A DNA stretch of 64,000 nt from NCBI RefSeq assembly GCF_000993825.1, contig NZ_CP011114.1:2666001-2730000 (forward strand). Direction: 5' to 3'. Each line of letters starts with the position of its first letter. Within the stretch, counting starts at the first letter, position 1. Below are positions 1 through 64,000 of the stretch, piece by piece. Origin of the DNA: Paenibacillus durus ATCC 35681. Its GTDB lineage: Bacteria > Bacillota > Bacilli > Paenibacillales > Paenibacillaceae. The notes beneath the pieces are model-generated. The model was given only the letters and a program-made list of their open reading frames with translations. It searched no databases and was not told the DNA's origin. Position numbers and translations under genes: made by a program.

Positions 1-374
1 ACGTACGGCATATGCCGATTCATGTACAAAGGCTCATGGGTAAGCAGAAAAAAATCCTTATAAATAATGCCGTTCCCGCTCACTTCCTGAAATCCGGCAT
101 CCAGCCACCAACTGCGGGAACGGTCGCGGTCATGATTGCCCAGAATCAGCGTCTTATAACCGTTCAGCCGGGACAATATTTGGCTTGTCTCCTCTTTCCC
201 CAAATAAGAAAAATCCCCCAGATGAAATACCTGGTCCTCTTGCCCAACCGTATCGTTCCAGCTCGCAATCATCGATTCATTCATCTGCTCCGTATTCTCG
301 AACGGCCGGGATTCATAATCAATAATGGCTTTATGCCCAAAATGATGATCCGATGTGAAATAGACTTTTGCCAT
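1..374 (-). CDS. Calcineurin-like metallophosphoesterase, C-terminus beyond the window
   Basis: Partial gene that runs off the left edge; about 125 residues are visible from an ATG at 374, preceded by AGGAGGAGAGG. The N-terminus carries the metal-binding signature of calcineurin-like phosphoesterases: TSDHHFGH (residues 7-14), GD (53-54), GNHD (79-82) and a later THEP (112-115). These supply the Asp, His and Asn ligands of a two-metal phosphodiesterase or phosphatase centre. The family includes small stand-alone phosphoesterases that act on nucleotides or phosphodiesters; the substrate cannot be told from this fragment. No signal peptide, so probably cytoplasmic. The family assignment is firm, the specific role unknown. 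Confidence 0.85.
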   Translation of the reverse strand, partial: MAKVYFTSDHHFGHKAIIDYESRPFENTEQMNESMIASWNDTVGQEDQVFHLGDFSYLGKEETSQILSRLNGYKTLILGNHDRDRSRSWWLDAGFQEVSGNGIIYKDFFLLTHEPLYMNRHMPY

Positions 375-572
375 CTAGCCCTCTCCTCCTCTGTATACGA
401 TTGTATATGTATAAAGACAGCCTTATATAAAGAAATGCTTACTTAGTGCTTTTTCCATGCATGGCAAACAGGCCCCGCACGCGACTCTTGCCAGTTCCGC
501 CCGAAGCCCGGATGCAATCCCGCTTACCTTTGTGCCTGCTGTGCAAGCTCGAAACTTCCGCTTTTCACCGTT

Positions 573-980
573 TCATAAATTTCGTTTATGGAGCCGCGGA
601 TTGTCAGATGAGTGCATCAACTCGGCAAGAATCGGCGTACCCTCATTCTCAATCAGCCATTGCCGCATTATTTTAATGGCCTCAACCTGCCCGGCTCCGT
701 CATCCCGCCAGGTCAATAGTTCAATTACTTTGATAATCAGCATCATCAAGCTTGTATTGCTGCTCTGTGACTTATCTGCGCGTATTTTTTGGAACAGCGC
801 TTCATTTTCCCAATCCATTAATATTTCTTCCGCGATCGCCGGCCTCATGACAGTAAAAGTCTGACGGCAAGAGCCGCAGCTAATGGTCGTAACCGGCTCT
901 GTATTAAATACAACTCCAATTTCCTGCCCGCAATGTTGGCACACAAATTTAACATGTACATCATAAGGTTGTTGGTTCAC
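573..980 (-). CDS. Small zinc-ribbon-like protein of unknown function
   Basis: 135 residues from a GTG start at 980, eight bases after AGGAGG. Two CxxC pairs (C14/C17 and C35/C38) in the first 40 residues look like a zinc ribbon. The rest is helical and acidic with no motif I recognise. It lies alone on the minus strand, with about 185 bases to the next gene. A zinc-binding regulator or adaptor is possible but not shown. Confidence 0.7.
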   Translation of the reverse strand: MNQQPYDVHVKFVCQHCGQEIGVVFNTEPVTTISCGSCRQTFTVMRPAIAEEILMDWENEALFQKIRADKSQSSNTSLMMLIIKVIELLTWRDDGAGQVEAIKIMRQWLIENEGTPILAELMHSSDNPRLHKRNL

Positions 981-1165
981 TCGGACAGCCTCCTCTTGGA
1001 TGTAATAAACGGTTACACTAATGTATACCCATTTTCATTTGGGACTGACCCATAGCGCCGCCAATTTGAATCTCTCATCCCATAGCCAACGAGCCTTGAT
1101 TACTCAAAAGTAAATATTTCCCATCCGGCAGGCATTTGCACTTTTGCGTATAAATCCCTCCGTTA

Positions 1166-1630
1166 TTAGAACGCCTCGCAAATATGATTGAGCGAAACGA
1201 TACTTAAATCCCGGTTTAACCTTACGGTAATGACATCAAAAGACACGAGGCGTTCGCCTTGATGATTGGCATGCATGTACACCCCCGCTGTCCGCCGCAC
1301 CTGGTCTATCTTGCGGGCATCTACCGATTCCTCCGGGGTTCCCTGCGTCAGGTTCCCGCTTCGGCTGCGTACTTCGACAAAAACGAGGCGGCCGCCCTGC
1401 TCGGCAATAATGTCGATCTCTCCCGTCCGGCAGCGCCAGTTGCGCTCCACAATGGCATAGCCTTTGGCCGAGAGGTAAAGCACGGCCGCTTCTTCGGCCG
1501 CTCTGCCTTTTTGCTTGCGGTTATAACAAGCTTCATCACTCTTGGCGTAATTCCCAGCCTTCCCGCTGAGCTCATTCAATTCGTTCATCCCATTCCCTGG
1601 TTCCGGCAGCGGCATCACTGCGGTAGACAT
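1166..1630 (-). CDS. yraN: UPF0102 / YraN-family nuclease-like protein
   Basis: 154 residues. The core from about residue 38 matches the UPF0102 (YraN) family: a GRAAEEAA helix, then RNWRCRTGEIDIIA (63-76) and FVEVRSR (84-90). E71, D73 and the ExR at 86-88 correspond to the PD-(D/E)xK-type endonuclease-like site, with Arg in place of the usual Lys. The product is predicted cytoplasmic; the true substrate of the family is not settled. The first 37 residues are unusual for the family and neither candidate start (1630 or ATG 1588) has a good ribosome binding site, so the 5' end is uncertain. It overlaps the upstream ylqH reading frame by about 59 bases, as expected for this operon in firmicutes. 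Confidence 0.85.
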   Translation of the reverse strand: MSTAVMPLPEPGNGMNELNELSGKAGNYAKSDEACYNRKQKGRAAEEAAVLYLSAKGYAIVERNWRCRTGEIDIIAEQGGRLVFVEVRSRSGNLTQGTPEESVDARKIDQVRRTAGVYMHANHQGERLVSFDVITVRLNRDLSIVSLNHICEAF

Positions 1631-1886
1631 AACTTAATATTTCAGCTACAAGGTGATATAATTCGGGCGGTATTTGCTGGTCGAGATCAAGCTTGGAGAG
1701 CACCTCGACTAACGCGGCATCCTCCTGGACGGGAACCCCGTTTTCTTTTGCCTTCTCCAAGATCGCTTCGGCAATGTTTCCCCGTCCCTTGGCGACAACG
1801 ACCGGAGCTTCGGTCTTCCCCGGCACGTATTTGAGCGCCACCGCTTTTTTCATGCTGTATAGGAGTTCATCGGGAGAATCTTTCAT
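1572..1886 (-). CDS. ylqH: YlqH, FlhB C-terminal-domain homologue
   Basis: 104 residues resembling the cytoplasmic C-terminal domain of FlhB (EscU/YscU/FlhB family) without its membrane part. Recognisable are AVALKYVPG near residue 15, then a conserved helix with GNIAEAILEKAKENGVPV and LSKLDLDQQIPPELYHLVAEIL split over residues 35-90. The NPTH autocleavage loop of true FlhB is absent. In Bacillus the same gene sits next to ylqG and yraN. Its start overlaps the end of the ylqG frame, indicating translational coupling. Function unknown; a flagellar export role is only suggested by homology. Confidence 0.8.
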   Translation of the reverse strand: MKDSPDELLYSMKKAVALKYVPGKTEAPVVVAKGRGNIAEAILEKAKENGVPVQEDAALVEVLSKLDLDQQIPPELYHLVAEILSYVYRSDAAAGTREWDERIE

Positions 1887-4137
1887 ATGCGGTAATCCAC
1901 TCCTCTGTAAGAATCGGGAACGTAATCGTCCGGGATGCCCGGTCCCTTGCCCTGCTTTTCGGTATTTTGAACAGGGAACGGCTCTGCCTTAAAGGAGGAA
2001 AGCTGATAGCCAATCGTCTCGATCGCGGACTTGATCTCATCCTTTGATGATTCCAGCAGCTCCTGCGCCCATGACTCGTTATTGTGCAGCTTCAGGCTGA
2101 CAATCCGGTCAACGACCTGCACATCGACGAGCGTCTGACCGAGAGCCTTCATATCCAAATCGAACCACAGCCGGCAATTTGCCGCATCCAGCTCCCCCTT
2201 CGGCCCCCGGCGGGACTGTATATGGACGGATGCAGTCTCCTCCCCGTCCGGTCCTTTTAGCGGCAGGAACAGCGTAACCTGCGCAAACGGCGCCGTCCGG
2301 TCCGTATTCAGCAGCAGCTGTTGGCCGGTCAGATGCTGCACCAGCTGCCCCGCGGCTTCTTTCAGCGCCGCGGGAACATCGCTGCTGCCCATTGCCTGCA
2401 GCAGCACGCCCTTGACCGTGTCGCCGGTCCGCTCCCCGGCGACCGCTCCCGGCGCGCCCTGCGGATGCGCCGGGCCCAGCTCCGCAGCGGCGGCGAATAG
2501 CCCCCGCCGCCGCTGCGGAGCGCCTGCTGCTCGTGCTCCGCACCGAGCAGCTTGAGCACCCGCGCCACCCAGGCTCCGCCTTGGGTGGCGTCAGGCTGCG
2601 GCGCAGCCGCAGCCAGGGCCGGCCCGCGCGCGGCATCCGCGCGGGAGGGCTCTCCCGCCGCGTCCGACGGCGGGAGAGCGGCGAGCTGCGGCAGCGTGTC
2701 ACGCAACTCGCCGAGCACGCCCTGCAGCTTCGCGAGCAGGGCGCCAGCCCGCGGCTGCGCCTCTGCTGCAGCCAGCCCTTTTACGGCCCGCGCTTCATCA
2801 GCGGCCGATCCATCAGCCCGCACTCCCCCGGTCCGCGTCTCATCCGCCGCCGACTCATCGGCGCGTACGCCTCCGGCACCCGCATCATCAGGTGCCGATC
2901 CACCAGCCTTCACTTCGCCTGCGGCCACACCGCTATTCTGCACCCTGCTGGCCCGGGTCTCATCAGCCGTCGCTCCTCCCGCCCGCGCTTCTCCGGTCCG
3001 CGCCTGCGTTTCAGCTGCGGTCACCCCCCGGCCTGACTGCACATTTTCAGCCCCGGCTTCACTAGCAGCTTGTCCGCCTTCCGATATGCTTGCGCCATTA
3101 ACCGCTGCTTCGCTGCTTCCTGTCAGGCCTTTGCCGGTGACTCCGCCGGGGGCTTGCGCTTCGCTTCCATCCGCTTCCATCCCCCGCCCAGGCTGTGTCT
3201 TTCCGTTAATACCTTCAACCGTATCCGGATCTCCTTGTGTCCCGGCTGCCGACAGAGTTGCCGCGCTTCTGTCTGCCGATTCCCCGGCGGCTTCCGTCTT
3301 CGCCGCTTCGCTCCCCGCTCCGGCACTAGCACGACCAACCGTATTAGAATCCGTTCCGGGAGTCGGCAGCTTTTCGCCCGAAGGCTCCGCATTTCCCGCC
3401 TGCGCTCCAGTGTCTAAAGTTTTCGCCGCTCCGGCAGATCCCACTGCTTGATTGGCGGGATTTCCGGTGATACCCTCATCCGCTTCAGACGAAGCGCCAG
3501 TACCGGCGCCTAGCTGTGCAGCCAATCCTTCGCCGCCGCCCTTCTGCTGCTCCATCCACAGGTTCAACTGATCCTCCAGCGCGGACAGCAGCTGGTGAAG
3601 CTGCGGCCCGAACACCGCCTGTTGGAGTCCTCTGACACTTTCAGGAGTTACCGGAAGACCTCTTTTTTCCGCAATGACAGCCGCTTCCAGCCACTCCTGC
3701 ACAGGCACATTCGCCGGCTTGGCGCCCATAATCAGATTCAGCTTGGCGGCCGTTTCCTTGGTCAGCGGCAGCTCACCGGCCTGCATAGCCTGGATGATTT
3801 CGCGCCCTGCCTTTGAATCGGTCAGACCAAGCGCACTCAGCGCCTCCCCCATCGTCTGCGGGGAAGCGCTGCTGCCCGCCGGAGCGGGCTTCAATACAGG
3901 CATCCCCCGATCCCCCGGAGGTCCCACCTGCAGATTTAGTGATTGCCCCGGTTGCAGCGGCGTCTCCAGCTCTGCACGCACAGGCGTACCGTGAATTTGC
4001 ACCAGCGCTTCTTTTCCCGACTCCGATACACCCAGAACAACGCCGCGGACGATCTGTCCTTCTTTCAATTCCAGTGTTTTCGCTTCTCCAGGCTTGCTGT
4101 CTCCCAGCAGTCCGCGAATCAAAGACCCAATGTTCAC
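1883..4137 (-). pseudogene. ylqG: YlqG-like large low-complexity protein, apparently frameshifted
   Basis: Read from a GTG at 4137 (AGGAGG eight bases upstream) one frame runs to about 2362. Its last ~45 residues turn into Arg/Pro/Cys-rich sequence typical of a wrong frame. The natural continuation (AAAAELGPAHP, then LLQAMGSSDVPAALKEAAG and onward to 1883) lies one frame away. The switch maps to a run of five C (2501-2505) at the loop of a perfect inverted repeat. Restoring one base there joins the frames into a protein of about 750 residues. The middle third (about 2750-3450) is a degenerate Ala/Gly/Glu/Thr repeat with units such as ADESAADETR. The ordered N- and C-terminal ends with a long repeat linker resemble FliK-type ruler proteins, and the neighbour is FlhB-like, but that is inference. 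Either a real loss of function or a base-calling error in a hard GC hairpin. Confidence 0.65.
2479..2521. repeat. Perfect 16-bp inverted repeat inside ylqG
   Basis: Arms 2479-2494 and 2506-2521 are perfectly complementary (CTCCGCAGCGGCGGC and its complement plus one closing pair) around the loop GAATAGCCCCC. The C5 run of the loop is exactly where the ylqG frame breaks. Confidence 0.85.
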
Positions 4138-4231
4138 GCCGCTTCCTCCTGTCTTCTTATCTTCTTGCTTTTATATCGGCATCCGCCGCCATTTTTGCAA
4201 GTGAAGCGGTTTGCACTCCATTTTTATCTTG

Positions 4232-4266
4232 TAAAAAAATAGCCCGGCGTAATAACGTCACCGGAC
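4232..4266 (-). terminator. Rho-independent terminator after rnhB
   Basis: On the minus strand GTCCGG and CCGGGC pair around a loop containing TTATT and are followed by CTATTTTTTT. It separates rnhB from the ylqG-ylqH-yraN group. Confidence 0.6.
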
Positions 4267-4302
4267 TGCCCTGCATCTATATTTCTCATTTTTAAAAATC
4301 TG

Positions 4303-4926
4303 CTAAAATAATGCAGGCTGCTCCACCAGGATTCTCCCCAAAAAGCTGCGCCGATGCATCGGCGTCGGCCCCAGCGTTACAATCCGCTCGCGGTGAAGCT
4401 TTGTCGCATAACCTTTATGTATCGCAATCCCGTAATCCGGATACAAGTCCTCCCATGATCCTTCGCACAGCCTGTCGCGGGTCACTTTAGCTACGATGGA
4501 CGCCGCCGCGATCGATTGACTGTTGGCATCCCCTTTGATAATTGCCCGCTGCGGCAGAGGGAGATCGATCTTTTCCGCGTCAATCAGCATATAATCGGGC
4601 AGGATGCCCAGACCTTCAACCGCTTTTTTCATAGCCAGCCTTGAAGCCTGCTTGATATTGATTTCATCAATCATGGAAGAGTCCACATGCCCCACACTGA
4701 CAGCCAGCGCCTGCTCCATAATTAAATCGTACAGCGCTTCGCGTTTTTTGGCCGTCAGCTTTTTGGAGTCGTCTACTCCCTCGATAATCAGACCCTCCGG
4801 CAAAATGACCGCAGCCGCAACCACGTCGCCGAACAGACAGCCTCTGCCTACCTCGTCCACCCCGGCAATGCGGCAGTAGGACTGCTCCCAGCCCTCTTTT
4901 TCATAGAATAGCATATCGATATCCAT
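4303..4926 (-). CDS. rnhB: Ribonuclease HII
   Basis: 207 residues from the ATG at 4926, seven bases after AGGTGGG; an in-frame GTG at 4938 is possible but lies inside that ribosome binding site. RNase HII cleaves the 5' side of ribonucleotides embedded in DNA and starts ribonucleotide excision repair. Visible: GVDEVGRG (residues 22-29) with the catalytic Asp-Glu pair, DDSKKL, and MLIDAEKID with a further acidic ligand. The usual DEAGRGPLAG stretch reads DEVGRGCLFG here, a mild divergence beside the active site. Location two genes after rplS and next to rbgA matches Bacillus-type gene order. Confidence 0.95.
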   Translation of the reverse strand: MDIDMLFYEKEGWEQSYCRIAGVDEVGRGCLFGDVVAAAVILPEGLIIEGVDDSKKLTAKKREALYDLIMEQALAVSVGHVDSSMIDEINIKQASRLAMKKAVEGLGILPDYMLIDAEKIDLPLPQRAIIKGDANSQSIAAASIVAKVTRDRLCEGSWEDLYPDYGIAIHKGYATKLHRERIVTLGPTPMHRRSFLGRILVEQPALF

Positions 4927-5145
4927 CCGTTTACCCACCTGCCAAAATTGTAATTTCCGCTGCTTATCGCCTGCTTCTTATTCAAGCTTACCACAGGCCG
5001 GCGGGCAAGGTCACTCCACTATTTACACGGGTTCTTTTTCCATAGCCGCTCAGTTAACACTGCCATTGCTTATACCTTCTAATTATTGAAACGCAAGGTT
5101 ACGCAAAAAGTTTCTCCGCTTAAGCTACGCTCTTCCCCTTCAACG
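4927..5145. other. Non-coding interval between rbgA terminator and rnhB
   Basis: Part of a 350-base gap. No convincing gene on either strand; it probably contains the rnhB promoter because a terminator closes the rbgA unit just upstream. Confidence 0.5.
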
Positions 5146-5178
5146 CAAAAAAAGAGCCGCCAAAATGGCGAACTCTTC
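5146..5178 (-). terminator. Terminator after rbgA
   Basis: Minus-strand GAGTTCGCC, loop ATTTT, GGCGGCTC, then seven T. It lies about 110 bases past the rbgA stop. Confidence 0.75.
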
Positions 5179-5285
5179 ATCTGCAGCGTGCTGCTATTCA
5201 ATTGCTGGTTATGCATAAACTGTATTGCCCCCGGAAGACCTTCTTTCGTTCCGGCCTGCCATGATCAAGTACACAACCCGCGCTG

Positions 5286-6158
5286 TTAGCCTTTGGTGTC
5301 CGGAGCCTCCAGCGTGAACCGACCCAGCTTGCCGGCACGCAGCTCATGCAGCAGAGTACGGGAAGCCTTCTCAAGATCCACTCTACCTCCGCTGACAAGG
5401 CAGCCGCGCTTACGGCCCACCGCTTCCATGACCGCCACAATTTCGTCCGGGTTCTCCAGATCCTCTGGAAGCTTGTCAATCCCGTAGCGCTCCCGGAATC
5501 TGTCACCGTAGTCCCGCAGCAAATATTTGACCGCATAGAACGCGATGTCTTCCACATTGAGAATCTCCTCGCGAATCGCTCCGGTAATCGCCAGCCGGTA
5601 ACCGACCTGCTGATCCTCGAACTTCGGCCATAATATCCCCGGGGTATCGAGAAGCTCAAGGTTGCCTCCCGTCTTGATCCACTGCTGTCCCTTCGTTACG
5701 CCCGGACGGTCGCCCGTAGCTGCGATGTTGCGGCCGGCCATCCGGTTGATCAGCGTAGATTTGCCCACATTGGGAATGCCGACGATGAGCGCCCGCATTG
5801 CCCGCGGATTCATCCCTTTGGCGATCTGCTTGTCGATCTTTTCTTTGAGCAGAAGCTTGACCTGATCCGGAATTTCCTTGACTCCGTTACCGGTCGAGGC
5901 GTCGACGAGATGCGCGGCATGCCCCTCTCTCTTGAAAAAAGCAAGCCACTGCCGGTTCATCTCGGGGTCGGCCAGATCGCTTTTGTTCAAAATAATAAGC
6001 CGCGGCTTATCCCGCAAAATATCGTCAATCATCGGATTGCGGCTGGACAGCGGAAGACGGGCATCGAGCAGTTCTATAGCAACGTCAATGAGCTTCAATT
6101 TATCCTCGATTTGCCGTCTGGCCTTCGTCATATGACCCGGAAACCATTGTATGGTCAC
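5286..6158 (-). CDS. rbgA: Ribosome biogenesis GTPase RbgA (YlqF)
   Basis: 290 residues. A circularly permuted GTPase needed for late assembly of the 50S subunit. The order of G motifs is diagnostic: G4 NKSD (58-61) comes first, then G1 GIPNVGKS (127-134), a G2 Thr near 155 and G3 DTPG (171-174). N-terminal WFPGHMTKA is the family hallmark and the C-terminal ~90 residues form the ANTAR-like RNA-binding helices. Sits between lepB and rnhB in the order known from Bacillus and Paenibacillus; cytoplasmic, ribosome-associated. Confidence 0.97.
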
Positions 6159-6187
6159 TGCCCATCGCCTCCTTTGAGTAAGTTATG

Positions 6188-6808
6188 CTAATGCTTAATC
6201 CATTCCATATCCGACACCGGCCAGAAAATTACATCGGCCCGGCCGACGATATCGCCGAGCGGAATATAGCCGATCATCCGGCTGTCCGTGCTGTCGGAAC
6301 GGTTGTCCCCCATAGCGAATATATGGCCTTCAGGCACGACTCCGTCCTTAATTTCCTCGTTAGGGAAGTTCTTGTTGTTGTATAGCTGGTTGTTCTTATG
6401 CGCTTGGTCGATTGCTCCCTGTATGTAGGGCTCGTCTACCTTTTTGCCGTTTACAGTTACTACGTCGCCTTCAACTTTTACGGTATCCCCGGCTACGGCG
6501 ATAACCCGCTTGATGAAATCCCTGCCTTCGGAAGGCACGTGAAATACAATAACTTCGCCCCGCTGCGGGGACCGGAAGTCATACAGAATTTCATTGACGA
6601 TTACCCGCTCGCCGGTATGGAAGTTCGGCTTCATGGAGGGTCCGTCCACAATAAACGGTTTGAATAACAGCCAACGAATCAGAAAAACCAGTATTAAAGC
6701 GATCGCGATCGCTTTTACCCATTCCAACGCTTCATTCTTTTGCTTAGGCGGAACCTGCGAAGCCTGATTCTCACCCTCGTCTTGTCCCTGCTGTAAATCC
6801 TGCTGCAT
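6188..6808 (-). CDS. lepB: Type I signal peptidase
   Basis: 206 residues. Removes signal peptides from Sec- or Tat-exported preproteins at the outer face of the membrane. A polar N-terminus is followed by one transmembrane helix (about 31-49). Catalytic Ser58 is in GPSMKPNF, the general-base Lys100 in GRDFIKRVIA, and GDNRSDSTDSR (167-177) is the conserved box E. Domain layout and length fit the short Gram-positive SipS-type enzymes. It lies between rplS and rbgA; a terminator separates it from rplS. Confidence 0.97.
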   Translation of the reverse strand: MQQDLQQGQDEGENQASQVPPKQKNEALEWVKAIAIALILVFLIRWLLFKPFIVDGPSMKPNFHTGERVIVNEILYDFRSPQRGEVIVFHVPSEGRDFIKRVIAVAGDTVKVEGDVVTVNGKKVDEPYIQGAIDQAHKNNQLYNNKNFPNEEIKDGVVPEGHIFAMGDNRSDSTDSRMIGYIPLGDIVGRADVIFWPVSDMEWIKH

Positions 6809-6979
6809 AGTTCACCGTCCTCTTCTTAACCTTGCCTAGCCAAGGATTTTTTATGAACCGTCTCCAAACAAGTCAAAAAAACTTCAACCCAAAAAACCTC
6901 TGCAATAATTTCGTCAGAAGGCTTTTTCGAAAGAAGCCCGTCCCCAGCTTTATCTATCTGTAAGTATGTCATAATCTTA

Positions 6980-7012
6980 ATAAACGAAAAGGGCTTGAAA
7001 TCAAGCCCCTTT
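6980..7012 (-). terminator. Terminator after rplS
   Basis: Minus-strand hairpin GGGCTTGATTTCAAGCCC (6991-7008) followed by TTTTCGTTT, 16 bases past the rplS stop. Confidence 0.8.
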
Positions 7013-7027
7013 CCTTTGCCGCTTGGA

Positions 7028-7372
7028 TTAGCGACGAATCTCTTTAATTCTTGCGGCTTTACCACGCAGTTCACGCAGGTAGTACAGCTTAGCGCGGCGA
7101 ACTTTACCATGGCGAGTTACTTCGATTTTGTCAATCTTAGGCGAGTTGATTGGGAATGTTCTTTCCACACCAACGCCGTAAGAAATTTTACGAACCGTAA
7201 AAGTCTCGCTGATTCCGCCACCGCGGCGTTTGATTACAACGCCTTCGAACAGCTGAATACGTTCGCGGCTTCCCTCGATGACCTTAACGTGCACTTTCAA
7301 AGTGTCGCCAGGGCGAAAGCTCGGGATATCTTTGCGGAGCTGTTCTTGTGTAATTTCTTGCAAAATATTCAT
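7028..7372 (-). CDS. rplS: 50S ribosomal protein L19
   Basis: 114 residues from ATG 7372, which follows AAGGAGGAAGTCCTTA; longer in-frame starts have no ribosome binding site and run through the leader. Conserved L19 blocks: [26 protein letters not shown] and the basic C-terminus [19 protein letters not shown]19 lies at the 30S-50S interface. It is normally co-transcribed right behind trmD; here about 19 kb, including the integrated element, separates the two. Confidence 0.97.
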
Positions 7373-7505
7373 TAAGGACTTCCTCCTTCCGTACAAGTGT
7401 TCATGCCTCTTCCGGAGAAATCTTCGTTCTCCTTCATCATCTGCAGCGGACCACCGTATTCCACACAACAGAAATAATGATACCATATCAGGCCAATGAA
7501 TACAA
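7373..7505 (-). promoter_or_regulatory. rplS leader region, possible L19-type autoregulatory RNA
   Basis: The 130 bases before rplS hold a plausible minus-strand -10 (TATCAT) and a hairpin GGAGAACGAAGATTTCTCC shortly before the ribosome binding site. Low-GC Gram-positives often carry a structured L19 leader here. I infer the role from position and the hairpin; the consensus was not checked. Confidence 0.35.
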
Positions 7506-7518
7506 CCTATTTATGAAA

Positions 7519-7806
7519 TTATAGGGGAAGCATATCCCGCTTTTTGGCCTTTGCTTGACAGTCCTTGCATAAACCGACAACCGAGCCGTCATCCTGTGCA
7601 TAAAAAATAAGCTTACCGTTTTTCTTTTTGCAGCTGGAGCAGGGCTGTTCATCCGTACTTTTCCGCGATTTGCGGTGCACATCCAGCGGAATCACATTAT
7701 TCTTTGGAACATTTCCCTTTTTCGTCTTCCTTGTGTTCAGAACCCGTGTTACAGCATAAATGACAGCTACCGCCAACAAAATCATGAGGAATACAATGTA
7801 TCGCAT
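7519..7806 (-). CDS. Membrane-anchored zinc-ribbon protein, hypothetical
   Basis: 95 residues from ATG 7806, seven bases after AAAGGATA. One N-terminal transmembrane segment (about 2-20), a Lys-rich linker, then CSSCKK and CKDCQ, two CxxC pairs that should hold a zinc ion. The protein would be membrane-tethered with the zinc module on one face. No family name can be given. Upstream of rplS on the same strand with no terminator between. Confidence 0.7.
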   Translation of the reverse strand: MRYIVFLMILLAVAVIYAVTRVLNTRKTKKGNVPKNNVIPLDVHRKSRKSTDEQPCSSCKKKNGKLIFYAQDDGSVVGLCKDCQAKAKKRDMLPL

Positions 7807-8060
7807 CAGCAAGTATCCTTTCTTTTGGGGGCTTTATTTATTATTATACGGGAAGTCTTTTTTCTGAAACAACTTTTTAGGCCGATGCCGAATTCTTGTA
7901 GGATGTTTGCCAGTGCAGCAGCCCCTTTTCTCTAACTTCCCCAACTTTGGTCTAGTTTAGCGCCAGTCTCCAGCCTCTTTTTCAATAAATTCCCATAAGA
8001 TATAATGCGGTTAGTACATATTTCAGGCAACAATTTTTGGAAGAAAAAGGGGAAATCGAC

Positions 8061-9020
8061 TTGAGAAAAAGTATGAAGAAAGTGACAATGGCTGCCCTAC
8101 TTGCGGCGCTGCTTCTGGCAGGCTGTACACCGCTTCCAGGGAAGTCGGCGGACAGCGCGAGCAACGAGATGGAGACCTCCATGCAGGACATCGGGGAGGC
8201 AGCGAAGACATTCGGCGAGACCGTTCAGCAAAACGCCGGGGAGATAGCGGGTAGCGCCGCGCAAACGATTGAAGACACTGCGGATCATGTATCGGATCAG
8301 CTCAAGTTTGGAAGAATCACCAAAGAACTCTCCACCCAGAGTCCAGTCGGTTCGGCATCGGCGCTTGTGCTGGATAATTCGGTAGGCGATATTGAAGTCA
8401 AGCCAGGCCGTGGAGCCGACTTAAAAGTCACCGCAACGATCATTTCTTACAATACGCTTGGCAAAAAAGACGACAGTCAGCACATTTTAGACAACGCCGA
8501 AGTATCCATTCGGGAGAGTAACGGCGCACTGAAAGTGAACACTCATCCCCAAGATAAGCCTGACACCGATTTTTGGTCATGGGCAAGCAGAACGTACGGC
8601 ACCTCGGATTTCAGCATCTCATACATTATTGAAATTCCCGCAAGCATTAACCGGTATGACATTAAGGGCGATGTCGGAAAAATCAAGCTTCATGAATTAA
8701 CGGGCACCTATCACATCTCCAGCGATGTCGGAAGTGTAAGTGTTGAAGACGCACATATTACGGGGAAATCCAGCATAAGCACCGACACCGGCAGCATTTC
8801 ACTTGGTATTGCCGAAATGGATCGCAGCTCCTCCCTCACAGCCAACACTGATGTAGGCAGCATAAGCGCAGCCTTGAAGCAATCGGTGAGCTGCACCCTT
8901 GATGCGGATACCGATCTCGGCCGCGTCTCAGGAGTGCCCTCTGGCAAAAGCGATATCAATGGAGGCGGGCCGCTCCTCTCCCTCTCCTCATCCGTTGGTG
9001 CGATCAACGTAACGAAATAG
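8061..9020 (+). CDS. Lipoprotein with DUF4097-like beta-repeat domain
   Basis: 319 residues from TTG 8061, eight bases after AAGGGGA; ATG 8073 is an alternative. Residues 1-22 are a lipoprotein signal peptide ending in LLLAGC, so Cys22 would be lipidated and the protein held on the outer membrane face. Residues 30-90 are Ala/Glu/Asp-rich and helical; residues 100-319 form repeated strands with the motif (S/D)xDxGSI(S/K) recurring about every 25 residues, typical of DUF4097-like adhesin/beta-helix proteins. Transcribed opposite to its neighbours and closed by a strong terminator. Function unknown; an envelope stress or structural role is possible. Confidence 0.75.
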   Translation: MRKSMKKVTMAALLAALLLAGCTPLPGKSADSASNEMETSMQDIGEAAKTFGETVQQNAGEIAGSAAQTIEDTADHVSDQLKFGRITKELSTQSPVGSASALVLDNSVGDIEVKPGRGADLKVTATIISYNTLGKKDDSQHILDNAEVSIRESNGALKVNTHPQDKPDTDFWSWASRTYGTSDFSISYIIEIPASINRYDIKGDVGKIKLHELTGTYHISSDVGSVSVEDAHITGKSSISTDTGSISLGIAEMDRSSSLTANTDVGSISAALKQSVSCTLDADTDLGRVSGVPSGKSDINGGGPLLSLSSSVGAINVTK

Positions 9021-9050
9021 TGGTTATGACATACAATAAAAATAGCAGCA

Positions 9051-9096
9051 AAAAACCGCAGCCTGCCAATCTCGAATTGGTTAGGTTGCGGTTTTT
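9051..9096. terminator. Bidirectional terminator
   Basis: AAAAACCGCA and TGCGGTTTTT form an almost perfect stem with further pairing of the inner bases; A-run and T-run on either side allow use in both directions. It closes the lipoprotein gene just before the attachment repeat. Confidence 0.85.
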
Positions 9097-9105
9097 AAGT
9101 TCAAG

Positions 9106-9154
9106 AAAATCGGAGTAGCGGGATTCGAACCCACGGCCTCACCCACCCCAAGGG
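9106..9154. repeat. Left attachment site, 49-bp copy of the tRNA-Pro 3' half
   Basis: Perfect match to 25422-25470. It covers the acceptor 3' strand, T arm and part of the anticodon arm of the tRNA but has no tRNA 5' half, so it is the displaced fragment left by integration. Confidence 0.95.
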
Positions 9155-9310
9155 AACTTGTACTTTGTTATTAAGTAGAATTCCCATAGACACCATGTAA
9201 ATCAAACGTCCTATGACACAAACAGGATTACTGACTACGCCCTGATTGCTTCCGTTGTTTTGATTATAGGATGTAATCATTAATCTGTAAAGGTTTCTGA
9301 ATAACAAATT

Positions 9311-9324
9311 TAGGATGTGGTCTA
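9311..9324. repeat. TAGGNNGTGGTCTA motif, copy 1
   Basis: TAGGATGTGGTCTA, 157 bases inside the left attachment repeat. Two further copies lie at 11943 and 12190. Confidence 0.45.
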
Positions 9325-10458
9325 TAATAGCGGTCTCATCCGAATTCTAATCCATGCTAGAACCGTGTTATCGCTAGCTAAAATCGCCTTTAATTGTACA
9401 TATCCACTCGATGCACCATTATTCTTCACCTTGCATATTCTTGCATCTTGGCTCGTGATAATCGCCAGTGTTGTTGTACTCACTTGGTCATCAGCATATA
9501 GACTCCATGTTACAGTTTCGAATTCATCCAATGTTGCCCCACGATATACTACAGCGTTGTAAGTCTTGGTCATATTGGTTTTAATCTCATTTGGCGTTGA
9601 CGTATCATTTGTAATGGTTATCGTAAAGGAATCCGGTGGCGCTACTACATCAATGGCAATGGCATCGCTAATTCGGTCATTTGTCGCATTATAAACGGTA
9701 ATCGTAGCTGAACCTTCATTAATACCCGTTACAAGCCCTGTAGCATCAACCACAGCAATTCCTTCGTCTGAGCTTGTAAACGTCACAGGAGCGCCCTTAG
9801 TGCTTGTGTAGGCCAACTGTGTTGAAGCTCCCACGAATAATTCTGCTGATTCGCTCACAATGTCTACAGGGCAGGCTAATCCTCCAGCAATTCCATTAAC
9901 CAAGTCATCGCTCACCGTGTTGATGGAATCCTTTTCACAACTAAGAATAAGCATTCCAGGCATGCTGAAGCGGTCTATTCCTGTCACCTTGAACGCCTGA
10001 CCATATAGTAGGAATCTGGCATCTATTTTAAGCTCCAAATCCCTACAATAATCTGTACAAAAAACAGTTATATTCCCATCCGGGATAGATAGTACCTGTC
10101 CAGCAGCAATGCTTAAATTCCCTACAGTTATATAACAATTCAGAGTGGAAAAACGGCATTCGGAATTGACGACAATGGTATGTGGTAGCCAGCGCATGAT
10201 TCCTTTAAATTTGTTGTAACGCTGTCCGTTGATTTCAGATATAATCATGTACTTTTTATCTCCAAACAAAACAATATCGCCCCGGTTAAGAGGCGAAAGA
10301 GAAGAAATCTTTTTATCATCATAATTTTGTTCAAGATTCGTATTCGTGATTAGAGCTTTTACAGGCTGTGCTGACTCGTTGACATAAACATCCGTTCCCA
10401 CGTGGTTAAGTAGGAATTCATAGTCGTTTGTATCATTATTATCGAATAAATTAATCAA
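9322..10458 (-). CDS. Phage-type structural protein with Ig-like (BIG_2) domain
   Basis: 378 residues from TTG 10458, eight bases after AAAGGAG. The first ~200 residues look like a beta-rich virion protein; 206-270 form a BIG_2 Ig-like domain (AVVDATGLVTGINEGSATITV). The last ~100 residues are another beta domain, possibly Ig-like. Such domains decorate capsids or tails and bind surfaces weakly. It is the last gene before the left attachment site, at the end of the late region. It could be a head-tail joining protein with an Ig extension or a decoration protein. Confidence 0.6.
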   Translation of the reverse strand: MINLFDNNDTNDYEFLLNHVGTDVYVNESAQPVKALITNTNLEQNYDDKKISSLSPLNRGDIVLFGDKKYMIISEINGQRYNKFKGIMRWLPHTIVVNSECRFSTLNCYITVGNLSIAAGQVLSIPDGNITVFCTDYCRDLELKIDARFLLYGQAFKVTGIDRFSMPGMLILSCEKDSINTVSDDLVNGIAGGLACPVDIVSESAELFVGASTQLAYTSTKGAPVTFTSSDEGIAVVDATGLVTGINEGSATITVYNATNDRISDAIAIDVVAPPDSFTITITNDTSTPNEIKTNMTKTYNAVVYRGATLDEFETVTWSLYADDQVSTTTLAIITSQDARICKVKNNGASSGYVQLKAILASDNTVLAWIRIRMRPLL

Positions 10459-10472
10459 TTTGAACTCTCCTT

Positions 10473-10820
10473 TTATATGCCTTTGAACAGCATAAATGTG
10501 CTGCTACTGGCTTGAGTGTCGTTTACAGCCATCATGCGGATTTTTCGTTCCAGTTGATCAATGCGATTCTGAATTGAGTCGGCAAAATCTGAGACAGTGA
10601 TATCATCCGATTTATAGGATTTCATTAAAGTGGGATTGTTAGCCACGCCGTTGAGAATGGAAAGGGCTGCTGCATAAATTTTTCGTTTTTCTGTGGATGA
10701 AGAGGGGGAATATTCGGATTCTGGGTCAGTGATTCCTTCTTCTTCGAGATAAATGGATAGTTCATCCGGTGAGTGAGTAATACCTTGTGTTTCTAATTGT
10801 AAACGTTCTATGTACTTCAT
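10473..10820 (-). CDS. Small phage protein, possible head-completion protein
   Basis: 115 residues starting at ATG 10820 behind AAAGGAG; a longer in-frame start at 10865 has no such site. Acidic and helical with heptad-like spacing near the end (DQLERKIRMM). Position between portal-side genes and the Ig-like protein suits a head-tail connector, but no family match is evident. Ends 14 bases before the next start, so the two are co-translated. Confidence 0.6.
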   Translation of the reverse strand: MKYIERLQLETQGITHSPDELSIYLEEEGITDPESEYSPSSSTEKRKIYAAALSILNGVANNPTLMKSYKSDDITVSDFADSIQNRIDQLERKIRMMAVNDTQASSSTFMLFKGI

Positions 10821-10856
10821 TTTGATTTGCTCCTTTGTATAAGTTTTTTGGGTAAA

Positions 10857-10892
10857 GAAAAACACCTACTCTAACTAAGCAGGTGTCAAATG
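10857..10892 (-). terminator. Terminator after the stalk-domain gene
   Basis: Minus-strand ACACCTGC...AGGTGT stem followed by TTTTTC, starting just behind the stop at 10896. Confidence 0.65.
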
Positions 10893-10895
10893 TTG

Positions 10896-11864
10896 TTATT
10901 CTTGTATACCATACAGAATTGAAACTTTGTATTTTGGTTTATTTACGGAACCTGCGTTTTTCATTTGAACGGAAATTGATATATCACGATATTCATAATT
11001 TTTTATTAATACTAAATCCTTATATAGTAGTGCTGTTCCTATCTTAGTATCATAATCAAAGCCATACATATCATCATAAATCTCTTCTGTGTACTCATTT
11101 TTCCATAGCATATTATCATCTTCGCTAGTTGGTTTGTATGTACTATCCATGTCAGATATTAATTGATTAAAGAGTCTGTATTGATCACCAGGGTATTCAT
11201 CTCCTTCAGTGAAATAATACATATCTCTTAACTTTCCAGTTAAATCAAACTGGTACCATAATTGTGCAGGTAACATATCATTACCAAGATAAACTCTATA
11301 CATTAATGTTTTTGCACTATTTGCACCAGTAAAAGAATGGAGAAGAGTTTTGTTTTCTGCTTTTTTTACGTCTGCAATGGTTCTACCCCATTCGATTTCT
11401 TTATAGGGATCTTTGGTACTAAAATCAAATGGTCCAATGTATATCCTACTGGAATTGTTATCAAGGACGAAACTATGATTACTTGCTGTTGCTATGAATT
11501 TTAGTGGAACAAATGTATAACCTTCAATAATTTTTGGTGCAATATTTAGGGCTGTTTTTTTCCCATTTACCCATGCTGTCTTGCTACCAATGGTAAATGT
11601 AAATGATGTATTAGTAGAAGTGTTAGAGACAGTCGTGGTTTTTGTGCTTTTTTCGTAAGAAGCAGATAAACCGAATGCTTTTATAATTGGTCCTACCTGA
11701 ACTAACATAGTTCCATTGTAATAAATTGGATCTTTGTCGAAAACTATTCTTTTAGCATCATAAAATACTAAAGTCCTGCTTGAGTCTGCTGATACTACAC
11801 TTCCGAGTGAACTAAAAACCACAGTTAGAGTAAGTAAAATAGCTAACCATCTAAATCTCTTCAT
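10896..11864 (-). CDS. Secreted stalk-domain (copper amine oxidase N-like) protein
   Basis: 322 residues from ATG 11864, behind a GGGGGG ribosome binding site; an upstream ATG at 11894 lacks one. Residues 1-26 are a Sec signal peptide ending near VVSADS. Residues about 35-140 match the copper amine oxidase N-terminal 'stalk' fold common in Paenibacillus exported proteins: ILVQ-like strand, VPLKFIA and LDNNSSRIYI. The C-terminal 180 residues are unassigned. It sits in the element between portal and connector-like genes, has its own terminator and a 570-base upstream gap, and so looks like a cargo (moron) gene under its own promoter. Role in host surface change or phage exclusion is speculation. 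Confidence 0.7.
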   Translation of the reverse strand: MKRFRWLAILLTLTVVFSSLGSVVSADSSRTLVFYDAKRIVFDKDPIYYNGTMLVQVGPIIKAFGLSASYEKSTKTTTVSNTSTNTSFTFTIGSKTAWVNGKKTALNIAPKIIEGYTFVPLKFIATASNHSFVLDNNSSRIYIGPFDFSTKDPYKEIEWGRTIADVKKAENKTLLHSFTGANSAKTLMYRVYLGNDMLPAQLWYQFDLTGKLRDMYYFTEGDEYPGDQYRLFNQLISDMDSTYKPTSEDDNMLWKNEYTEEIYDDMYGFDYDTKIGTALLYKDLVLIKNYEYRDISISVQMKNAGSVNKPKYKVSILYGIQE

Positions 11865-11942
11865 CCAAAATCCCCCCAAACTATTATTTTCCATTATATT
11901 ATCATTATCGACTAGATAGGTCTATGGATTTAGAAATATATG

Positions 11943-11956
11943 TAGGTTGTGGTCTA
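11943..11956. repeat. TAGGNNGTGGTCTA motif, copy 2
   Basis: TAGGTTGTGGTCTA upstream of the stalk-domain gene. Confidence 0.45.
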
Positions 11957-12040
11957 AAAGACATAGTTTTTACAAATGAGTGATTCAAATTTTGGGGGTA
12001 CAGTCCCTAAACCTCGATTTTTTCGGGCGTGCGTAAATCA

Positions 12041-12103
12041 TCCTGCTACAGGTCGATTATTCAAAATTGGGGTATCGCTACCCCTTTACAACCCGCAGCA
12101 GGA
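12041..12103 (-). other. Three-tier hairpin in a 570-base gap, possible structured RNA
   Basis: The 11865-12436 gap holds no gene I can support. At 12041-12103 three nested stems stack: TCCTGCT with AGCAGGA, then six pairs between 12050-12055 and 12089-12094 (with G-U on RNA), then GGGGTA-GCGA-TACCCC. On the minus strand the terminal loop is a GNRA tetraloop, which favours a minus-strand RNA, upstream of the stalk gene. No known class recognised. The surrounding sequence is AT-rich. Confidence 0.4.
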
Positions 12104-12189
12104 CGGTTAAATCATACAAATAGTACAAATCATAACCTTTCCCCTTAAAATCGCCTCTAAAATGGGCAAAATTAGACTACAAACTACGG

Positions 12190-12203
12190 TAGGTAGTGGT
12201 CTA
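12190..12203. repeat. TAGGNNGTGGTCTA motif, copy 3
   Basis: TAGGTAGTGGTCTA, 247 bases from copy 2 in the same intergenic gap. Confidence 0.45.
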
Positions 12204-12436
12204 ACGGATAGAGAATTAGAAAAATAACAGAAAATGGAATACAAAACTTAAAATTTTAGGAAATTTCTCATTTAAAAAATTCGCGCACCTACTATTATTA
12301 TATAAATGGCTGGCTAATGAATATCGTATACACGTTAATGTGTGCGCGAAATTGCGCATTCCTTTTATTTCAATGTTTATATGTATTAACCTTTGTTCAA
12401 TAATTAATATTTATACAATATTATGTATATTTATAC

Positions 12437-13693
12437 TTATCTATTCTCACTCTGAATCCTTGTCAACTCGCCTTGAACGTCTGTCACATAAGGATTTCTC
12501 TCCACAATGCTTTCCAGACTCATACCATCAATCTCTTTCAACACCTTCAGATTATCCACTATTTCCTTATCGTTCGATGGTCTAGCAAATTGGAATACAA
12601 TACCCAATGTATCATATTCGTCGTCGGAAAATGCAAGTCCCTTACCCCTCAATAACTCTCTAATCTTCTCAAACCGTTGTTCCATGCCTTCACGTAAAAA
12701 TTTGCTATTCAAAGCGCCTTTCGTATCCGCTAACGAGAACAGGAGACGAATAGAGACCTCGCTCAAGTTGCTGACATCTGTTTTGCTCATGCTGATTGCT
12801 GGCACATGGGCAATATCAAGCAATGAGCTTGTCAATGTCTTATACAACGTCTCAAATGCTTGATGGTCAAATTCATTATTGGCGAAGAAGAAATCTGCAT
12901 TATCATCAAGCACAATACCACCACCAATAATATCCTTTGGTAATCCGTCACCTTTAAGCTGCTGGCCTTTGAGGACTGGGATACCTGAGATATGGTGATA
13001 GTAGCCATCTACAGCTTTACTAAGCAAGTCTTCCATATTGTCCAAGATGGGGAGAATGTCCAACAAATCAGAGCGCCCAAGGTTCCCAATCTCACATTGA
13101 TTATGGTATAGGATAGGCAATCCAGCAGGATTGTTGGAACTCCCCGTCATCCGTAAATTGCCGCCCTTATCGTTCCATTCCTCAACCCTATCTGGCAAAT
13201 ACAAATTATAATAACTCACGTTATCTACACAATAATGTTCAATCAATGCTGTATACTCATTGTGATGGTCAAACACAGGGAAGCAATCGGCAGGATCAAG
13301 GAGTTTAGATTTGATTTCTTGCTTGTCATCCAGATAGACATATTCCGCGACATATCCATATTTGGTCATCTTATCAAGCACATCATAATCAATCTGATTG
13401 TATTTGCCACGTTTATAGACACATTTGAATGCGTCTGTAACAGCTTTATCACCTGTAAGTGTCACAGGATTACTCATCACATATCCTACGCTAAAGTTAA
13501 GAATTGTCTTGGCGTATTGGAGTACAATTTTACGGGGTTCGTATACCTGACCATTATAATTGTAACTCGGCTTCTGTAAAATTTCATGTTTTCCACTCAG
13601 GTACTCTTTGATATCAAGAATCTCATTAATCCTCTGCTGATTTGAAACTCTGTTTACTTCCTCTACAAACCATTTATCTTTATTATCGTACAA
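12437..13693 (-). CDS. Phage portal protein, SPP1 gp6-like
   Basis: 418 residues from TTG 13693, directly behind the TerL stop and using a GAGGTGG site inside the TerL end, so translation is coupled. SPP1-type features: YAKTILNFSVGYVMSNPV near residue 60, LLDPADCFPVFD near 130, the central IGNLGRSDLLDILPILDNMEDLLS region near 205, and DIAHVPAISMSKTDVSNLSEVSIR near 295 (each given in full only as landmarks of the family). Portals form the dodecameric DNA channel at one capsid vertex. Length is somewhat short versus the ~500-residue SPP1 protein, with the C-terminal tail reduced. Confidence 0.85.
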   Translation of the reverse strand: MYDNKDKWFVEEVNRVSNQQRINEILDIKEYLSGKHEILQKPSYNYNGQVYEPRKIVLQYAKTILNFSVGYVMSNPVTLTGDKAVTDAFKCVYKRGKYNQIDYDVLDKMTKYGYVAEYVYLDDKQEIKSKLLDPADCFPVFDHHNEYTALIEHYCVDNVSYYNLYLPDRVEEWNDKGGNLRMTGSSNNPAGLPILYHNQCEIGNLGRSDLLDILPILDNMEDLLSKAVDGYYHHISGIPVLKGQQLKGDGLPKDIIGGGIVLDDNADFFFANNEFDHQAFETLYKTLTSSLLDIAHVPAISMSKTDVSNLSEVSIRLLFSLADTKGALNSKFLREGMEQRFEKIRELLRGKGLAFSDDEYDTLGIVFQFARPSNDKEIVDNLKVLKEIDGMSLESIVERNPYVTDVQGELTRIQSENR

Positions 13694-15271
13694 TTAAGCC
13701 ACCTCAACGTAATATTTATTTGCTTTTATTCCTTGAATCGAAAGCATAAACGATATAACCAAATCATCATGATTAGATCGGGATTTGTTCTCCATTTTGT
13801 TGTCCTTTTCAATAAAGGTTTGCATCTGCTTCAGCGTTTCCTTACATTCAATTTTTATTAATTGACATTCAAACATTTCCTTTGCATCCGTCACAGCTTT
13901 ATTTTTCGTAACAGTGTTGCTACTCCAGCCTAATTGCAGCCTTGTCTTACCTTTGTCGAAATGACGATGCTTGAACAGATTTAGATATGGCATTTCACCT
14001 TCACGCAATCGCTCAAGCACTGATGTTCCAAAACCGTTCCTTTCAATGACAATAAAGGCGTAATTAAAAAACAGCCCAATCTCTCGGACTATTTCAGCGA
14101 ATTTATAAACTGGAATATCATTTCGATAAAATGAAGCATACTGCTGCCCATCTGCACCGAATACACTCATTGTTGAGTAGTCATTACCGCTGCCAGATGC
14201 AACGTCTACTCCTGCGAACATTCTCTGTTTTTGCTTCGGTAAACGAAAAATTTCTAAACCTTTTCCTATGTATTGCTTCAGTAGATCTGGAATATGTCCA
14301 AGTTCATCCTTGGGCAAAGGAGGGAGTATGTAATTAATCTGTTCTGCTATCTTCGTTTGATCGAATACAGATTGTCCAGTGTTAATAAACGCTTGTATAT
14401 CAGTAGCAGGATACTCTTGATAAAATTGGTTTTTGTCTTTGTCCTGTAGTATGTAGTCACGCCACATCAACATATTCAGGCTACATCCAGCAGCATGTAA
14501 CTGTTTTTGTTCAGTACTCAAATCTTTGGCGCTCATGCGCTGCCCTTTATTATTGGCCCTGTACCATTTCACGGCTTCTTGAATATCATAAGCGAATTGT
14601 TTTTCATAAGCGGAAGCATAAAAGGGGAAGAAGAATGCTTTATATTTACTCAATTCCTTATTTGCCCGATCATATAGCTTTTGAAAGTCATTAAATCCGT
14701 TGGCTGTAGACTCAAGTACAATCTTACTTCGCTCTGTCTTTTGCAATGCTGGTTCCAATGATAATAGAATGCCGTTCAAATCGTCGTAAAAAGCCGCTTC
14801 AGACAATAGAACGTACATTAGGTTCATGCCTCGACCTAAATCCTTATTTCCCGTTGTCGTACTCCTGATAGTGCTGCCGTTGTCAAAAACCAGTTCATCT
14901 CTATTGTCACGTACAACGGAAGGGAAAGCATCGTATTTTGAACGGGGCAAATGATCATTCATCCGCTTAAGCTTGGCAAACAAATCCTTTGCAGAGTCAC
15001 CTTTATAGCTCACGATTAATTAATTGGTATTGGGATTGTTAACGGCCATCCACAAACAGTAGGCGAGGGAAGCTGTAGTAAAACCTAACTGGCGTGGCTT
15101 TAGAATTAGATTATATTTTCCAGATTTATCAATAAAACACTGCTGCTGGTCATTCAGCAAAAATGGAACAAGCTCACCATCATTATTTACAATTTTAATA
15201 AAATTTTTACAGAATAGATCAAACGAGTTCATTACTTTATTGATTTTCTGCGACTTCGTTAATGCTACCAT
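13694..15271 (-). pseudogene. terL: Terminase large subunit split by an in-frame stop codon
   Basis: Two pieces in one frame, 15271-15020 (83 aa) and 15019-13694. The first ends NNPNTN, then TAA (15020-15022), and reading resumes as LIVSYKGDSAKDLF. The first piece holds the ATPase Walker A-like PRQLGFTT; the second holds the Walker B-like YVLLSEAAF, the RNase-H-type nuclease residues in AGVDVASG and SNHDDLVIS. The family commonly has Tyr or another residue at the stop position, so one base change explains it. The GTG at 15013 has no ribosome binding site. Unless read through or suppressed, packaging motor activity is lost. Confidence 0.85.
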
Positions 15272-15292
15272 TTACATTATCCTTTCATGAAA

Positions 15293-15320
15293 ATAAAAAA
15301 GAGTGACATTACGTCACCCG
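15293..15320 (-). terminator. Terminator after terS
   Basis: Minus-strand GTGAC-GTAAT-GTCAC followed by TCTTTTTT, overlapping the terS stop. It would limit read-through from terS into terL. Confidence 0.7.
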
Positions 15321-15706
15321 ATATCTAAATCATCATCTTCTTCAACTTCATCGTTTTTATTTAGCGTTTTGGCTGCATCTTTGGCATAGCTCTTAATGTC
15401 CTTGCCAATCTGAAGGAGCAGCTTGATTGACTTTTCGTCACCATTTTTTGCTTTATCAGCAAGGGAATCATAAATCTGCTCTAGATCACTATCAAAGCGA
15501 GTGTTGAGAAGGATAGCCAGCAACGCACGATACTCCTCGCTACGTTCCCACCTTACAAAGCTAGATAAGCTTTTTAAATCAACAGTTTTTAAAAACTCTG
15601 CTTCTGTCTTCGGCGGTTTCGTTTGATCAAATCCAATGTAGTGTTTCCAAATAAAGTATAATTTCTTCTTATTGGGGATTGTCTTTAACGCTTCATGAAT
15701 ATTCAT
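15314..15706 (-). CDS. terS: Probable terminase small subunit
   Basis: 130 residues from ATG 15706, whose ATG overlaps the TGA of the upstream small gene (ATGA), so the start is set by coupling. Helical throughout: an N-terminal part, a central DTAKNGDEKS-like turn followed by LLLQIGKDIKSYAKDAAK, and a very acidic tail EVEEDDDLD. Position directly before TerL and the size fit TerS, which recognises pac or cos DNA and feeds it to TerL. Sequence similarity alone would not prove it. Confidence 0.65.
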   Translation of the reverse strand: MNIHEALKTIPNKKKLYFIWKHYIGFDQTKPPKTEAEFLKTVDLKSLSSFVRWERSEEYRALLAILLNTRFDSDLEQIYDSLADKAKNGDEKSIKLLLQIGKDIKSYAKDAAKTLNKNDEVEEDDDLDIG

Positions 15707-15864
15707 TGTCCATACACCACATTCCATTGTTTAATTTTGTTTTGCATTAGCTCCATCTCCTCCGGGCTGAAACAACATTCGTATTTACATAGCCCCGTTG
15801 TGTAGTTGATAAAAACATATTCGTCTGTTAACGACGAAAAACGTTTGATTTCCCATTCGTTCAT
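15703..15864 (-). CDS. 53-aa protein coupled to terS
   Basis: Begins MNEWEIKRFSSL, ends VVYGQ, with GLCKYECCFS in the middle (three Cys). A GGAG site lies about 12 bases upstream and the stop overlaps the terS start. No family recognised; the cysteines may bind metal. Its tight coupling suggests a regulatory or packaging accessory role. Confidence 0.6.
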   Translation of the reverse strand: MNEWEIKRFSSLTDEYVFINYTTGLCKYECCFSPEEMELMQNKIKQWNVVYGQ

Positions 15865-15897
15865 TTCTATATGTAGTCTCCTTAAATTTTTAGTTGC

Positions 15898-16190
15898 ATC
15901 GTAAAATCAAAATCCATATCGTAAAACAATCGTAGTTTTATCGTAGAATCAAAAACCCAAAACTCCTTGATAGATAAGGATTTTTGAAGAAATATCGTAA
16001 AATCGTAAAAACTTTTCACTTACTTGTATACTTTGTACAGTAATACATCTGAAAATTTTTCTGAAAAAGTCATTTCATTTTACGATTTTACGATATAGAC
16101 GCTAAAACCCTTGATACATAAGGTTTTTTTGAAAATCCATTTTACGATATTTTTACGATCATTCTACGATTTTCGAACCCATTCTACGAT
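15898..16190. other. Candidate replication origin: 12 iterons in mirror symmetry
   Basis: Six ATCGTARAA-type 9-mers start at 15898, 15918, 15929, 15940, 15994 and 16002; six in the opposite orientation (TTYTACGAT) start at 16078, 16086, 16140, 16151, 16162 and 16182. Spacings are 20, 11, 11, 54, 8 on the left and 8, 54, 11, 11, 20 on the right, so the dyad centre is at 16044. The 54-base gaps each hold CCTTGATANATAAGG, at 15965-15979 and 16109-16123, also equidistant from the centre. The middle 67 bases are AT-rich. It lies immediately downstream of the primase-helicase gene, as in SaPI-type origins whose Rep protein binds iterons on both sides of an AT-rich stretch. Confidence 0.85.
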
Positions 16191-16194
16191 ATTA

Positions 16195-17583
16195 TTACTG
16201 AAAGGGATCGGTGAAATCTTCTTTCACTTTAATTCCCATCCAACAGCGAATACCTCTTTTATTAATCAATTTGTCTTTGCATTCCAAGTTGAAGCGGTCA
16301 GTCAAGCGTTGATTAAAGTTCTTTTTACCCAAAGCGTTCCTGATACCCCATTCATCACAGAAATTCCGGTAATGCTGATACAGACTTGAGGTTGATATGT
16401 AATAGTCTTCAGCCAACTCGCATTGTTCATCAACAAATTGAAGTAGTGTATCGCAATGTTTCCGGTATTGCTCAATAGCATTCGTCAAGCTTTCACCCAT
16501 TGTAAATTGCTTGTTTTTATGTAGTCTATGTATTCCTTGGATAGCATAGTTCAATAGTGTTGAAAGAGCGCTATCGGTTGTTAATTTATGTATCAAATTA
16601 ACATCTCTATTAGCATTGGTAAACTTGTTTTTAAACTCGAATATCAACCAACGGCGAAAATAACCATCTGACATATCTGGAGTCACTACCATGTGGTTGG
16701 CGGAGAATAATAATTTCGTGGAAGGTTGGAACGATTTAGGGTCTTTATTTTTGCGTTCAATTGTAATCGCTTCATTAGAGACAATTGCTTTAAAATTTCC
16801 TGTATCCTCAATTGGTTTCTGCGGCAAGTCAGAAAATGCGTTTAAAAGCTTACCTTCAAGCCCTGCCACCCTGAACCTGTGATCTAAGTCCTGAAGGGAT
16901 ATGTTACTAACATTTTCTTTACCTAATAAAGCGGTAATCATGTCTATTGCAACAGATTTACCATTACTACCGACTCCAGTGAACAAACACGCCTTCTCCA
17001 TATGTAAATTATTAGTCAATATGTAACCAACCAACTCGTAGAATGCTTCATGTGAATCTTCAGGTAAAACACTCGAAACAAAATTATGTATAACAGGGTC
17101 ATTTGCGTTTGAATCAAACTTCACGGGCAATTGATATGTACACAAATATTGCGGAGAATGGGGAAGCAACTGTCCCGTGAAAGGATCAAGCATTCCATTC
17201 TTAACATTGAGTAAATTGGAAGGAGGGTTCATACTCTGACCCTCTAAGAGTTGTCTTTCGTTTTGAGCATAGTAGAGTGATTCACTGATATGTGTCCGTC
17301 TACTACTCTCACCGATTAGTTCCTGTCCGATTGCCCTATAATAAGGTTCACCGTCATTTTTATAGTAACCGTCATGGTGATAACGCCAAAGGATTTGACT
17401 GTCATAGACAAAACTAAAACGTTGGATCATGTCCTCAGCATGTTTGGCATGCTGAAATTTTTTATCAATAAAGTAAGGTGATATTACCTTCGTTACAGGT
17501 TTGGTCTCGTTATTCGTTGATGCGTTTGTAGTACTTTTCAGCATGTTTAGTTTATTTTGCAAGTCTGTGATGCTTTTACTCAA
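16195..17583 (-). CDS. D5-type primase-helicase (SF3 ATPase), probable replication initiator
   Basis: 462 residues from TTG 17583, eight bases after GGTGG and overlapping the stop of the preceding gene; TTG 17598 is also possible. D5_N-like region about 60-190, then an SF3 helicase core: Walker A GVGSNGKS (203-210), Walker B around LLNAFSDLP (246-254), sensor TKLLFSAN and the Arg finger region DGYFRRWLIFEF (306-317). The C-terminal ~110 residues resemble a winged-helix DNA-binding domain. No clear archaeo-eukaryotic primase domain is present at the N-terminus, so it may be helicase only. The iteron origin begins five bases past its stop, so it probably binds and unwinds it. Confidence 0.85.
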   Translation of the reverse strand: MSKSITDLQNKLNMLKSTTNASTNNETKPVTKVISPYFIDKKFQHAKHAEDMIQRFSFVYDSQILWRYHHDGYYKNDGEPYYRAIGQELIGESSRRTHISESLYYAQNERQLLEGQSMNPPSNLLNVKNGMLDPFTGQLLPHSPQYLCTYQLPVKFDSNANDPVIHNFVSSVLPEDSHEAFYELVGYILTNNLHMEKACLFTGVGSNGKSVAIDMITALLGKENVSNISLQDLDHRFRVAGLEGKLLNAFSDLPQKPIEDTGNFKAIVSNEAITIERKNKDPKSFQPSTKLLFSANHMVVTPDMSDGYFRRWLIFEFKNKFTNANRDVNLIHKLTTDSALSTLLNYAIQGIHRLHKNKQFTMGESLTNAIEQYRKHCDTLLQFVDEQCELAEDYYISTSSLYQHYRNFCDEWGIRNALGKKNFNQRLTDRFNLECKDKLINKRGIRCWMGIKVKEDFTDPFQ

Positions 17584-17938
17584 ATTTAGCACCACCAATT
17601 AAGCGGAATAGTTCATCCTGGCACTTTTGGATTTCAGTTTCAGCCGTATCTCGAATCTTAGAATACTCCCGGATTTCATTCATTAATTGTTGATGTCGAG
17701 GGAGTGTTTCGAAGAAAGGGTTGTCAGGGCCTATATCTTGATTCTGGTTATTGGCCCAGTATTCAAATGGATTATCTGAGGAAGGTTCTTTATAATCATT
17801 CTTATTCCACATGAAATCGTCAATCCATCGTTCACCGTCCCAATACTCTTTTTTACCTTTACTATTTTTTCGAAAGTCTCCAACTTTATATTCGTTTCCG
17901 TATCCATCATAGGTCAGTTGTCCAAGCTCATATCTCAT
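17576..17938 (-). CDS. Hypothetical element protein, 120 aa
   Basis: Starts at ATG 17938 behind GGGGAG; its 3' end overlaps the primase-helicase start, showing co-translation. Aromatic/charged N-terminal half with YWDGERWIDDF and a coiled-coil-like C-terminus (RDTAETEIQKCQDELFRL). Could be a helicase loader or accessory factor by position only. Confidence 0.6.
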   Translation of the reverse strand: MRYELGQLTYDGYGNEYKVGDFRKNSKGKKEYWDGERWIDDFMWNKNDYKEPSSDNPFEYWANNQNQDIGPDNPFFETLPRHQQLMNEIREYSKIRDTAETEIQKCQDELFRLIGGAKFE

Positions 17939-17970
17939 TCTTATTCATATCTCCCCTTAGTGTTCTCTAT

Positions 17971-18267
17971 TTATTTAAGCTGCCATCTATCAAGGCGGTA
18001 TTTATTATTTCGTTGTTCGTCTTGCCAGTGCGAAATAATTTTGTTTAGTTTATTGTAAACCTCTACCAATTGCTGTCTTAATTTCGAATCAAAATCACCC
18101 TTAAGCTGTTCACTCGATAATTTTGTTTGATATTTCCAATACATAAAGTTGTTATTACTACTATCCCCGGATTCAACAGGCTCTAAGCCGTTTTGTTTAA
18201 GTAGATCCTTTAATTCCGCATTGGTTACCCAGCAGAAACCTTTGTCATCGTATTCAGCATCAATCAT
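17971..18267 (-). CDS. Hypothetical element protein, 98 aa
   Basis: ATG 18267 overlaps the stop of the upstream gene. Residues 10-25 (WVTNAELKDLLKQNG) look like a helix-turn segment; the remainder is helical and basic/acidic mixed. No family recognised. Confidence 0.6.
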   Translation of the reverse strand: MIDAEYDDKGFCWVTNAELKDLLKQNGLEPVESGDSSNNNFMYWKYQTKLSSEQLKGDFDSKLRQQLVEVYNKLNKIISHWQDEQRNNKYRLDRWQLK

Positions 18268-19222
18268 TGAATGAAAATTCCTGTCCGTTGAAGAAAATGC
18301 GCCCTTGAGCTTTCAACTCGATATCTCCATTAGACTTTAGTTTGATAAAGGAACCCACATCATGCCCCAAAATCAAATCTCCACTCTCAACACTAAGCTC
18401 GATTCCTTCATCTTTTAAAAGGAGTCTTCGCTCATGTGCATAATTAGAGCTTCGATAAATAATTTGGTACGAACCACTAGGTTTCAACATCTCCGCGACA
18501 CCGCTAATATTTTTGCCAGCGGCACTAACTACAACACCGTCACCTTCACCCATACTGACAAAAGGAATCGCACTATCTCCATGACCGTAGAATCCGTAAT
18601 GTCTTTTTAATCTTTGAATATCCAACTTATTAATCGTATCAGGTTCATTAAGTTTGATTTTTTCAGTCATGCCCCATTTAGTACGAGTTAAATGATAAAC
18701 TATAACCTCACCGCCCACGGCTTCATCAGCAAGAGCCTCGTAAATTGGAATAAAATACTCGGGAGTGATGTGTACAGTCTTCAGATCAAGTAGTTCACTA
18801 GCCTTTTTCATATTTTTCCCATATGTAACAAATGAGTTGTTTTTATGTCCATAGTATCGATCTGTTGGCTTAAAATTTAGATGATTATTCGTAAACTGAC
18901 AATACGCTAATCCTTTTTTATCAAATCCGTATTTGCTAAAGGCTAATTCGTCGTCATCCTCAGAGTATTGATCAAATAATTGGATCGCAAGTTGTGTGAG
19001 CTTTTCAAAACTTCTGTCGGTTTGTTTTTTAAATCGTTCCTGTAAATTTGTTACCAGTTCCAGATCGCCCGAGAAAAAGTATGCCTCATTGTCAATGATA
19101 ATAATTTTTTTGTCTGAACCTTTTACATCACGGTATACAATACCGTTAAAAGTGAAACTAATTGCCGTATCGACACATAAATAATGTTCATAAGGCTTTG
19201 AAGCGCTAATGCATAGACTCAT
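18260..19222 (-). CDS. Proteasome-like N-terminus joined to a spike-like beta C-terminus
   Basis: 320 residues from ATG 19222 (GGGAG nine bases upstream). The first ~170 residues resemble Ntn-hydrolase (HslV/proteasome-like) proteins: a CVDTAISF strand after the N-terminus, KIIIIDNEAYFFSGDL and a long helix-rich stretch. The last ~60 residues (GDLILGHDVGSFIKLKSNGDIELK) are regular beta repeats like the C-terminal needle of phage spike or baseplate proteins. The two parts together suggest a virion protein that may process itself or others. It lies between the XRE regulator and the replication genes, away from capsid genes, so a non-virion role is also possible. Confidence 0.5.
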   Translation of the reverse strand: MSLCISASKPYEHYLCVDTAISFTFNGIVYRDVKGSDKKIIIIDNEAYFFSGDLELVTNLQERFKKQTDRSFEKLTQLAIQLFDQYSEDDDELAFSKYGFDKKGLAYCQFTNNHLNFKPTDRYYGHKNNSFVTYGKNMKKASELLDLKTVHITPEYFIPIYEALADEAVGGEVIVYHLTRTKWGMTEKIKLNEPDTINKLDIQRLKRHYGFYGHGDSAIPFVSMGEGDGVVVSAAGKNISGVAEMLKPSGSYQIIYRSSNYAHERRLLLKDEGIELSVESGDLILGHDVGSFIKLKSNGDIELKAQGRIFFNGQEFSFND

Positions 19223-19252
19223 TAATTCATTCTCCCTTTAATTTGATTTGTT

Positions 19253-19432
19253 TTAATTTTCATTTATAAAATTTTTATACTTCCTAACCAATACCGCATC
19301 CCAATCGTAGCTTCCCGTCTCAAATCGGCTTATGTATGCGGGGCTTACGCCCATTCCTTTAGCTACTTCTTTTGACTTTAACCCTTTGGATATTCTAAGT
19401 AGCTTCCACTGCATGCGTTCTTCCGAATTCAT
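19253..19432 (-). CDS. XRE/Cro-type helix-turn-helix regulator, 59 aa
   Basis: Starts MNSEERMQWKLLRISK at ATG 19432, behind AAAGGAG. Residues 8-50 form a typical Cro/C1 domain: LLRISKGLKSKEVAKGMGV, SPAYISRFETG, then a short tail YDWDAVLVRKYKNFI. One domain only, so like phage Cro or a small satellite switch protein. It separates the capsid gene from the proteasome-like/replication block, where a promoter is likely. Confidence 0.8.
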   Translation of the reverse strand: MNSEERMQWKLLRISKGLKSKEVAKGMGVSPAYISRFETGSYDWDAVLVRKYKNFINEN

Positions 19433-19477
19433 TTTTGATTCTCCTTTCTGTTATTATGCCTTTATGTTTATGATAGA

Positions 19478-19498
19478 GAAGGGGAGAGTTTCCCCTTC
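19478..19498 (-). terminator. Hairpin directly after the capsid gene
   Basis: GAAGGGGA and TCCCCTTC form eight perfect pairs around a 5-base loop, 13 bases past the capsid stop. No long T-run, so it may be a 3' stabiliser or weak terminator. A near-copy follows the 22519 gene. Confidence 0.4.
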
Positions 19499-19510
19499 GA
19501 TATGTATTGG

Positions 19511-20368
19511 TTAGGCGATTTCAAAGCTTGCTGCCGCTTTACGGTTAAGCAATTTAACTCCACCTTGCCATTCAAGGTAAACTGATTGCTTAGATCCACT
19601 AACAGGTTCGACCTGTCCGTGAAACGAAATTAATTCTCCTAACTCAAGATAGTCGGGATTTACAATAAACAATTTGTTTTGGATTTTTTCCGTGAGGGCG
19701 AATCGAACAGAACCAAAAGGACTAATAAATATGTCCACATCAACCCCCGCAACCTTGTCTTTTGCGAAGAATTGGAAGTCTGTAAACTGGGCTAAACTTA
19801 ACTTCATTCTCGCTGGGAGAAAACAAATTAGATTGTCACTTGCTCCAGCATCATAAATCTTCTCAATAGTTTCTAAAAATTTGTCATTAGTAAAAGTTGT
19901 ATCTGTAAGTTTATGATCTGTATGTATTTGCTCTAAAATTCCAGCCGTTTTATATATTTTTGTTGCTGCCGTATATCCTTTAATTCCATTGATTAGACGA
20001 TTTTCAATTCCCATCTTAATTGCTTTAGTTTTACTGTCAATTTCTCGCGCTAACAAATCGGAAATACCAACAGCGTTAGCGGCTTGTGCGGTATTACTGA
20101 TAGTAGCGGTTGCTCCCACCAATTCTGTGAAGTTGCTAATCGGCTCTAACGTATCGTCTACAGATGCTGGTGCATCTGATCCTTCTGCAAGCGTCTCCGC
20201 AGCCGCTTCGTTAATGCTGGTTTCAATCCAGTTCATCGTTGGGGCTTCTGCCTTTACCGTTTTAGTGAGGAGCAGATTAGTAAACGGAGCTTTAAATGGA
20301 GTGGTATTAATTAGAAGTTCCTTTAGATCATAGTTTTGTCCTTGTACAAATTTGTCTGATGTAAACAA
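19511..20368 (-). CDS. Major capsid protein, SU10/DUF5309-type HK97 fold
   Basis: 285 residues from TTG 20368, behind AAAGGAG. The N-terminal TNLLLTKTVKAEAPTMNWIE, NEAAAETLAEGSDAP, the middle TATISNTAQAANAVG and the C-terminal half with VDIFISPFGSVRF and NPDYLELGEL follow the SU10-type major capsid family. The gene is preceded by a scaffold-like gene as in many phages. Size of about 285 residues is normal for this family, with no protease gene nearby. Presence of a capsid gene sets the element apart from ordinary PICIs, which borrow helper capsids. Confidence 0.8.
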   Translation of the reverse strand: MFTSDKFVQGQNYDLKELLINTTPFKAPFTNLLLTKTVKAEAPTMNWIETSINEAAAETLAEGSDAPASVDDTLEPISNFTELVGATATISNTAQAANAVGISDLLAREIDSKTKAIKMGIENRLINGIKGYTAATKIYKTAGILEQIHTDHKLTDTTFTNDKFLETIEKIYDAGASDNLICFLPARMKLSLAQFTDFQFFAKDKVAGVDVDIFISPFGSVRFALTEKIQNKLFIVNPDYLELGELISFHGQVEPVSGSKQSVYLEWQGGVKLLNRKAAASFEIA

Positions 20369-20390
20369 TAAAATTTCTCCTTTAATTTTT

Positions 20391-20798
20391 TTAATTCAAA
20401 CCAAAAATACTTTTAATCATGTTACGAGTATCGCCTTGTGCTTTTGCTTGGCTGTACTTATCCGTTTGTTTGTGGCCCTTGGGCTGGAAACTATTGTTTA
20501 GCTTTCGCGCGTCAAGGATCTTAGTTAACTGTGTAACTTTTGTCTTTAACTCTTCAGTATTTGATACGTTGAGTAAGTCAGAGAAATCATTGAGATTATT
20601 TGCCTTTAACTCGATGTCAATTTCCTTTTTAAACAGTTCAGCTTCACGTTGTTCGAGCGCCTTCTCAGCATCCGACTTCTCTGCTGGTTTGAATTGAAGC
20701 AATTCGTCACGTTCAGCAGTGATAGGGGCCAGCACTTCTGTTTCCCAAGTTGTTTTTAACTGGTCAATATAGGCTTGCTGTTCTTCTGTAAACTCCAT
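20391..20798 (-). CDS. Capsid scaffolding protein (DUF4355-like)
   Basis: 135 residues from ATG 20798, nine bases after AAAGGAG; ATG 20804 is too close to that site. Long amphipathic, mostly acidic helices from residue 1 to 95 (EFTEEQQAYIDQLK, SDAEKALEQREAELFKKE) followed by a polar tail with a basic patch, the usual scaffold layout. It is 22 bases upstream of the capsid gene. Confidence 0.75.
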   Translation of the reverse strand: MEFTEEQQAYIDQLKTTWETEVLAPITAERDELLQFKPAEKSDAEKALEQREAELFKKEIDIELKANNLNDFSDLLNVSNTEELKTKVTQLTKILDARKLNNSFQPKGHKQTDKYSQAKAQGDTRNMIKSIFGLN

Positions 20799-20946
20799 CT
20801 TCATTTTCTCCTTTCTGATTTAATTTCTTTAAGTTTCCCTAAAAATAGGTCGGCGCGTGAACACCGACGAGGAAGGGATAATAATGAATAAAACGATGAT
20901 AATAAACTTGGAAGTTTTACCTTCCATATAGTATGGTGATCAAATG

Positions 20947-22353
20947 TTAAAAGCCGACATGTTTTGAAAAATACTTTGCAACCTTTTTTGAAATGCTGCT
21001 CTTCAATGTTCGATTCATCTTTTCTGTGCTGATTTTCAATTTTTTACTATTTACTTTAGCAGTCGAAGAACTATATAAAAAAGCGTCCAGAATGTCTTTA
21101 TGTAGAGGATCTCGAAATTCAATCTTCTGAGAATTTTGCTCAAATTCTCGAAGAATTGTATATAGCGGGGAGTCTACTTGGTATTGATACTTACACCAAA
21201 GCGTATGATAATTTAAAATTAAAGCATGAATATGTAAGGGATTAGTATAATCGACGATATCTAATATAGTGTCAATGCAGACATCCAGCGTTTCATCATC
21301 ATTTGCTCTGTTTTTATTCGGACTGTGGTTGACAGTTCTAGGCTCATACATTAATGTATATTTGTATTGCAATTCGTTCGCTATTTTGTAGACTTCCCGC
21401 TGCTGTTTGCTTCCTCTCGGCAACGATCCAGCAATAGAACGAATCTGTTGCGTCTCATCATACAGTTCCCGCTGTTCGATGAGCATTTCTACGTAAGGTG
21501 TTTTTTCTCCGTTTATTTCTTCCCACGATGGAGCTAAAGGATAACGTTTGCTCTTTTTTTCTTCAATGTGGCAATAATCCACTCTTTGAAACCCGGTTTC
21601 AGATTTGGGTTTAATGTAATCATCAATAGACCAATCAGGACTATCTAAGTCTGATTTTCCTATGATTTCATCATAGGATGAAACTAATTTATTGTATTGT
21701 TTACAACCGTATTCCGTTTCGTCTTCTTTACCCACGGTCTTTATTAGATATGTAGCAATTTCGTGTAAGGCGTATGTATAACCGTTTTGCTTGTGACCCC
21801 ATAAATTAAGGCCTTCACTTTGAGAGGGAATTTTACCGTTCCCTTTTGCTAAAAACTGATACAGGTAATTCGTTATGTAGTCCACAAAAAATTCATCAAC
21901 AAAGTAATCATCGTATGTAGTACTGATTTTGCTATTAGCTGGTTTAAGGCTCCCGAATGCTGTATGTTTATCGAAAATGCTTTCGACAATTTGCAAACGT
22001 TCTTCCTTCGTCTTTAAGTTCCTCTGAGCCTCGTGCTGCAAAAATCCTCTAATCACCTGATGGACATAGTAGAGAGGAACAGGTTTGCTATGAGGTTCTT
22101 GCTCTTTTGCTGAACATTTGTCTGCAATCTTCTTTCCAGTGTTCCAATCAAGCTTTGGCTTGTGCGTATATCGATCAATCAGTGTCTGGAATTTTTGTTT
22201 AACATCGTCAGGAACCAAGTCAGATGAAACATTCTTCCATTGACGTTCGCGGTTTTGCTCAATAGTGAGTTTACGAGAGGGGATGAAATTAGGATCTAGC
22301 TGCTGCCACTGCTTTGACACGGTATTCCATCTGTACTTTTTTGTTTGGTTCAA
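20947..22353 (-). CDS. Unrecognised 468-aa element protein
   Basis: Starts at TTG 22353, 12 bases behind AAAGGAG. Mostly helical, no membrane segment, no catalytic motif that I recognise. Residues 90-260 contain a repeated Tyr/Asp-rich stretch (TYDDYFVDEFFVDYITNYL). The last 30 residues (SKKLKISTEKMNRTLKSSIS) look like a basic helix-turn-helix or winged tail. It is the largest early gene, between zinc-ribbon protein and scaffold, so it may control late genes or be an internal virion protein. Only its reading frame and signals are firm. Confidence 0.6.
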   Translation of the reverse strand: MNQTKKYRWNTVSKQWQQLDPNFIPSRKLTIEQNRERQWKNVSSDLVPDDVKQKFQTLIDRYTHKPKLDWNTGKKIADKCSAKEQEPHSKPVPLYYVHQVIRGFLQHEAQRNLKTKEERLQIVESIFDKHTAFGSLKPANSKISTTYDDYFVDEFFVDYITNYLYQFLAKGNGKIPSQSEGLNLWGHKQNGYTYALHEIATYLIKTVGKEDETEYGCKQYNKLVSSYDEIIGKSDLDSPDWSIDDYIKPKSETGFQRVDYCHIEEKKSKRYPLAPSWEEINGEKTPYVEMLIEQRELYDETQQIRSIAGSLPRGSKQQREVYKIANELQYKYTLMYEPRTVNHSPNKNRANDDETLDVCIDTILDIVDYTNPLHIHALILNYHTLWCKYQYQVDSPLYTILREFEQNSQKIEFRDPLHKDILDAFLYSSSTAKVNSKKLKISTEKMNRTLKSSISKKVAKYFSKHVGF

Positions 22354-22408
22354 TATAGTGATAGTCTCCTTTAGATTTCAAGTATTTTTGTTTTTTGATT
22401 TTCGTCAT
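22289..22408 (-). CDS. Possible 39-aa peptide overlapping the 468-aa gene
   Basis: ATG 22408 lies eight bases after AAGGTGG; product starts MTKIKKQKYLKSKGD, very basic. It overlaps the 5' end of the 468-aa gene by 65 bases in another frame. The good ribosome binding site supports translation, perhaps as a leader that couples to the TTG start inside it; the residue composition alone is not convincing. Confidence 0.3.
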   Translation of the reverse strand: MTKIKKQKYLKSKGDYHYIEPNKKVQMEYRVKAVAAARS

Positions 22409-22483
22409 TTTGATTACCACCTTATCTGCGCATTTTGCGCTTCTCTTTTGGGGTTTTGGTTCACCCTTGAGGTAATAATAGAA

Positions 22484-22505
22484 GAGGGGATAGTTATCTC
22501 CCCTC
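22484..22505 (-). terminator. Hairpin after the 22519 gene
   Basis: GAGGGGA (22484-22490) and TCCCCTC (22499-22505) pair perfectly, 13 bases past the stop, in the same arrangement as the hairpin after the capsid gene. Confidence 0.4.
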
Positions 22506-22518
22506 AAAAATAAGTAGA

Positions 22519-22830
22519 TTAGAAACCAGTTAAATTTATGTAATTTCCGCAGGTAGAACATGTAAATCTAAGCTCATTAAGTGATTTGTCCGTGCTCACC
22601 ATATCAATAATTTGGTCTTCAAGAATTTCAGCAATTGTGCCGTTATCTTCTGTAAGTGCCAAGTTACTAACCACCGAATCATCAAGGTAAACTGTTTGAT
22701 CAATTTCAATGTCAGCTTCAGCTCTAAACTTTCCTTGAGATTGAGTTGTAAAATATGCGTGGTTTCCAACTGTTGTTGGTTTTAGCTCCAATTGGTTTCT
22801 GCATTGCTCACAAATAATCTGTAACTTCAA
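22519..22830 (-). CDS. Small zinc-ribbon protein
   Basis: 103 residues from TTG 22830, eight bases behind AAAGGGG; the ATG six bases earlier is too close to the site. Cys pairs CEQC near the start and CSTC near the end (FTCSTCGNYI) can form one zinc ribbon bridging both termini. The middle is acidic with VYLDDSVVSNL. Likely a small regulator or adaptor of the element; no family name. Confidence 0.6.
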   Translation of the reverse strand: MKLQIICEQCRNQLELKPTTVGNHAYFTTQSQGKFRAEADIEIDQTVYLDDSVVSNLALTEDNGTIAEILEDQIIDMVSTDKSLNELRFTCSTCGNYINLTGF

Positions 22831-23230
22831 AATCATTTCCCCTTTACTTATTGTTATTCTAATTTCTTACTCTGCATATCCATTCAGCTAGAAGATACAG
22901 AAGTGATGCTAGATACCATATAACTATACTTATCAGGTATTTAGAACTTGCAAACATACATCCGTCATGATATTATTATGTACGTGGTAAAGCTAAATGG
23001 TACAGAAGTAAAGTTCCATGCCATCTAGTGAATATTCCACAAGCGATTTAACCACCTCCTTTCATATTATTTCCATAACGATAGAGTCTCAGTGAATGGG
23101 TAGACTATATCATTCTTAAATATATCACGCTGACCAGTTAAGGTCAAGCGATTTTTTGCGTTTAATATTTTTCTACTCTCTTTGTATATTCTAATTCAAA
23201 GGGAGCAGAAACGTAAAGATGACAAGTAAA
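22831..23230. other. 400-base gap with a strong ribosome binding site and micro-ORF
   Basis: A minus-strand AAAGGAGGTGG (about 23053-23063) precedes GTG codons at 23055 and 23040; the second opens a 15-codon frame (MEYSLDGMELYFCTI) ending at 22993. Nothing longer is seen. It may be a leader or signal peptide gene, or a relic. Confidence 0.35.
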
Positions 23231-23467
23231 CTATTTCGCTGCTTTAAAAAGAGTGGTTTTACAAGTGTTGAACACTCCAAATAATTCTTTTCCCTCATCG
23301 TCAATAATGTAAGCTTCGCCGTTTACAAAACCTGCTGGATTATCAGGGTAGTACATTCTTTTTACCTCGTATACCTTTCCTTCTGTTACATTCCCTTTCT
23401 CAAATCGTTTTTTGATGATTTTGACAAATTCTGCTTCTTCTTCATTTTGAACTTCAATTAAATTCAT
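23231..23467 (-). CDS. Hypothetical element protein, 78 aa
   Basis: ATG 23467 follows TGGAGGC. Starts MNLIEVQNEEEAEFVKIIKK, then a compact beta-like part ending CKTTLFKAAK. Similar short proteins with an SH3-like look occur in Bacillus phages, but I cannot name the family. Confidence 0.6.
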   Translation of the reverse strand: MNLIEVQNEEEAEFVKIIKKRFEKGNVTEGKVYEVKRMYYPDNPAGFVNGEAYIIDDEGKELFGVFNTCKTTLFKAAK

Positions 23468-23618
23468 TTTTTGCCTCCATTATTTTTGACTTTCCTTGAC
23501 CTTATTTACTTTACCACTAATAGCCAGATAAGATCAATTGCGGAGATCCGCGACACTCCTCCGTAGATGAAGGAATGTTTCGGCCCACTCCGCAAAAATG
23601 GGCCATCATCAGGCAGTT

Positions 23619-24059
23619 TTAGTGAATCACAACAACATCCCCGTTACTATTTTGAAGCGTAGCTTTGAATACCTCAGCATCTTCCACAATCCCTAACAAT
23701 TCAGACCCCTTATTCCAAAACAGGTGATACTCTACAGCCTCACTAAACGCCACCGGAGCGCCGACAGCTCGATACATGCAATCATTTAGAATCTGCTCAC
23801 CACTCCAATCCTCTTCGTAAATTTCAGTCCAGATAAACTTGCCTTGTGGAGTAACAATAACTTTATCCTTGAAATGGTGGCCGCAATCCGCAAGCATATT
23901 GATAATATCCCAAGTAGCAATTTCATAGTCGTTGCCGGAATCAATTGCTTCTTGCTTGCTTTCGAAAAGGTAATTGTTGTAAATGATGTTACCCTTTTCG
24001 CTGATTTGGTTAGTTGGTACGGCAGCATAAAACAAAGTTACTTCCGGTAATTGATTCAT
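23619..24059 (-). CDS. Hypothetical element protein, 146 aa
   Basis: Starts at ATG 24059 (MNQLPEVTLFYAAV) behind GAAGGAG; the longer frame to 24104 has no site. Mixed alpha/beta, acidic, cytoplasmic. The TWDIINMLADCGHHF part near residue 60 is the most distinctive stretch. No known family; early gene by position. Confidence 0.6.
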   Translation of the reverse strand: MNQLPEVTLFYAAVPTNQISEKGNIIYNNYLFESKQEAIDSGNDYEIATWDIINMLADCGHHFKDKVIVTPQGKFIWTEIYEEDWSGEQILNDCMYRAVGAPVAFSEAVEYHLFWNKGSELLGIVEDAEVFKATLQNSNGDVVVIH

Positions 24060-24157
24060 TTTAAAACACTCCTTCAATAAATTTGTAGTATTATCATAAC
24101 ACAAACGTATGTTCCTATAAATATAAATATTGGATTATTTTAAGTTAGATTTGTGAA

Positions 24158-24352
24158 TTAGTAATTTTGTTGATCAATCATTTTATGCATCAAATCTTTA
24201 TATAGCCGTAAGCGTTCGAAACGATTGGAACAAGGCTCTTTATCACTACGGCGAAGCAGATAATCAAAACGGGCTTTACTGTATTTGTTCAGTTGTTTCG
24301 TGAAGTAATTTAAACGGTTAATGACAGTTTTATTAGGATTGGTGTAGGTCAT
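24158..24352 (-). CDS. Small basic protein next to the integrase
   Basis: 64 residues from ATG 24352, behind GGCGGTG, 12 bases after the integrase stop. Strongly basic and helical (NRLNYFTKQLNKYSKARFDYLLRR split at residue 20 of the run). Position suits an excisionase-like or DNA-binding accessory protein, which is inference only. Confidence 0.55.
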   Translation of the reverse strand: MTYTNPNKTVINRLNYFTKQLNKYSKARFDYLLRRSDKEPCSNRFERLRLYKDLMHKMIDQQNY

Positions 24353-24364
24353 GTTATCACCGCC

Positions 24365-25285
24365 CTATATATCCAAGTTGTTGAGAGGGTTATGCCGCTC
24401 ATTTATTTCAGGCAACACATGTCCAAATGCTGATAAATATTTCCTTGTAATTTCCATATTCTGATGTCGCAAGAGACGCTGAAGTGAAACTATATCTCCA
24501 CCATCCCGAAGAAATCGGTACGCAAGGCTATGTCTGAACGTATGAGCACTTAATCGCACATCTTTAAAGTTCATTTTTGCCTGTAACCGTTTGAAAATCA
24601 ATTTGATGCCGTTAGGACTCAACTGCTTGTTATCGTCGGTACTGAATACATAAATCGGCTTTTGCCCCAATTTCCGTTCCTGAAACAATCTCCATTCGGC
24701 AAGCTCCGCTAATAGTTTGTCTACAAGAGGTACGCTTTGTTGCCTACGTAATTTACCGAAAAATATTGCCGCCTTATTTTCAAAGTCAATATGATCCCAT
24801 CTGATATTGCTGGCTTCTCCAACACGAGCGCCTGTGGACAGCAAGAAGAGGATTAAGGCATAATCTCGATAAGCATAATATGATTTGTCCTTTTGTTTCA
24901 GATTACGGTAGTAACTCAACATCTGTTTGATATGGTAATCTTGAAATACAGGGATAATGATATCTTCTTTTCCGTAGTTCACTTTTTTGGCCGGATTTTG
25001 CTTTTCGGTAATATATTCATTCGTGACCATATCATTAAACAGAGTTTTGATAACTCTCAATTTGGAGTTTTTTGTAACAACCCCATTACCTTTGGCCTCT
25101 TGGCAATGAAGCAAGTATTTTTTTACTGTTGGAGTCATTACCTCTTCAACGTTAACAATTTCCTCGGATACACAGAAAGCGTGGAACTCATCGAGAGTAC
25201 GAGTATATCTGTCCAATGTGTGCGGAGAGACATTATTCAATTTTCTTTCGTCCAAAAAACTTTTGATTGCAAATTTTAACAACAA
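24365..25285 (-). CDS. int: Tyrosine recombinase (integrase)
   Basis: 306 residues from TTG 25285, nine bases after AAAGGAG. N-terminal SAM-like domain (residues 1-100: core-binding helices), then the catalytic domain with the full set: R154 (TGARVGEASNIRW), K178, H248 and R251 (HTFRH), H274 (LLRHQNM) and nucleophile Y283 (TRKYLSAFGH). It cuts and joins the tRNA-Pro attachment core to move the element in and out. Located 137 bases from the right attachment repeat, as usual. XerC/D-like length without an arm-binding domain. Confidence 0.95.
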   Translation of the reverse strand: MLLKFAIKSFLDERKLNNVSPHTLDRYTRTLDEFHAFCVSEEIVNVEEVMTPTVKKYLLHCQEAKGNGVVTKNSKLRVIKTLFNDMVTNEYITEKQNPAKKVNYGKEDIIIPVFQDYHIKQMLSYYRNLKQKDKSYYAYRDYALILFLLSTGARVGEASNIRWDHIDFENKAAIFFGKLRRQQSVPLVDKLLAELAEWRLFQERKLGQKPIYVFSTDDNKQLSPNGIKLIFKRLQAKMNFKDVRLSAHTFRHSLAYRFLRDGGDIVSLQRLLRHQNMEITRKYLSAFGHVLPEINERHNPLNNLDI

Positions 25286-25336
25286 AAAAGACCACTCCTT
25301 TCAGGATGCGAAATCCATCAAGTGTAGTCTTTTTTG
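25283..25336 (-). promoter_or_regulatory. Long hairpin over the integrase start
   Basis: CAAAAAAGAC (25283-25292) and GTCTTTTTTG (25327-25336) pair perfectly, extended by CACT/AGTG after a 2-base bulge, with an inner GGAT/ATCC hairpin. The TTG start codon lies in the outer stem and the AAAGGAG site (25295-25301) begins inside it. On the minus strand the right-hand stem ends in a T-run, so it can also work as a terminator or attenuator for int. Confidence 0.6.
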
Positions 25337-25421
25337 TAAAAACTGTTTCTGTCACTGACCACTACTTTGTCTTATAAACAAGGTAGGACTTAAAACGTTG
25401 ACGTTACGCGGGTTTTCCGTA

Positions 25422-25470
25422 AAAATCGGAGTAGCGGGATTCGAACCCACGGCCTCACCCACCCCAAGGG
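25422..25470. repeat. Right attachment site, inside the intact tRNA-Pro
   Basis: Perfect 49-bp match to 9106-9154; it starts just past the tRNA 3' end and extends to the anticodon arm. Confidence 0.95.
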
Positions 25471-25499
25471 TGCGCGCTACCAGGCTGCGCTATACCCCG
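25426..25499 (-). tRNA. tRNA-Pro (GGG)
   Basis: Cloverleaf on the minus strand: acceptor CGGGGTA with TACTCCG, D arm GCGC/GCGC around AGCCTGGTA, anticodon stem CACCC/GGGTG with loop TTGGGGT giving anticodon GGG, T arm GTGGG/CCCGC with TTCGAAT, discriminator A at 25426. CCA is not encoded; a T-run follows. The 3' half is supplied by the inserted element but leaves the sequence intact. Confidence 0.95.
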
Positions 25500-25586
25500 A
25501 TATATGTAAGCCGCTAGTGTGCTTACCCTGCTAATATTACGGGTGCCCCTTACGCATTTATATGCGAAATGTCAGCGACGAATACT

Positions 25587-25616
25587 ATTATACGACTTTT
25601 CCACCCACTCTTGCAA
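25587..25616 (-). promoter_or_regulatory. Promoter of tRNA-Pro
   Basis: Minus-strand TTGCAA (25611-25616), 18-base spacer and TATAAT (25587-25592), about 88 bases before the mature tRNA 5' end. Confidence 0.65.
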
Positions 25617-25689
25617 GTTAATTATCCAGTCCACCTATTAAAAAATATCTTAAAAACACCTTGAATTTTATAGATATTTTTTATGCGCT

Positions 25690-25862
25690 GTGCTATACTG
25701 TCCCTACAAGGAAAGGAGGTGCGTTCACATTAGTAATGACATGTTGAACGTATCCCTTACCCGGACCATTGGCTAATGAATCGGCTTTTGGTGGCGCGGG
25801 ATACGGATCATGAAAGTTAAGCGCCTCGGGTAGAGAGACCGTCTTCGGACGGTCTTTTTTCA
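25690..25862 (+). ncRNA. Structured leader-like RNA with a terminator and two tiny reading frames
   Basis: TATACT (25694-25699) could be a -10. A consensus AAAGGAGGT follows, with tiny frames: a 15-codon frame that would begin at ATT 25729, ending TAA at 25774, and an overlapping (TAATG) 14-codon frame 25776-25820 (MNRLLVARDTDHES). The RNA can fold TACCCG (25758-25763) with CGGGTA (25827-25832) around GGCGC (25793)/GCGCC (25821), then GACCGTC-TTCG-GACGGTC plus six T ends it at 25860. This is the layout of a translation-sensitive attenuator or riboswitch, but no gene follows in the same direction. It may be an orphaned leader or a small RNA. Confidence 0.5.
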
Positions 25863-25925
25863 TTGCTCACCATTTTGCAAAATGCTCTGTATTTCTGCCC
25901 ATTTATCTATTTGGCTAATAACGCA

Positions 25926-25973
25926 GAGAACCACTCAATCCGTGAGCCGAAGCTTACAGATCAAGTGGTTCTC
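25926..25973. repeat. 10-bp perfect inverted repeat with an inner stem
   Basis: GAGAACCACT (25926-25935) and AGTGGTTCTC (25964-25973) with GTGAGC/GCTTAC inside. In the gap between the leader-like RNA and the 38-aa gene; no T-run on either side. Confidence 0.6.
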
Positions 25974-26063
25974 TTGGAAAATATCTCTCTGCATGGATGG
26001 CGATAGACACCTAGCAGGTTGATTGGATAGGTTTTGCTCCCGCCCTTCAAGGGATGGGGAACT

Positions 26064-26180
26064 TCATGATTTTCGGTTCTTGTAGAAGTCGATAATATCG
26101 CTGACCGTGCGGAGCGGCTCCGCCTCTTTGCGGATCGGGTTCGTATCCGGCTTGAAATCTTCATGTGACTTCGTTGTCAT
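26064..26180 (-). CDS. 38-aa protein of unknown function
   Basis: ATG 26180 sits nine bases behind AAAGGATG. Product starts MTTKSHEDFKPDTNPIRKEA and ends DIIDFYKNRKS: charged, no signal peptide, no Cys. Reading frame and ribosome binding site are good and GC use is host-like, so it is probably real. It lies between trmD and tRNA-Pro, where Bacillus has nothing comparable. Confidence 0.5.
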   Translation of the reverse strand: MTTKSHEDFKPDTNPIRKEAEPLRTVSDIIDFYKNRKS

Positions 26181-26322
26181 TTCAAAGTTCATCCTTTCGC
26201 TGGTTAAGCCTTTTCTATATTTTACGGCGTCTTACTTTATTACCCAAAAATTCAGGTGATGACACCTTAATAATATATGGCCCTATCGAACTTTTTATGA
26301 CGGCTAATTGCATTTCATATCA

Positions 26323-26366
26323 ACGAAAAAGACGTCTTTTAACTTATTCGTTAAAAAGACGCCTTC
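26323..26366 (-). terminator. Terminator overlapping the trmD stop codon
   Basis: Minus-strand AAGGCGTCTTTTTAAC and GTTAAAAGACGTCTTTTTC pair around GAATAA; the stem includes the TAA of trmD at 26351-26353. It disconnects trmD from rplS independently of the inserted element. Confidence 0.7.
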
Positions 26367-27187
26367 TCTTCTTCACTACGGCTGCCGATGCAAGTCTCAT
26401 TTAATTCAGCTTTTAATCGTTCCAGCAGCTTATGGTCTTTCGGTGTAAGCTCTGCCTGCTCCAGCAGCTCGGGTCTGCGCTCCAGCGTCCGCTTCAGCGA
26501 CTGCTCCCTCCGCCATGCTTCGATATTGGCATGATGGCCGCTCAGCAGCATATCCGGCACCTTCCAGCCGCGAAACTCAGCCGGACGCGTGTAATGCGGA
26601 TACTCCAGCAGCCCCGTACTGAACGAATCGGTCACCGCAGAGGACTCATTTCCAAGCGCTCCCGGCTGCAGGCGGACTACCGCATCGATAACCGTAAGGG
26701 CGGGCAGTTCTCCGCCTGTCAGTACATAGTCGCCGATAGACAGCTCATCCGTAACCAAATGCTCGCGGATACGCTCGTCATAGCCCTCGTAATGGCCGCA
26801 AATAAAAATGAGATGCTTCTCCTTGGCCAACTCCTCGGCGATTCGCTGATCGAAAGTACGGCCTTGCGGACACATAAGAATAATACGCGGGTTAGCGCTC
26901 TTCTCTTGAGCTGTATCCGGCGCTTGATCCGCTGAATCTGACCGCCCCCCCAGATTGTCCAGAAGATGCTCCACCGCAGCAAAGATCGGCTCGGGCTTGA
27001 GCACCATGCCGCCTCCCCCGCCATATGGAGTGTCGTCGACGCTGCCGTGCTTATTGTTCGCATAGTCGCGGAAATTCACCGCATTCAGCAGGGCGATGCC
27101 TTTTTCCCGCGCCTTGCCCAAAATGCTCGTCCCGAATACGCCTTCACACATTTCCGGAAAAAGCGTCAGCACATCGATTCGGATCAT
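26351..27187 (-). CDS. trmD: tRNA (guanine-N1-)-methyltransferase
   Basis: 278 residues. Methylates G37 of tRNAs with a G36 (Leu, Pro, Arg) using SAM, preventing frameshifts. SPOUT trefoil-knot motifs: [13 protein letters not shown] (55-67), MCPQGR (105-110), [11 protein letters not shown] (130-140) and [11 protein letters not shown] (150-160). A 20-residue insertion (81-100) explains the length above the usual ~245. Its ATG overlaps the rimM stop (ATGA). Confidence 0.97.
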
Positions 27188-27711
27188 GACAGCAGTCCTT
27201 CCATCAGCTGAATCTTCACCCGCTTGTTCGGCACATCGACATCAAGAACTACGTCGTCAATAACGGGAATCAGAATATCCTGGCCTTTGGGACGTCTGAC
27301 CACCCATACATCATTGGCTCCCGGTGTCAAAATCTCGGAAATCACACCAAGCGGCGCGCCTTCCGCTTCAGTCGTATAGACCTCACAGCCGATAATATCG
27401 TGAAAATAGTACTCGTTCTCCGGCAGTTCCACCCGGTCTCCCTCTGTGACTTTGATCAGGCTGCCTTTATATTTTTCCACCTGGTTGATGTCGTTATAGC
27501 CCTTCAGCTTCACGATATACATTCCCTTATGCTCGCGTGCCGCCTCCACGGTGACCTCAAGCTGTCCTTTTCCATCTTCCGGAATAATCAGCAGCTTACT
27601 CCCCGGAGCAAACCTCACCTCGGGAAAATCGGTCCGGGACAATATTTTGATTTCACCGCGAATCCCGTGGGTATTGACCAGCTTACCTACCGTTAACAGC
27701 GATTCCGTCAT
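27184..27711 (-). CDS. rimM: 16S rRNA maturation factor RimM
   Basis: 175 residues from ATG 27711, eight bases after GGGAG; ATG 27720 is too near the site. Two-domain RimM layout: an N-terminal barrel with [15 protein letters not shown] and a C-terminal PRC-barrel with [11 protein letters not shown] and [21 protein letters not shown]. Binds S19 and helps fold the 30S head. Upstream of trmD with a 4-base overlap; a terminator precedes its promoter region. Confidence 0.95.
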
Positions 27712-27809
27712 GCCATTCACTCCCTTAACGCTTCAGCTTTATATGATTAACGTTCCCCGGCGTAACAAGCCTATGCTCGGCAGGGGCGCATTTTATCTCT
27801 CTTAATTAG

Positions 27810-27848
27810 ACAAAAGGAGCCGGAATCCAGCGATCCCCAGCCCCTCTT
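27810..27848 (-). terminator. Terminator between khpA and rimM
   Basis: Minus-strand GGGGCTGG and CCGGCTCC pair (G-U tolerated) and are followed by TTTTG. It lies just behind khpA, in the place of the ylqD gene known from Bacillus. Confidence 0.55.
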
Positions 27849-27862
27849 TGAATGGTCACCGA

Positions 27863-28093
27863 TCAGGATAAAATATCCACGGTGACGCGCTTATCGCTCT
27901 TGACTGCTGCCGATGTAACGACTGTCCGGAGCGCTTTGGCGATCCGCCCCTGCTTGCCGATGACCTTGCCCACATCATTGGGATGAACGGACAATTCATA
28001 TACAATCAGATGATCCTTCTCCACGGTCCGCACCGTCACATCTTCCGGATGATCCACTAAAGCCTTAGCAATAACTGCAACTAATTCTTCCAT
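27863..28093 (-). CDS. khpA: KH-domain RNA-binding protein KhpA (YlqC)
   Basis: 76 residues from ATG 28093, behind AGGGT. One type-II KH domain with the VIGKQGRIA loop (GxxG) near residue 48. Partner of KhpB/Jag in other firmicutes, linked to cell division and small-RNA binding. Between rpsP and rimM as expected. Confidence 0.9.
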   Translation of the reverse strand: MEELVAVIAKALVDHPEDVTVRTVEKDHLIVYELSVHPNDVGKVIGKQGRIAKALRTVVTSAAVKSDKRVTVDILS

Positions 28094-28118
28094 AGAGGAC
28101 CCTCGCAATCATCAGTCA

Positions 28119-28391
28119 TTATTTCGCTTGCTTCGACTCATGGAACTTCTTCAACACACCCGCTTTGCTCAGCAAGTTGCGAACCGTGTCGGATGCTTGC
28201 GCACCGGTTTGAAGCCACTTGAGCGCTTTTTCCTCATCGATGTTCACTACTGCCGGTTGAGCAACCGGGTTATAGTAACCAATTTCCTCGATAAAACGAC
28301 CGTCACGAGGAGACCGGGAATCGGAAACCACTACACGATAGAAAGGCGCTTTATGAGCACCCATACGTTTCAGACGAATACGTACTGCCAC
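28119..28391 (-). CDS. rpsP: 30S ribosomal protein S16
   Basis: 90 residues from GTG 28391, behind AAGGAGGTG; longer starts would run through the upstream repeats. Diagnostic [28 protein letters not shown] and [11 protein letters not shown]. Binds 16S rRNA early in 30S assembly. Upstream of khpA on the same transcript. Confidence 0.97.
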
Positions 28392-28633
28392 GAAATTCAC
28401 CTCCTTCAAAGAGTTTCGATCCCTCCCAAACCCTCCCTTCCAAGGGAGGGCCCCAAGGGCTGCCGCCCTCTGGACACCCGCTAATGGCAATTAGCGTTGG
28501 CGTTGGGATTGGCGGGACCTTGGATGGTTGGGGTAATGATCGCTTTTCGTCCCTGACGGGACACGCTTGACTGTTGATCTATCTAGTCACGGGTTGAACC
28601 CCATAAGCTAACTGCCAAAGATTAAAGAGAGTT
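28392..28633. other. Intergenic region ffh-rpsP with short hairpins
   Basis: No gene. It contains CCCTCCCTTCCAAGGGAGGG (28429 region) and CGCTAAT/ATTAGCG around GGCA near 28480, each able to fold, then the two palindromic repeats listed next. The rpsP promoter is probably here. Confidence 0.5.
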
Positions 28634-28662
28634 GATCAACCTATGTTATACAATGGTTAATC
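28634..28662. repeat. 29-bp palindromic repeat, copy 1
   Basis: GATCAACC, 13 bases, GGTTAATC. A near-identical unit begins 57 bases on. Confidence 0.75.
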
Positions 28663-28690
28663 ACAGTAAAAGATTAAACATTAAAGGCCT

Positions 28691-28719
28691 GATCAACCTA
28701 TGTTGTACAATGGTTGATC
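28691..28719. repeat. 29-bp palindromic repeat, copy 2
   Basis: GATCAACC, TATGTTGTACAAT, GGTTGATC; perfect 8-bp arms. The flanking AAAGATTAAA before each copy is also shared. Confidence 0.75.
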
Positions 28720-28732
28720 CAAACAAATCGAT

Positions 28733-30124
28733 TTAGCGGAAAGGGAACTTCATGCCTTTGCCGCCGAGCGCTTTGAGCTGCTTCATGGCATTCTTCTTGG
28801 AGGCTTTGCCTCCGCCCATTCCGCCCATCATGCCGGAGAACTGCTTCATCATCCGGCGCATCTCATCGAACTGCTTGATGAGCCGGTTCACCTCGGCGAG
28901 CGAGGTGCCGCTGCCGGCGGCGATGCGCTTGCGGCGGTTGTGGTTGATGATCTCGGGCTGGCTCTTCTCCTGCTTCGTCATCGAATGCACGATCGCTTCG
29001 ACGCGGCCCATCTGCTTGTCGTCAACCTTCAAATCCTTCATGCCCTTGGCTTTATTCATGCCCGGGAGCATGTCGAGGATCTGGTCAATCGGGCCGAGCT
29101 TCTTGACCTGATCCATTTGCTCCAGGAAATCGTCGAACGTAAACTCCGCATTGCGCATCTTACGTTCCATTTCCTTTGCCTTGTCGGCGTCGATGTTGGC
29201 CTGCGCCTTCTCGATCAGCGACAGCATGTCGCCCATGCCGAGAATCCGCGAAGCCATCCGCTCCGGATGGAACGGCTCCAGCGCGTCAATCTTCTCGCCG
29301 AGAGCGGCGAACTTGATCGGGCAGCCGGTTACAGCCTTAACGGACAAGGCGGCGCCGCCGCGGGTATCGCCGTCAAGCTTCGTTAACACGACGCCGGTCA
29401 GCTCAAGCTGCTTATTAAAGCTATCGGCCACGTTCACGGCGTCCTGACCGGTCATGGCGTCGACCACGAGCAGCACTTCATCCGGATTCACGGCCGCATG
29501 AATCTGCTTCAGCTCTTCCATGAGGTCTTCATCAATATGCAGGCGGCCGGCGGTATCAATAATGACATAATCGAGATTATTGTCCTTGGCATGCTGCAGG
29601 CCCTGCTTGGCGATCTCCACCGGGCTCGTCTTGTCGCCCAGTGTGAACACCGGCGCCTTGATCTGCTCTCCGAGCACCTGAAGCTGCTTGATCGCAGCGG
29701 GACGGTAGATGTCGCCGGCCACGAGCAGCGGACGATGATTTCCTTTTTGCAGCAGCTTAGCCAGCTTGCCGGAGGTCGTCGTCTTACCGGCGCCCTGAAG
29801 ACCCGCCATCATAATGACAGTCGGAGGCTTATTCGCCTTGGCCAGCTTCGCCTGGCTTCCGCCCATCAGCTCCGTCAATTCCTTGTTCACGATGTCGATG
29901 ATCACCATGCCCGGTGTGAAGCTCGACATCACTTCTGTACCGATGGCCTTCTCCTTCACCTTCGCTACAAAGTCCTTAACGACCTTAAAGTTAACATCCG
30001 CTTCGAGCAGCGCAAGGCGCACCTCGCGCATAGCCTCGTTCACATCATCCTCGGACACCTTGCCTTTGCCGCGCAGCTTGCTGAACACGCTCTGCAGTCT
30101 TCCGGTTAATCCTTCAAATGCCAT
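28733..30124 (-). CDS. ffh: Signal recognition particle protein Ffh
   Basis: 463 residues. GTPase of the SRP; binds signal sequences of nascent membrane and secreted proteins and docks to FtsY. N domain 1-95, G domain with AGLQGAGKTT (107-116), DTAGR (190-194) and TKLDGD (248-253), then a Met-rich M domain from about 325 ending in QFSGMMGGMGGG and KFPFR. Length and order are standard. Sits directly behind ylxM, which is its usual operon partner. Confidence 0.98.
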   Translation of the reverse strand: MAFEGLTGRLQSVFSKLRGKGKVSEDDVNEAMREVRLALLEADVNFKVVKDFVAKVKEKAIGTEVMSSFTPGMVIIDIVNKELTELMGGSQAKLAKANKPPTVIMMAGLQGAGKTTTSGKLAKLLQKGNHRPLLVAGDIYRPAAIKQLQVLGEQIKAPVFTLGDKTSPVEIAKQGLQHAKDNNLDYVIIDTAGRLHIDEDLMEELKQIHAAVNPDEVLLVVDAMTGQDAVNVADSFNKQLELTGVVLTKLDGDTRGGAALSVKAVTGCPIKFAALGEKIDALEPFHPERMASRILGMGDMLSLIEKAQANIDADKAKEMERKMRNAEFTFDDFLEQMDQVKKLGPIDQILDMLPGMNKAKGMKDLKVDDKQMGRVEAIVHSMTKQEKSQPEIINHNRRKRIAAGSGTSLAEVNRLIKQFDEMRRMMKQFSGMMGGMGGGKASKKNAMKQLKALGGKGMKFPFR

Positions 30125-30143
30125 AGGCTGCTTCTCCCTTCAG

Positions 30144-30500
30144 CTACTCCAGCTTCTCCAAAGAATCCACAATATCCACAAACCGCCGTTTGTACGGCTC
30201 AAGCAGCGCTCCATCCTGCGGCAGTCTGCGCAATTCTTCAAAATACCGGGTACGGCTCTCATGCTTCGCCAATAACCCCAGCTTATTCTCATAGTTCTCC
30301 AGCACCTGCTCGGCGCGCTTGATATGCTCGTAAACGGCCTGGCGGCTGATCTCGAATTCCGCGGCGATTTCTCCAAGCGAGAAGTCGTCATGGAAATAAT
30401 ATTTCAAAAACGTCTGCTGCTTATCGGTAAGCAGCGGCTCGTAAAATGCGAACAATAAGTTAATTCGGTTGGTTTTCTCTAGCCGGTTACCCTCACTCAT
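30144..30500 (-). CDS. ylxM: YlxM, helix-turn-helix SRP accessory protein
   Basis: 118 residues from ATG 30500, eight bases after AAGGGAG; the frame opens further upstream without a site. Sigma-70 region-4-like HTH: LTDKQQTFLKYYFHDDFSLG, EIAAEFEISRQAVYEHIKRAE. In streptococci the homologue stimulates SRP GTPase activity. Nineteen bases before ffh. Confidence 0.93.
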   Translation of the reverse strand: MSEGNRLEKTNRINLLFAFYEPLLTDKQQTFLKYYFHDDFSLGEIAAEFEISRQAVYEHIKRAEQVLENYENKLGLLAKHESRTRYFEELRRLPQDGALLEPYKRRFVDIVDSLEKLE

Positions 30501-30646
30501 CAAGGGCACTCCCTTCGTCAAGGAAAAACACTTTACACCATTTCAACGTTCCTTATAATACCGAAAACAAAGAAAGATGTCAAGCACTTTTGCTTGTCAT
30601 CTTTTTCTTTGTTTTTATCCGAACAAATGTGCCAAAACACCGGACG

Positions 30647-31294
30647 TCAGCGGATCGGCAGCAGATACAGCAGAACCGCGAAGAAATGCGTCACGCTGCC
30701 CAGCAGCACGAATACATGCCAGACGGCATGGTGGTAAGGAAAGGCCCGCCATACATAGAAAATGGTGCCAAGGGTGTACAGAATGCCTCCCGCCATCAGC
30801 AGAGCCATTCCGCCCTCTGCCACGGCAGCCGTAAGCGGCGCCCAGGCAATTACGATCAGCCAGCCCATAGCGATATAGAAAATCGTCGACATGAACAAAA
30901 ACTTTTTCGTAAAAAAGGCTTTGAACAGAACCCCGAAGAAGGCGATGCCCCAAATAACGCCGAACAAGCTCCAGCCCAGCGTACCGCGAATGGCAACCAG
31001 CAAGAAAGGCGTATACGTCCCTGCAATAAACAAATAAATAGAGGAGTGGTCGAAGAACTCAAACAGATCCTTTAGCTTGCCTTCCTTTAGGCTATGTACG
31101 ATCGTCGAGTTTAAATACAGCAGCAGCATTGTGGTTCCATAGATGGAGAAGCTGACGACATGCCAGGCCGTTCCCCACATACTCGAAAATACAATGAGCA
31201 GGACAAGCGCGGCCACGCTGAGTACGGCTCCAATGCCATGCGTTATCGCGTTCGCGACTTCTTCCCTGCGACTGTAAGTGTAGGTATTTGCCAT
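30647..31294 (-). CDS. Hemolysin III family (TrhA/YqfA-type) membrane protein
   Basis: 215 residues, seven predicted transmembrane helices. Family marks: EEVANAITHGIGA near the N-terminus, LKDLFEFFDHSSIYLFIAGTYTPF around residues 75-98 (given as a landmark, not a full quote of the family block), and the C-terminal AVWHVFVLLGSVTHFFAVL. Homologous to PAQR receptors with His/Asp/Ser residues that may bind metal. Role in bacteria is membrane homeostasis; true haemolysis is doubtful. Behind GGAAGGAG. Confidence 0.9.
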   Translation of the reverse strand: MANTYTYSRREEVANAITHGIGAVLSVAALVLLIVFSSMWGTAWHVVSFSIYGTTMLLLYLNSTIVHSLKEGKLKDLFEFFDHSSIYLFIAGTYTPFLLVAIRGTLGWSLFGVIWGIAFFGVLFKAFFTKKFLFMSTIFYIAMGWLIVIAWAPLTAAVAEGGMALLMAGGILYTLGTIFYVWRAFPYHHAVWHVFVLLGSVTHFFAVLLYLLPIR

Positions 31295-31368
31295 ATCCCG
31301 TCTCCTTCCGTTCGCGTTTTTCTTCTATTATATTCCTTTGGCAAATGATAATCCACTATACGTCCGGG

Positions 31369-32898
31369 CTATTCAGGCTGTTCCAAACGATAGATTTCAC
31401 GATATTTTGCTTCCAGGTAATCCGCGAGATAATCGGGATTCAGCGGTTCGCCGGTAACCCGTTCGATAATTTGCGATGGTGTCTGGCTCATGCCGTAGCG
31501 GTAAATTTTGTCCGTGAGCCATTCCTTGATCGGCAGCAGATTTCCCGAAGACACCAGGGAGTCGAACTCCGGCAGCTCTTTACGGATCGTATGCAGAAAT
31601 TGCGCCGCATACATATTGCCCAGCGAATATGAAGCGAAATAACCGAAGTCCCCGCCCGACCAATGTACGTCCTGCAGTACGCCCAAGCTGTCGCTCGGCG
31701 GCGTGATGCCAAGATACTCCCGGTACTTCGTATTCCATACCTCCGGCAGCTCCTTGACGGTGAGCCCTTCATTAAAAATAAGCTTCTCGATCTCATAGCG
31801 GATAATGATATGCAGATTATAGGTCAGCTCGTCAGCCTCAATGCGGATCAGCGAATTCTCCACCCGGTTAATCGCCCGGTAGAAGTCCTCCGCCTTCACA
31901 TCCTTGAAGGTTCCCGGAAAATACTGCTGCAAATCTCCGTAATACCGTTCCCAGAACGCACGGCTGCGGCCGATCATGTTTTCCCATAGTCTTGATTGGG
32001 ATTCGTGAATGCCCATCGATGCGCCCTGCGCAAGCGGCGTGCCGACAAGGGCCTTGTCAATATTTTGCTCATACAGCGCATGTCCGCCTTCGTGCAGAGA
32101 ACTGAAAATGGAGCTGGTCACGTTATCCTGCAAGTAATTCGTCGTAATACGGACATCCCCCGGATTCAGTCCCGTGGCGAAAGGATGCACACTCTCGTCC
32201 AACCGTCCCGCTTCAAAGTCATAGCCCATCTGCTGCAAAATAAAGAGTCCGAACTTTTCTTGCTCTTCTTTGCCGAAAGTTCCTTTTAGAAAGTCCGCAT
32301 CAGGCTTGAATGGCGAAGCCGCGATTTGCTCGGCCAATGGCACAAGGCGGCTGCGCAGGCGGTTAAAGATCCCGTCGAGCTTCTCTACCGTCAGGTCAGG
32401 CTCATACATATCCAGCAGCGTGTCATAACGCGTACCTTTCACGCCCCAATAATCGATGAATTCTTGTTTGAAGGCGACGATCCGGCTGAGCATAGGTTCA
32501 AAGGAAGCAAAGTCGTTATTTTCCTTGGCTGATTCCCACATCGTCTCCGACTGGGCGGCCAGCACGGCGTATTCCTCGTATTTTTCCGGGGGAATGCTCT
32601 TGCTGCGCTCGTACTCCTTCCGGCAATCCTTGACGATTTTCTTTTGCACGTCAGTTAGCTGGCTCACCACCTCCGGTCTGCTAAAATATTCCGTGAACCG
32701 CCCCATCTCTGGCGAAGTTTCCAGCTTGAACAGCTCTCCGCTCAGCATGCCGATCGTCTTCGACCGGACTTCCACTCCCTTGCGGGGCGCACCCGTCCGC
32801 AGATCCCAATGCAGCAGACCGATTGCCTCTCGGTACCCGCTGATTTTAGCTAATAAAATGCTGAAGGCATTCCATTCCGCCTGTAATTGTTGTTCCAT
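31369..32898 (-). CDS. Carboxypeptidase, M32 (Taq) family
   Basis: 509 residues. Zinc metallocarboxypeptidase with HEGGH (269-273) as the HExxH site, a third ligand in HESQSR (298-303) and IRIEADELTYNLHIIIRYE further down (seen from about residue 350). No signal peptide, so it degrades peptides in the cytoplasm. Similar to B. subtilis YpwA. Followed closely by the hemolysin III gene on the same strand, probably separate units. Confidence 0.95.
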   Translation of the reverse strand: MEQQLQAEWNAFSILLAKISGYREAIGLLHWDLRTGAPRKGVEVRSKTIGMLSGELFKLETSPEMGRFTEYFSRPEVVSQLTDVQKKIVKDCRKEYERSKSIPPEKYEEYAVLAAQSETMWESAKENNDFASFEPMLSRIVAFKQEFIDYWGVKGTRYDTLLDMYEPDLTVEKLDGIFNRLRSRLVPLAEQIAASPFKPDADFLKGTFGKEEQEKFGLFILQQMGYDFEAGRLDESVHPFATGLNPGDVRITTNYLQDNVTSSIFSSLHEGGHALYEQNIDKALVGTPLAQGASMGIHESQSRLWENMIGRSRAFWERYYGDLQQYFPGTFKDVKAEDFYRAINRVENSLIRIEADELTYNLHIIIRYEIEKLIFNEGLTVKELPEVWNTKYREYLGITPPSDSLGVLQDVHWSGGDFGYFASYSLGNMYAAQFLHTIRKELPEFDSLVSSGNLLPIKEWLTDKIYRYGMSQTPSQIIERVTGEPLNPDYLADYLEAKYREIYRLEQPE

Positions 32899-33046
32899 TC
32901 ATGTCACCGGCTTTCCGTAATTTCGAAGCTACTCTTGATGATACTTTTTTAAGTGCGTATAATCAACTTCGAAGCGGATTATCTGAGATTTGAAGAATCG
33001 TTCCACCGCTTACGTTGTGATACAGTAAAAAGGAGCGTGAACTATA

Positions 33047-33421
33047 ATGAAAATTCATGTGACGCCGCTTGCTCTACAGAGACTGAAGGAACGCCTGGGC
33101 AGCCAGCCGGGAACATTCAAGCTCTTTTACGATACGGTTGACTGCGGATGCGACGGCATCAATGTGCTGCTGATCTTGGACAAGCCGGATACCGGGGACT
33201 TGCCTGTCGAAGCGGACGGTCTGCCTGTAGTCGTCGGAAACCAGCATGAGATTTTTTATGAGGAACAATTGAAGCTGGACGCCGATGAGAACACATCTTC
33301 CTTTAAACTTAGCAGCGATTCACAGCTTTATGGACAAAATATTTTGGTACGCGATATGCGGGGCCTAGAGGGGACTCGGCCTGAACCGGCTTCCGTCTGC
33401 GAAGTTCCTTCCCGTTCATAA
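33047..33421 (+). CDS. HesB/YqkB-like iron-sulfur-type protein
   Basis: 124 residues. Starts MKIHVTPLALQRLKERLG and contains FYDTVDCGCDGINVLLI, the core of the HesB/IscA-like fold, with a CGC pair at 35-37 rather than the full three-Cys set of true A-type carriers. Resembles the YqkB subfamily. Starts a plus-strand pair with the carbonic anhydrase 26 bases downstream. Confidence 0.75.
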   Translation: MKIHVTPLALQRLKERLGSQPGTFKLFYDTVDCGCDGINVLLILDKPDTGDLPVEADGLPVVVGNQHEIFYEEQLKLDADENTSSFKLSSDSQLYGQNILVRDMRGLEGTRPEPASVCEVPSRS

Positions 33422-33446
33422 ATAACCTTAGGAGGTTCCGCCCATT

Positions 33447-34013
33447 ATGAGTCAAGTCTCCGATATTTTGAAATTCAACGAAAAATTTGTGGAAAATAAA
33501 GAATACGAAACCTATCTGACAAGCCGGTTTCCCAATAAAAAGCTGCTCATCATCACCTGCATGGACACGCGGCTTGTGGAGCTGCTGCCGAAAGCGATGA
33601 ATTTCAAGAACGGTGACATCAAAATCATTAAAAATGCCGGAGCCGTCATTTCCCAGCCCTTCGGAAGCGTCATGCGCAGTGTGATGGTTGCCCTGTATGA
33701 GCTCAGCGCAGATGAGGTCATCGTCGTCGGCCATCACGGCTGCGGTATGGCGTCGCTGAACGCCGAACATATGATTCAATCGATCAAAGAGCGCGGGATT
33801 TCGGATGAGGTTCTGTCTACTTTGGAAAATGCGGGAATTAAGCTTAACAAGTGGCTTAAAGGGTTTGACAGCATTGAGGAAGGGGTAATTCAAACTGTGG
33901 AGCTGATTAAGCATCACCCGCTGCTCCCCCCGGGTGTTCCCGTTCACGGCATGATTATGGATCCGGCTACCGGTGCACTGGAGCTTGTCTCGGATGGGTA
34001 CACCAGTATTTGA
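33447..34013 (+). CDS. Beta-class carbonic anhydrase
   Basis: 188 residues behind GGAGG. Interconverts CO2 and bicarbonate. Zinc ligands C38 (TCMDTR), H96 and C99 (GHHGCG), with the catalytic Asp40/Arg42 dyad. The short type II-like form is like B. subtilis YtiB. Cytoplasmic. A strong terminator follows. Confidence 0.93.
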   Translation: MSQVSDILKFNEKFVENKEYETYLTSRFPNKKLLIITCMDTRLVELLPKAMNFKNGDIKIIKNAGAVISQPFGSVMRSVMVALYELSADEVIVVGHHGCGMASLNAEHMIQSIKERGISDEVLSTLENAGIKLNKWLKGFDSIEEGVIQTVELIKHHPLLPPGVPVHGMIMDPATGALELVSDGYTSI

Positions 34014-34033
34014 CATCTCTCAAAACTGCTTTT

Positions 34034-34060
34034 GCGCGGGTACAGTACCCGCGCCTTTTT
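34034..34060 (+). terminator. Terminator after the carbonic anhydrase gene
   Basis: GCGCGGGTAC-A-GTACCCGCGC followed by CTTTTTC. Confidence 0.9.
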
Positions 34061-34087
34061 CTTTCTGCCGGAGTCTGCCGTCCCCAA

Positions 34088-34708
34088 TTATAAATGCTCG
34101 AACAGCATCCGGTAATATTCATCCGTGTTCGGTGTAAAATCCCCCAGACTCACCACCCTTTGCTCCGGTCTCGCAAGCTGCGCCTGCTCATCCCAGACAA
34201 TCCCCTCGATCTGAAGAGCTTCTATTTCTCCTCCAACCAGCTGCCGGAATTTCGGAATGTCTACGAAGAACAGCCCGGAAATTTCATCCCGCTGGAAGCA
34301 GTATCGCTCCAATTCCTGATCGCAAGTATAAAGAAACACATGGCTAAACTCCCTGTCGATCAGTCCGTCTGATGGAATACTCTCCTCAGCAACCGTTCCG
34401 CAATAGACCAGCTCTTCGAACGGTACATTCAGCCCGAGTTCCTCCCGCAGTTCCCGGACTCCGTCTTCCACCGTTTCTCCGGCCTGAAGATGTCCCGCGC
34501 ATGAAGTATCCAGCAGTCCCGGAAACGTATCCTTGTTCCTGTGCCGCAGCTGAAACAGGAGACTTCCGCCTTCATTCTTCGAGGGATGGACGACCCAGCA
34601 ATGGAACGTTTGATGCCACAGCCCTTTGGCATGCGCATTTTCCCGGCTGTCGCTTCCGATCCGGATCATCTTTTCGTCGAAAATATCAAACATTTCAGAT
34701 GGCGGCAT
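34088..34708 (-). CDS. Nudix hydrolase
   Basis: 206 residues from ATG 34708 behind GGGAGG. Nudix box GHLQAGETVEDGVRELREEL, with the Glu cluster that binds Mg, lies near residue 70; WHQTFHCWVV and the LLFQLRHR strand before it resemble the isopentenyl-diphosphate isomerase-like/YfcD group. Acts on a nucleoside-diphosphate-linked substrate that is not predictable. Convergent with the anhydrase gene. Confidence 0.92.
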   Translation of the reverse strand: MPPSEMFDIFDEKMIRIGSDSRENAHAKGLWHQTFHCWVVHPSKNEGGSLLFQLRHRNKDTFPGLLDTSCAGHLQAGETVEDGVRELREELGLNVPFEELVYCGTVAEESIPSDGLIDREFSHVFLYTCDQELERYCFQRDEISGLFFVDIPKFRQLVGGEIEALQIEGIVWDEQAQLARPEQRVVSLGDFTPNTDEYYRMLFEHL

Positions 34709-34918
34709 TTCTTTACCTCCCTGGAAGGATAGATGATGAGATTCCTTTTTTTGAATATTTTTTATTTAAAAAATAAGAATAGAAAAATGGAACCATTAGA
34801 AGAAGTCTCCGTATTACCGGGTAGGCACACAAAACTTAGCGTTTGCTTTCGAAGCAAGTTTTGCGAAGTCGTTCAGGAAGCTTATGCTATCAAAACTTTT
34901 AGGAGGTCTGTTTTATTC

Positions 34919-35359
34919 ATGAAATTTTTAAAAAGCGCAATGATGATTGTTATGGCCTTTACCCTCTTCTTCGCGGCTACAGCTCCGGATTATGCGGATG
35001 CGCGGCGCGGAGGCGGCGGTTTCAAATCGGGTCAGCGGAGTTACACGACAACGCCGAATAAATCGACTCAAAGCAATGTAAATAAAAGCGACAGCACCAA
35101 GGGAACAACAGCCGGAATGACGGCAGGCACGGCTAAACGCGGATTTTTCAGCGGCGGCAGCTTTATGAAAGGGATGATGATCGGCGGTCTGGCGGGTCTG
35201 CTGTTCGGCGGCTTGTTCGGCGGCATGGGCGCTTTTGGTAACATCCTCGGCTTTGCGGTTAATATGCTGGCGATCTATCTGATCGTTATGCTCGTCCTTT
35301 CCTTCTTCCGCCGCAGACAAGAGCGCCGCAAGTTTGACGAACGGGGTGGACGTTACTAA
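34919..35359 (+). CDS. Exported or membrane Gly-rich protein
   Basis: 146 residues from ATG 34919, 12 bases after AGGAGGT. Signal-like N-terminus (MKFLKSAMMIVMAFTLFF, cleavage near APDYADA), a basic Gly/Thr/Ser-rich middle, a Gly-Leu-Phe hydrophobic stretch (about 83-105) and a final TM helix (108-130) ending RRRQERRKF. Looks like the Tim44-like/YncE-type glycine-rich membrane proteins; no firm family. Its stop overlaps the next start (TAATG). Confidence 0.7.
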   Translation: MKFLKSAMMIVMAFTLFFAATAPDYADARRGGGGFKSGQRSYTTTPNKSTQSNVNKSDSTKGTTAGMTAGTAKRGFFSGGSFMKGMMIGGLAGLLFGGLFGGMGAFGNILGFAVNMLAIYLIVMLVLSFFRRRQERRKFDERGGRY

Positions 35360-35646
35360 TGTCCATTACCGTCCTCAGCATGGATGAAATTATCAACGCT
35401 ATCTGCCTCCACCTGGCCGAGCGCAAGAGCGTTAAGGTAACGGATGTGCAGGTGGAACTCAGTTGGGACGAAGAGACCGGCTATACCGCCGAAGTGTGGA
35501 TACAGGGCCGAAGCCAGTATCTCGTCGAAAGCAATATGATTGAAGCGATTCTGCGCTATCTTCATTCCGAGTACAATATCCGCGCTTACCGCGAGGATGT
35601 AAGACTGGAACTGGACGAAGAGATTACGGCCGTCGTCAATGTTTAA
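35359..35646 (+). CDS. DUF2653 protein, YxcD-like
   Basis: 95 residues, start overlapping the previous stop. Matches the short YxcD/DUF2653 family: MDEIINAICLHLAERK, VQVELSWDEETGYTAEVW and IRAYREDVRLEL. Function unknown. Translationally coupled to the membrane protein, so the two probably work together. Confidence 0.8.
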   Translation: MSITVLSMDEIINAICLHLAERKSVKVTDVQVELSWDEETGYTAEVWIQGRSQYLVESNMIEAILRYLHSEYNIRAYREDVRLELDEEITAVVNV

Positions 35647-35664
35647 GTAAGTATAGATAGGTTG

Positions 35665-35705
35665 AAAGGCAGATAGGGAATTTTCCTGCGTCTGTCTTTT
35701 TTTGG
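35665..35705 (+). terminator. Terminator after the DUF2653 gene
   Basis: GGCAGATAGGG ... CCTGCGTCTGTC pairing followed by seven T. Confidence 0.7.
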
Positions 35706-35714
35706 TTATCCTCG

Positions 35715-35763
35715 TAAAAAAGAGCGTTCGACAGCCCTTCCGGCTGCCGGGCGCTCTTTTTGT
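35715..35763. terminator. Second, bidirectional terminator
   Basis: AAAAAAGAGCG and CGCTCTTTTT arms with inner pairing of AGCCC...GGCT; usable by the convergent gene ending at 35774. Confidence 0.85.
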
Positions 35764-35773
35764 GTTATGCAAT

Positions 35774-36106
35774 TTAGAGCAGCGAAATAGCCAGCAAATT
35801 GTACAGCACCAGCGGCAAAATGGCGCTCCCGACCGGACTGACCGCGTAAGGAAAAGGCGGAAAAAACGGATTGAAAAATCCTCGCATCGTGGGGCCAGAC
35901 GCCGGTACAGTTAGATAGAGATGACCCTCATCGATACCCGAGATCATCCCCTCGTGGGTCACCCCGTCGATGGTATGAACTCTTACTCTCTTGTTAATGT
36001 GAGGCTTTAAAGCGCCATGCATCGATTCACGCACTTTTTTGACATGGTGGAGCGAGGTGGGATCAGCTTGATAAACCAGGGTTTGCGGTCCGGAATAGGT
36101 TGACAT
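35774..36106 (-). CDS. Small protein with an Sm/SH3-like fold and hydrophobic tail
   Basis: 110 residues from ATG 36106 behind AAAGGTATGAG; the frame opens 45 bases earlier without a site. Residues 30-75 (KRVRVHTIDGVTHEGMISG) suggest a small Sm-like barrel, then FFNPFFPPFPY and a C-terminal hydrophobic stretch. Similar short proteins occur in spore formers; no assigned function. Confidence 0.6.
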   Translation of the reverse strand: MSTYSGPQTLVYQADPTSLHHVKKVRESMHGALKPHINKRVRVHTIDGVTHEGMISGIDEGHLYLTVPASGPTMRGFFNPFFPPFPYAVSPVGSAILPLVLYNLLAISLL

Positions 36107-36210
36107 AATCTCATACCTTTCGTCAGTTGGATTTTGCTTTAGTGTATGCATTCGCCTATCCCGGGGTGCTGCCCCTATTTGATAACCCCTCTGCTTATAA
36201 ATTCTTATAT

Positions 36211-36238
36211 TTTGAAAAAAGGGAGCCGCAGCTCCCTT
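36211..36238 (-). terminator. Terminator after yyaL
   Basis: AGGGAGC-TGCG-GCTCCCT followed by TTTTTTC on the minus strand, 19 bases after the yyaL stop. Confidence 0.88.
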
Positions 36239-36256
36239 TCCGCTTTTACATTCCGG

Positions 36257-38362
36257 TTATTTCTTCTCCGTCTCTTCCTTCAGCAAAAGCTTACGCACCG
36301 CCTCCAGGCTCGTAATCGGCTCTTGGCAGGCAAAATCACGGCAGACATACGCGGTCGCGTTCCCGCCAATTGCCGGCTTGTCCTTCAGATGCGGCAGCAG
36401 AGCAGCCAACTCGTCCACCGTATCTTCCCAGTGAATGAGCAGTGAAGCATCCGGCATGTAGGCACGCTGCGCAAGGGAAATCATCTCGTTCAGGGCAGGG
36501 TCTTCTTTTTTACCGGACAATACCCATTCCTTGCCGCCTGACATGGTTAACAGCCCCTGCAGGAACATGGCGTAGCTGGCGGGATATTTCATCGCGGCCT
36601 TGCCCAGTACCGCCGCCGTCCGCTCGGCAACGCCCTTGAGCTTAACATCCTGGGTAATTACGGCGAGCTTCCACAGTACCTTCACCGCCACGGAATTGCC
36701 GGACGGCATCGCGCCGTCATACAGCTCCTTCGAGCGAATCGGAAGCTGCTCCGCATCCTTGCCCGTAAAGTAAAATCCGCCTTCCTCTTCGTCTTGGAAC
36801 AGATCCAGCAGCCCGTTTTTAAGCTGAAGCGCCCGTTCCAGATAAACCGCTGATCCCGTAGCCTCATACAGCTCGGTCAGCCCCCACATCAGAAAAGCAT
36901 AATCGTCCACATATCCGAGATGAGCGGCTTCGCCGTCGCGGTATCTTGCCAGCAGCCGGCCATCCTCGCGGCGCAGATAGTTCCAGAGGAAATTCGCCGC
37001 CGCTTCGGCAGCCTTGGCGTATTTGGGCTTTTGGAACGCTTTGGCCCCCTTCGCCAGTGCCGTAATCATCAGGCTGTTCCACGAGGTCAACACCTTGTCG
37101 TCCTTGGAAGGACGCACGCGCTTCTCTCTGTAGGCGAACATCTTTTCCCGCCATTCCTCTATCCGGGTGCGTAGAGCCTGAGGGGTCGTGCTCAGCTTTT
37201 CCGCGATGTCTTCCGGCAGTCCGTCTAGTAGATTCGGGATGCTGTATCCACGGGAAATACCCTCCTCCGTTATTCCGTAGAGGCTACAATAGGACTGCAT
37301 ATCTTCAGGCCCCAGCGCTTCCTCGACCTCTTCCGTGCTGAAAATATAGAAAGCGCCCTCCTCGCCATCCGAATCAGCATCTTCCGCCGAATAGAACGCG
37401 CCCTCAGGTGAGGTCAATTCACGTAATACGTATGCGAATATGCTCTCCGCAACCTCCGCATACAGCGGCTTCTCCGTAATTTGGTATGCTTCCACATAAG
37501 CGGAGGCGAGCAGCGCGTTATCGAAGAGCATTTTCTCAAAATGCGGCACCAGCCACTGCTCATCGGTGGAGTAGCGCGCAAATCCAAATCCGATATGGTC
37601 GTAAATACCGCCCTTGTACATCGATTCCAGCGTCTTCTCGACCATGCGCAGCGCCTCTGCATTGTCATACTTCTGGCTGTATGCAAGCAGAAAGGACAAA
37701 TTATGCGGCGTCGGGAATTTGGGAGCTTGTCCAAAACCCCCGTTCACATCATCAAATATCGCGGTGTACAACCGGAAGGCATGATGCAGCAGATCTTCCG
37801 ACAATTCAACATCTTGTTCGACGCTGTTCTTGGCAGCTGCGGCCTGAAGCTCGGAGAGCAGTTCGTCGCCAAGCTGGTGGAGCTTCGCACTGTCCGTTTC
37901 CCATTTGGCCCGGACCTGCTCCAGAACCTCCATGAGTCCGACCTGCCCCATCATCCGCCGCTTCGGAAAATACGTTCCGGCATAAAACGGCTTTTTCTCC
38001 GGCGTCAGCAGCACATTCAGAGGCCAGCCTCCCCCGCCAGTCATTGCCTGACAGACCGACATATACAGGGCGTCGATGTCCGGCCGTTCCTCGCGATCCA
38101 CCTTGATCGCCACGTAATTACCGTTAAGAAGCTCTGCAACCTCTTCATCGTCAAAAGATTCTTCTTCCATCACATGACACCAGTGACAGGTCGAATAGCC
38201 GATGGATACGAATACGGGCTTGTTCTCCGCTTTGGCCTTCTCGAAAGCTTCCTCGCCCCAAGGCATCCAATCCACCGGATTGTGCGCGTGCTGGAGCAGA
38301 TAAGGACTCTTCTCATGGATTAGCCGGTTGGTGTATTTTGGAGATGCGGTTTCTTCGTTCAT
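36257..38362 (-). CDS. yyaL: YyaL-like thioredoxin-fold protein (DUF255)
   Basis: 701 residues. N-terminal DUF255 thioredoxin-like domain (about 1-165) with [18 protein letters not shown], CxxC at C59/C62, and [11 protein letters not shown]. The rest is an (alpha/alpha)6 barrel of the six-hairpin type. Widespread (SPATA20 family) but of unknown substrate; cytoplasmic. The 5' end and upstream region are copied at 43526-43795. Confidence 0.92.
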
Positions 38363-38445
38363 GGGAACAGCCCCCTTTGGTTTTTTTTGATAATTATAAT
38401 ATACAAGCCGAACGTGCCGCCGAAGGAAATGTGAAGATTGTGTTT
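38178..38445. repeat. Left copy of the yyaL 5'-end repeat
   Basis: First ~60 codons of yyaL plus about 80 bases upstream. About 94 percent identical over 268 bases to 43526-43794 in the same orientation, without gaps until the last few bases. Confidence 0.9.
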
Positions 38446-38735
38446 AGAAATCTGGCTTTAAATGCTACATAAGTTTCCATCAAAATATAAGGAATACCGT
38501 CTAAGCGGTTTCAAAATCTTTATAGTAGCTTACAGGTGACGCTCTCTTTTCCAAATGCAAAATCAGGAAGCTCTATTGAAGCAAGTTGGTATAGTACTTT
38601 TCATTCTACACCTTTAATATAGCGCAACAACTTTCTTTATAGCTATGCCAGATTCATGTGGTATAAAATGGAGAGGCGTTTCCCTACATACACTTTTTAA
38701 CATTGATTTTTCACATTTATCTGGAGGACAGGCAT
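38446..38735. other. Upstream region of the helicase gene
   Basis: No gene. TATAAA at 38662 may be a -10; GGAGG at about 38723 is the helicase ribosome binding site. Nothing else identified. Confidence 0.4.
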
Positions 38736-41702
38736 TTGCTTACGAAAAATCTGCTTCAATATTATTTGGAATGTCTCAAATACGAAAGCTACTATTCAAC
38801 CGAGTTAAGCCAAGACATGTTAGCTCGCTGCCTAATTAACCCGATCGAGCCCGAAAAAATCGCTGAACGTTATCAAGCAATGAGCATTCGGTTGAAAAAA
38901 AATCATACAATCTTATTTGGTTATCCTCTCCTGAAAAAAAGAAAAAAACATGGAACTATATACTTGCCGCTTTTTTTGTGGGGGAATTCAAACTTTCTGT
39001 CAGATCGGAATATATTTAAAGCGGATCAATTCGGATTTCACCAAGAATTGTTCACCTCTTTGTCCGACCAGATCTTTCTTGAAGAGATAAACAAGCTAAA
39101 GGAGCAATTTTCCGCGTCGCCCTTAACCTTTGTGTCGAATGAAGAGAACTTGGACAATCTTTTAGCCCACACTGACTACGAAATGAAAGATTTAATCAGA
39201 AGCTATGTTATCGTACAAGCAGAAAATACTACTAACAGCAATTATCTTATTGTTAAAGAGATAGAGGACCTTTTGAAACACAAAGTTCAACCAAGTGCAG
39301 TGCTAACCAGCTTCCTTACTAATAGCTTCGCCTTGCCCTCTCAGGACATTCATCCAGAACCGCTGCATATCGTTCCCAGCAATTATCCTCAAAACATTGC
39401 CATTTCAGATATTCAAAATACAATTAATATAATCAAAGGTCCGCCGGGTACAGGCAAGACTCAAACGATTTTGAATTTGATAGCCAATCAAATTTATCGT
39501 TTGGAGACATGTGTCGTGGCAAGCACAAATAATCAGGCGGTTGACAATATTGTTGAGAAAATAGAAGAGAAAGGCATAAGCCGGCAATTTTTCGGATTTA
39601 TCCGTTTAGGAAGTAGTTCTCTCAACAAATCTGAAATATCCAAGATACGAAATGCGATTGCACAAATGAAGCAAGAACTTCCAAACCTACTCCCCGAAAA
39701 ATCCTTTGATGCGTATATCGTAAGAAGTCGCCAAATCATGGAGCAAATTCATGCAGCCGAAAGCATAGAGCAACAAATTATTGACTTGAGAAATACAATA
39801 GGCCAGCTTCAAAACCTGATTGACATTTTAAACGACCGATTGCGATTGAATCATCTAACCTACCTTAAAAACAACTTTATAGAACTTTCTATAGCCGATG
39901 AACGAGTTGAACAACGGCTTCGCGAGATTGTAGACAAGCCAATTCAGTTATTCGGTAACGATATTTTCCGTAAATTCCGAATGTTTATTGCCGGGAAGGT
40001 CAAGGCTTATAGGAAAAGGTGCATTCAAAAGTACCTTACGTCCATGGAAGCCTCAGGTTTATGGGAGTTTATTGATACCGCGACACCTACAGAGTCTCTT
40101 GCTCTTTGCGAGGAGATTGTAAAAGTCATAAATCTTGAGAATCGTCTTGAGCAGTACAAAACCACGCTGTCGCAATTGCTACATAAGCAAAAAGAACAAC
40201 CTTACTCCTTAAAAGTCTTGTATGATGAGAAAAACAAAATCGATCTGATGATCGTTCGCACACGATGGTTACATAATGCCAAGCCTGTTTTAGAAAACGC
40301 AAAAGAAATGAATAATATAAAAAGACTTCTCACTGAGCTCGAAAATGACGGGAGAATTCGCCAATCGGCCTCGGCCTTTGCTTCTTTTGTCAAACTTTTT
40401 CCCGTTCTTCTGGTCAGCAGTTTATCCGCTCGCAGATGTATTCCTCAGGGAACAGCAGTAGACCTGGCTATAATCGATGAATCATCTCAATGCTCCATAC
40501 CAAGCGTATTTTCCCTATTACAATCTTCAAGGAGAGCTTGCTTTTTTGGTGATATTCATCAACTGAGTCACATCGTTTCGTTGGAAGATTCGCTTAGCGA
40601 TGCTTTATTCGGCAGATTCGCCAACGGTATTGAGCGATCGCTCTACTGCTTTCGTAACGTTTCCGCTTTTGAAAGAGCCGAGCATGCATGCCAGTATACC
40701 GACCATGGTATACATTTGTTAAGTTATCATTATCGTTGCATTCCGTCCATTGCCTCATTTAGCAACCGGCATTTTTATCGGGGACGCTTAAGGATAATGC
40801 GCCAAGAACCTGAACGTATGCCTTATCACACCGGAATTTTCTCGAAAAATGTGTATGGAACTGCTTATGGAAAGTTTAATGAACAGGAATTAAACGAAGT
40901 CATATCCATTGTATCCAAGCTTGAAAGCAATGGTATTACCCAAATCGGTATTGTTACACCATTTGACGCACAAAAGAAGAAACTGATTGAAGTCTTCCGA
41001 AATAATCCCAATATTAAGGTGGGCTCGGTCCATACGTTTCAAGGCGGAGAATGTCGAGCCATTGTATTCACTACCGTCATTTCTAACGGCTCTACTGCAT
41101 TTCAGATTGATTTTGTGCAAAAGAGCTACCGGTTAATCAATGTTGCCCTGACCCGGGCGCTGGATTATTTTATTCTCGTGGGTAATTTAGCGGAGATAGA
41201 CAACGGTCAAGGCTATCTGACCCAATTAAGTCATTACATCAACACCATAGAAGCCAAAAATTTTCATAATCCCGCAATTGAATTGTCCATAGAGTTCAAC
41301 CGAATCATTCAACAAGAGAGCCGCAAAGCACTTATGCATCAGGGAGAACGGATGATCTTTAATAAACTACAAATTTTCCTTGGCGGCATGCCGTTACTTG
41401 TCTTTCCAAAAGTACCTATCAAGGATGTATTATCCATCAATTTCGAGCTGGACAGTACACTAAAATCATATTACTTCACCAGCCACATGGACTTTGTCAT
41501 ATATGAAAAAGAATCACTTCAGCCGATATGTTCCATTGAATATGATGGCGAGTACCATAGGCGGGATGCTAAGACAATCGAAAATGATAAGAAAAAAGAC
41601 AGATTATGTAGCTACGCGGAATTTCATCTATTTCGAATAGCTTCCAATGATGAAACCGAAGGATGGGAAAGATTGAGGGCGTATTTGAACTCTTTTTCAT
41701 GA
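38736..41702 (+). CDS. SF1 (UPF1/DNA2-like) helicase with C-terminal DUF2726-like nuclease
   Basis: 988 residues from TTG 38736, eight bases after GGAGG. N-terminal ~225 residues unassigned. Helicase core: Walker A GPPGTGKT (235-242), the ASTNNQAVDNI motif Ia, a long helical insertion (about 290-545), DESSQ Walker B-like motif II (581-585), YHYRCIPSIASFSN, GIVTPFDAQKKK, VHTFQGGE and NVALTRA (motif VI). The last 75 residues (MDFVIYE, CSIEYDGEYH, DKKKDRLC, FHLFRI) match the PD-(D/E)xK nuclease of DUF2726. ATP-driven DNA or RNA unwinding with cleavage fits a single-gene anti-phage or repair function. Gene is AT-richer than host genes and lies alone in an island, which supports acquisition. Confidence 0.85.
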   Translation: MLTKNLLQYYLECLKYESYYSTELSQDMLARCLINPIEPEKIAERYQAMSIRLKKNHTILFGYPLLKKRKKHGTIYLPLFLWGNSNFLSDRNIFKADQFGFHQELFTSLSDQIFLEEINKLKEQFSASPLTFVSNEENLDNLLAHTDYEMKDLIRSYVIVQAENTTNSNYLIVKEIEDLLKHKVQPSAVLTSFLTNSFALPSQDIHPEPLHIVPSNYPQNIAISDIQNTINIIKGPPGTGKTQTILNLIANQIYRLETCVVASTNNQAVDNIVEKIEEKGISRQFFGFIRLGSSSLNKSEISKIRNAIAQMKQELPNLLPEKSFDAYIVRSRQIMEQIHAAESIEQQIIDLRNTIGQLQNLIDILNDRLRLNHLTYLKNNFIELSIADERVEQRLREIVDKPIQLFGNDIFRKFRMFIAGKVKAYRKRCIQKYLTSMEASGLWEFIDTATPTESLALCEEIVKVINLENRLEQYKTTLSQLLHKQKEQPYSLKVLYDEKNKIDLMIVRTRWLHNAKPVLENAKEMNNIKRLLTELENDGRIRQSASAFASFVKLFPVLLVSSLSARRCIPQGTAVDLAIIDESSQCSIPSVFSLLQSSRRACFFGDIHQLSHIVSLEDSLSDALFGRFANGIERSLYCFRNVSAFERAEHACQYTDHGIHLLSYHYRCIPSIASFSNRHFYRGRLRIMRQEPERMPYHTGIFSKNVYGTAYGKFNEQELNEVISIVSKLESNGITQIGIVTPFDAQKKKLIEVFRNNPNIKVGSVHTFQGGECRAIVFTTVISNGSTAFQIDFVQKSYRLINVALTRALDYFILVGNLAEIDNGQGYLTQLSHYINTIEAKNFHNPAIELSIEFNRIIQQESRKALMHQGERMIFNKLQIFLGGMPLLVFPKVPIKDVLSINFELDSTLKSYYFTSHMDFVIYEKESLQPICSIEYDGEYHRRDAKTIENDKKKDRLCSYAEFHLFRIASNDETEGWERLRAYLNSFS

Positions 41703-41895
41703 GAGATTTATTCTTCTGCTCAGTGTTGTCATAAGTTTCCTCCAATCAATAAACCTCTACAGCCTCCCTGCGGAAGCTTTAATAACAATTGATTCACAAG
41801 AACATCCCATCCATAGCATGTTTTTGTGAATCAACAACTAGATGTATGTAGTAGATACAAAAACAGTTTTATGTTTTATCTCCGTTTAGTTTGAA
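41703..41895. other. Gap after the helicase gene
   Basis: No gene seen. TCACAAGAACATCCCATCC...GTTTTTGTGAATCA has short inverted similarity (TTGATTCACAAGAAC/TTTTTGTGAATCAAC, 41790-41836) and may act as the terminator of the helicase gene. Confidence 0.4.
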
Positions 41896-42231
41896 TTGGA
41901 TCGCTTCGAGGAAGTCTGGGGTGGCATGTATCCGCTCATTATCCGGTCCTGGCGGAACAACTGGGAAGAGCTATCAACCTTTTTCAAGTACCCGCCAGAG
42001 ATCCGCTAACTCATCTACACCACGAATATGATTGAGAGTTACCATCGGCAACTTCGGAAAGTGACCAAGGGCAAAAGCATCTTTCCGACCGATGAAGTGC
42101 TGCTCAAAATGCTGTATCTGGCGACGATGGATGTCACCCGTAAATGGACGGGGCCTGTGCAGAACTGGGGACAAATTCTCCTCCAGCTTTCCGTATTCTT
42201 TCCAGAACTTGTTGGTAACCACTTACGCTAG
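41896..42231 (+). pseudogene. IS256-family transposase, C-terminal remnant
   Basis: The frame reads LDRFEEVWGGMYPLIIRSW, then YPPEIR, an in-frame TAA (42007-42009), then LIYTTNMIESYHRQLRKVTK and LKMLYLATMDVTRKWTG. These are the last ~110 residues of Mutator/IS256 transposases, including the final catalytic Glu in the IES/IEG motif. The N-terminal two thirds are gone. Not functional. Confidence 0.9.
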
Positions 42232-42267
42232 AATCGCCGAATCCCCCCGAGGGGATTGCTTGAAATG

Positions 42268-42298
42268 AGTTTACACAAAAATCTTGACAGACCCTCTT
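42268..42298. repeat. Right terminal repeat of the IS256-family element
   Basis: GAGTTTACACAAAAATCTTG followed by ACAGACCCTC, typical of IS256-group ends, 37 bases past the transposase stop. No matching left end found nearby. Confidence 0.55.
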
Positions 42299-42383
42299 AG
42301 CTTCTGCAGATCAAGGGACCAATCGATTCTTCAGCATGAATACAATGTTATTCAGAAGTTATTTTGCCATCCTTGTTATGCTT

Positions 42384-43310
42384 TTAGTAAGTATTAAGAT
42401 CTGTTAAATATTGTTTTAAAGCATTATCAAATTGTGTATTCTTTTTAAGACCTATTAAGCGTAGAAAATCAATTGTACTTTGTCCGTTTGTATCAAGTAA
42501 TGAGTGATATATTCTGGTACGGTTAAGTTTCTGTACGTGAACCTTAGTAGAAATTTTATTGCTATTTTCAATTCTATTATTTAAAATATTTAACATTTTA
42601 TTTATCGTGATATTGTTAGCTTCTTTCCCTTCAATTATTAGTAATTTATCACTTTTTATCTGCATAGTATTTCTATAATCAATATACTCTGATAGTATTT
42701 CCTTGCTCTTTTCTTCTAAGGTCATCCACTTTAATATTAGGCTATCATTATCTGATCTTAGATTTCTTATTTCTCCTGTAATTAAATTCAGATCTGTTGT
42801 CTTTAATTTAAGAATATGATTTTGTTCAAAAACTTGATGATATGCCAATGACCAAATAACAGGAGCAACAAGTTTAGCTTCTTTATCTCTCTCCATAAAT
42901 CTGTATTCAACAGCACTACTGAAAATAAAATTTATGTCTAAGTTAGTGAGGAAATCCACTTCTTCATTTGTTTCTTTGCCATACTTACTTAGTTCCTTTT
43001 TAATACTCAGATTTTGACCGGAAGTCAATTTAAGGTTACTATAAAAAAAATCAACCATATTCACTATAGTTGCTCTAGCAGTTGAACTTTTACGTCTGCT
43101 AAAGTAATGCCTTAGCTTCAAATCATTAAATATATTGAAATAATCATCAATCATAACTTTATCTAAAATGTAGTAGTTCATGTAAAAATCAAAATCGCTT
43201 AGATATCTTTTTTTTGTCTGTTCATTGATTGCCCTCTCTTTCATTCTTAAAAATTCTTGAAACTCTAATCTCACTTTGTAAATAAAAGAACTATTAAAAT
43301 TTCTATTCAT
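42384..43310 (-). CDS. Divergent tyrosine-recombinase-like protein lacking clear catalytic residues
   Basis: 308 residues from ATG 43310 (GGGCGG nearby; ATG 43346 has no site). The helical N-terminal half with EQTKKRYLSDFDFYMNYYI and ARATIVNMVDFFYSNL resembles the core-binding domain of integrases. In the second half IWSLAYHQVFEQNHILKLKTTDL aligns by pattern with the first Arg motif but has no Arg, and the C-terminal LNRTRIYHSLLDTNGQSTIDF resembles the HxxR/H-W region without its His pair; a Tyr lies near the end. Very AT-rich, unlike neighbours. It could be an inactive recombinase, a regulator derived from one, or an unrelated fold. Confidence 0.5.
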   Translation of the reverse strand: MNRNFNSSFIYKVRLEFQEFLRMKERAINEQTKKRYLSDFDFYMNYYILDKVMIDDYFNIFNDLKLRHYFSRRKSSTARATIVNMVDFFYSNLKLTSGQNLSIKKELSKYGKETNEEVDFLTNLDINFIFSSAVEYRFMERDKEAKLVAPVIWSLAYHQVFEQNHILKLKTTDLNLITGEIRNLRSDNDSLILKWMTLEEKSKEILSEYIDYRNTMQIKSDKLLIIEGKEANNITINKMLNILNNRIENSNKISTKVHVQKLNRTRIYHSLLDTNGQSTIDFLRLIGLKKNTQFDNALKQYLTDLNTY

Positions 43311-43524
43311 GTGCCGCCCTATTTTTTCATGAAATATATATTTCATGAATTATTTGATTGCATATTTCATCCTTGTTTCCTTCATATTACAAGAAAAATA
43401 TACTTATTGCAAATAATTATTAAATAGCAGAATATAACGGTTTCTAATTCCATTCTTATTTATAAAAAAATCCTCGAACAATCCTAATATCAGAAACATA
43501 TTAATTATTATTTTTACGAGCACC

Positions 43525-43710
43525 TCACCAGTGACAGGTGGAATAGCCGATCGATACGAATACGAGCTTGTTCTCCGTTTTGGCCTTCTCGAAAGCTTCC
43601 TTGCCCCAAGGTATCCAATCCACCGGATTGTGCGTGTGCTGGAGCAGATAAGGGCTCTTCTCATGGATTAGCAGGTTGGTGTATTTTGGAGATGCGGTTT
43701 CTTCATTCAT
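43525..43710 (-). pseudogene. yyaL 5' fragment, truncated
   Basis: Encodes the first 61 residues of a YyaL-like protein ([12 protein letters not shown] to GYSTCHW) and stops at TGA in the CxxC motif. Duplicate of the start of yyaL at 38362 with a few substitutions. Confidence 0.9.
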
Positions 43711-43794
43711 GGGAACAGCCCCCTTTGATTTTTTTTGATAATTATAATATACAAGCCGGACTTGCCGCCGAAGGAAATGTGGAGATTTGTGTTC
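43526..43794. repeat. Right copy of the yyaL 5'-end repeat
   Basis: Offset of exactly 5348 bases from the left copy; includes the same ATAATTATAATATACAAGCC upstream sequence. Confidence 0.9.
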
Positions 43795-43908
43795 AATATG
43801 ATGAGCTGCGGATAGTAGAAGGATTTCCATTTTCCTAAATAACCCATATATTCCATAAAATTATGGGTGTGTTCGCAAAACCCTCGAATGCGGCATTAAC
43901 CACTTCGA

Positions 43909-44400
43909 TCAGTTCCATTCGTTAAGACTGTCCGAGCCGGATGTGGCGTGAAAGGAGCTTTGGGTCTCACCGGGACACAGAGCCAGAACCTGTACTCCAT
44001 TGCCGTGATTTTCCTCCCATAACGCTTCGGTAAAAGACAGCACATAAGCCTTCGCCGCTCTATAGACAGCCATGAAAGGTACCGGTTGAAAGGCGGTCAT
44101 GGAAGCGACATTGATAATCAGCCCGCTTTTCCGCCGGAGCATAGGACCCATGAACCGATGTATCAGGTCTGTCAGAGCGGTGGCATTAAGCTAGATTTCC
44201 TGGGGGATACGCGACACTGTAATCTGATCAAACGTTCCCAACGTTCCCGAGCCGGCATTATTAAATGAGGATAACTACGGTTAAGCCGAGACTTGCCGCC
44301 GTTTCCGCCAGTTTTCGGGGAGCCAAGACTTGAGTCAAATCGGCCGGGATGGACACAGCCCTGATGAAATAGGCAATTTGTAATTCAAGCGATTTCACTG
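43909..44400 (-). pseudogene. Decayed short-chain dehydrogenase/reductase
   Basis: The 80-aa C-terminal piece (44151-43909) reads LIINVASMTAFQPVPFMAVYRAAKAYVLSF: the NVAS and Y-x-x-x-K segments of SDR enzymes. Upstream pieces in other frames read ADLTQVLAPRKLAETAASL and NNAGSGTLGTFDQI but are broken by an extra T (giving TTTAATAATG) and a TAG after PQEI. At least one frameshift and one stop, so inactive. Confidence 0.75.
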
Positions 44401-44486
44401 TGATTCTCCACTCCTGCGGACAACGCGAATAGCAGGACTCACGAAAGAGCCCTGCTGTCTGGTATGCATCAAACGAATTAGGATTG

Positions 44487-46814
44487 CTACTGTGCCTTCT
44501 CTAAAGCATCATTTATTCTGGTAACTACTTCCTCCATTTTCTCATAAGTAATCGTTCCCCCCGAATTCATATCCATAAATGTCTGAATGCCCCAGAACGA
44601 CCATTTTAACAATTCATCCAGATTTTCATTTGCCTGCTCTTGATTAATCAAGCCGTTTTCTATCAAAAACTGATAAAAGATTTGTTTGGCCGTCGCATTC
44701 TCTAGCAGTTCTGTAAATCCGCTGTCCGTCCTGATCTTTGAGACATATTGCCGGGAATTTTCCACCTGAACCGCCTTCGTAAGGCGGATGTCTCGGCTGG
44801 AGGCGCCGATCCGGACGATGAATTCCGCAGTGTCTGCAACCCATTGGCCGAACTCCGGGTTATAGTAAGAGAAGTCACGTTCTTCTAACACAAATTCAAC
44901 TGTTTTCGTCTCTCCGGAATGGAGCGCCACTTTCGCGAAGCCCTTTAATTCTTGAACCGGACGAGGGAGCTTTGATTTCGGCTGTGAAAGATACAATTGT
45001 ATAATTTCTTTCCCGTAGACATCACCAGTATTTGTAATATCTACAGTTACTTTTAAAGTTTCGGGCAGCTTAACCGATGATGACGATACGGTAAGCTTGC
45101 TATACGTGAATTGCGTATATGAAAGGCCGTGCCCAAACGGAAACCGCGGAGCGATTTCTTTTTTGTCGTAATAGCGGTAACCCACATAGATTCCTTCACT
45201 GTAGTACAGATCCTTTTCATTGCCGGGGAAGCTCAGATACGCAGGGGTATTGTTTAATTTCTCCGGAATGGTGGCAGACAGTTTGCCGGAAGGATTCACC
45301 AAGCCGAAGAGGATATTGGCAAGTGCCGCTCCCATGCCTTCCCCGCCAAACCAGGTCTCCAGCACAACGCTAGCCTGATCGGTCCAAGGCATCGAAACCG
45401 ACTCTCCGTTAGCCAGAATCAGAACCGAGTTTCGATTTACGGCACAGACCGTTTCAATCAATTGTTCATGACCCGATTCGATATTCATATCCTTCCGGTT
45501 GTAATCATCACTTTCTTCGGGCATAAAGGCTCCGGCGAAAATCAAAACAACATCCGCTTCGCGGGCCAGAAGCCCGGCCTCCTGCAACAAAGCCTGATTT
45601 GTAGAGCCGTCGCTGTTATATCCGGGAGCATAAGCAACCTCGATTGTACCTTGGCACAGGCTGCGTATGCTATCCAGCGGTATATCCACCAGCTGCGCAT
45701 TCACGACGGCGCAACCTGTTCCTTGATATATCGGTTCAACCGCCAATTTGCCGACGACCGCAATTTTCTTGATTTTCTCAGAGGATAGTGGCAGTAATTG
45801 CCGCCCGTTTTTCAATAAAACAATGGATTCCTCTGCGGCTCGCTGTGCGATCCGGTGATGCTGAACAAAATCGAACTCGGCCTTTGGTTCCGCTTTTTCC
45901 GTCAGACTGAATACAAGCTGTAGAATATGCTTCACCCGGCGGTTAAGCCACTCTTCGGCGATGTCGCCTTTTTGAACGGCCTCTTCCAAAAATCTTGACG
46001 AGCTTAAGGAAAGCGGCATTTGCAAATCAAGCCCCGCCAAGGTGGCTTCCACCACATTTTTGACCGCCCCCCAGTCACTGATCACCGCTCCGGCGAACCC
46101 CCATTCCTCACGCAAAATCTGATTGAGCAGCAAGGGATCTTCGCTGGCTTGAACCCCGTTAATTTTGTTGTACGCACTCATGACGGTAGTGGGCTTGGCC
46201 TGATTAACGACCCGTTCAAAGGCCGCTAAATAGATCTCCCGCAGAGCTCTTTCCTCTACAATAGCATCCACCCGTGTTCGTTTGGTATCCGAATTATGGC
46301 AGGCAAAATGCTTGAGAGAAGTGCCGACCCCTTGACTCTGCACACCCATAACCATGGCTGCGGCCATGTCCCCTGTTAAGTAGGGGTCTTCCGAATAGTA
46401 TTCAAAGTTGCGGGCCGTTAAAGGATGCCGGCGAATGTTCATTCCAGGGCCCAACAGTAGATGGATTCCCAGGCGACGGCACTCCTTGGCAATCGCTTGG
46501 CCGATCTCATAGATCAGCTCTTTATTCCATGAGCAGGCAACCGTTGATGCCGAGGGAAAGCAGGTAGCCTTGTGGGTATTACTGATCGCCTCTTCACTAT
46601 CAAATCGGCTGCTAATGGACTCATAAAAGGGTTGCGATCGGGTGATTTCGGAATCCTTCTGAAATCGGACGCCGCTTGAACCGTCACTCATAAGAATGGA
46701 AGGAATGCCCAGGTGTTTAAAAGCTTTGGTCTTCCATGAATTTTCACCGGTACATAACGCCACTTTCTCGTGTAAGGTCATATCACTTATAAGCCTGTCC
46801 AAATCTTTGTGCAT
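44487..46814 (-). CDS. Glycoside hydrolase family 3 (beta-glucosidase-like)
   Basis: 775 residues from ATG 46814 (TGGGG upstream; ATG 46835 also possible). GH3 N-terminal barrel with KHFACHNSDTKRTR around 168 and the nucleophile D247 in VISDWGAVKN, then the alpha/beta sandwich GH3 C domain (from about 370, with WFGGEGMGAALANILFG) and a fibronectin-III-like domain (DITNTGDVYGKEIIQLYL). A C-terminal helical extension of about 90 residues is unusual. No signal peptide, so it cuts imported oligosaccharides in the cytoplasm. Follows the sugar ABC genes on the same strand; likely the last gene of their operon. Confidence 0.93.
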   Translation of the reverse strand: MHKDLDRLISDMTLHEKVALCTGENSWKTKAFKHLGIPSILMSDGSSGVRFQKDSEITRSQPFYESISSRFDSEEAISNTHKATCFPSASTVACSWNKELIYEIGQAIAKECRRLGIHLLLGPGMNIRRHPLTARNFEYYSEDPYLTGDMAAAMVMGVQSQGVGTSLKHFACHNSDTKRTRVDAIVEERALREIYLAAFERVVNQAKPTTVMSAYNKINGVQASEDPLLLNQILREEWGFAGAVISDWGAVKNVVEATLAGLDLQMPLSLSSSRFLEEAVQKGDIAEEWLNRRVKHILQLVFSLTEKAEPKAEFDFVQHHRIAQRAAEESIVLLKNGRQLLPLSSEKIKKIAVVGKLAVEPIYQGTGCAVVNAQLVDIPLDSIRSLCQGTIEVAYAPGYNSDGSTNQALLQEAGLLAREADVVLIFAGAFMPEESDDYNRKDMNIESGHEQLIETVCAVNRNSVLILANGESVSMPWTDQASVVLETWFGGEGMGAALANILFGLVNPSGKLSATIPEKLNNTPAYLSFPGNEKDLYYSEGIYVGYRYYDKKEIAPRFPFGHGLSYTQFTYSKLTVSSSSVKLPETLKVTVDITNTGDVYGKEIIQLYLSQPKSKLPRPVQELKGFAKVALHSGETKTVEFVLEERDFSYYNPEFGQWVADTAEFIVRIGASSRDIRLTKAVQVENSRQYVSKIRTDSGFTELLENATAKQIFYQFLIENGLINQEQANENLDELLKWSFWGIQTFMDMNSGGTITYEKMEEVVTRINDALEKAQ

Positions 46815-46844
46815 AGTTAACCCCATTTCCAGCATTTTTGGTCT

Positions 46845-48137
46845 TTATTCAGTCAGACGATCCCATTCGTTTTGTAATTCCTGTAGGAAACCGTCCTTAT
46901 CTACTTGACCGGCTACAAATCTCTGTACGGCTTCCCCAAAAGCCTGATCAGCACCATCCGGGTAGTAGGAATTGTACGATCCATATACCTTTCCTTCCTT
47001 TAAGTAGCGGGAAAGGTCTGCTCCCAAATCACCAATCGCTTCATTATCCGCTGAAAAGGAAGAGAATCCCGGTATAATCTGCATGTCCTTGGTCATATGG
47101 ATTTGTCCTTCCGGCGTAGTGACAAGCCAGTTAAAGAAGTCCTTTACTTCTTCTTTCACATCAGAATCCTTATTGATGGCCCAATAACCACTAACGCCCG
47201 CATACAGTTTGTCATTCTCTTCCGGATTGTCGTTCACCGGGAGAGGCATTAACCCTGTTTCGAGGCTCGCATTTCCATTATCGATAGTCGGCTGGAGCCA
47301 GTTTCCTCCGAGCGTCATAGCTATCTCGCCATTCACCAATTGGGTAGTCTGATTATTAAAGCTGGTGCTCAGCCCGTTCTTTCCGTTGGCAAAATCATAT
47401 TGAATAAAATCCGCCACTTCCTTAAAAATTTCATTTCCAACAAATGTAGCGGTTCCGTCATATAACCCTTTAATAAAAGCCAGCGGATCCTTCTGACGGG
47501 CAATCCCCATATTAACCAGGAAATTACCAGCCTGATACCAATCCATATATGCCCCTACTAAGGGTTGTATTCCGGCTGATTTCAGCGATTCGACATCCTG
47601 TTTCAATTCGGTTAATGTTACGGGAACCTTGGATATCCCCGCTTGCTGAAAGAGCTTTTTGTTATAGACATATCCATATCCTTCCACAGACACCGGCAGG
47701 CCGTATACTTTTCCATCATCTCCGGTAATGCCTTCCTTCGCCAGGGGAATCATATCTTTAGTCCAGGGCTGATCCGTCAAGTCCTCCAGTTGGGACTGCC
47801 AGAGTTTCAAAACCTGATTCCCATTTACTGTAAAGACATCGGGCAGTTCTCCGGAAGCCAACTTGGTCTTGAGACCCGTGCTGAAATTGTCGCTAACAGA
47901 CTCAATCGAAAATTGAATGTCCGGGTGAAGGGCAGTGTACGCTTCTGCTGTCTTTTTCAATGCCTTGTCAATCTCAATTTTGTTCTGATAAATGTATATC
48001 GTCTTGGTTTTAGCGCTTTCCGAAGAACCCGTTTGCGAATTTTGTCCTTCGCCCGCTTGTCCGCCGCATGCCGTCAAAGCCAGCACTCCTGCTAACGACA
48101 CGCACAACATTGTGACTCTCCCTTTTGTTCTCTTCAT
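46845..48137 (-). CDS. Sugar ABC transporter substrate-binding lipoprotein
   Basis: 430 residues. Lipoprotein signal peptide with LTAC (Cys24). Family 1 solute-binding fold (MalE/MsmE-like): KTIYIYQNKIEIDKALKKTAE at the start of the mature domain, LASGELPDVF, GGNWLQPTIDN and the C-terminal AGQVDKDGFLQELQNEWDRL helix. Tethered outside the membrane, it delivers oligosaccharide to the two permeases encoded just upstream. No ATPase gene here; a shared MsmX-type ATPase is likely elsewhere. Confidence 0.95.
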   Translation of the reverse strand: MKRTKGRVTMLCVSLAGVLALTACGGQAGEGQNSQTGSSESAKTKTIYIYQNKIEIDKALKKTAEAYTALHPDIQFSIESVSDNFSTGLKTKLASGELPDVFTVNGNQVLKLWQSQLEDLTDQPWTKDMIPLAKEGITGDDGKVYGLPVSVEGYGYVYNKKLFQQAGISKVPVTLTELKQDVESLKSAGIQPLVGAYMDWYQAGNFLVNMGIARQKDPLAFIKGLYDGTATFVGNEIFKEVADFIQYDFANGKNGLSTSFNNQTTQLVNGEIAMTLGGNWLQPTIDNGNASLETGLMPLPVNDNPEENDKLYAGVSGYWAINKDSDVKEEVKDFFNWLVTTPEGQIHMTKDMQIIPGFSSFSADNEAIGDLGADLSRYLKEGKVYGSYNSYYPDGADQAFGEAVQRFVAGQVDKDGFLQELQNEWDRLTE

Positions 48138-48164
48138 CCTATCTCCTCCTAAATTTTTTTTAGC

Positions 48165-48992
48165 TCAACCTTTTACAGCGCCCGCCATTACGCCTCCGAC
48201 AATTTTCTTTTGCAGAAGGATAAAAATAACAATTATAGGAAGCATGCTCATGGTTAGAGCAGGCAAAGCTATGTCCCAACGGCTGTTATACATGCCGAAC
48301 AAGCGGTTAATCGCCAGTTGAACGGTACTAAGTTTCTGATTGTTCAGCAGAATCAGTGGAATGATAAAATCATTCCAAACCCAGAACATATCCATCACAA
48401 ATACACTGAATACGACCGGTGAAAGTAGAGGAAACACAATTCTTACAAATACCTGAATCACACCGCATCCATCAATCCGGGCAGCCTCCTCCAATTCATA
48501 AGGAAGAGTCTTGACTCCACTGCGGATCATAAAAAAAGCGAAAGCGAGTCCAATCCCCCAATAGGCCAGCACTGCTCCCGGAATTGTATTGTTTAAATGC
48601 AAGAACTTCATGACTTGGACAAGAGGAATCATAATTGTCGCGAAGGGAATCAACATGGATAGCAGGATGGCACTGCTAAAGATTCGGGAATAGACAGTCG
48701 GATACCGCTCCGCCCAGTAAGCCGTCATCGTTGCCAGAATAATGACACCACATACAGCGGAAAAGGACACTATGGCTGTGTTCTTCATAATGTTAGGGAT
48801 GTTCACTTCTTCCCAAGCCTTTGCATAATTATCGAAGCTCCACTCGTCTGGAAACCGAAGCGGAAAGGCGATAATTTCGTTAAGCGGCTTAAAGGAGTTC
48901 ATGACCATGATCCATAAAGGGGCCACAAAGATGAGCACCCCCGCGAGCACAACCATAAACGTGATCAACATGGAAACGGGGTTCTTTTTCAT
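48165..48992 (-). CDS. Carbohydrate ABC permease, MalG-type
   Basis: 275 residues, six TM helices. Contains the EAA loop with YELEEAARIDGCGVIQVF and the end MAGAVKG. Overlaps the partner permease by four bases. Confidence 0.95.
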   Translation of the reverse strand: MKKNPVSMLITFMVVLAGVLIFVAPLWIMVMNSFKPLNEIIAFPLRFPDEWSFDNYAKAWEEVNIPNIMKNTAIVSFSAVCGVIILATMTAYWAERYPTVYSRIFSSAILLSMLIPFATIMIPLVQVMKFLHLNNTIPGAVLAYWGIGLAFAFFMIRSGVKTLPYELEEAARIDGCGVIQVFVRIVFPLLSPVVFSVFVMDMFWVWNDFIIPLILLNNQKLSTVQLAINRLFGMYNSRWDIALPALTMSMLPIIVIFILLQKKIVGGVMAGAVKG

Positions 48993-49891
48993 AAGATTTG
49001 ACTCTCCTTCCTTTTGCTCATGTACAATTGAACCGAGGTGATCGCTAAAATAATGACAAAGAACACTAGCGCCTCCGCGGTGGCTAATCCGTACTTATTG
49101 TTGGCAAAGGCATCATTATAGATATTTAAGGCCATAGATGTAGTTGAGCCGTAGGGCCCTCCTTTTGTCAGAGAAACATTAGTCTCAAACATCTTGAGCG
49201 CACTTGAAATCGTCCAGAACAGGGAGACTGTAATGTACGGAACACACAAGGGCAGTTTGATCCGGAGAAACGTATTTAGGGGTCTGGAACCGTCAACCTT
49301 CGCGGATTCAATCAGCTCCGAAGAAATTCCGCTCAAAGCGGCGATCATGATGACCATCACATAACCCGCATTTTGCCAAACATTGACAATGACTAACGCG
49401 GCGAATGCCGTCTTCTCTGTTCCGAGCCATTGCTGGGTAAAGAAGCCCAAATTCAGCTTGTCACCGATCGCCGGAAAACCGGCAATAAAAATAAACTGCC
49501 AAATAAAACCAAGGATTAATCCTCCCATCGTTTGCGGCAAATAAAAGGCGGCCCGGAATGGGTTCCGAAGAGGCAGCCTGGCTGTCAATGCTACAGCCAA
49601 AAGTATGCCGAGCAGATTGATGAGCAGTACACTGACCGCAGTAATACGGAGAGTGAACCAGAAAGCATCCAAAAACTTCGCTTTCCCCGAGAATATATTG
49701 TTGAAATTGTTGAGTCCCACAAACTTAATTTCATTGGAAATTCCATTCCAATTGGAGAACGAGTAAATAATACTTATAGCAAATGGAATAACAACGACGG
49801 CAAGAAAAACTAACGTGGAAGGTCCCAGAAACAGAAGATTACCCCATAACATGTTATATTTCTTTTTTTTCTTCAAATTCTTGTCCCCCAA
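48989..49891 (-). CDS. Carbohydrate ABC permease, MalF-type
   Basis: 300 residues; basic N-terminus (KNLKKKKKYNML), six TM helices, EAA loop SSELIESAKVDGSRPLNTF. First gene of the operon: permease, permease, binding protein, glycosidase. Confidence 0.95.
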   Translation of the reverse strand: MGDKNLKKKKKYNMLWGNLLFLGPSTLVFLAVVVIPFAISIIYSFSNWNGISNEIKFVGLNNFNNIFSGKAKFLDAFWFTLRITAVSVLLINLLGILLAVALTARLPLRNPFRAAFYLPQTMGGLILGFIWQFIFIAGFPAIGDKLNLGFFTQQWLGTEKTAFAALVIVNVWQNAGYVMVIMIAALSGISSELIESAKVDGSRPLNTFLRIKLPLCVPYITVSLFWTISSALKMFETNVSLTKGGPYGSTTSMALNIYNDAFANNKYGLATAEALVFFVIILAITSVQLYMSKRKESQIL

Positions 49892-50041
49892 TTTTCGAAT
49901 TCCTTATTTATAATGTCAGAATTTATAACACATTCTTTACTTGTTACTTTAAATTATATAAAATTAAAAATAAATTTCTTCGCTTTTTTTGACTGATTTA
50001 TAGCGAAAAATTGATATTTGTGTCAGGGGGATGATCAATTT
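49892..50041. promoter_or_regulatory. Divergent promoter region of the sugar operon and araC-type gene
   Basis: 150 AT-rich bases between divergent starts; presumed binding region of the AraC-type protein. No clear operator repeat identified. Confidence 0.5.
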
Positions 50042-50914
50042 ATGAATTATAGCCACGAAAGTATTATGGTTCCCGAAGGATTTTTGGCATGGATATACTT
50101 GCATTCGGAAAACCAAGTCACCTTGGTGGAAGATCATTGGCACCGCAGTCTGGAGTTAACTTTAATGCTTGAAGGCGAGAGCTTATATAACATAAATGGA
50201 AACGAAATCCTTGTTCGCGAGAATGAATTAGTTTTGATTAACAGCGGAGAAATTCACAGTTGTCAAATTGATTGGTCCAAGCCCTATGAGGCTTTAACGA
50301 TTATTTTTCCTTTTGATCTGCTGAAACAATCCAATCCAAGCGTTGAAAAATTTTTCTTCACCTTGGACAATGATTCGCCCAACTATACACAATTGGTCTC
50401 AATATTTAGAGAAACCTACCACCTTTTCAAAAAACGAGCCTCCAATCCGCATTACCAACTAAAATTAAATAGTGCGTTTTATGATATTTTGTATCTTCTC
50501 ATGACCAGCTTCATTACTGAAAAAAAACTGTCCTTGTCTGTAAAATCCCAAAAGTACTGGAATAGATGCCAAATGATTATCGAATATGTAGACGAACATT
50601 ATAAAGAGCAGCTTACCTTAACCTCATTGTCCAGGGAGTTTGGGATATCCAAAGAGCATCTGGCAAGAACATTTAAAGAATATATGGGAACAACTTTTAA
50701 AAAGCATCTCACCCGTATCCGTCTGTTTTACGCTTATCAGTTACTTATCTATACCGATTACTCCCTCCTGGAAATCGCTATGAAAGAAGGCTTTACCGAC
50801 AGCCGCTCCTTTATCAATAGTTTCAAAGAAATATATGGGATCACTCCGCAAAAATACAGAAAAACACTGGTAAATCATCACATCATCCGGCATAAAAAAT
50901 ACGATTTGACGTAA
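50042..50914 (+). CDS. AraC-family transcriptional regulator
   Basis: 290 residues from ATG 50042 behind AGGGGG. N-terminal cupin-like sugar-binding domain (HWHRSLELTLMLEGES, ELVLINSGEIHSCQ) and a C-terminal double HTH (LTSLSREFGISKEHLARTFK and YSLLEIAMKEGFTDSRSF). Divergent from the ABC-GH3 operon and probably its activator, responding to the incoming sugar. Confidence 0.93.
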   Translation: MNYSHESIMVPEGFLAWIYLHSENQVTLVEDHWHRSLELTLMLEGESLYNINGNEILVRENELVLINSGEIHSCQIDWSKPYEALTIIFPFDLLKQSNPSVEKFFFTLDNDSPNYTQLVSIFRETYHLFKKRASNPHYQLKLNSAFYDILYLLMTSFITEKKLSLSVKSQKYWNRCQMIIEYVDEHYKEQLTLTSLSREFGISKEHLARTFKEYMGTTFKKHLTRIRLFYAYQLLIYTDYSLLEIAMKEGFTDSRSFINSFKEIYGITPQKYRKTLVNHHIIRHKKYDLT

Positions 50915-50987
50915 GTTGTCCGTGACTGCAAATTCGTTCTCTCGCGTTTTGAAAAACAAATAGAAGCCCCCGCCATAAACAGGAGCT

Positions 50988-51134
50988 TCAAGTTCGGCCA
51001 ATCCGGGGAAAGATGAATTTACAGATATAATCATGCTCCTCTTGTGTAGAGGCATTGGCAACCCCAAGGTGCTTGATATATAGCGGCAATACCGGAGCAA
51101 TCTGACTCATGCCCACACCTGTCACAAACATCCC
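50988..51134 (-). pseudogene. MFS transporter fragment
   Basis: Reads FGMFVTGVGMSQIAPVLPLY followed by IKHLGVANAS, the first TM segment of MFS drug transporters, then loses similarity and stops. Closed by stops on both sides. The 50915-51300 gap holds nothing else except a GAAGC...GCTTC hairpin near 50973-50989. Confidence 0.65.
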
Positions 51135-51300
51135 GAATCAGCATACGATTAAATTTTTTTCCAAACCGGCATAAAAATAAGCCTTCCTTCCGCTAAGCTT
51201 AGGCTGCTGTCATGAATGATCAGCAATAATAGCTTAACTTGCAGGATGGCTTTGCACCATGCATGAATTTAAATTCCATGGACATTTTTGCTGTAAAATT

Positions 51301-52176
51301 CTAGATTTGTTTACTTATAAATCTTTTGGCTACTTCTCCTGCTGTAATCGGAAGTTGCATCCAGACATAGGCATGGATAGAGTTTTCTATACACTCAATT
51401 TCGTATACATCTAATAGACTAGTGAATGTATGAAGACTACTTCTAATTTTCTCATCCGCCCACTCTTCTTTGCTGGGAAGAAATAAAACAGGACATTGTA
51501 TCTTCTTGTAGTATTGCTCAAACTTCACATCCCAGTATTTTTGAACATACTCTGTTCTAACACGGTTTAAATAACAATATGTAAAATTACCATTTTGCAT
51601 CTGTTGTAGATTGTTTTCAAGGAAGGCTAAGAAATATTCATTCCATAATCCTTGCTCTGTTAATTTTGCTCGTTCTTCCTCGGTATACTCTTCTTTCGTT
51701 TTAAATATGCGTTCCTTCCTTTCAGTTAGTTGAACCCTAAGGTCTTCTTTTCTCCGTTCAATTTCTTCCTCAGTACCATTAAATAACCCGTGTTCTCCAA
51801 ACTCATTATATAAAGCACCCTCACATATAAGGGATAGGACGAGCTCCGGATGTGACGCAGCTAAACTCAGACCAACCTCAGCCCCCATTGAACTACCTAC
51901 GATGTGGCATTGATCTACGTTTAGTCGCTGCAGCAATAAATAAATATCATTCGCCATATCATCAATGTGATATCCTGTTTCGGGCTTGTCTGATTGGCCA
52001 TGTCCTCGAAAATCAGGAGCAATGATGCCGTATTCCTTTTCAAATTGCGGTATGATTCCTTCCCACATGTTCAAATTCCCGCCACTAAAGTGAAGAAATA
52101 AAACAACTGCCTTATAATCTAGCGAATACCTTACATTAATCCCTATATGATCTAGTTCTATCATTTCTTCTACCAT
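51301..52176 (-). CDS. Alpha/beta hydrolase
   Basis: 291 residues from ATG 52176, behind TGGAGGC. Alpha/beta-hydrolase core: HFSGGNLNMWEG oxyanion region, PDFRGHGQSD, nucleophile elbow GSSMG (Ser96), and a C-terminal His in SIHAYVW. The cap between is Lys/Glu rich. Substrate unknown; cytoplasmic. Confidence 0.88.
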   Translation of the reverse strand: MVEEMIELDHIGINVRYSLDYKAVVLFLHFSGGNLNMWEGIIPQFEKEYGIIAPDFRGHGQSDKPETGYHIDDMANDIYLLLQRLNVDQCHIVGSSMGAEVGLSLAASHPELVLSLICEGALYNEFGEHGLFNGTEEEIERRKEDLRVQLTERKERIFKTKEEYTEEERAKLTEQGLWNEYFLAFLENNLQQMQNGNFTYCYLNRVRTEYVQKYWDVKFEQYYKKIQCPVLFLPSKEEWADEKIRSSLHTFTSLLDVYEIECIENSIHAYVWMQLPITAGEVAKRFISKQI

Positions 52177-52332
52177 TTTCTTTGCCTCCAGTGATATTGT
52201 ACATTCCCTATTCATTTTATAACATTTTGCGATAGAGACTAAGAAGATAAATTCCTAAAATTGGATGATTCGTTTCATCTGTAAGCACCGATTTTGTGTT
52301 CTTATCATAAATAAGGAGGAAAGAAGGGCGGG

Positions 52333-53157
52333 ATGCAGATGGCTAATAATAACGATTATGAACAGCGGGCGATCTTTCTGTCTGCAATCTGCGGACAGAC
52401 CTATGCCCAATTTACAAATACGGACGGCTCGTTTGTCATTCCCTTGAATTATTCGGTTAGTCATACCATCCAAGCGAAATCCATTAACAATGTATGGGAG
52501 CGCTTTGGGTTTATTATCGAATCTCCGCAAGAGATTATTGTCGCCTTTCGGGGAACGAGCCAGGCGTCCGATTGGCTCTCTGACATCATCGCCTCGCAAA
52601 AGAGGTTCAAATATGTTAAGGAGGACTGCCTTACCCATCGTGGTTTCACAGACATCTATTCCTCAGCCCGTGGTGGCATTATTTCCGCACTTACCCGGTT
52701 GTCGCCTGACAAAACGTTATACATTACCGGACACAGCCTCGGTGCGGCGCTCGCGACATTATGTGCGATGGATATTGCCGTCAACACGGCTCATTCCTCA
52801 CCCAACCTGTATACCTTCGGCTCTCCCCGTGTAGGTGATCCGGCATTTGCGAAAGCTTTTACAAAGTATGTAAGGAACAGCTACCGTATTGCCAATCTCT
52901 TTGACGTCGTAACCTATGCACCACCATCCGTCTACAAGCTGCCCAAGCAGGAAAAAAAGTACTACTACAGTCATGTCCAGACCTTCCGATCGCTATCTTT
53001 CCAGAATGGAGGCATTGGCCTCAATCACATCATCGGCAGCTATTTCGCAGAGCTCTCCCGGCTTCAGCCGCAATTCACCCAATTGTTATGTGTAACGAAC
53101 CCAGGGTTCTGTCCAGTTGCGGAAGTGAAACCACAAAAACCAACAAAGACTGTTTAG
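52333..53157 (+). CDS. Class 3 lipase-like protein
   Basis: 274 residues behind AGGAGG. Lipase_3 signature: VAFRGTSQASDWLSD, LYITGHSLGAALATL with Ser135, FGSPRVGD, Asp191 in ANLFDVVTYAP, and a His near 233 (GLNHIIGSYF). No signal peptide found, so intracellular or exported by an unusual way. Similar proteins occur beside phage and toxin loci in Bacilli, but here it stands alone. Confidence 0.88.
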   Translation: MQMANNNDYEQRAIFLSAICGQTYAQFTNTDGSFVIPLNYSVSHTIQAKSINNVWERFGFIIESPQEIIVAFRGTSQASDWLSDIIASQKRFKYVKEDCLTHRGFTDIYSSARGGIISALTRLSPDKTLYITGHSLGAALATLCAMDIAVNTAHSSPNLYTFGSPRVGDPAFAKAFTKYVRNSYRIANLFDVVTYAPPSVYKLPKQEKKYYYSHVQTFRSLSFQNGGIGLNHIIGSYFAELSRLQPQFTQLLCVTNPGFCPVAEVKPQKPTKTV

Positions 53158-53358
53158 GAAAAAATCGATAAATAGACTATAGGCCCATTCATATGCTTCT
53201 CTCATCGTATCGAATTGCATCGTTTCGGTGTACCATTTCATAGCTTGATCGTTCCCATCAAAGGTCTTAGTTTTTAGATAATTATATGCCCGCTCGGGAT
53301 GCCGCCGAAAAAATATGGAGATTTCCGCTCAATCGTTCATTCCAGGCGATGGAATACA

Positions 53359-53386
53359 TTAACATTTGATAAACACTGCGAAAACA
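53359..53386 (+). promoter_or_regulatory. PhoP-box-like repeats upstream of the phosphatase
   Basis: TTAACA (53359), TAAACA (53370) and AAAACA (53381) at 11-base period match the TT(A/C/T)ACA direct repeats bound by PhoP in Bacilli, 60-90 bases upstream of the alkaline phosphatase start. Implies induction by phosphate limitation. Confidence 0.6.
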
Positions 53387-53444
53387 TTCTCCTAATTTAT
53401 CTGCTCTACGATAAGATTGAAAAGTTTATATTAGGAGGAGAATT

Positions 53445-54713
53445 ATGAAATCACGGAAAAAGTACGGATTTAAAACTATCATTGCCGGAACTGCGGCAAC
53501 CGCCCTATTGCTTTCGGGTGCCTACGCTGTACAAGCTCCTAAACAGGCAGATGCCGCTTCCTCACGAACGAAAAATGTCATTCTGTTTGTTGGTGATGGA
53601 ATGGGAACAGCCCAACGTGATGCGATCCGGCTTGCGACTGTAGGCGAAAAAGGCAAGCTGGCCATGGATTCCATGCCATACGTAGGATTAATTCATACAA
53701 GCTCCACCACCCCGGTAACGGATTCGGCCGCTTCGGCCACGGCATATGCCATCGGAGAAAAGACTTATAATGGCGCAATCGGAATGAATGCCGACAAAAA
53801 ATCGGTACAAACGATTATGGAATACGCCAAAGGCGCCGGAAAATCCACCGGAGTGGTTACAACCAGCCAAGTTACGGACGCTACTGGCGCTGCCTTCGGC
53901 GCACACGTAGAAAACCGTTCCAAACAGAGCGACATCGCCTTGCAGTTTTTGACCCAAAGTAAAGTTGATGTCATTCTCGGCGGCGGCGAGGATTTCTGGT
54001 ATCCGGCAGGAAATCCCGGCAAATTCAAAGATGAGCCCGCCGAAGATCCTTCGGAGAAAAGCAAAGGGACTCAAGGCAACCTTGTCGATAAAGCCAAACA
54101 ATTAGGCTACACCTATGTATCGAACAAAGCCGATCTGCAAAAAGCAAAAAGCGGTAAACTTCTCGGACTGTTCGCAAATGAGGAAATGTTCCAGCAAAAG
54201 CCTGAAGGCGAAGGGGATATTTATAACCCGGTAGTCTCTCTGCCAGAGATGACTAAAAAAGCGATAGATACACTCGCTGCCAATAAAAAAGGCTTTTTCC
54301 TGATGGTGGAAGAAGAAGGTACGGACGAATTTGCCCACGAAAACAATGCGAAAATGACAATTAAAGCAGGCCAGGAGCTGGATAAATCCGTTCAAGTGGC
54401 CAAAGATTTTGCCAAGAAAAACCCGGATACGCTTGTCCTTGTGCTTGCCGACCATGAAACGGGCGGGTTCTCCATTGAAGAAGTTGACGCCAAGGACGAG
54501 TCGGGCGACGGCATTTCCAAAGAAGATGGTCCTTTCGCCATTGCGAACTCCAAGCTTAACTTCGTAGTTGACTGGACCACCTCAGGTCATACGGCAGTTG
54601 ACGTTCCCGTAACTGCAATGGGCCGGAACGCTGAACTGTTCACTGGAGTCTATGAAAATACCGAAATATACCACAAGCTCATGCAGTCCTTGGGACTTAA
54701 AGAAAAAAAGTAA
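53445..54713 (+). CDS. phoA: Secreted alkaline phosphatase
   Basis: 422 residues behind AGGAGGAG. Signal peptide about 1-37 (LLLSGAYAVQAPKQADA). Zn/Mg site and nucleophile: FVGDGMG (D51), TPVTDSAASATA (Ser94), GGGEDFW, EEEGTDEFAHENN and LADHETGG, GHTAVDVPV near the end. Hydrolyses phosphomonoesters outside the cell. The phosphate-box repeats upstream fit its role. Confidence 0.96.
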   Translation: MKSRKKYGFKTIIAGTAATALLLSGAYAVQAPKQADAASSRTKNVILFVGDGMGTAQRDAIRLATVGEKGKLAMDSMPYVGLIHTSSTTPVTDSAASATAYAIGEKTYNGAIGMNADKKSVQTIMEYAKGAGKSTGVVTTSQVTDATGAAFGAHVENRSKQSDIALQFLTQSKVDVILGGGEDFWYPAGNPGKFKDEPAEDPSEKSKGTQGNLVDKAKQLGYTYVSNKADLQKAKSGKLLGLFANEEMFQQKPEGEGDIYNPVVSLPEMTKKAIDTLAANKKGFFLMVEEEGTDEFAHENNAKMTIKAGQELDKSVQVAKDFAKKNPDTLVLVLADHETGGFSIEEVDAKDESGDGISKEDGPFAIANSKLNFVVDWTTSGHTAVDVPVTAMGRNAELFTGVYENTEIYHKLMQSLGLKEKK

Positions 54714-54726
54714 TGCAATTAGGATG

Positions 54727-54779
54727 AAGCCTATCCCCTTGCGGTGGAGAATGAAACAAATTGCCGCAAGGATGGGCTT
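54727..54779 (+). repeat. Long hairpin after phoA
   Basis: AAGCCTATCCCCTTGCGG and CCGCAAGGATGGGCTT pair over about 16 positions with a 20-base loop; a processing or stabilising hairpin before the terminator. Confidence 0.6.
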
Positions 54780-54805
54780 AGGCATTGTGTGAGGGGATGC
54801 ATTAC

Positions 54806-54836
54806 GGGCAGTCAGAATATCTGGCTGCCTTTTTTA
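54806..54836 (+). terminator. Terminator of phoA
   Basis: GGCAGTCAG-AATAT-CTGGCTGCC followed by TTTTTT. Confidence 0.88.
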
Positions 54837-55159
54837 ATTGAGGTGATTTTTCACTGGTTCACGGGAGTGTCTTATGAGTAATAGGTACGTGAATCATTAA
54901 AACGCCAGCTATACCCAATAGATGAGAAAATAGGCTTATTTCTCATCTCGTAGACCAAATGTTTCGTTGCCAGTACCTTGGTTGGCTCGCCCTCCTATTT
55001 TCTCCTATATAGATAGGATAAGATAGAATACTATGATATTATGGGTCAAGGTACTAAGAACGATGGGCAATACGAACTGAACTCTTTTTCGAATAGCAAA
55101 GGGTGTCCCTAGCCATTAATGGCTTATGGGCAGCCCTCTTCATGTCCTACTCTTTCAAG
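54837..55159. other. Gap between phoA and the injection-system cluster
   Basis: No gene found. GATGAGAAAATAGGCTTATT TCTCATC-type hairpin around 54922-54948 (arms GATGAGAAA/TTTCTCATC) may end the minus-strand cluster or stop read-through. Confidence 0.45.
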
Positions 55160-55324
55160 TTATCCTTCTGAATCCCGACTAGACTCGGACGATTTTAAAA
55201 TGTTAACAATAATGAATGGATATTCGCCATTACTAATCTTTCTTTTCCACTCCTCTATTATCTCTTCCTTGGTTGGTGGCTTTTCATTTACAATAGCTCC
55301 TGTTGTGACCTTAATCGCTCTCAC
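55160..55324 (-). CDS. Possible 54-aa protein after the second VgrG
   Basis: The minus-strand frame stays open from just behind the VgrG stop (55361) to TAA 55160 and has protein-like composition: MRAIKVTTGAIVNEKPPTKE, EEWKRKISNGEYPFIIV. The only normal start is GTG 55324 with AGAAAGAAGA upstream. It could be the cut 3' end of a longer cluster gene. No family. Confidence 0.4.
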   Translation of the reverse strand: MRAIKVTTGAIVNEKPPTKEEIIEEWKRKISNGEYPFIIVNILKSSESSRDSEG

Positions 55325-55361
55325 TCTTCTTTCTAAATCATTTATTGTTTGGCGGAAGCTA

Positions 55362-56747
55362 TTAGTGCATATTTATACTGGCACCGCTTAGCTTAATATT
55401 TCCATCCATCTCTAGCACACTTGTCTTGCATTTGAGACCTATGGCGTTTTTAGCCGTGATCTGTACCGTATTTCCTGCTCTAAGATCAAGATTTCCGTCT
55501 GCTTTAACTCGGATATCTTTTTTGCTTCGCAGCTCAATTCCATGGTCGTCCAGCAATCGAATGACCACTTCATCGTCGTTACCGGTAATAAGGATTTCGT
55601 TCTTTTCAAAGATTACAGCTTTACGGTATTTGGTCATGAAGATTTTTACAGAAGGATCTTTAATCAGATCGCCTCCCTTCGATCTTCTCCGAATAGAATG
55701 GGTTACGATAGCGTCCTTTTCCTCATGGGTTGGAAAATAGATGTCTACAAAGTCAAATAACTCCGGCATACAGTACCAGCCTGTATTGCCCTCTGAAGTA
55801 TAGAATGTAGCATATGGAAAGGCACAAGTATCAGGAACAGCAGGCTTAACCTTATCCATTTCATAAAAGAATACCTTCACATGGTCTTGTTCAAGACCGA
55901 TTACTTTGGACTTTAAGGTCATCCCCCGAATTTGTTCATTTAATATTAAATCCTGTTTCATTCCGTCATCAGTTGCAAGAAGGTATTCATGCCACAAAGA
56001 GCCATGACGAATGGCGGCAACACTTTGAAGAACTTTTAGCAAGAGCCCATTGAACTTAACCTCGTCTCCAATATTCAGCGCGGCTTCATTCGTTCCTGTT
56101 GTTTGTACTTTATAGAACAAGATGGAAGCGTTAGATCGATTGGTAGTACGGGTCATGGAATAATTAAACTCCTGTAGTTCCCCTCTTTGAGCGCCGTCTG
56201 GCAGGCCAAAATAAAATTGAACATGATCCCCAACCGGATTAGGTGCTAATCCCCAACCAAAACGGGATGCCATGCGTTTGAGAAATTCCCAATCTGTCTC
56301 TTTATATTGCACCGTAAACGAACCAAGAGTCTGTTCCTTTAATTGACTTATTAAATCTGACTGGGGATACTGCTCCATAATTAGCTTAAGAATAGTTTGG
56401 TATTTCATTTTAGTATTTTGAAAGGAACGACTGTGAGGGGTTTGATCCATTTTGCTTGTAAAGGATTTAGCTTCAGCAAACAAATGGGCTACGTTCGCCA
56501 CATATCTAATTCGGATGTTAGAAACTAAGCCTTTGAACAAAATCACCTTTTGACCATTATCATTTTGAAAAGAAACCGTTAGTTTGGCATTAACATTCAT
56601 TTGATTGATATACTTCTCATCTGTATCACCAGATAATATACCAGTAATACGTAATTTCGCATGGTCATTCAACTTCTGTATGATTTTGATTTTGGGATTT
56701 ATAATTTGAAGATTTGTATTATTGTAACTTATTATTGGATAGCCCAT
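55362..56747 (-). CDS. VgrG / gpD-like spike protein without effector domain
   Basis: 461 residues. The first ~200 resemble phage late-control D / gp27-like hub domains (LRITGILSGDTDEKYI, SFTVQYKETDWEFLKRMASRFGW), then an OB-like domain (FPYATFYTSEGNTGWYCMPEL), FDFVDIYFPTHEEKDAIVTHSI and a C-terminal beta-needle of repeated strands (IRLLDDHGIELRSKKDIRVK, GNLDLRAGNTVQITAKN). Such proteins sit at the tip of contractile tails. The gene is the last large one of the minus-strand cluster and ends with the needle, so it lacks a fused toxin and may carry the separate effector encoded two genes upstream. Confidence 0.85.
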   Translation of the reverse strand: MGYPIISYNNTNLQIINPKIKIIQKLNDHAKLRITGILSGDTDEKYINQMNVNAKLTVSFQNDNGQKVILFKGLVSNIRIRYVANVAHLFAEAKSFTSKMDQTPHSRSFQNTKMKYQTILKLIMEQYPQSDLISQLKEQTLGSFTVQYKETDWEFLKRMASRFGWGLAPNPVGDHVQFYFGLPDGAQRGELQEFNYSMTRTTNRSNASILFYKVQTTGTNEAALNIGDEVKFNGLLLKVLQSVAAIRHGSLWHEYLLATDDGMKQDLILNEQIRGMTLKSKVIGLEQDHVKVFFYEMDKVKPAVPDTCAFPYATFYTSEGNTGWYCMPELFDFVDIYFPTHEEKDAIVTHSIRRRSKGGDLIKDPSVKIFMTKYRKAVIFEKNEILITGNDDEVVIRLLDDHGIELRSKKDIRVKADGNLDLRAGNTVQITAKNAIGLKCKTSVLEMDGNIKLSGASINMH

Positions 56748-56789
56748 ATTTCCAATCCTCTCCTGCGCTTTGATTTAGGTAAAATCGAA

Positions 56790-57509
56790 CTATTCTAGCC
56801 CATCAGACTCCTCATTCAAATCCGGCTGGTTACGGTATATGATCAAAATATTAAATATCCTGTCTTTTCCATCATCCAACATAATTTTGAGCTTTAATTT
56901 ATCTTTCGAGTAGATCAGAATATTATCTTTCATACTGTCTGGTTTTCCATATAACTGTAATACTTTTTCAAGGGTATCGCCGACTTTTATACCACGTTGA
57001 GTTCTAAACTTGGGTGACTGTAGACTAACCGCCTCTAAGAAACTTGCTCCATCAACCAACTCCTGATCTTCCATCTCAATCTTTGATAAAATAATAAATC
57101 GAATTTCTGGATCATCGTAATCCGGGTAACTCAAATTCCATCTCCTAAAATATCCATTTCCGCTGATATATCCTTTATTGCTATCTTCATAACCTTTGCC
57201 ATATCCTAATTTTGAAATCATATTTTTAACGTCGGTTTCTTGGTTAATGAGCATGGATCTGTACGATATTGAGAAGTCATTCTCCTGAAAGGGTTCTGGC
57301 GCTTTTGGCGTATTTATGTTCTCCTTATAATCCCTTTGACTTTTCATAGAAGAATCAGAACTTCCGCCATGGTCTTGGCTGAGTTTACTTAACGTTAGTT
57401 TCTGGTTATCAGTATTGCTAGCGTTAAGATTGGTGCAAGCAGTCTGAGTTGATAAAAGTAACAAACTAAAGATTAGTACTAGCCTATACAAAAGCTTCAC
57501 CTTCTTCAT
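56790..57509 (-). CDS. Lipoprotein following the lysozyme-like effector, possible immunity protein
   Basis: 239 residues. N-terminal signal with LSTQTACTN (lipidated Cys about 25), Ser/Asp-rich linker, then a domain of about 170 residues with no recognised family (TDVKNMISKLGYGKG, VGDTLEKVLQLYGKPDSMKD). The LQLYGKPD piece recalls small lipoproteins of the SmpA/BamE-like fold. Fifteen bases behind the effector stop and outside-facing, as expected of an inhibitor guarding the own wall. Immunity is inference. Confidence 0.7.
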   Translation of the reverse strand: MKKVKLLYRLVLIFSLLLLSTQTACTNLNASNTDNQKLTLSKLSQDHGGSSDSSMKSQRDYKENINTPKAPEPFQENDFSISYRSMLINQETDVKNMISKLGYGKGYEDSNKGYISGNGYFRRWNLSYPDYDDPEIRFIILSKIEMEDQELVDGASFLEAVSLQSPKFRTQRGIKVGDTLEKVLQLYGKPDSMKDNILIYSKDKLKLKIMLDDGKDRIFNILIIYRNQPDLNEESDGLE

Positions 57510-57524
57510 TAAAAATAGGATTAT

Positions 57525-58889
57525 TCACAGATCACCAACAACTGTCCATTTGTCATTTTCATCCCCATTAGAATCTTGTCCATTTTGTGATGCCTTAAAT
57601 GTCGCAGACTTAAGTTTAATGCCTTCTGATTGTGCAATCTCTATAACCGTACTTTTACTAACCCCCTTTAAGTACTGCTCGTAGCTATCAGAAGATCCAT
57701 TACTAATCCGATCATAAATATTTTTCACACTAGAATACCAAGTACCATCACCAGCATACACATTACTATCTATTTTTTTTGAATTCATGCGAATAATGGG
57801 TGTTTTCCAATTAGTGTATTTATATATGTCTCCTTCTCCACTAATCCCCTCCAGATTGTTATTTTTACTTACAGCAAGTCTGAACTCTTGACCATAATAT
57901 ATATAACCTAATATTTTTCCAAATATTAGATTGTTAGCCTTCATTAAATCTTTGGCATAGTCTGTTTCAACACCATTTTGGCCATCTGCTGCTTTATTTG
58001 TACTACTTGTGTTGAAACTCCCAGTACCTTCATGAATGATTACGGCTAGTAGAAACCTTGGATCAATTTGAATACCATAGGCTTTGTCTATTGCTTTCGT
58101 CGCTTCCCAAAGCTCATGGACCTTTTTTTGATCCCATTTGACTCTTGTGAATCGACTCAATCTCTTATTTAAATATTTTTCTACCTCAGTATTCCCATTG
58201 AGGTTATACTCAGGGGGAATCCACTTACCGCTCTGTGGGTTTACATTTGGTTTAGCCGGCTCAGGAGTTGGAACAGTGAACTTGGGCTTGTCAGATACCT
58301 TAGCGGTTTTTTGCTTACTTCTTATCTCCTCCGCTTCCTGACTGTATTTCTTCATCGCAGCTTTTACTGCCTCAGGATTGTTGCGCATGTCCTTACCGTC
58401 TACGATTCCATGATCATGAGCAGCATACCATTTTGCCGTTAAATCATTCAGCTTTTCGGCATCAGAAGGAGAGGTCTTGGCTATATTCTGAATTTGAGCC
58501 AACTTGTCTCGAATCGCTTTACCTGCTTCCTCAGCTGCCTTTTTTTGTTTGATATTGCCGCTTGCATTGGCCTCCATCCATCGTACCGTTTGTTTTTGCA
58601 TTTGCTCCTGAGCCCACTTTGGCATGGTTGCCATTTCCCGCAATTTGCTTCGAAGCCCTTCCGCCAGTTTCTGTGCTTGTCGCATTCCAACTTGATCCCC
58701 GTTTGCATTGGCAATATACCAGGCTTCCTTATACTTGCGGAACCACTCTTGAGCCCAGGCGGGGTAATTCAATTTTATTTGTTTTTGCTCTTTAACTAAA
58801 TCAAAGGCACGTGCTTTTCTACGTGCATTTGCTGCAGTCAGAGCCTTCATCATAGGAGTAGCCCCAAATGTGGGTTCTTTCCAGTTCAT
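57525..58889 (-). CDS. Candidate effector: shared helical-repeat domain plus lysozyme-like domain
   Basis: 454 residues. Residues 41-192 are three repeats of about 45 residues; the first two carry NYPAWAQEWFRKYKEAWYIA and MPKWAQEQM, separated by a (N/G)(N/D) turn and a LRSKL helix. A Pro-rich linker (200-225) leads to a C-terminal domain with YGIQIDPRFLLAVIIHEGTG; Glu287 in HEG is placed like the catalytic Glu of lysozyme and transglycosylase folds. The repeat domain is shared with the VgrG-NlpC/P60 protein of this cluster. Predicted: a wall hydrolase carried by the plain VgrG. No signal peptide. Confidence 0.7.
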   Translation of the reverse strand: MNWKEPTFGATPMMKALTAANARRKARAFDLVKEQKQIKLNYPAWAQEWFRKYKEAWYIANANGDQVGMRQAQKLAEGLRSKLREMATMPKWAQEQMQKQTVRWMEANASGNIKQKKAAEEAGKAIRDKLAQIQNIAKTSPSDAEKLNDLTAKWYAAHDHGIVDGKDMRNNPEAVKAAMKKYSQEAEEIRSKQKTAKVSDKPKFTVPTPEPAKPNVNPQSGKWIPPEYNLNGNTEVEKYLNKRLSRFTRVKWDQKKVHELWEATKAIDKAYGIQIDPRFLLAVIIHEGTGSFNTSSTNKAADGQNGVETDYAKDLMKANNLIFGKILGYIYYGQEFRLAVSKNNNLEGISGEGDIYKYTNWKTPIIRMNSKKIDSNVYAGDGTWYSSVKNIYDRISNGSSDSYEQYLKGVSKSTVIEIAQSEGIKLKSATFKASQNGQDSNGDENDKWTVVGDL

Positions 58890-58963
58890 ATTATTGCTCC
58901 TTCTTAAAACGCACTCATTTTCCGACTTTCTATTGAAGACTCTCCTTCCCTATCTAAGTTTGG

Positions 58964-59131
58964 TTACAGAGCCTTCAACTCAGATACACAAGTATTCTGA
59001 TATTTTGTTCCGGATTCAACCTCAAGTATTTTGATTTTGATAAAAGAGGTTTCAACAGGTTCATCAAAAATCGTCCGGGAATCATTGTATTCCAGCTCCA
59101 TCGTACTGCCGTCCGAAAATTCCAACTCCAT
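58964..59131 (-). CDS. 55-aa NADase-type glycan-binding-domain fragment
   Basis: ATG 59131 follows GGAG at eight bases. Reads MELEFSDGSTMELEY, VETSFIKIKILEVESGTKYQ and NTCVSELKAL: the C-terminal strands of discoidin-like NADase-type glycan-binding domains (KIKI...GTKY.DTCISEI pattern). It lacks the domain's first half, so it is probably the remnant of an extra domain lost from the lipoprotein just upstream, though it may still be translated. Confidence 0.5.
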   Translation of the reverse strand: MELEFSDGSTMELEYNDSRTIFDEPVETSFIKIKILEVESGTKYQNTCVSELKAL

Positions 59132-59168
59132 TCCCGGAACTCCAAAGTAGAAGAAGTATTAATATCTT

Positions 59169-60221
59169 TTACTTTTTACGATTACTATATTTCATGTAAT
59201 CTAGACCTGTGTCTAACCATTGTAAAGGTGTGATCCAACTGCCCGTACCTTCTAAGGTTCGGGATATATCTCTTTTCTCCCCACTTTTTGTATCAATCAT
59301 GTAAGTTTTTATTTCATCAGAATCGCCATAGATCAATTTGGTGTGGTCTGGAGATAGCACAGAAGAATATAAGTATGTACCTAACCATTTATTGTCCTCA
59401 TTAACTATTTTGAGTGAGTACATGTCTCCCTGATATTTTTTACTATTTTTAGCAACTGTATAAATCAATTGATTTTCTTGATCCCATGTATTCACAAATG
59501 CTATTTTTGTGTCGGTAAGTAAACGTTTCTTCTCCTGTTTAAAAAGGTCAATCAATATAATTCCTTTCTGATCATCCGTAAAGGTGAACTTTGAGCCATC
59601 CGGGGAAAATTGCCCCGAATAGAGGCCTTCAATAGTAATATTATTCTCTTCTATCGTTTGATCATTTGACAAATCGTATAGATAAATATGTTTGTTCAAT
59701 TCATATAAATACTTATTTAGATCTGGTGAAACCAACGGGTAATAAGCATCCTTTGGCAACTCAAATTCATTTTCTTTTTCACCTGAGTCTAAATTATAAA
59801 TTTGAATAACCGACTGGTGATCTTCATGACTATCTCTAAGAATCGCTATTCTACTACCATCTTCTGTTATTTTTCTTACATCTATTTGTGAATCCCTATA
59901 TTTAATCCGCTCTTCCTTAGTTTGCATTGCATCAATCATGTCATCGACTCGGATGAAGGTTTTTCCCGACGGGTCGTCTAAATTAACTAAAAACTGTACA
60001 TACTCATCTAAACCTTCTTCTCCAGCCAGAAGCCAGCTATGTTGTTTTTGTTCACTAATAGATTTTTCTTCATTTTCCTTTTTTGTTTGAAGTGGGGTTT
60101 CTTCTACATGTCTGGTTTGCTGGGGAGAGCGAGCGGTTGACTGCCCAATACTGGAATTACAAGCTGATAAACCTATTATTAAAATAGTTAGTAGTACTGG
60201 TTTCAGAAATTTCATCATCAT
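59169..60221 (-). CDS. Lipoprotein with TolB/WD-like propeller, possible immunity protein
   Basis: 350 residues. Signal peptide with IIGLSACNSS (Cys20). After a 50-residue polar linker a beta-propeller of TolB/DPP4 type: RIAILRDSHEDH, YYPLVSPDLNKYLYELN, GQFSPDGSKFTFTDD, SVLSPDHTKLIYGD. Surface-exposed. It is 9 bases behind the VgrG-peptidase stop, mirroring the second effector-lipoprotein pair, so immunity against the NlpC/P60 domain is suggested. Confidence 0.7.
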   Translation of the reverse strand: MMMKFLKPVLLTILIIGLSACNSSIGQSTARSPQQTRHVEETPLQTKKENEEKSISEQKQHSWLLAGEEGLDEYVQFLVNLDDPSGKTFIRVDDMIDAMQTKEERIKYRDSQIDVRKITEDGSRIAILRDSHEDHQSVIQIYNLDSGEKENEFELPKDAYYPLVSPDLNKYLYELNKHIYLYDLSNDQTIEENNITIEGLYSGQFSPDGSKFTFTDDQKGIILIDLFKQEKKRLLTDTKIAFVNTWDQENQLIYTVAKNSKKYQGDMYSLKIVNEDNKWLGTYLYSSVLSPDHTKLIYGDSDEIKTYMIDTKSGEKRDISRTLEGTGSWITPLQWLDTGLDYMKYSNRKK

Positions 60222-60230
60222 AAGGCTCCT

Positions 60231-62954
60231 CTATTTATTCTTTATTGAACCGTCATCCTGAATTATTCGTCTAACCGCGCTAACAAAATGATACATAGGC
60301 TTACCGTTCACCCATGTTGCAGACAACGGATTAACTCGCACGTTATGCTTCATATCTTTTTTATTTATATTATCAGGATTCTGGTTATTCCCGGATTCAT
60401 GGATAACCTCTCCATTACCTATATAGATTCCAACGTGATCGGGTAAACCATCATCATTTTTATTGTCTGCTCCCCAGTTGAATAATATTAAGTCACCGGG
60501 CTTTAATGTGCTATAATCTCCACCAGATCTCAAACTGTTATATTCAATTCCCTCTCCTCGGTAAATTTGAACTTTCGTAGTTTGCCCTATATTTATGTCA
60601 AGCACTGTTAAGTAAACAGAAGAAGTAAAATCAGAACAGTCCATATATTTAGGCGGGTTATTCACATCCAACTTCATCGTTGTAACACGCGTATCCATGC
60701 AATACGGTATTCTCCCTTCAAATTTTTTAGCCAATTCCACTATGGCATTTCGTTTCTCCGTAGCAGAGCTGCTGGAAGGAGCAGGCGCCGGTTGTTCTTG
60801 AACAGGGCTATTACTCTTGGAAGGACTTGTATCCTGCTTAGGCGGAACTGCTGTCGGTTTTTCTGAATTCTTCGGCCATGGCAAGACGCCATTGGCTACT
60901 TGATGAAGATAGACCTCAAGCACATCCCGGCTATAGCCTTTGTTTGTTAATCCGTATTTACTAGAAAAGTCATATAGTGCTTTATTGAGAGCCGCATCCC
61001 AATCACCCGATGCAAGAAGCTTGTACGAAAAGCTGTCCGGGTATTTTTTAGCCAGTTTATTCAGGTTTTCTCTAGCCAACTGGTTATTCACACCATATTT
61101 ACTTCGTATAGCTGCTGCTTCCTCCACCATGGAACTGAGATCGGCCACCGTTAGCTTATGAACTGCATCAGCATATTGCTGAGATAGTTCCTCAAGCCGG
61201 TTAGCATCCTGATAAGACGTTGACGAGTACTCTCGAATTAATTCGTTAATCTTCAGGTTATTTCTCAGTTTGTTCGCCAAACCATGAATTTTATCTTGCT
61301 GAGCTTTATTATTGGCTGCATGCGCCTCCCACCATGCTGCAGTGTACTCATGCATCTGTGCCCGAGCCCAAGAAGGCATTGCATCAATTTCAGCTAATTG
61401 TCCTCGCAGCTGCTTGGATTTAGCCGCAGCTTCTTTACATCCCTGTGTATCTCCTGCTGCCTTTGCCTTATAGTATTGAGTCTTATATTCAAGCAGCAAA
61501 TTCTGTGCCCATTGCGGATAGTTTTTCCCATTCAATTCCTTTACCAAGGAGTCATACGCTTTGAGTTCAGCATCCGGAACTTGATCCGACATCAGATTTG
61601 AGGACTTAATGTGTAACGAACCATTTGCTCTTATGTAGCTTGTCTTGCTAGCAAGATTTAGTTCACTAGCCGCTGAAAGTTGTACTTTATTACCATGCAG
61701 CACTAAATCCTCTTCGGCGTGAATGGTCATGTCGTGATGGCTATACACGTGAATCCCGGTCGACGGATTCAAGCGAATTATAAGTTTATCTTCTTGAGTA
61801 GATATGGCCGCTTCATGGTCATTAAATCTCGCAATCTTCCCTGACTTAGTGTGAAATAGCTTCCGGTCCGGCTTGCTGATCTCGTCTCCCTTATGGTCTC
61901 CCTTTCGAAGGGATTGGATTACATAAGCTTCTTGCTCTTCAAAAGAAGGAAAATACAAATGTACTGTATCGCTCAGTTCAGGCATACAGTGCCATCCGAT
62001 CTCATGGCCGGTATACAGTGTTGGATATGGGAACCAGCAATTATTCTCTGAGGGGCGAATTTGATCAATCTTTAAATGCAGCCTTACAGATTCACCTTGC
62101 ACATCGATGATCTTTCCTTCAATGGAGACCCCCGATAGATGATTGTTATAGATTGTTGGACGGGGAATGCCTGTTTCCGCAACAAGGATATAGTCAAACT
62201 TTAATATCCCCTCTTTTATCCGAGCCGTAATTTGTTCAATGGACCAATGATTATCTTGAAAGACCACGATATCACCAAGACTAAAACGTTGAGTATCCTC
62301 CACTTCGATGTATGTATGCTTCGGTGCAGCACTGGATTTTTGTATAGAGTAGTTAATGCTGTTCAATTCTCCCATAACTTGATCCTTTGAAGTGCCTAAC
62401 CACAACCTTGGGTACCCGGAATGAACTTCTGCAATTAACCCGCTCTGAAAACGGGAAGCCATCCTAACAAGAAACTCCCAGTCACTCTCTTGGTACTGAA
62501 GGGTGAATTCGCCGAGGGTTTTGTCAGCATCAATCAAATTAATAAAATCTCCGCTTGAATAAGCATCAATAACTTCGCGGAACAAATTGTAATACGTCAA
62601 GTTCTTATTTGAAAATGAGCGGCTTTTTAGTTTTTGGTCCATCAAACATGTAAGCGAAGACGCTTCTACCTTCATATAGTAGACGCTATTTTTACATTGA
62701 ATTTTTATGCTGGTAACTATCCCCTTGAAGAGTGCTTGATGTTCGGTTATCTCATATACTTCAATGAGATCATTATCATAAACCAGTCCATTGTATTTAT
62801 CTTGGGCCTCATCTGGGATGATTGCGGTTAAATAGACCTTACCGTGACTATTTATCCTCTGCTCCATTCTAAAATGCAGAAGCTTTACAATCTCAAATGG
62901 AGCATTTATTTTGATATTGCCATATGTTAAAGATGCCGGAGACAATAGCCCCAT
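60231..62954 (-). CDS. VgrG-like spike fused to an NlpC/P60 peptidase
   Basis: 907 residues from ATG 62954 (GGAGGGG six bases upstream). Residues 1-455 parallel the short VgrG of the cluster: hub region with FTLQYQESDWEFLVRMASRFQ, OB-like FPYPTLYTGHEIGWHCMPEL, beta needle. Residues 478-567 carry NYPQWAQNLLLEYKTQYYKA and MPSWARAQM repeats, with a third repeat to about 620. A Pro/Ser-rich linker (693-735) leads to the NlpC/P60 domain: Cys773 (MDCSDF), His840 (PDHVGIYIG), third polar residue at about 852 (VIHESG). Predicted to pierce target envelopes and cleave wall peptides. A trafficking signal is not seen, consistent with delivery on a spike. Confidence 0.85.
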   Translation of the reverse strand: MGLLSPASLTYGNIKINAPFEIVKLLHFRMEQRINSHGKVYLTAIIPDEAQDKYNGLVYDNDLIEVYEITEHQALFKGIVTSIKIQCKNSVYYMKVEASSLTCLMDQKLKSRSFSNKNLTYYNLFREVIDAYSSGDFINLIDADKTLGEFTLQYQESDWEFLVRMASRFQSGLIAEVHSGYPRLWLGTSKDQVMGELNSINYSIQKSSAAPKHTYIEVEDTQRFSLGDIVVFQDNHWSIEQITARIKEGILKFDYILVAETGIPRPTIYNNHLSGVSIEGKIIDVQGESVRLHLKIDQIRPSENNCWFPYPTLYTGHEIGWHCMPELSDTVHLYFPSFEEQEAYVIQSLRKGDHKGDEISKPDRKLFHTKSGKIARFNDHEAAISTQEDKLIIRLNPSTGIHVYSHHDMTIHAEEDLVLHGNKVQLSAASELNLASKTSYIRANGSLHIKSSNLMSDQVPDAELKAYDSLVKELNGKNYPQWAQNLLLEYKTQYYKAKAAGDTQGCKEAAAKSKQLRGQLAEIDAMPSWARAQMHEYTAAWWEAHAANNKAQQDKIHGLANKLRNNLKINELIREYSSTSYQDANRLEELSQQYADAVHKLTVADLSSMVEEAAAIRSKYGVNNQLARENLNKLAKKYPDSFSYKLLASGDWDAALNKALYDFSSKYGLTNKGYSRDVLEVYLHQVANGVLPWPKNSEKPTAVPPKQDTSPSKSNSPVQEQPAPAPSSSSATEKRNAIVELAKKFEGRIPYCMDTRVTTMKLDVNNPPKYMDCSDFTSSVYLTVLDINIGQTTKVQIYRGEGIEYNSLRSGGDYSTLKPGDLILFNWGADNKNDDGLPDHVGIYIGNGEVIHESGNNQNPDNINKKDMKHNVRVNPLSATWVNGKPMYHFVSAVRRIIQDDGSIKNK

Positions 62955-62986
62955 CAAGTTCCCCTCCTACTCTAGGTATGTTATCT

Positions 62987-63364
62987 CTATTCTTGTCCAT
63001 CCGCTGTGAATGATATGTTTCCATGCCACATACAAATATTCGTTGAGCAGATCAAGAGGGCGGGTGACTGATTGACGTAGACATCGTTTTTACCATTCAT
63101 CCAAGGTAGTGTAATTGACGGCTGACAGGGTTGAGGAATAAGCTGTTGATGGTTTCCTTTGTTCGCCTCAATCACGATCGGATTATATTTACTGCTACAC
63201 ATACCAAAAGAAGAAATATTTATATGTGCCTCAAAATCTCGTATATTCCCTTGCGCCTTCTGATTAATACGGATGTTCCTGCCGGCAGCCGTCTTAAATT
63301 CTCCGGGTTGGCTTCCATAACTGCATTGCATTACAGCTCCATCTACAACATAACTATGAGTCAT
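62987..63364 (-). CDS. DUF4280 PAAR-like tip protein
   Basis: 125 residues. DUF4280 pattern: VVDGAVMQCSYG near the start, ISSFGMCSSKYNP, QPCQPSITLPW and LLICSTNICMWHG at the end. The spaced Cys are typical of this PAAR-related tip that caps VgrG spikes. Thirty bases before the VgrG-peptidase gene. Confidence 0.85.
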   Translation of the reverse strand: MTHSYVVDGAVMQCSYGSQPGEFKTAAGRNIRINQKAQGNIRDFEAHINISSFGMCSSKYNPIVIEANKGNHQQLIPQPCQPSITLPWMNGKNDVYVNQSPALLICSTNICMWHGNISFTADGQE

Positions 63365-63403
63365 TGTGAAATCTTTCCCTCTCTTTTATCATCATTCAAT
63401 ACC

Positions 63404-63922
63404 TCATCTGGACTGTTCTGTTTCAACTTGCTGCAGCCTAAACCCGCTCATGTTAAACTTCAACAAGCATTCAGCAACATCCAAATCCACAATCGTCTCT
63501 TGAGCCAGAGAACCTCTAACGTTACAAATCTTATAGGTTCGAATAGCTTCTCTATCAATTACCATCTTCTTCAAGATTCCATTCTTGTGCCACTCACTTT
63601 GTTGTGACAAACAATCCACTTGGTTAAGTTTTGGAACCCAATATAACTTCTGAGTCAACTGCCGTACATTGGCTAGAACGACCAACTTCCAGTTGATATT
63701 TGGTTGATAGATTTCAAAAATGTTCTTCAATTCATCTGAGACCATTGGAATTGGTCGGTCCATCCAATCCTTATATTCACAATCTCCGTCAACATATAAG
63801 GAAAATATACTCTCCTTTGGATTTTCAGACGCTTTAGCCCACTTTCTCAACTCATCGTGATTTAAAGTTTGTTTATCAAATGACTTCATTCGCTCATCTT
63901 GCGTTAATATGTAATACTCCAT
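63404..63922 (-). CDS. Imm11-like (DUF1629) protein
   Basis: 172 residues behind GGAGG, ATG 63922. Helical start, then EIYQPNINWKLVVLANVRQL, a central YWVPKLNQVDCLSQQSEW and VRGSLAQETIVDLDVAECLL at the end, as in Imm11/DUF1629 proteins which accompany polymorphic toxins in Gram-positives. It opens the visible part of the cluster. It may be a chaperone for tip and spike or an immunity protein of a toxin encoded beyond the window. Confidence 0.65.
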   Translation of the reverse strand: MEYYILTQDERMKSFDKQTLNHDELRKWAKASENPKESIFSLYVDGDCEYKDWMDRPIPMVSDELKNIFEIYQPNINWKLVVLANVRQLTQKLYWVPKLNQVDCLSQQSEWHKNGILKKMVIDREAIRTYKICNVRGSLAQETIVDLDVAECLLKFNMSGFRLQQVETEQSR

Positions 63923-64000
63923 GATTTCCTCCAGCTGTTTTCTGGGTTTATATGACCAAATCTTGTATATCTCTATACTGGAGTTTGTCTTTTTTTCCAG

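Follow-up and report, generated by a model that had tools for sequence, protein, structure and literature searches.

Two sets of iterons placed around an AT-rich region characterise the origins of PICIs, an arrangement that its authors describe as unique among known bacterial replicons (PMC6092414), and in PICIs and SaPIs the origin lies 3' of the initiator gene (PMC6092414; Ubeda 2007 as cited in PMC7581432). In phage P4, Type-1 iterons of the crr/ori region are located 3' of the SF3 gene encoding the alpha protein, P4-type initiators being TOPRIM primases fused to an SF3 helicase. The Cch2 helicase of SCCmec binds direct repeats downstream of its own gene through its C-terminal domain; the origin comprises one short 23-bp direct-repeat region, and adjoining inverted repeats could form hairpins, which are dispensable for Cch2 binding (PMC7581432). 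The oriV of RSF1010 combines iterons with short stem-loops, ssiA and ssiB, while helicase, primase and iteron binder are separate proteins (PMC4234260, covering the stem-loop origins of pRN1 and RSF1010). PLE uses a different initiator (PMC7145576).

The array of iterons at positions 15898-16190 of the window, meaning the whole 64-kb stretch of DNA analysed here, lies immediately 3' of an SF3 helicase gene (- strand, end at 16195) and, similar to PICI and SaPI origins, has an AT-rich region between its iteron sets. The helicase is homologous to, and resembles, the SaPI5 primase-helicase (7ola), and its residues 381-463 match the P4 origin-binding domain (1ka8), with a C-terminal winged helix predicted at about the same residues. 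Sequence and predicted fold indicate a SaPI-Rep-like helicase with a C-terminal DNA-binding domain, which is of the winged-helix, origin-binding type found in P4. Position, AT-rich centre and P4-like fold all support the original prediction of a replication origin, and that functional guess is correct in outline. Very probably the array serves a 16-kb, phage-like integrating element as its replication origin, one of the PICI/SaPI/P4 kind that operates by the mechanism proposed below. Most likely it represents a known type of origin that is built with unusual exactness and contains a shared, unexplained module.

The window origin also differs from each of its counterparts. The exactly mirrored spacing and the one palindrome per arm observed here find no mention in the available text of PMC6092414, where "hairpin" and "stem-loop" have no occurrences, figures apart. 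The P4 crr consists of two 120-bp direct repeats and is unmirrored (two pairs, p = 0.78), whereas the arms in the window are inverted iteron repeats; no palindrome match with fewer than three mismatches occurs anywhere in P4, and no TOPRIM domain was matched in the window protein by profile scans. Mirror arms are likewise not described for the Cch2 origin in the available part of PMC7581432. The RSF1010 origin, as described in PMC4234260, is similar in its combination of iterons and short stem-loops.

Coordinates of the array and of the related genes are presented in the table.

Features of the window origin and of its host element (window coordinates; empty cells, no entry)
Feature	Position	Strand	Details
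att repeat, distal copy	9106..9154	.	49 bp
Presumed small terminase (TerS)	15314..15727	-	137 aa; no family match, name based on position ahead of TerL
Iteron L1	15898..15906	+	ATCGTAAAA
Iteron L2	15918..15926	+	ATCGTAAAA
Iteron L3, degenerate	15929..15937	+	ATCGTAGTT; 2 mismatches
Iteron L4	15940..15948	+	ATCGTAGAA
Quasi-palindrome, left arm	15965..15979	+	CCTTGATAGATAAGG; centre 15972
Iteron L5	15994..16002	+	ATCGTAAAA
Iteron L6	16002..16010	+	ATCGTAAAA
Central AT-rich spacer	16011..16077	.	67 bp; mirror axis 16044; presumed melting site
Iteron R6	16078..16086	-	ATCGTAAAA
Iteron R5	16086..16094	-	ATCGTAAAA
Quasi-palindrome, right arm	16109..16123	+	CCTTGATACATAAGG; centre 16116
Iteron R4	16140..16148	-	ATCGTAAAA
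Iteron R3	16151..16159	-	ATCGTAAAA
Iteron R2	16162..16170	-	ATCGTAGAA
Iteron R1	16182..16190	-	ATCGTAGAA
SF3 helicase / presumed initiator	16195..17598	-	467 aa, TTG start; DUF5906, D5_N, Pox_D5
Tyrosine integrase of element	24365..25285	-	
att repeat over 3' part of tRNA-Pro	25422..25470	.	49 bp

The pattern ATCGTARAA matches 13 times in the window, against 1.43 expected and with none of 100 shuffles reaching 13, and 11 of these matches fall inside the array. Two sets of six 9-mers had been proposed; eleven sites are exact, but the twelfth carries two mismatches, so that a count of six per arm needs this degenerate site. Spacings between iteron centres of 20-11-11-54-8 on the + strand recur in exact reverse on the - strand, and the mirror test places all six pairs symmetrically about 16044 at a tolerance of 0. 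None of 5000 random placements and none of 5000 permutations of spacing order reproduced the six pairs, which confirms the exact mirror spacing proposed previously. Within each arm the iterons cluster on a single helix face (10.5-bp phase, R = 0.88 for both, p = 0.0036 and 0.0046), although, as the arms mirror each other, the two values constitute a single fact. Left and right arms are identical at 47 of 53 iteron positions and at 16 of 27 positions of the palindrome region. The remaining inter-iteron positions present 9 identities in 33 (8.1 expected) with unchanged length; spacer sequence is thus unrelated while spacer length is kept, in agreement with the suggestion that there is little arm-to-arm symmetry outside iterons and palindromes.

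Each 54-bp gap, corresponding to about five helical turns, has a quasi-palindrome of the form CCTT-N7-AAGG at its centre. The mean of the two palindrome centres is 16044, so the predicted matched distance is verified, but the copies are direct repeats on the + strand (31 nt, 81%), and the palindromes are therefore mirrored in position and not in orientation. The gaps from iteron core to palindrome measure 16-17 bp in both arms, in the window as in its relative L029 (L denotes loci compared in this work). The centre of the array is AT-rich as anticipated, with 22.5% GC in 40-bp windows, although it is not the sole AT-rich part, some arm windows being equally low. GC skew reveals no switch at the origin, a result that says little because the element is integrated and all its named genes lie on one strand.

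The helicase had been described as a 462-aa primase-helicase. The ORF in fact encodes 467 residues from a TTG codon, in which only helicase and winged-helix regions were recognised; Pfam and NCBIfam profile scans of the 467 residues gave no match to a primase catalytic or TOPRIM domain, an absent match not being proof of absence. With a mean pLDDT of 68.4 (10 sequences), the AlphaFold model is middling in quality. The gene is single-copy in the 5.58-Mb genome. Its nearest homologues come from Paenibacillus (P0001-P0009, 48-71% identity), P0006 having the sequence of the L029 helicase. Helicase searches of genome contigs for close DNA relatives returned none, or one distant locus. Searches of genomes yielded nothing close apart from the window's own copy, with matches in 15 of 197 family genomes (best other than own, 36% identity), in 3 of 100 genus genomes (32%) and in 8 of 394 family genomes (42%), counts that each include the window's own genome and come from overlapping genome sets. 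Three homologues, P0001, P0002 and P0004, are 68-71% identical to the window helicase but have another C-terminal segment from about residue 380 on; the iterons of the corresponding elements should therefore differ from the window's, provided that iterons are read by the helicase.

In the mechanism that we propose, the SF3 helicase would bind the ATCGTARAA iterons through its C-terminal winged helix, with winged helices docking on in-phase iterons, six sites per arm on one helix face. The 54-bp gap would hold a module that is bendable, structured or read by another factor. One helicase ring would nucleate on each arm, giving two presumed hexamers, and the opposed rings may face each other across the central AT-rich 67 bp, melt these and unwind outwards, leading to a bidirectional replication start. 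As the helicase seems to lack a primase, priming would be provided by the host or by another protein. The palindromes, on the opened strands, could act as start signals comparable to ssiA/ssiB of RSF1010, or as bend sites. To our knowledge, paired loading of SF3 rings at the origins of bacterial mobile elements is little understood, and a base-exact mirror origin with six sites and one palindrome per arm constitutes a ready substrate for footprinting and cryo-EM.

The array belongs to an integrated phage-like element of 16 kb, bounded by a 49-bp repeat (9106-25470), whose genes encode an integrase, an SU10-like major capsid protein, an SPP1-like portal, a large terminase and the SF3 helicase; two further proteins have tail-like PHROG matches. 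The element thereby differs from classical PICIs, which use helper capsids and have no capsid genes of their own. In having capsid genes it may resemble cfPICIs, satellites that make their own capsid and obtain tails from a helper (PMC11389934). The large terminase gene (13694-15271) is split by an in-frame stop into ORFs 15020-15271 and 13694-15013 and is one frame in relatives such as L029, L182 and L183; given the split terminase, the element may be unable to package itself. A 468-aa protein encoded upstream of the scaffold gene (20947-22353) has a PHROG "sigma factor" match (E = 1.8e-13) and no Pfam family, with relatives in L182, L183 and L184.

A search with the portal protein identified 22 viral loci, which include L029 and the window's own sequence. 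The IMG/VR contig L009 is identical to the window DNA (100% over 14,813 bases); it and L044 and L181 represent the window's own contig and were excluded from the relatives. Gene order is largely common to the portal-related loci where enough sequence exists, although the replication gene, in the slot between a tail-fibre-like gene and TerS, differs among them. Within the 22 loci the SF3 profile matches only L029 and the window's copy (L181), while ten other slot proteins comprise a DUF3987 protein (L185), one with a TOTE-type primase domain (L183), one with a weak helix-turn-helix (L184) and seven with no match. L029 and L182-L201 appear as small integrating elements, on contigs mostly up to roughly 14-17 kb and many of them incomplete, with the common order integrase, scaffold, capsid, fibre-like, replication slot, TerS, TerL and portal, and a replication gene swapped between unrelated families.

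Alternatively, the array could serve packaging, as a pac/cos site to which the small terminase binds. In some phages pac sites near terS contain repeats, and in the window, L029 and L185 the array is flanked by the replication gene on one side and by the presumed gene for TerS on the other. The proteins most similar to the window's TerS (L182, 57%; L183, 63%; L184, 64%; L186, 59%) nevertheless come without a comparable array: the commonest 7-mer per 300 bp reaches 3-4 copies in L182, L184 and L186, and L183 has five GTTTAAA copies, which lie beside its own replication gene. Conversely, arrays are present in L029 and L185, where TerS identity is 32% and 37%. This distribution shows that arrays go with the replication gene, and in L247, L248, L253 and P4 they follow SF3 genes whose next annotated gene is not a terminase. 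A packaging role is thus very unlikely.

Comparison of spacing in relatives, as suggested originally, revealed a similar but less exact mirror layout in two loci. The helicase of L029 is 65% identical to the window's, and GTTGTARAA iterons lie 3' of its gene. The inner module consists of two iteron pairs plus both palindromes and has an exact mirror axis at 6792, while the outer sites are looser: two pairs are centred 1 bp off, one + site has only a degenerate partner and a - site (centre 6924) has no partner. For L029 iterons alone, 2 pairs were found at tolerances of 0 and 1 and 4 at a tolerance of 2, with p of 0.54, 0.92 and 0.012 under the placement null and 0.93, 0.998 and 0.042 under the spacing-order null; two further tests gave p of 0.22 and 0.008. 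These results depend on the seed word, and for L029 on tolerance as well, p ranging from 0.008 to 0.998 for L029 and falling to 0.07 for L068. In L185, whose portal is 70% identical, AGYGTAGAW iterons separate the DUF3987 gene from TerS, and palindromes lie at 2327 and about 2519. With a deviation of 1 bp allowed, six pairs among its 14 sites are mirrored (0 of 5000 for each null), a symmetry spotted by eye ahead of its statistical test; at a tolerance of 0 only two pairs remain (p = 0.93). The DUF3987 helicase shows no similarity to that of the window. The iterons of the window, L029 and L185 have GTARA in common. Helical phasing is unclear in both relatives (L029, p = 0.08 and 0.77; L185, p = 0.11 and 0.02).

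The mirror could alternatively be the relic of an inverted duplication, its spacing merely inherited, as the equal number of sites and identical spacings of the arms would suggest, together with the slight departure from full mirror at the outer sites of L029, the closest relative compared at the DNA level. This explanation is unlikely in view of inter-iteron identity at chance with unchanged length outside the palindrome region, and of the six pairs within 1 bp of L185 despite a different iteron and an unrelated helicase. The chance-identity spacers of fixed length and L185, with L029 in part, instead support the proposed selection for geometry at this origin, although most other iteron origins tested are unmirrored. 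The layout in the two relatives points to a precise, two-sided DNA-opening machine, and relatives that have changed iterons or helicase family while retaining much of the layout allow geometry to be separated from sequence.

Mirror symmetry as a universal rule was rejected, most other iteron regions tested being unmirrored, P4 crr included. Of 42 loci examined (41 with SF3-type genes, P4 included, plus L185 with DUF3987), 19 have a significant repeat cluster no more than 450 bp 3' of the gene. Among loci picked for having repeats, a mirror p of 0.01 or less was obtained in 6 of 27, forming four sequence clusters (window; L185; L052 and L114; L068 and L161), and a second survey gave 5 of 25 regions (window, L029, L185, L052 and L157). 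L034-L038 and L041, which come from related genomes, have longer SF3 genes (about 623 aa) with GGAAACA repeat arrays behind them; these arrays are doubtfully mirrored (p of 0.02, 0.06 and 0.8 in the three tested). The module iteron-16-palindrome-16-iteron occurs in seven viral stretches, including the window and the L029 contig; the five other matches were taken as chance, each being single and without an opposed module pair, although L045 has further similar palindromes nearby. Across 394 family genomes only the window's own copy matched the module pattern. DNA-level BLAST gave no match of the L029 origin in phages or of the window origin in plasmids.

The palindrome extends well beyond these loci. 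The search pattern ACCCTTGATANATAAGG was found in at least 120 viral stretches, i.e. at least 119 besides the window's own, compared with 11 for the backward and 42 for the loop-permuted control. The matches listed comprise 119 loci (window's excluded) with 122 motif places, reducing to 83 sequence clusters. The consensus of the 83 viral representatives, AAACCCTTGATAYATAAGGGTTT, is a dyad of roughly 23 bp preceded by a weaker GCT; 17 of its bases, position 11 excepted, were fixed by the search, and only positions outside these extend the consensus. A-rich positions at -10/-9 and T-rich positions at 29-31, about 20 bp from the centre, flank it. The right copy of the window with its flank, GCTAAAACCC, fits this consensus, while the flank of the left copy fits less well. 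In L050-L168 (at least 119 viral stretches) the motif is mostly intergenic, with repeats beside it undetected in most. Stop-free frames of at least 150 codons contain 9 of the 122 motif places listed; for the loop-permuted control the count is 23 of 43 and for the reversed one 4 of 11. The stem extends with GT in 49 of 122 places listed (3 of 43 loop-permuted), the next base alone being G in 74 of 122 (25 of 43). The loop sequence therefore matters, the loop-permuted pattern being rarer and about half of its matches lying in reading frames. Selection for base pairing itself is unsupported, as outer stem positions pair merely 0-0.07 above the prediction from column composition; as single-stranded DNA, 3 of 6 copies tested folded clearly better than shuffles.

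Repeats, defined by four or more copies, flank the motif in 24 of 110 loci tested among the matches listed (9 were too near an end), these 24 forming 14 clusters, whereas control positions offset by 1.5 kb within these loci gave 2 of 85 and 2 of 92, the reversed control 0 of 10 and the loop-permuted one 1 of 40. An SF3 gene lies within 1.5 kb of the motif in 12 of the 119 listed loci (0 of 11 reversed, 0 of 42 loop-permuted). The motif is nevertheless broader than SF3 origins, since 86 of 110 listed loci fail the repeat test and 104 of 119 have no SF3 gene within the available stretch. Pfam families of the nearest genes to the left and right of listed loci include DUF5906 (9 and 5) and integrase (3 and 7), counted over 93 of 104 left and 94 of 105 right genes after near-duplicates were dropped by eye. 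As a general mark of SF3 helicases the palindrome is not supported, with 17 matches (up to three mismatches) in 28 SF3 loci against 14.5 when shuffled; these loci include one gene twice, and shuffles covered only the first 4.3 kb of each. The strict TTGATA hairpin was found in 3 of 42 3' regions (window, L185 and L255) and in 1 of 42 intragenic control stretches. A longer form of the motif occurred once in 299 genomes from the phylum of the window, its backward control not at all.

It is highly improbable that the array is an operator or other transcription control with the palindromes as bidirectional terminators. This reading is favoured by the A-rich and T-rich flanks of the palindromes and by the place of the motif 13-15 bp past the 3' end of an SF3 ORF in 8 of the 119 listed loci, although seven of the eight are one cluster. 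The terminator scan, however, made no call at the palindromes in the window, the promoter scan of the array found 0 against 3.6 expected, and the Rfam scan had no match to the array. The dependence on loop sequence and the nearly absent excess of outer-stem pairing also speak against it.

Returning to an origin function, we consider it possible, albeit tentatively, that AAACCCTTGATAYATAAGGGTTT is a portable origin module which numerous unrelated phages and satellites use and which a conserved host factor reads; here one copy per arm and the helical phase of the iterons would set an exact mirror scaffold that places two opposed helicase rings. The host factor would be a bending protein or would respond to a priming/primosome signal. 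Geometry rather than sequence would be inherited, since the layout is largely retained across changes of iteron and even of helicase family. Phage origins that lack annotation may be recognisable by the shared palindrome, which also poses the question of which protein reads it.

As an addition to the origin model, the palindrome could be an IHF/HU-type bend site that folds the 54-bp gap so that iterons meet on one ring, a proposal that is doubtful. The IHF consensus is WATCAANNNNTTR, which the reverse strand of the motif, TATCAANNNNTT, matches save for the last base, a variable one that is unmatched in both window copies. The gap of about five turns and the A-rich and T-rich flanks are consistent with bending. 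By contrast, IHF has no need of the second half of the palindrome, and the nearest helicase homologues come from Paenibacillus, a lineage not known to have IHF. Six forms of the palindrome searched in 5.39 million open papers gave a sole match, in a primer for the oriV of the Moraxella plasmid pMbo4.6 that contains TTGATACATAAGG; according to its authors, this oriV combines iterons and an AT-rich region with hairpin structures and also holds a putative IHF site (PMC3557383), the latter also favouring a bend site. No description of the motif as an origin element was met in the papers cited here, subscription papers being mostly outside the search. Near-matches of the palindrome with 2-3 mismatches, in regions with unmirrored repeats 3' of SF3 genes, are present in Staphylococcus phage PI-Sepi-HH2 (L244, position 4440) and Paenibacillus phage LincolnB (L245, positions 4072 and 4229).
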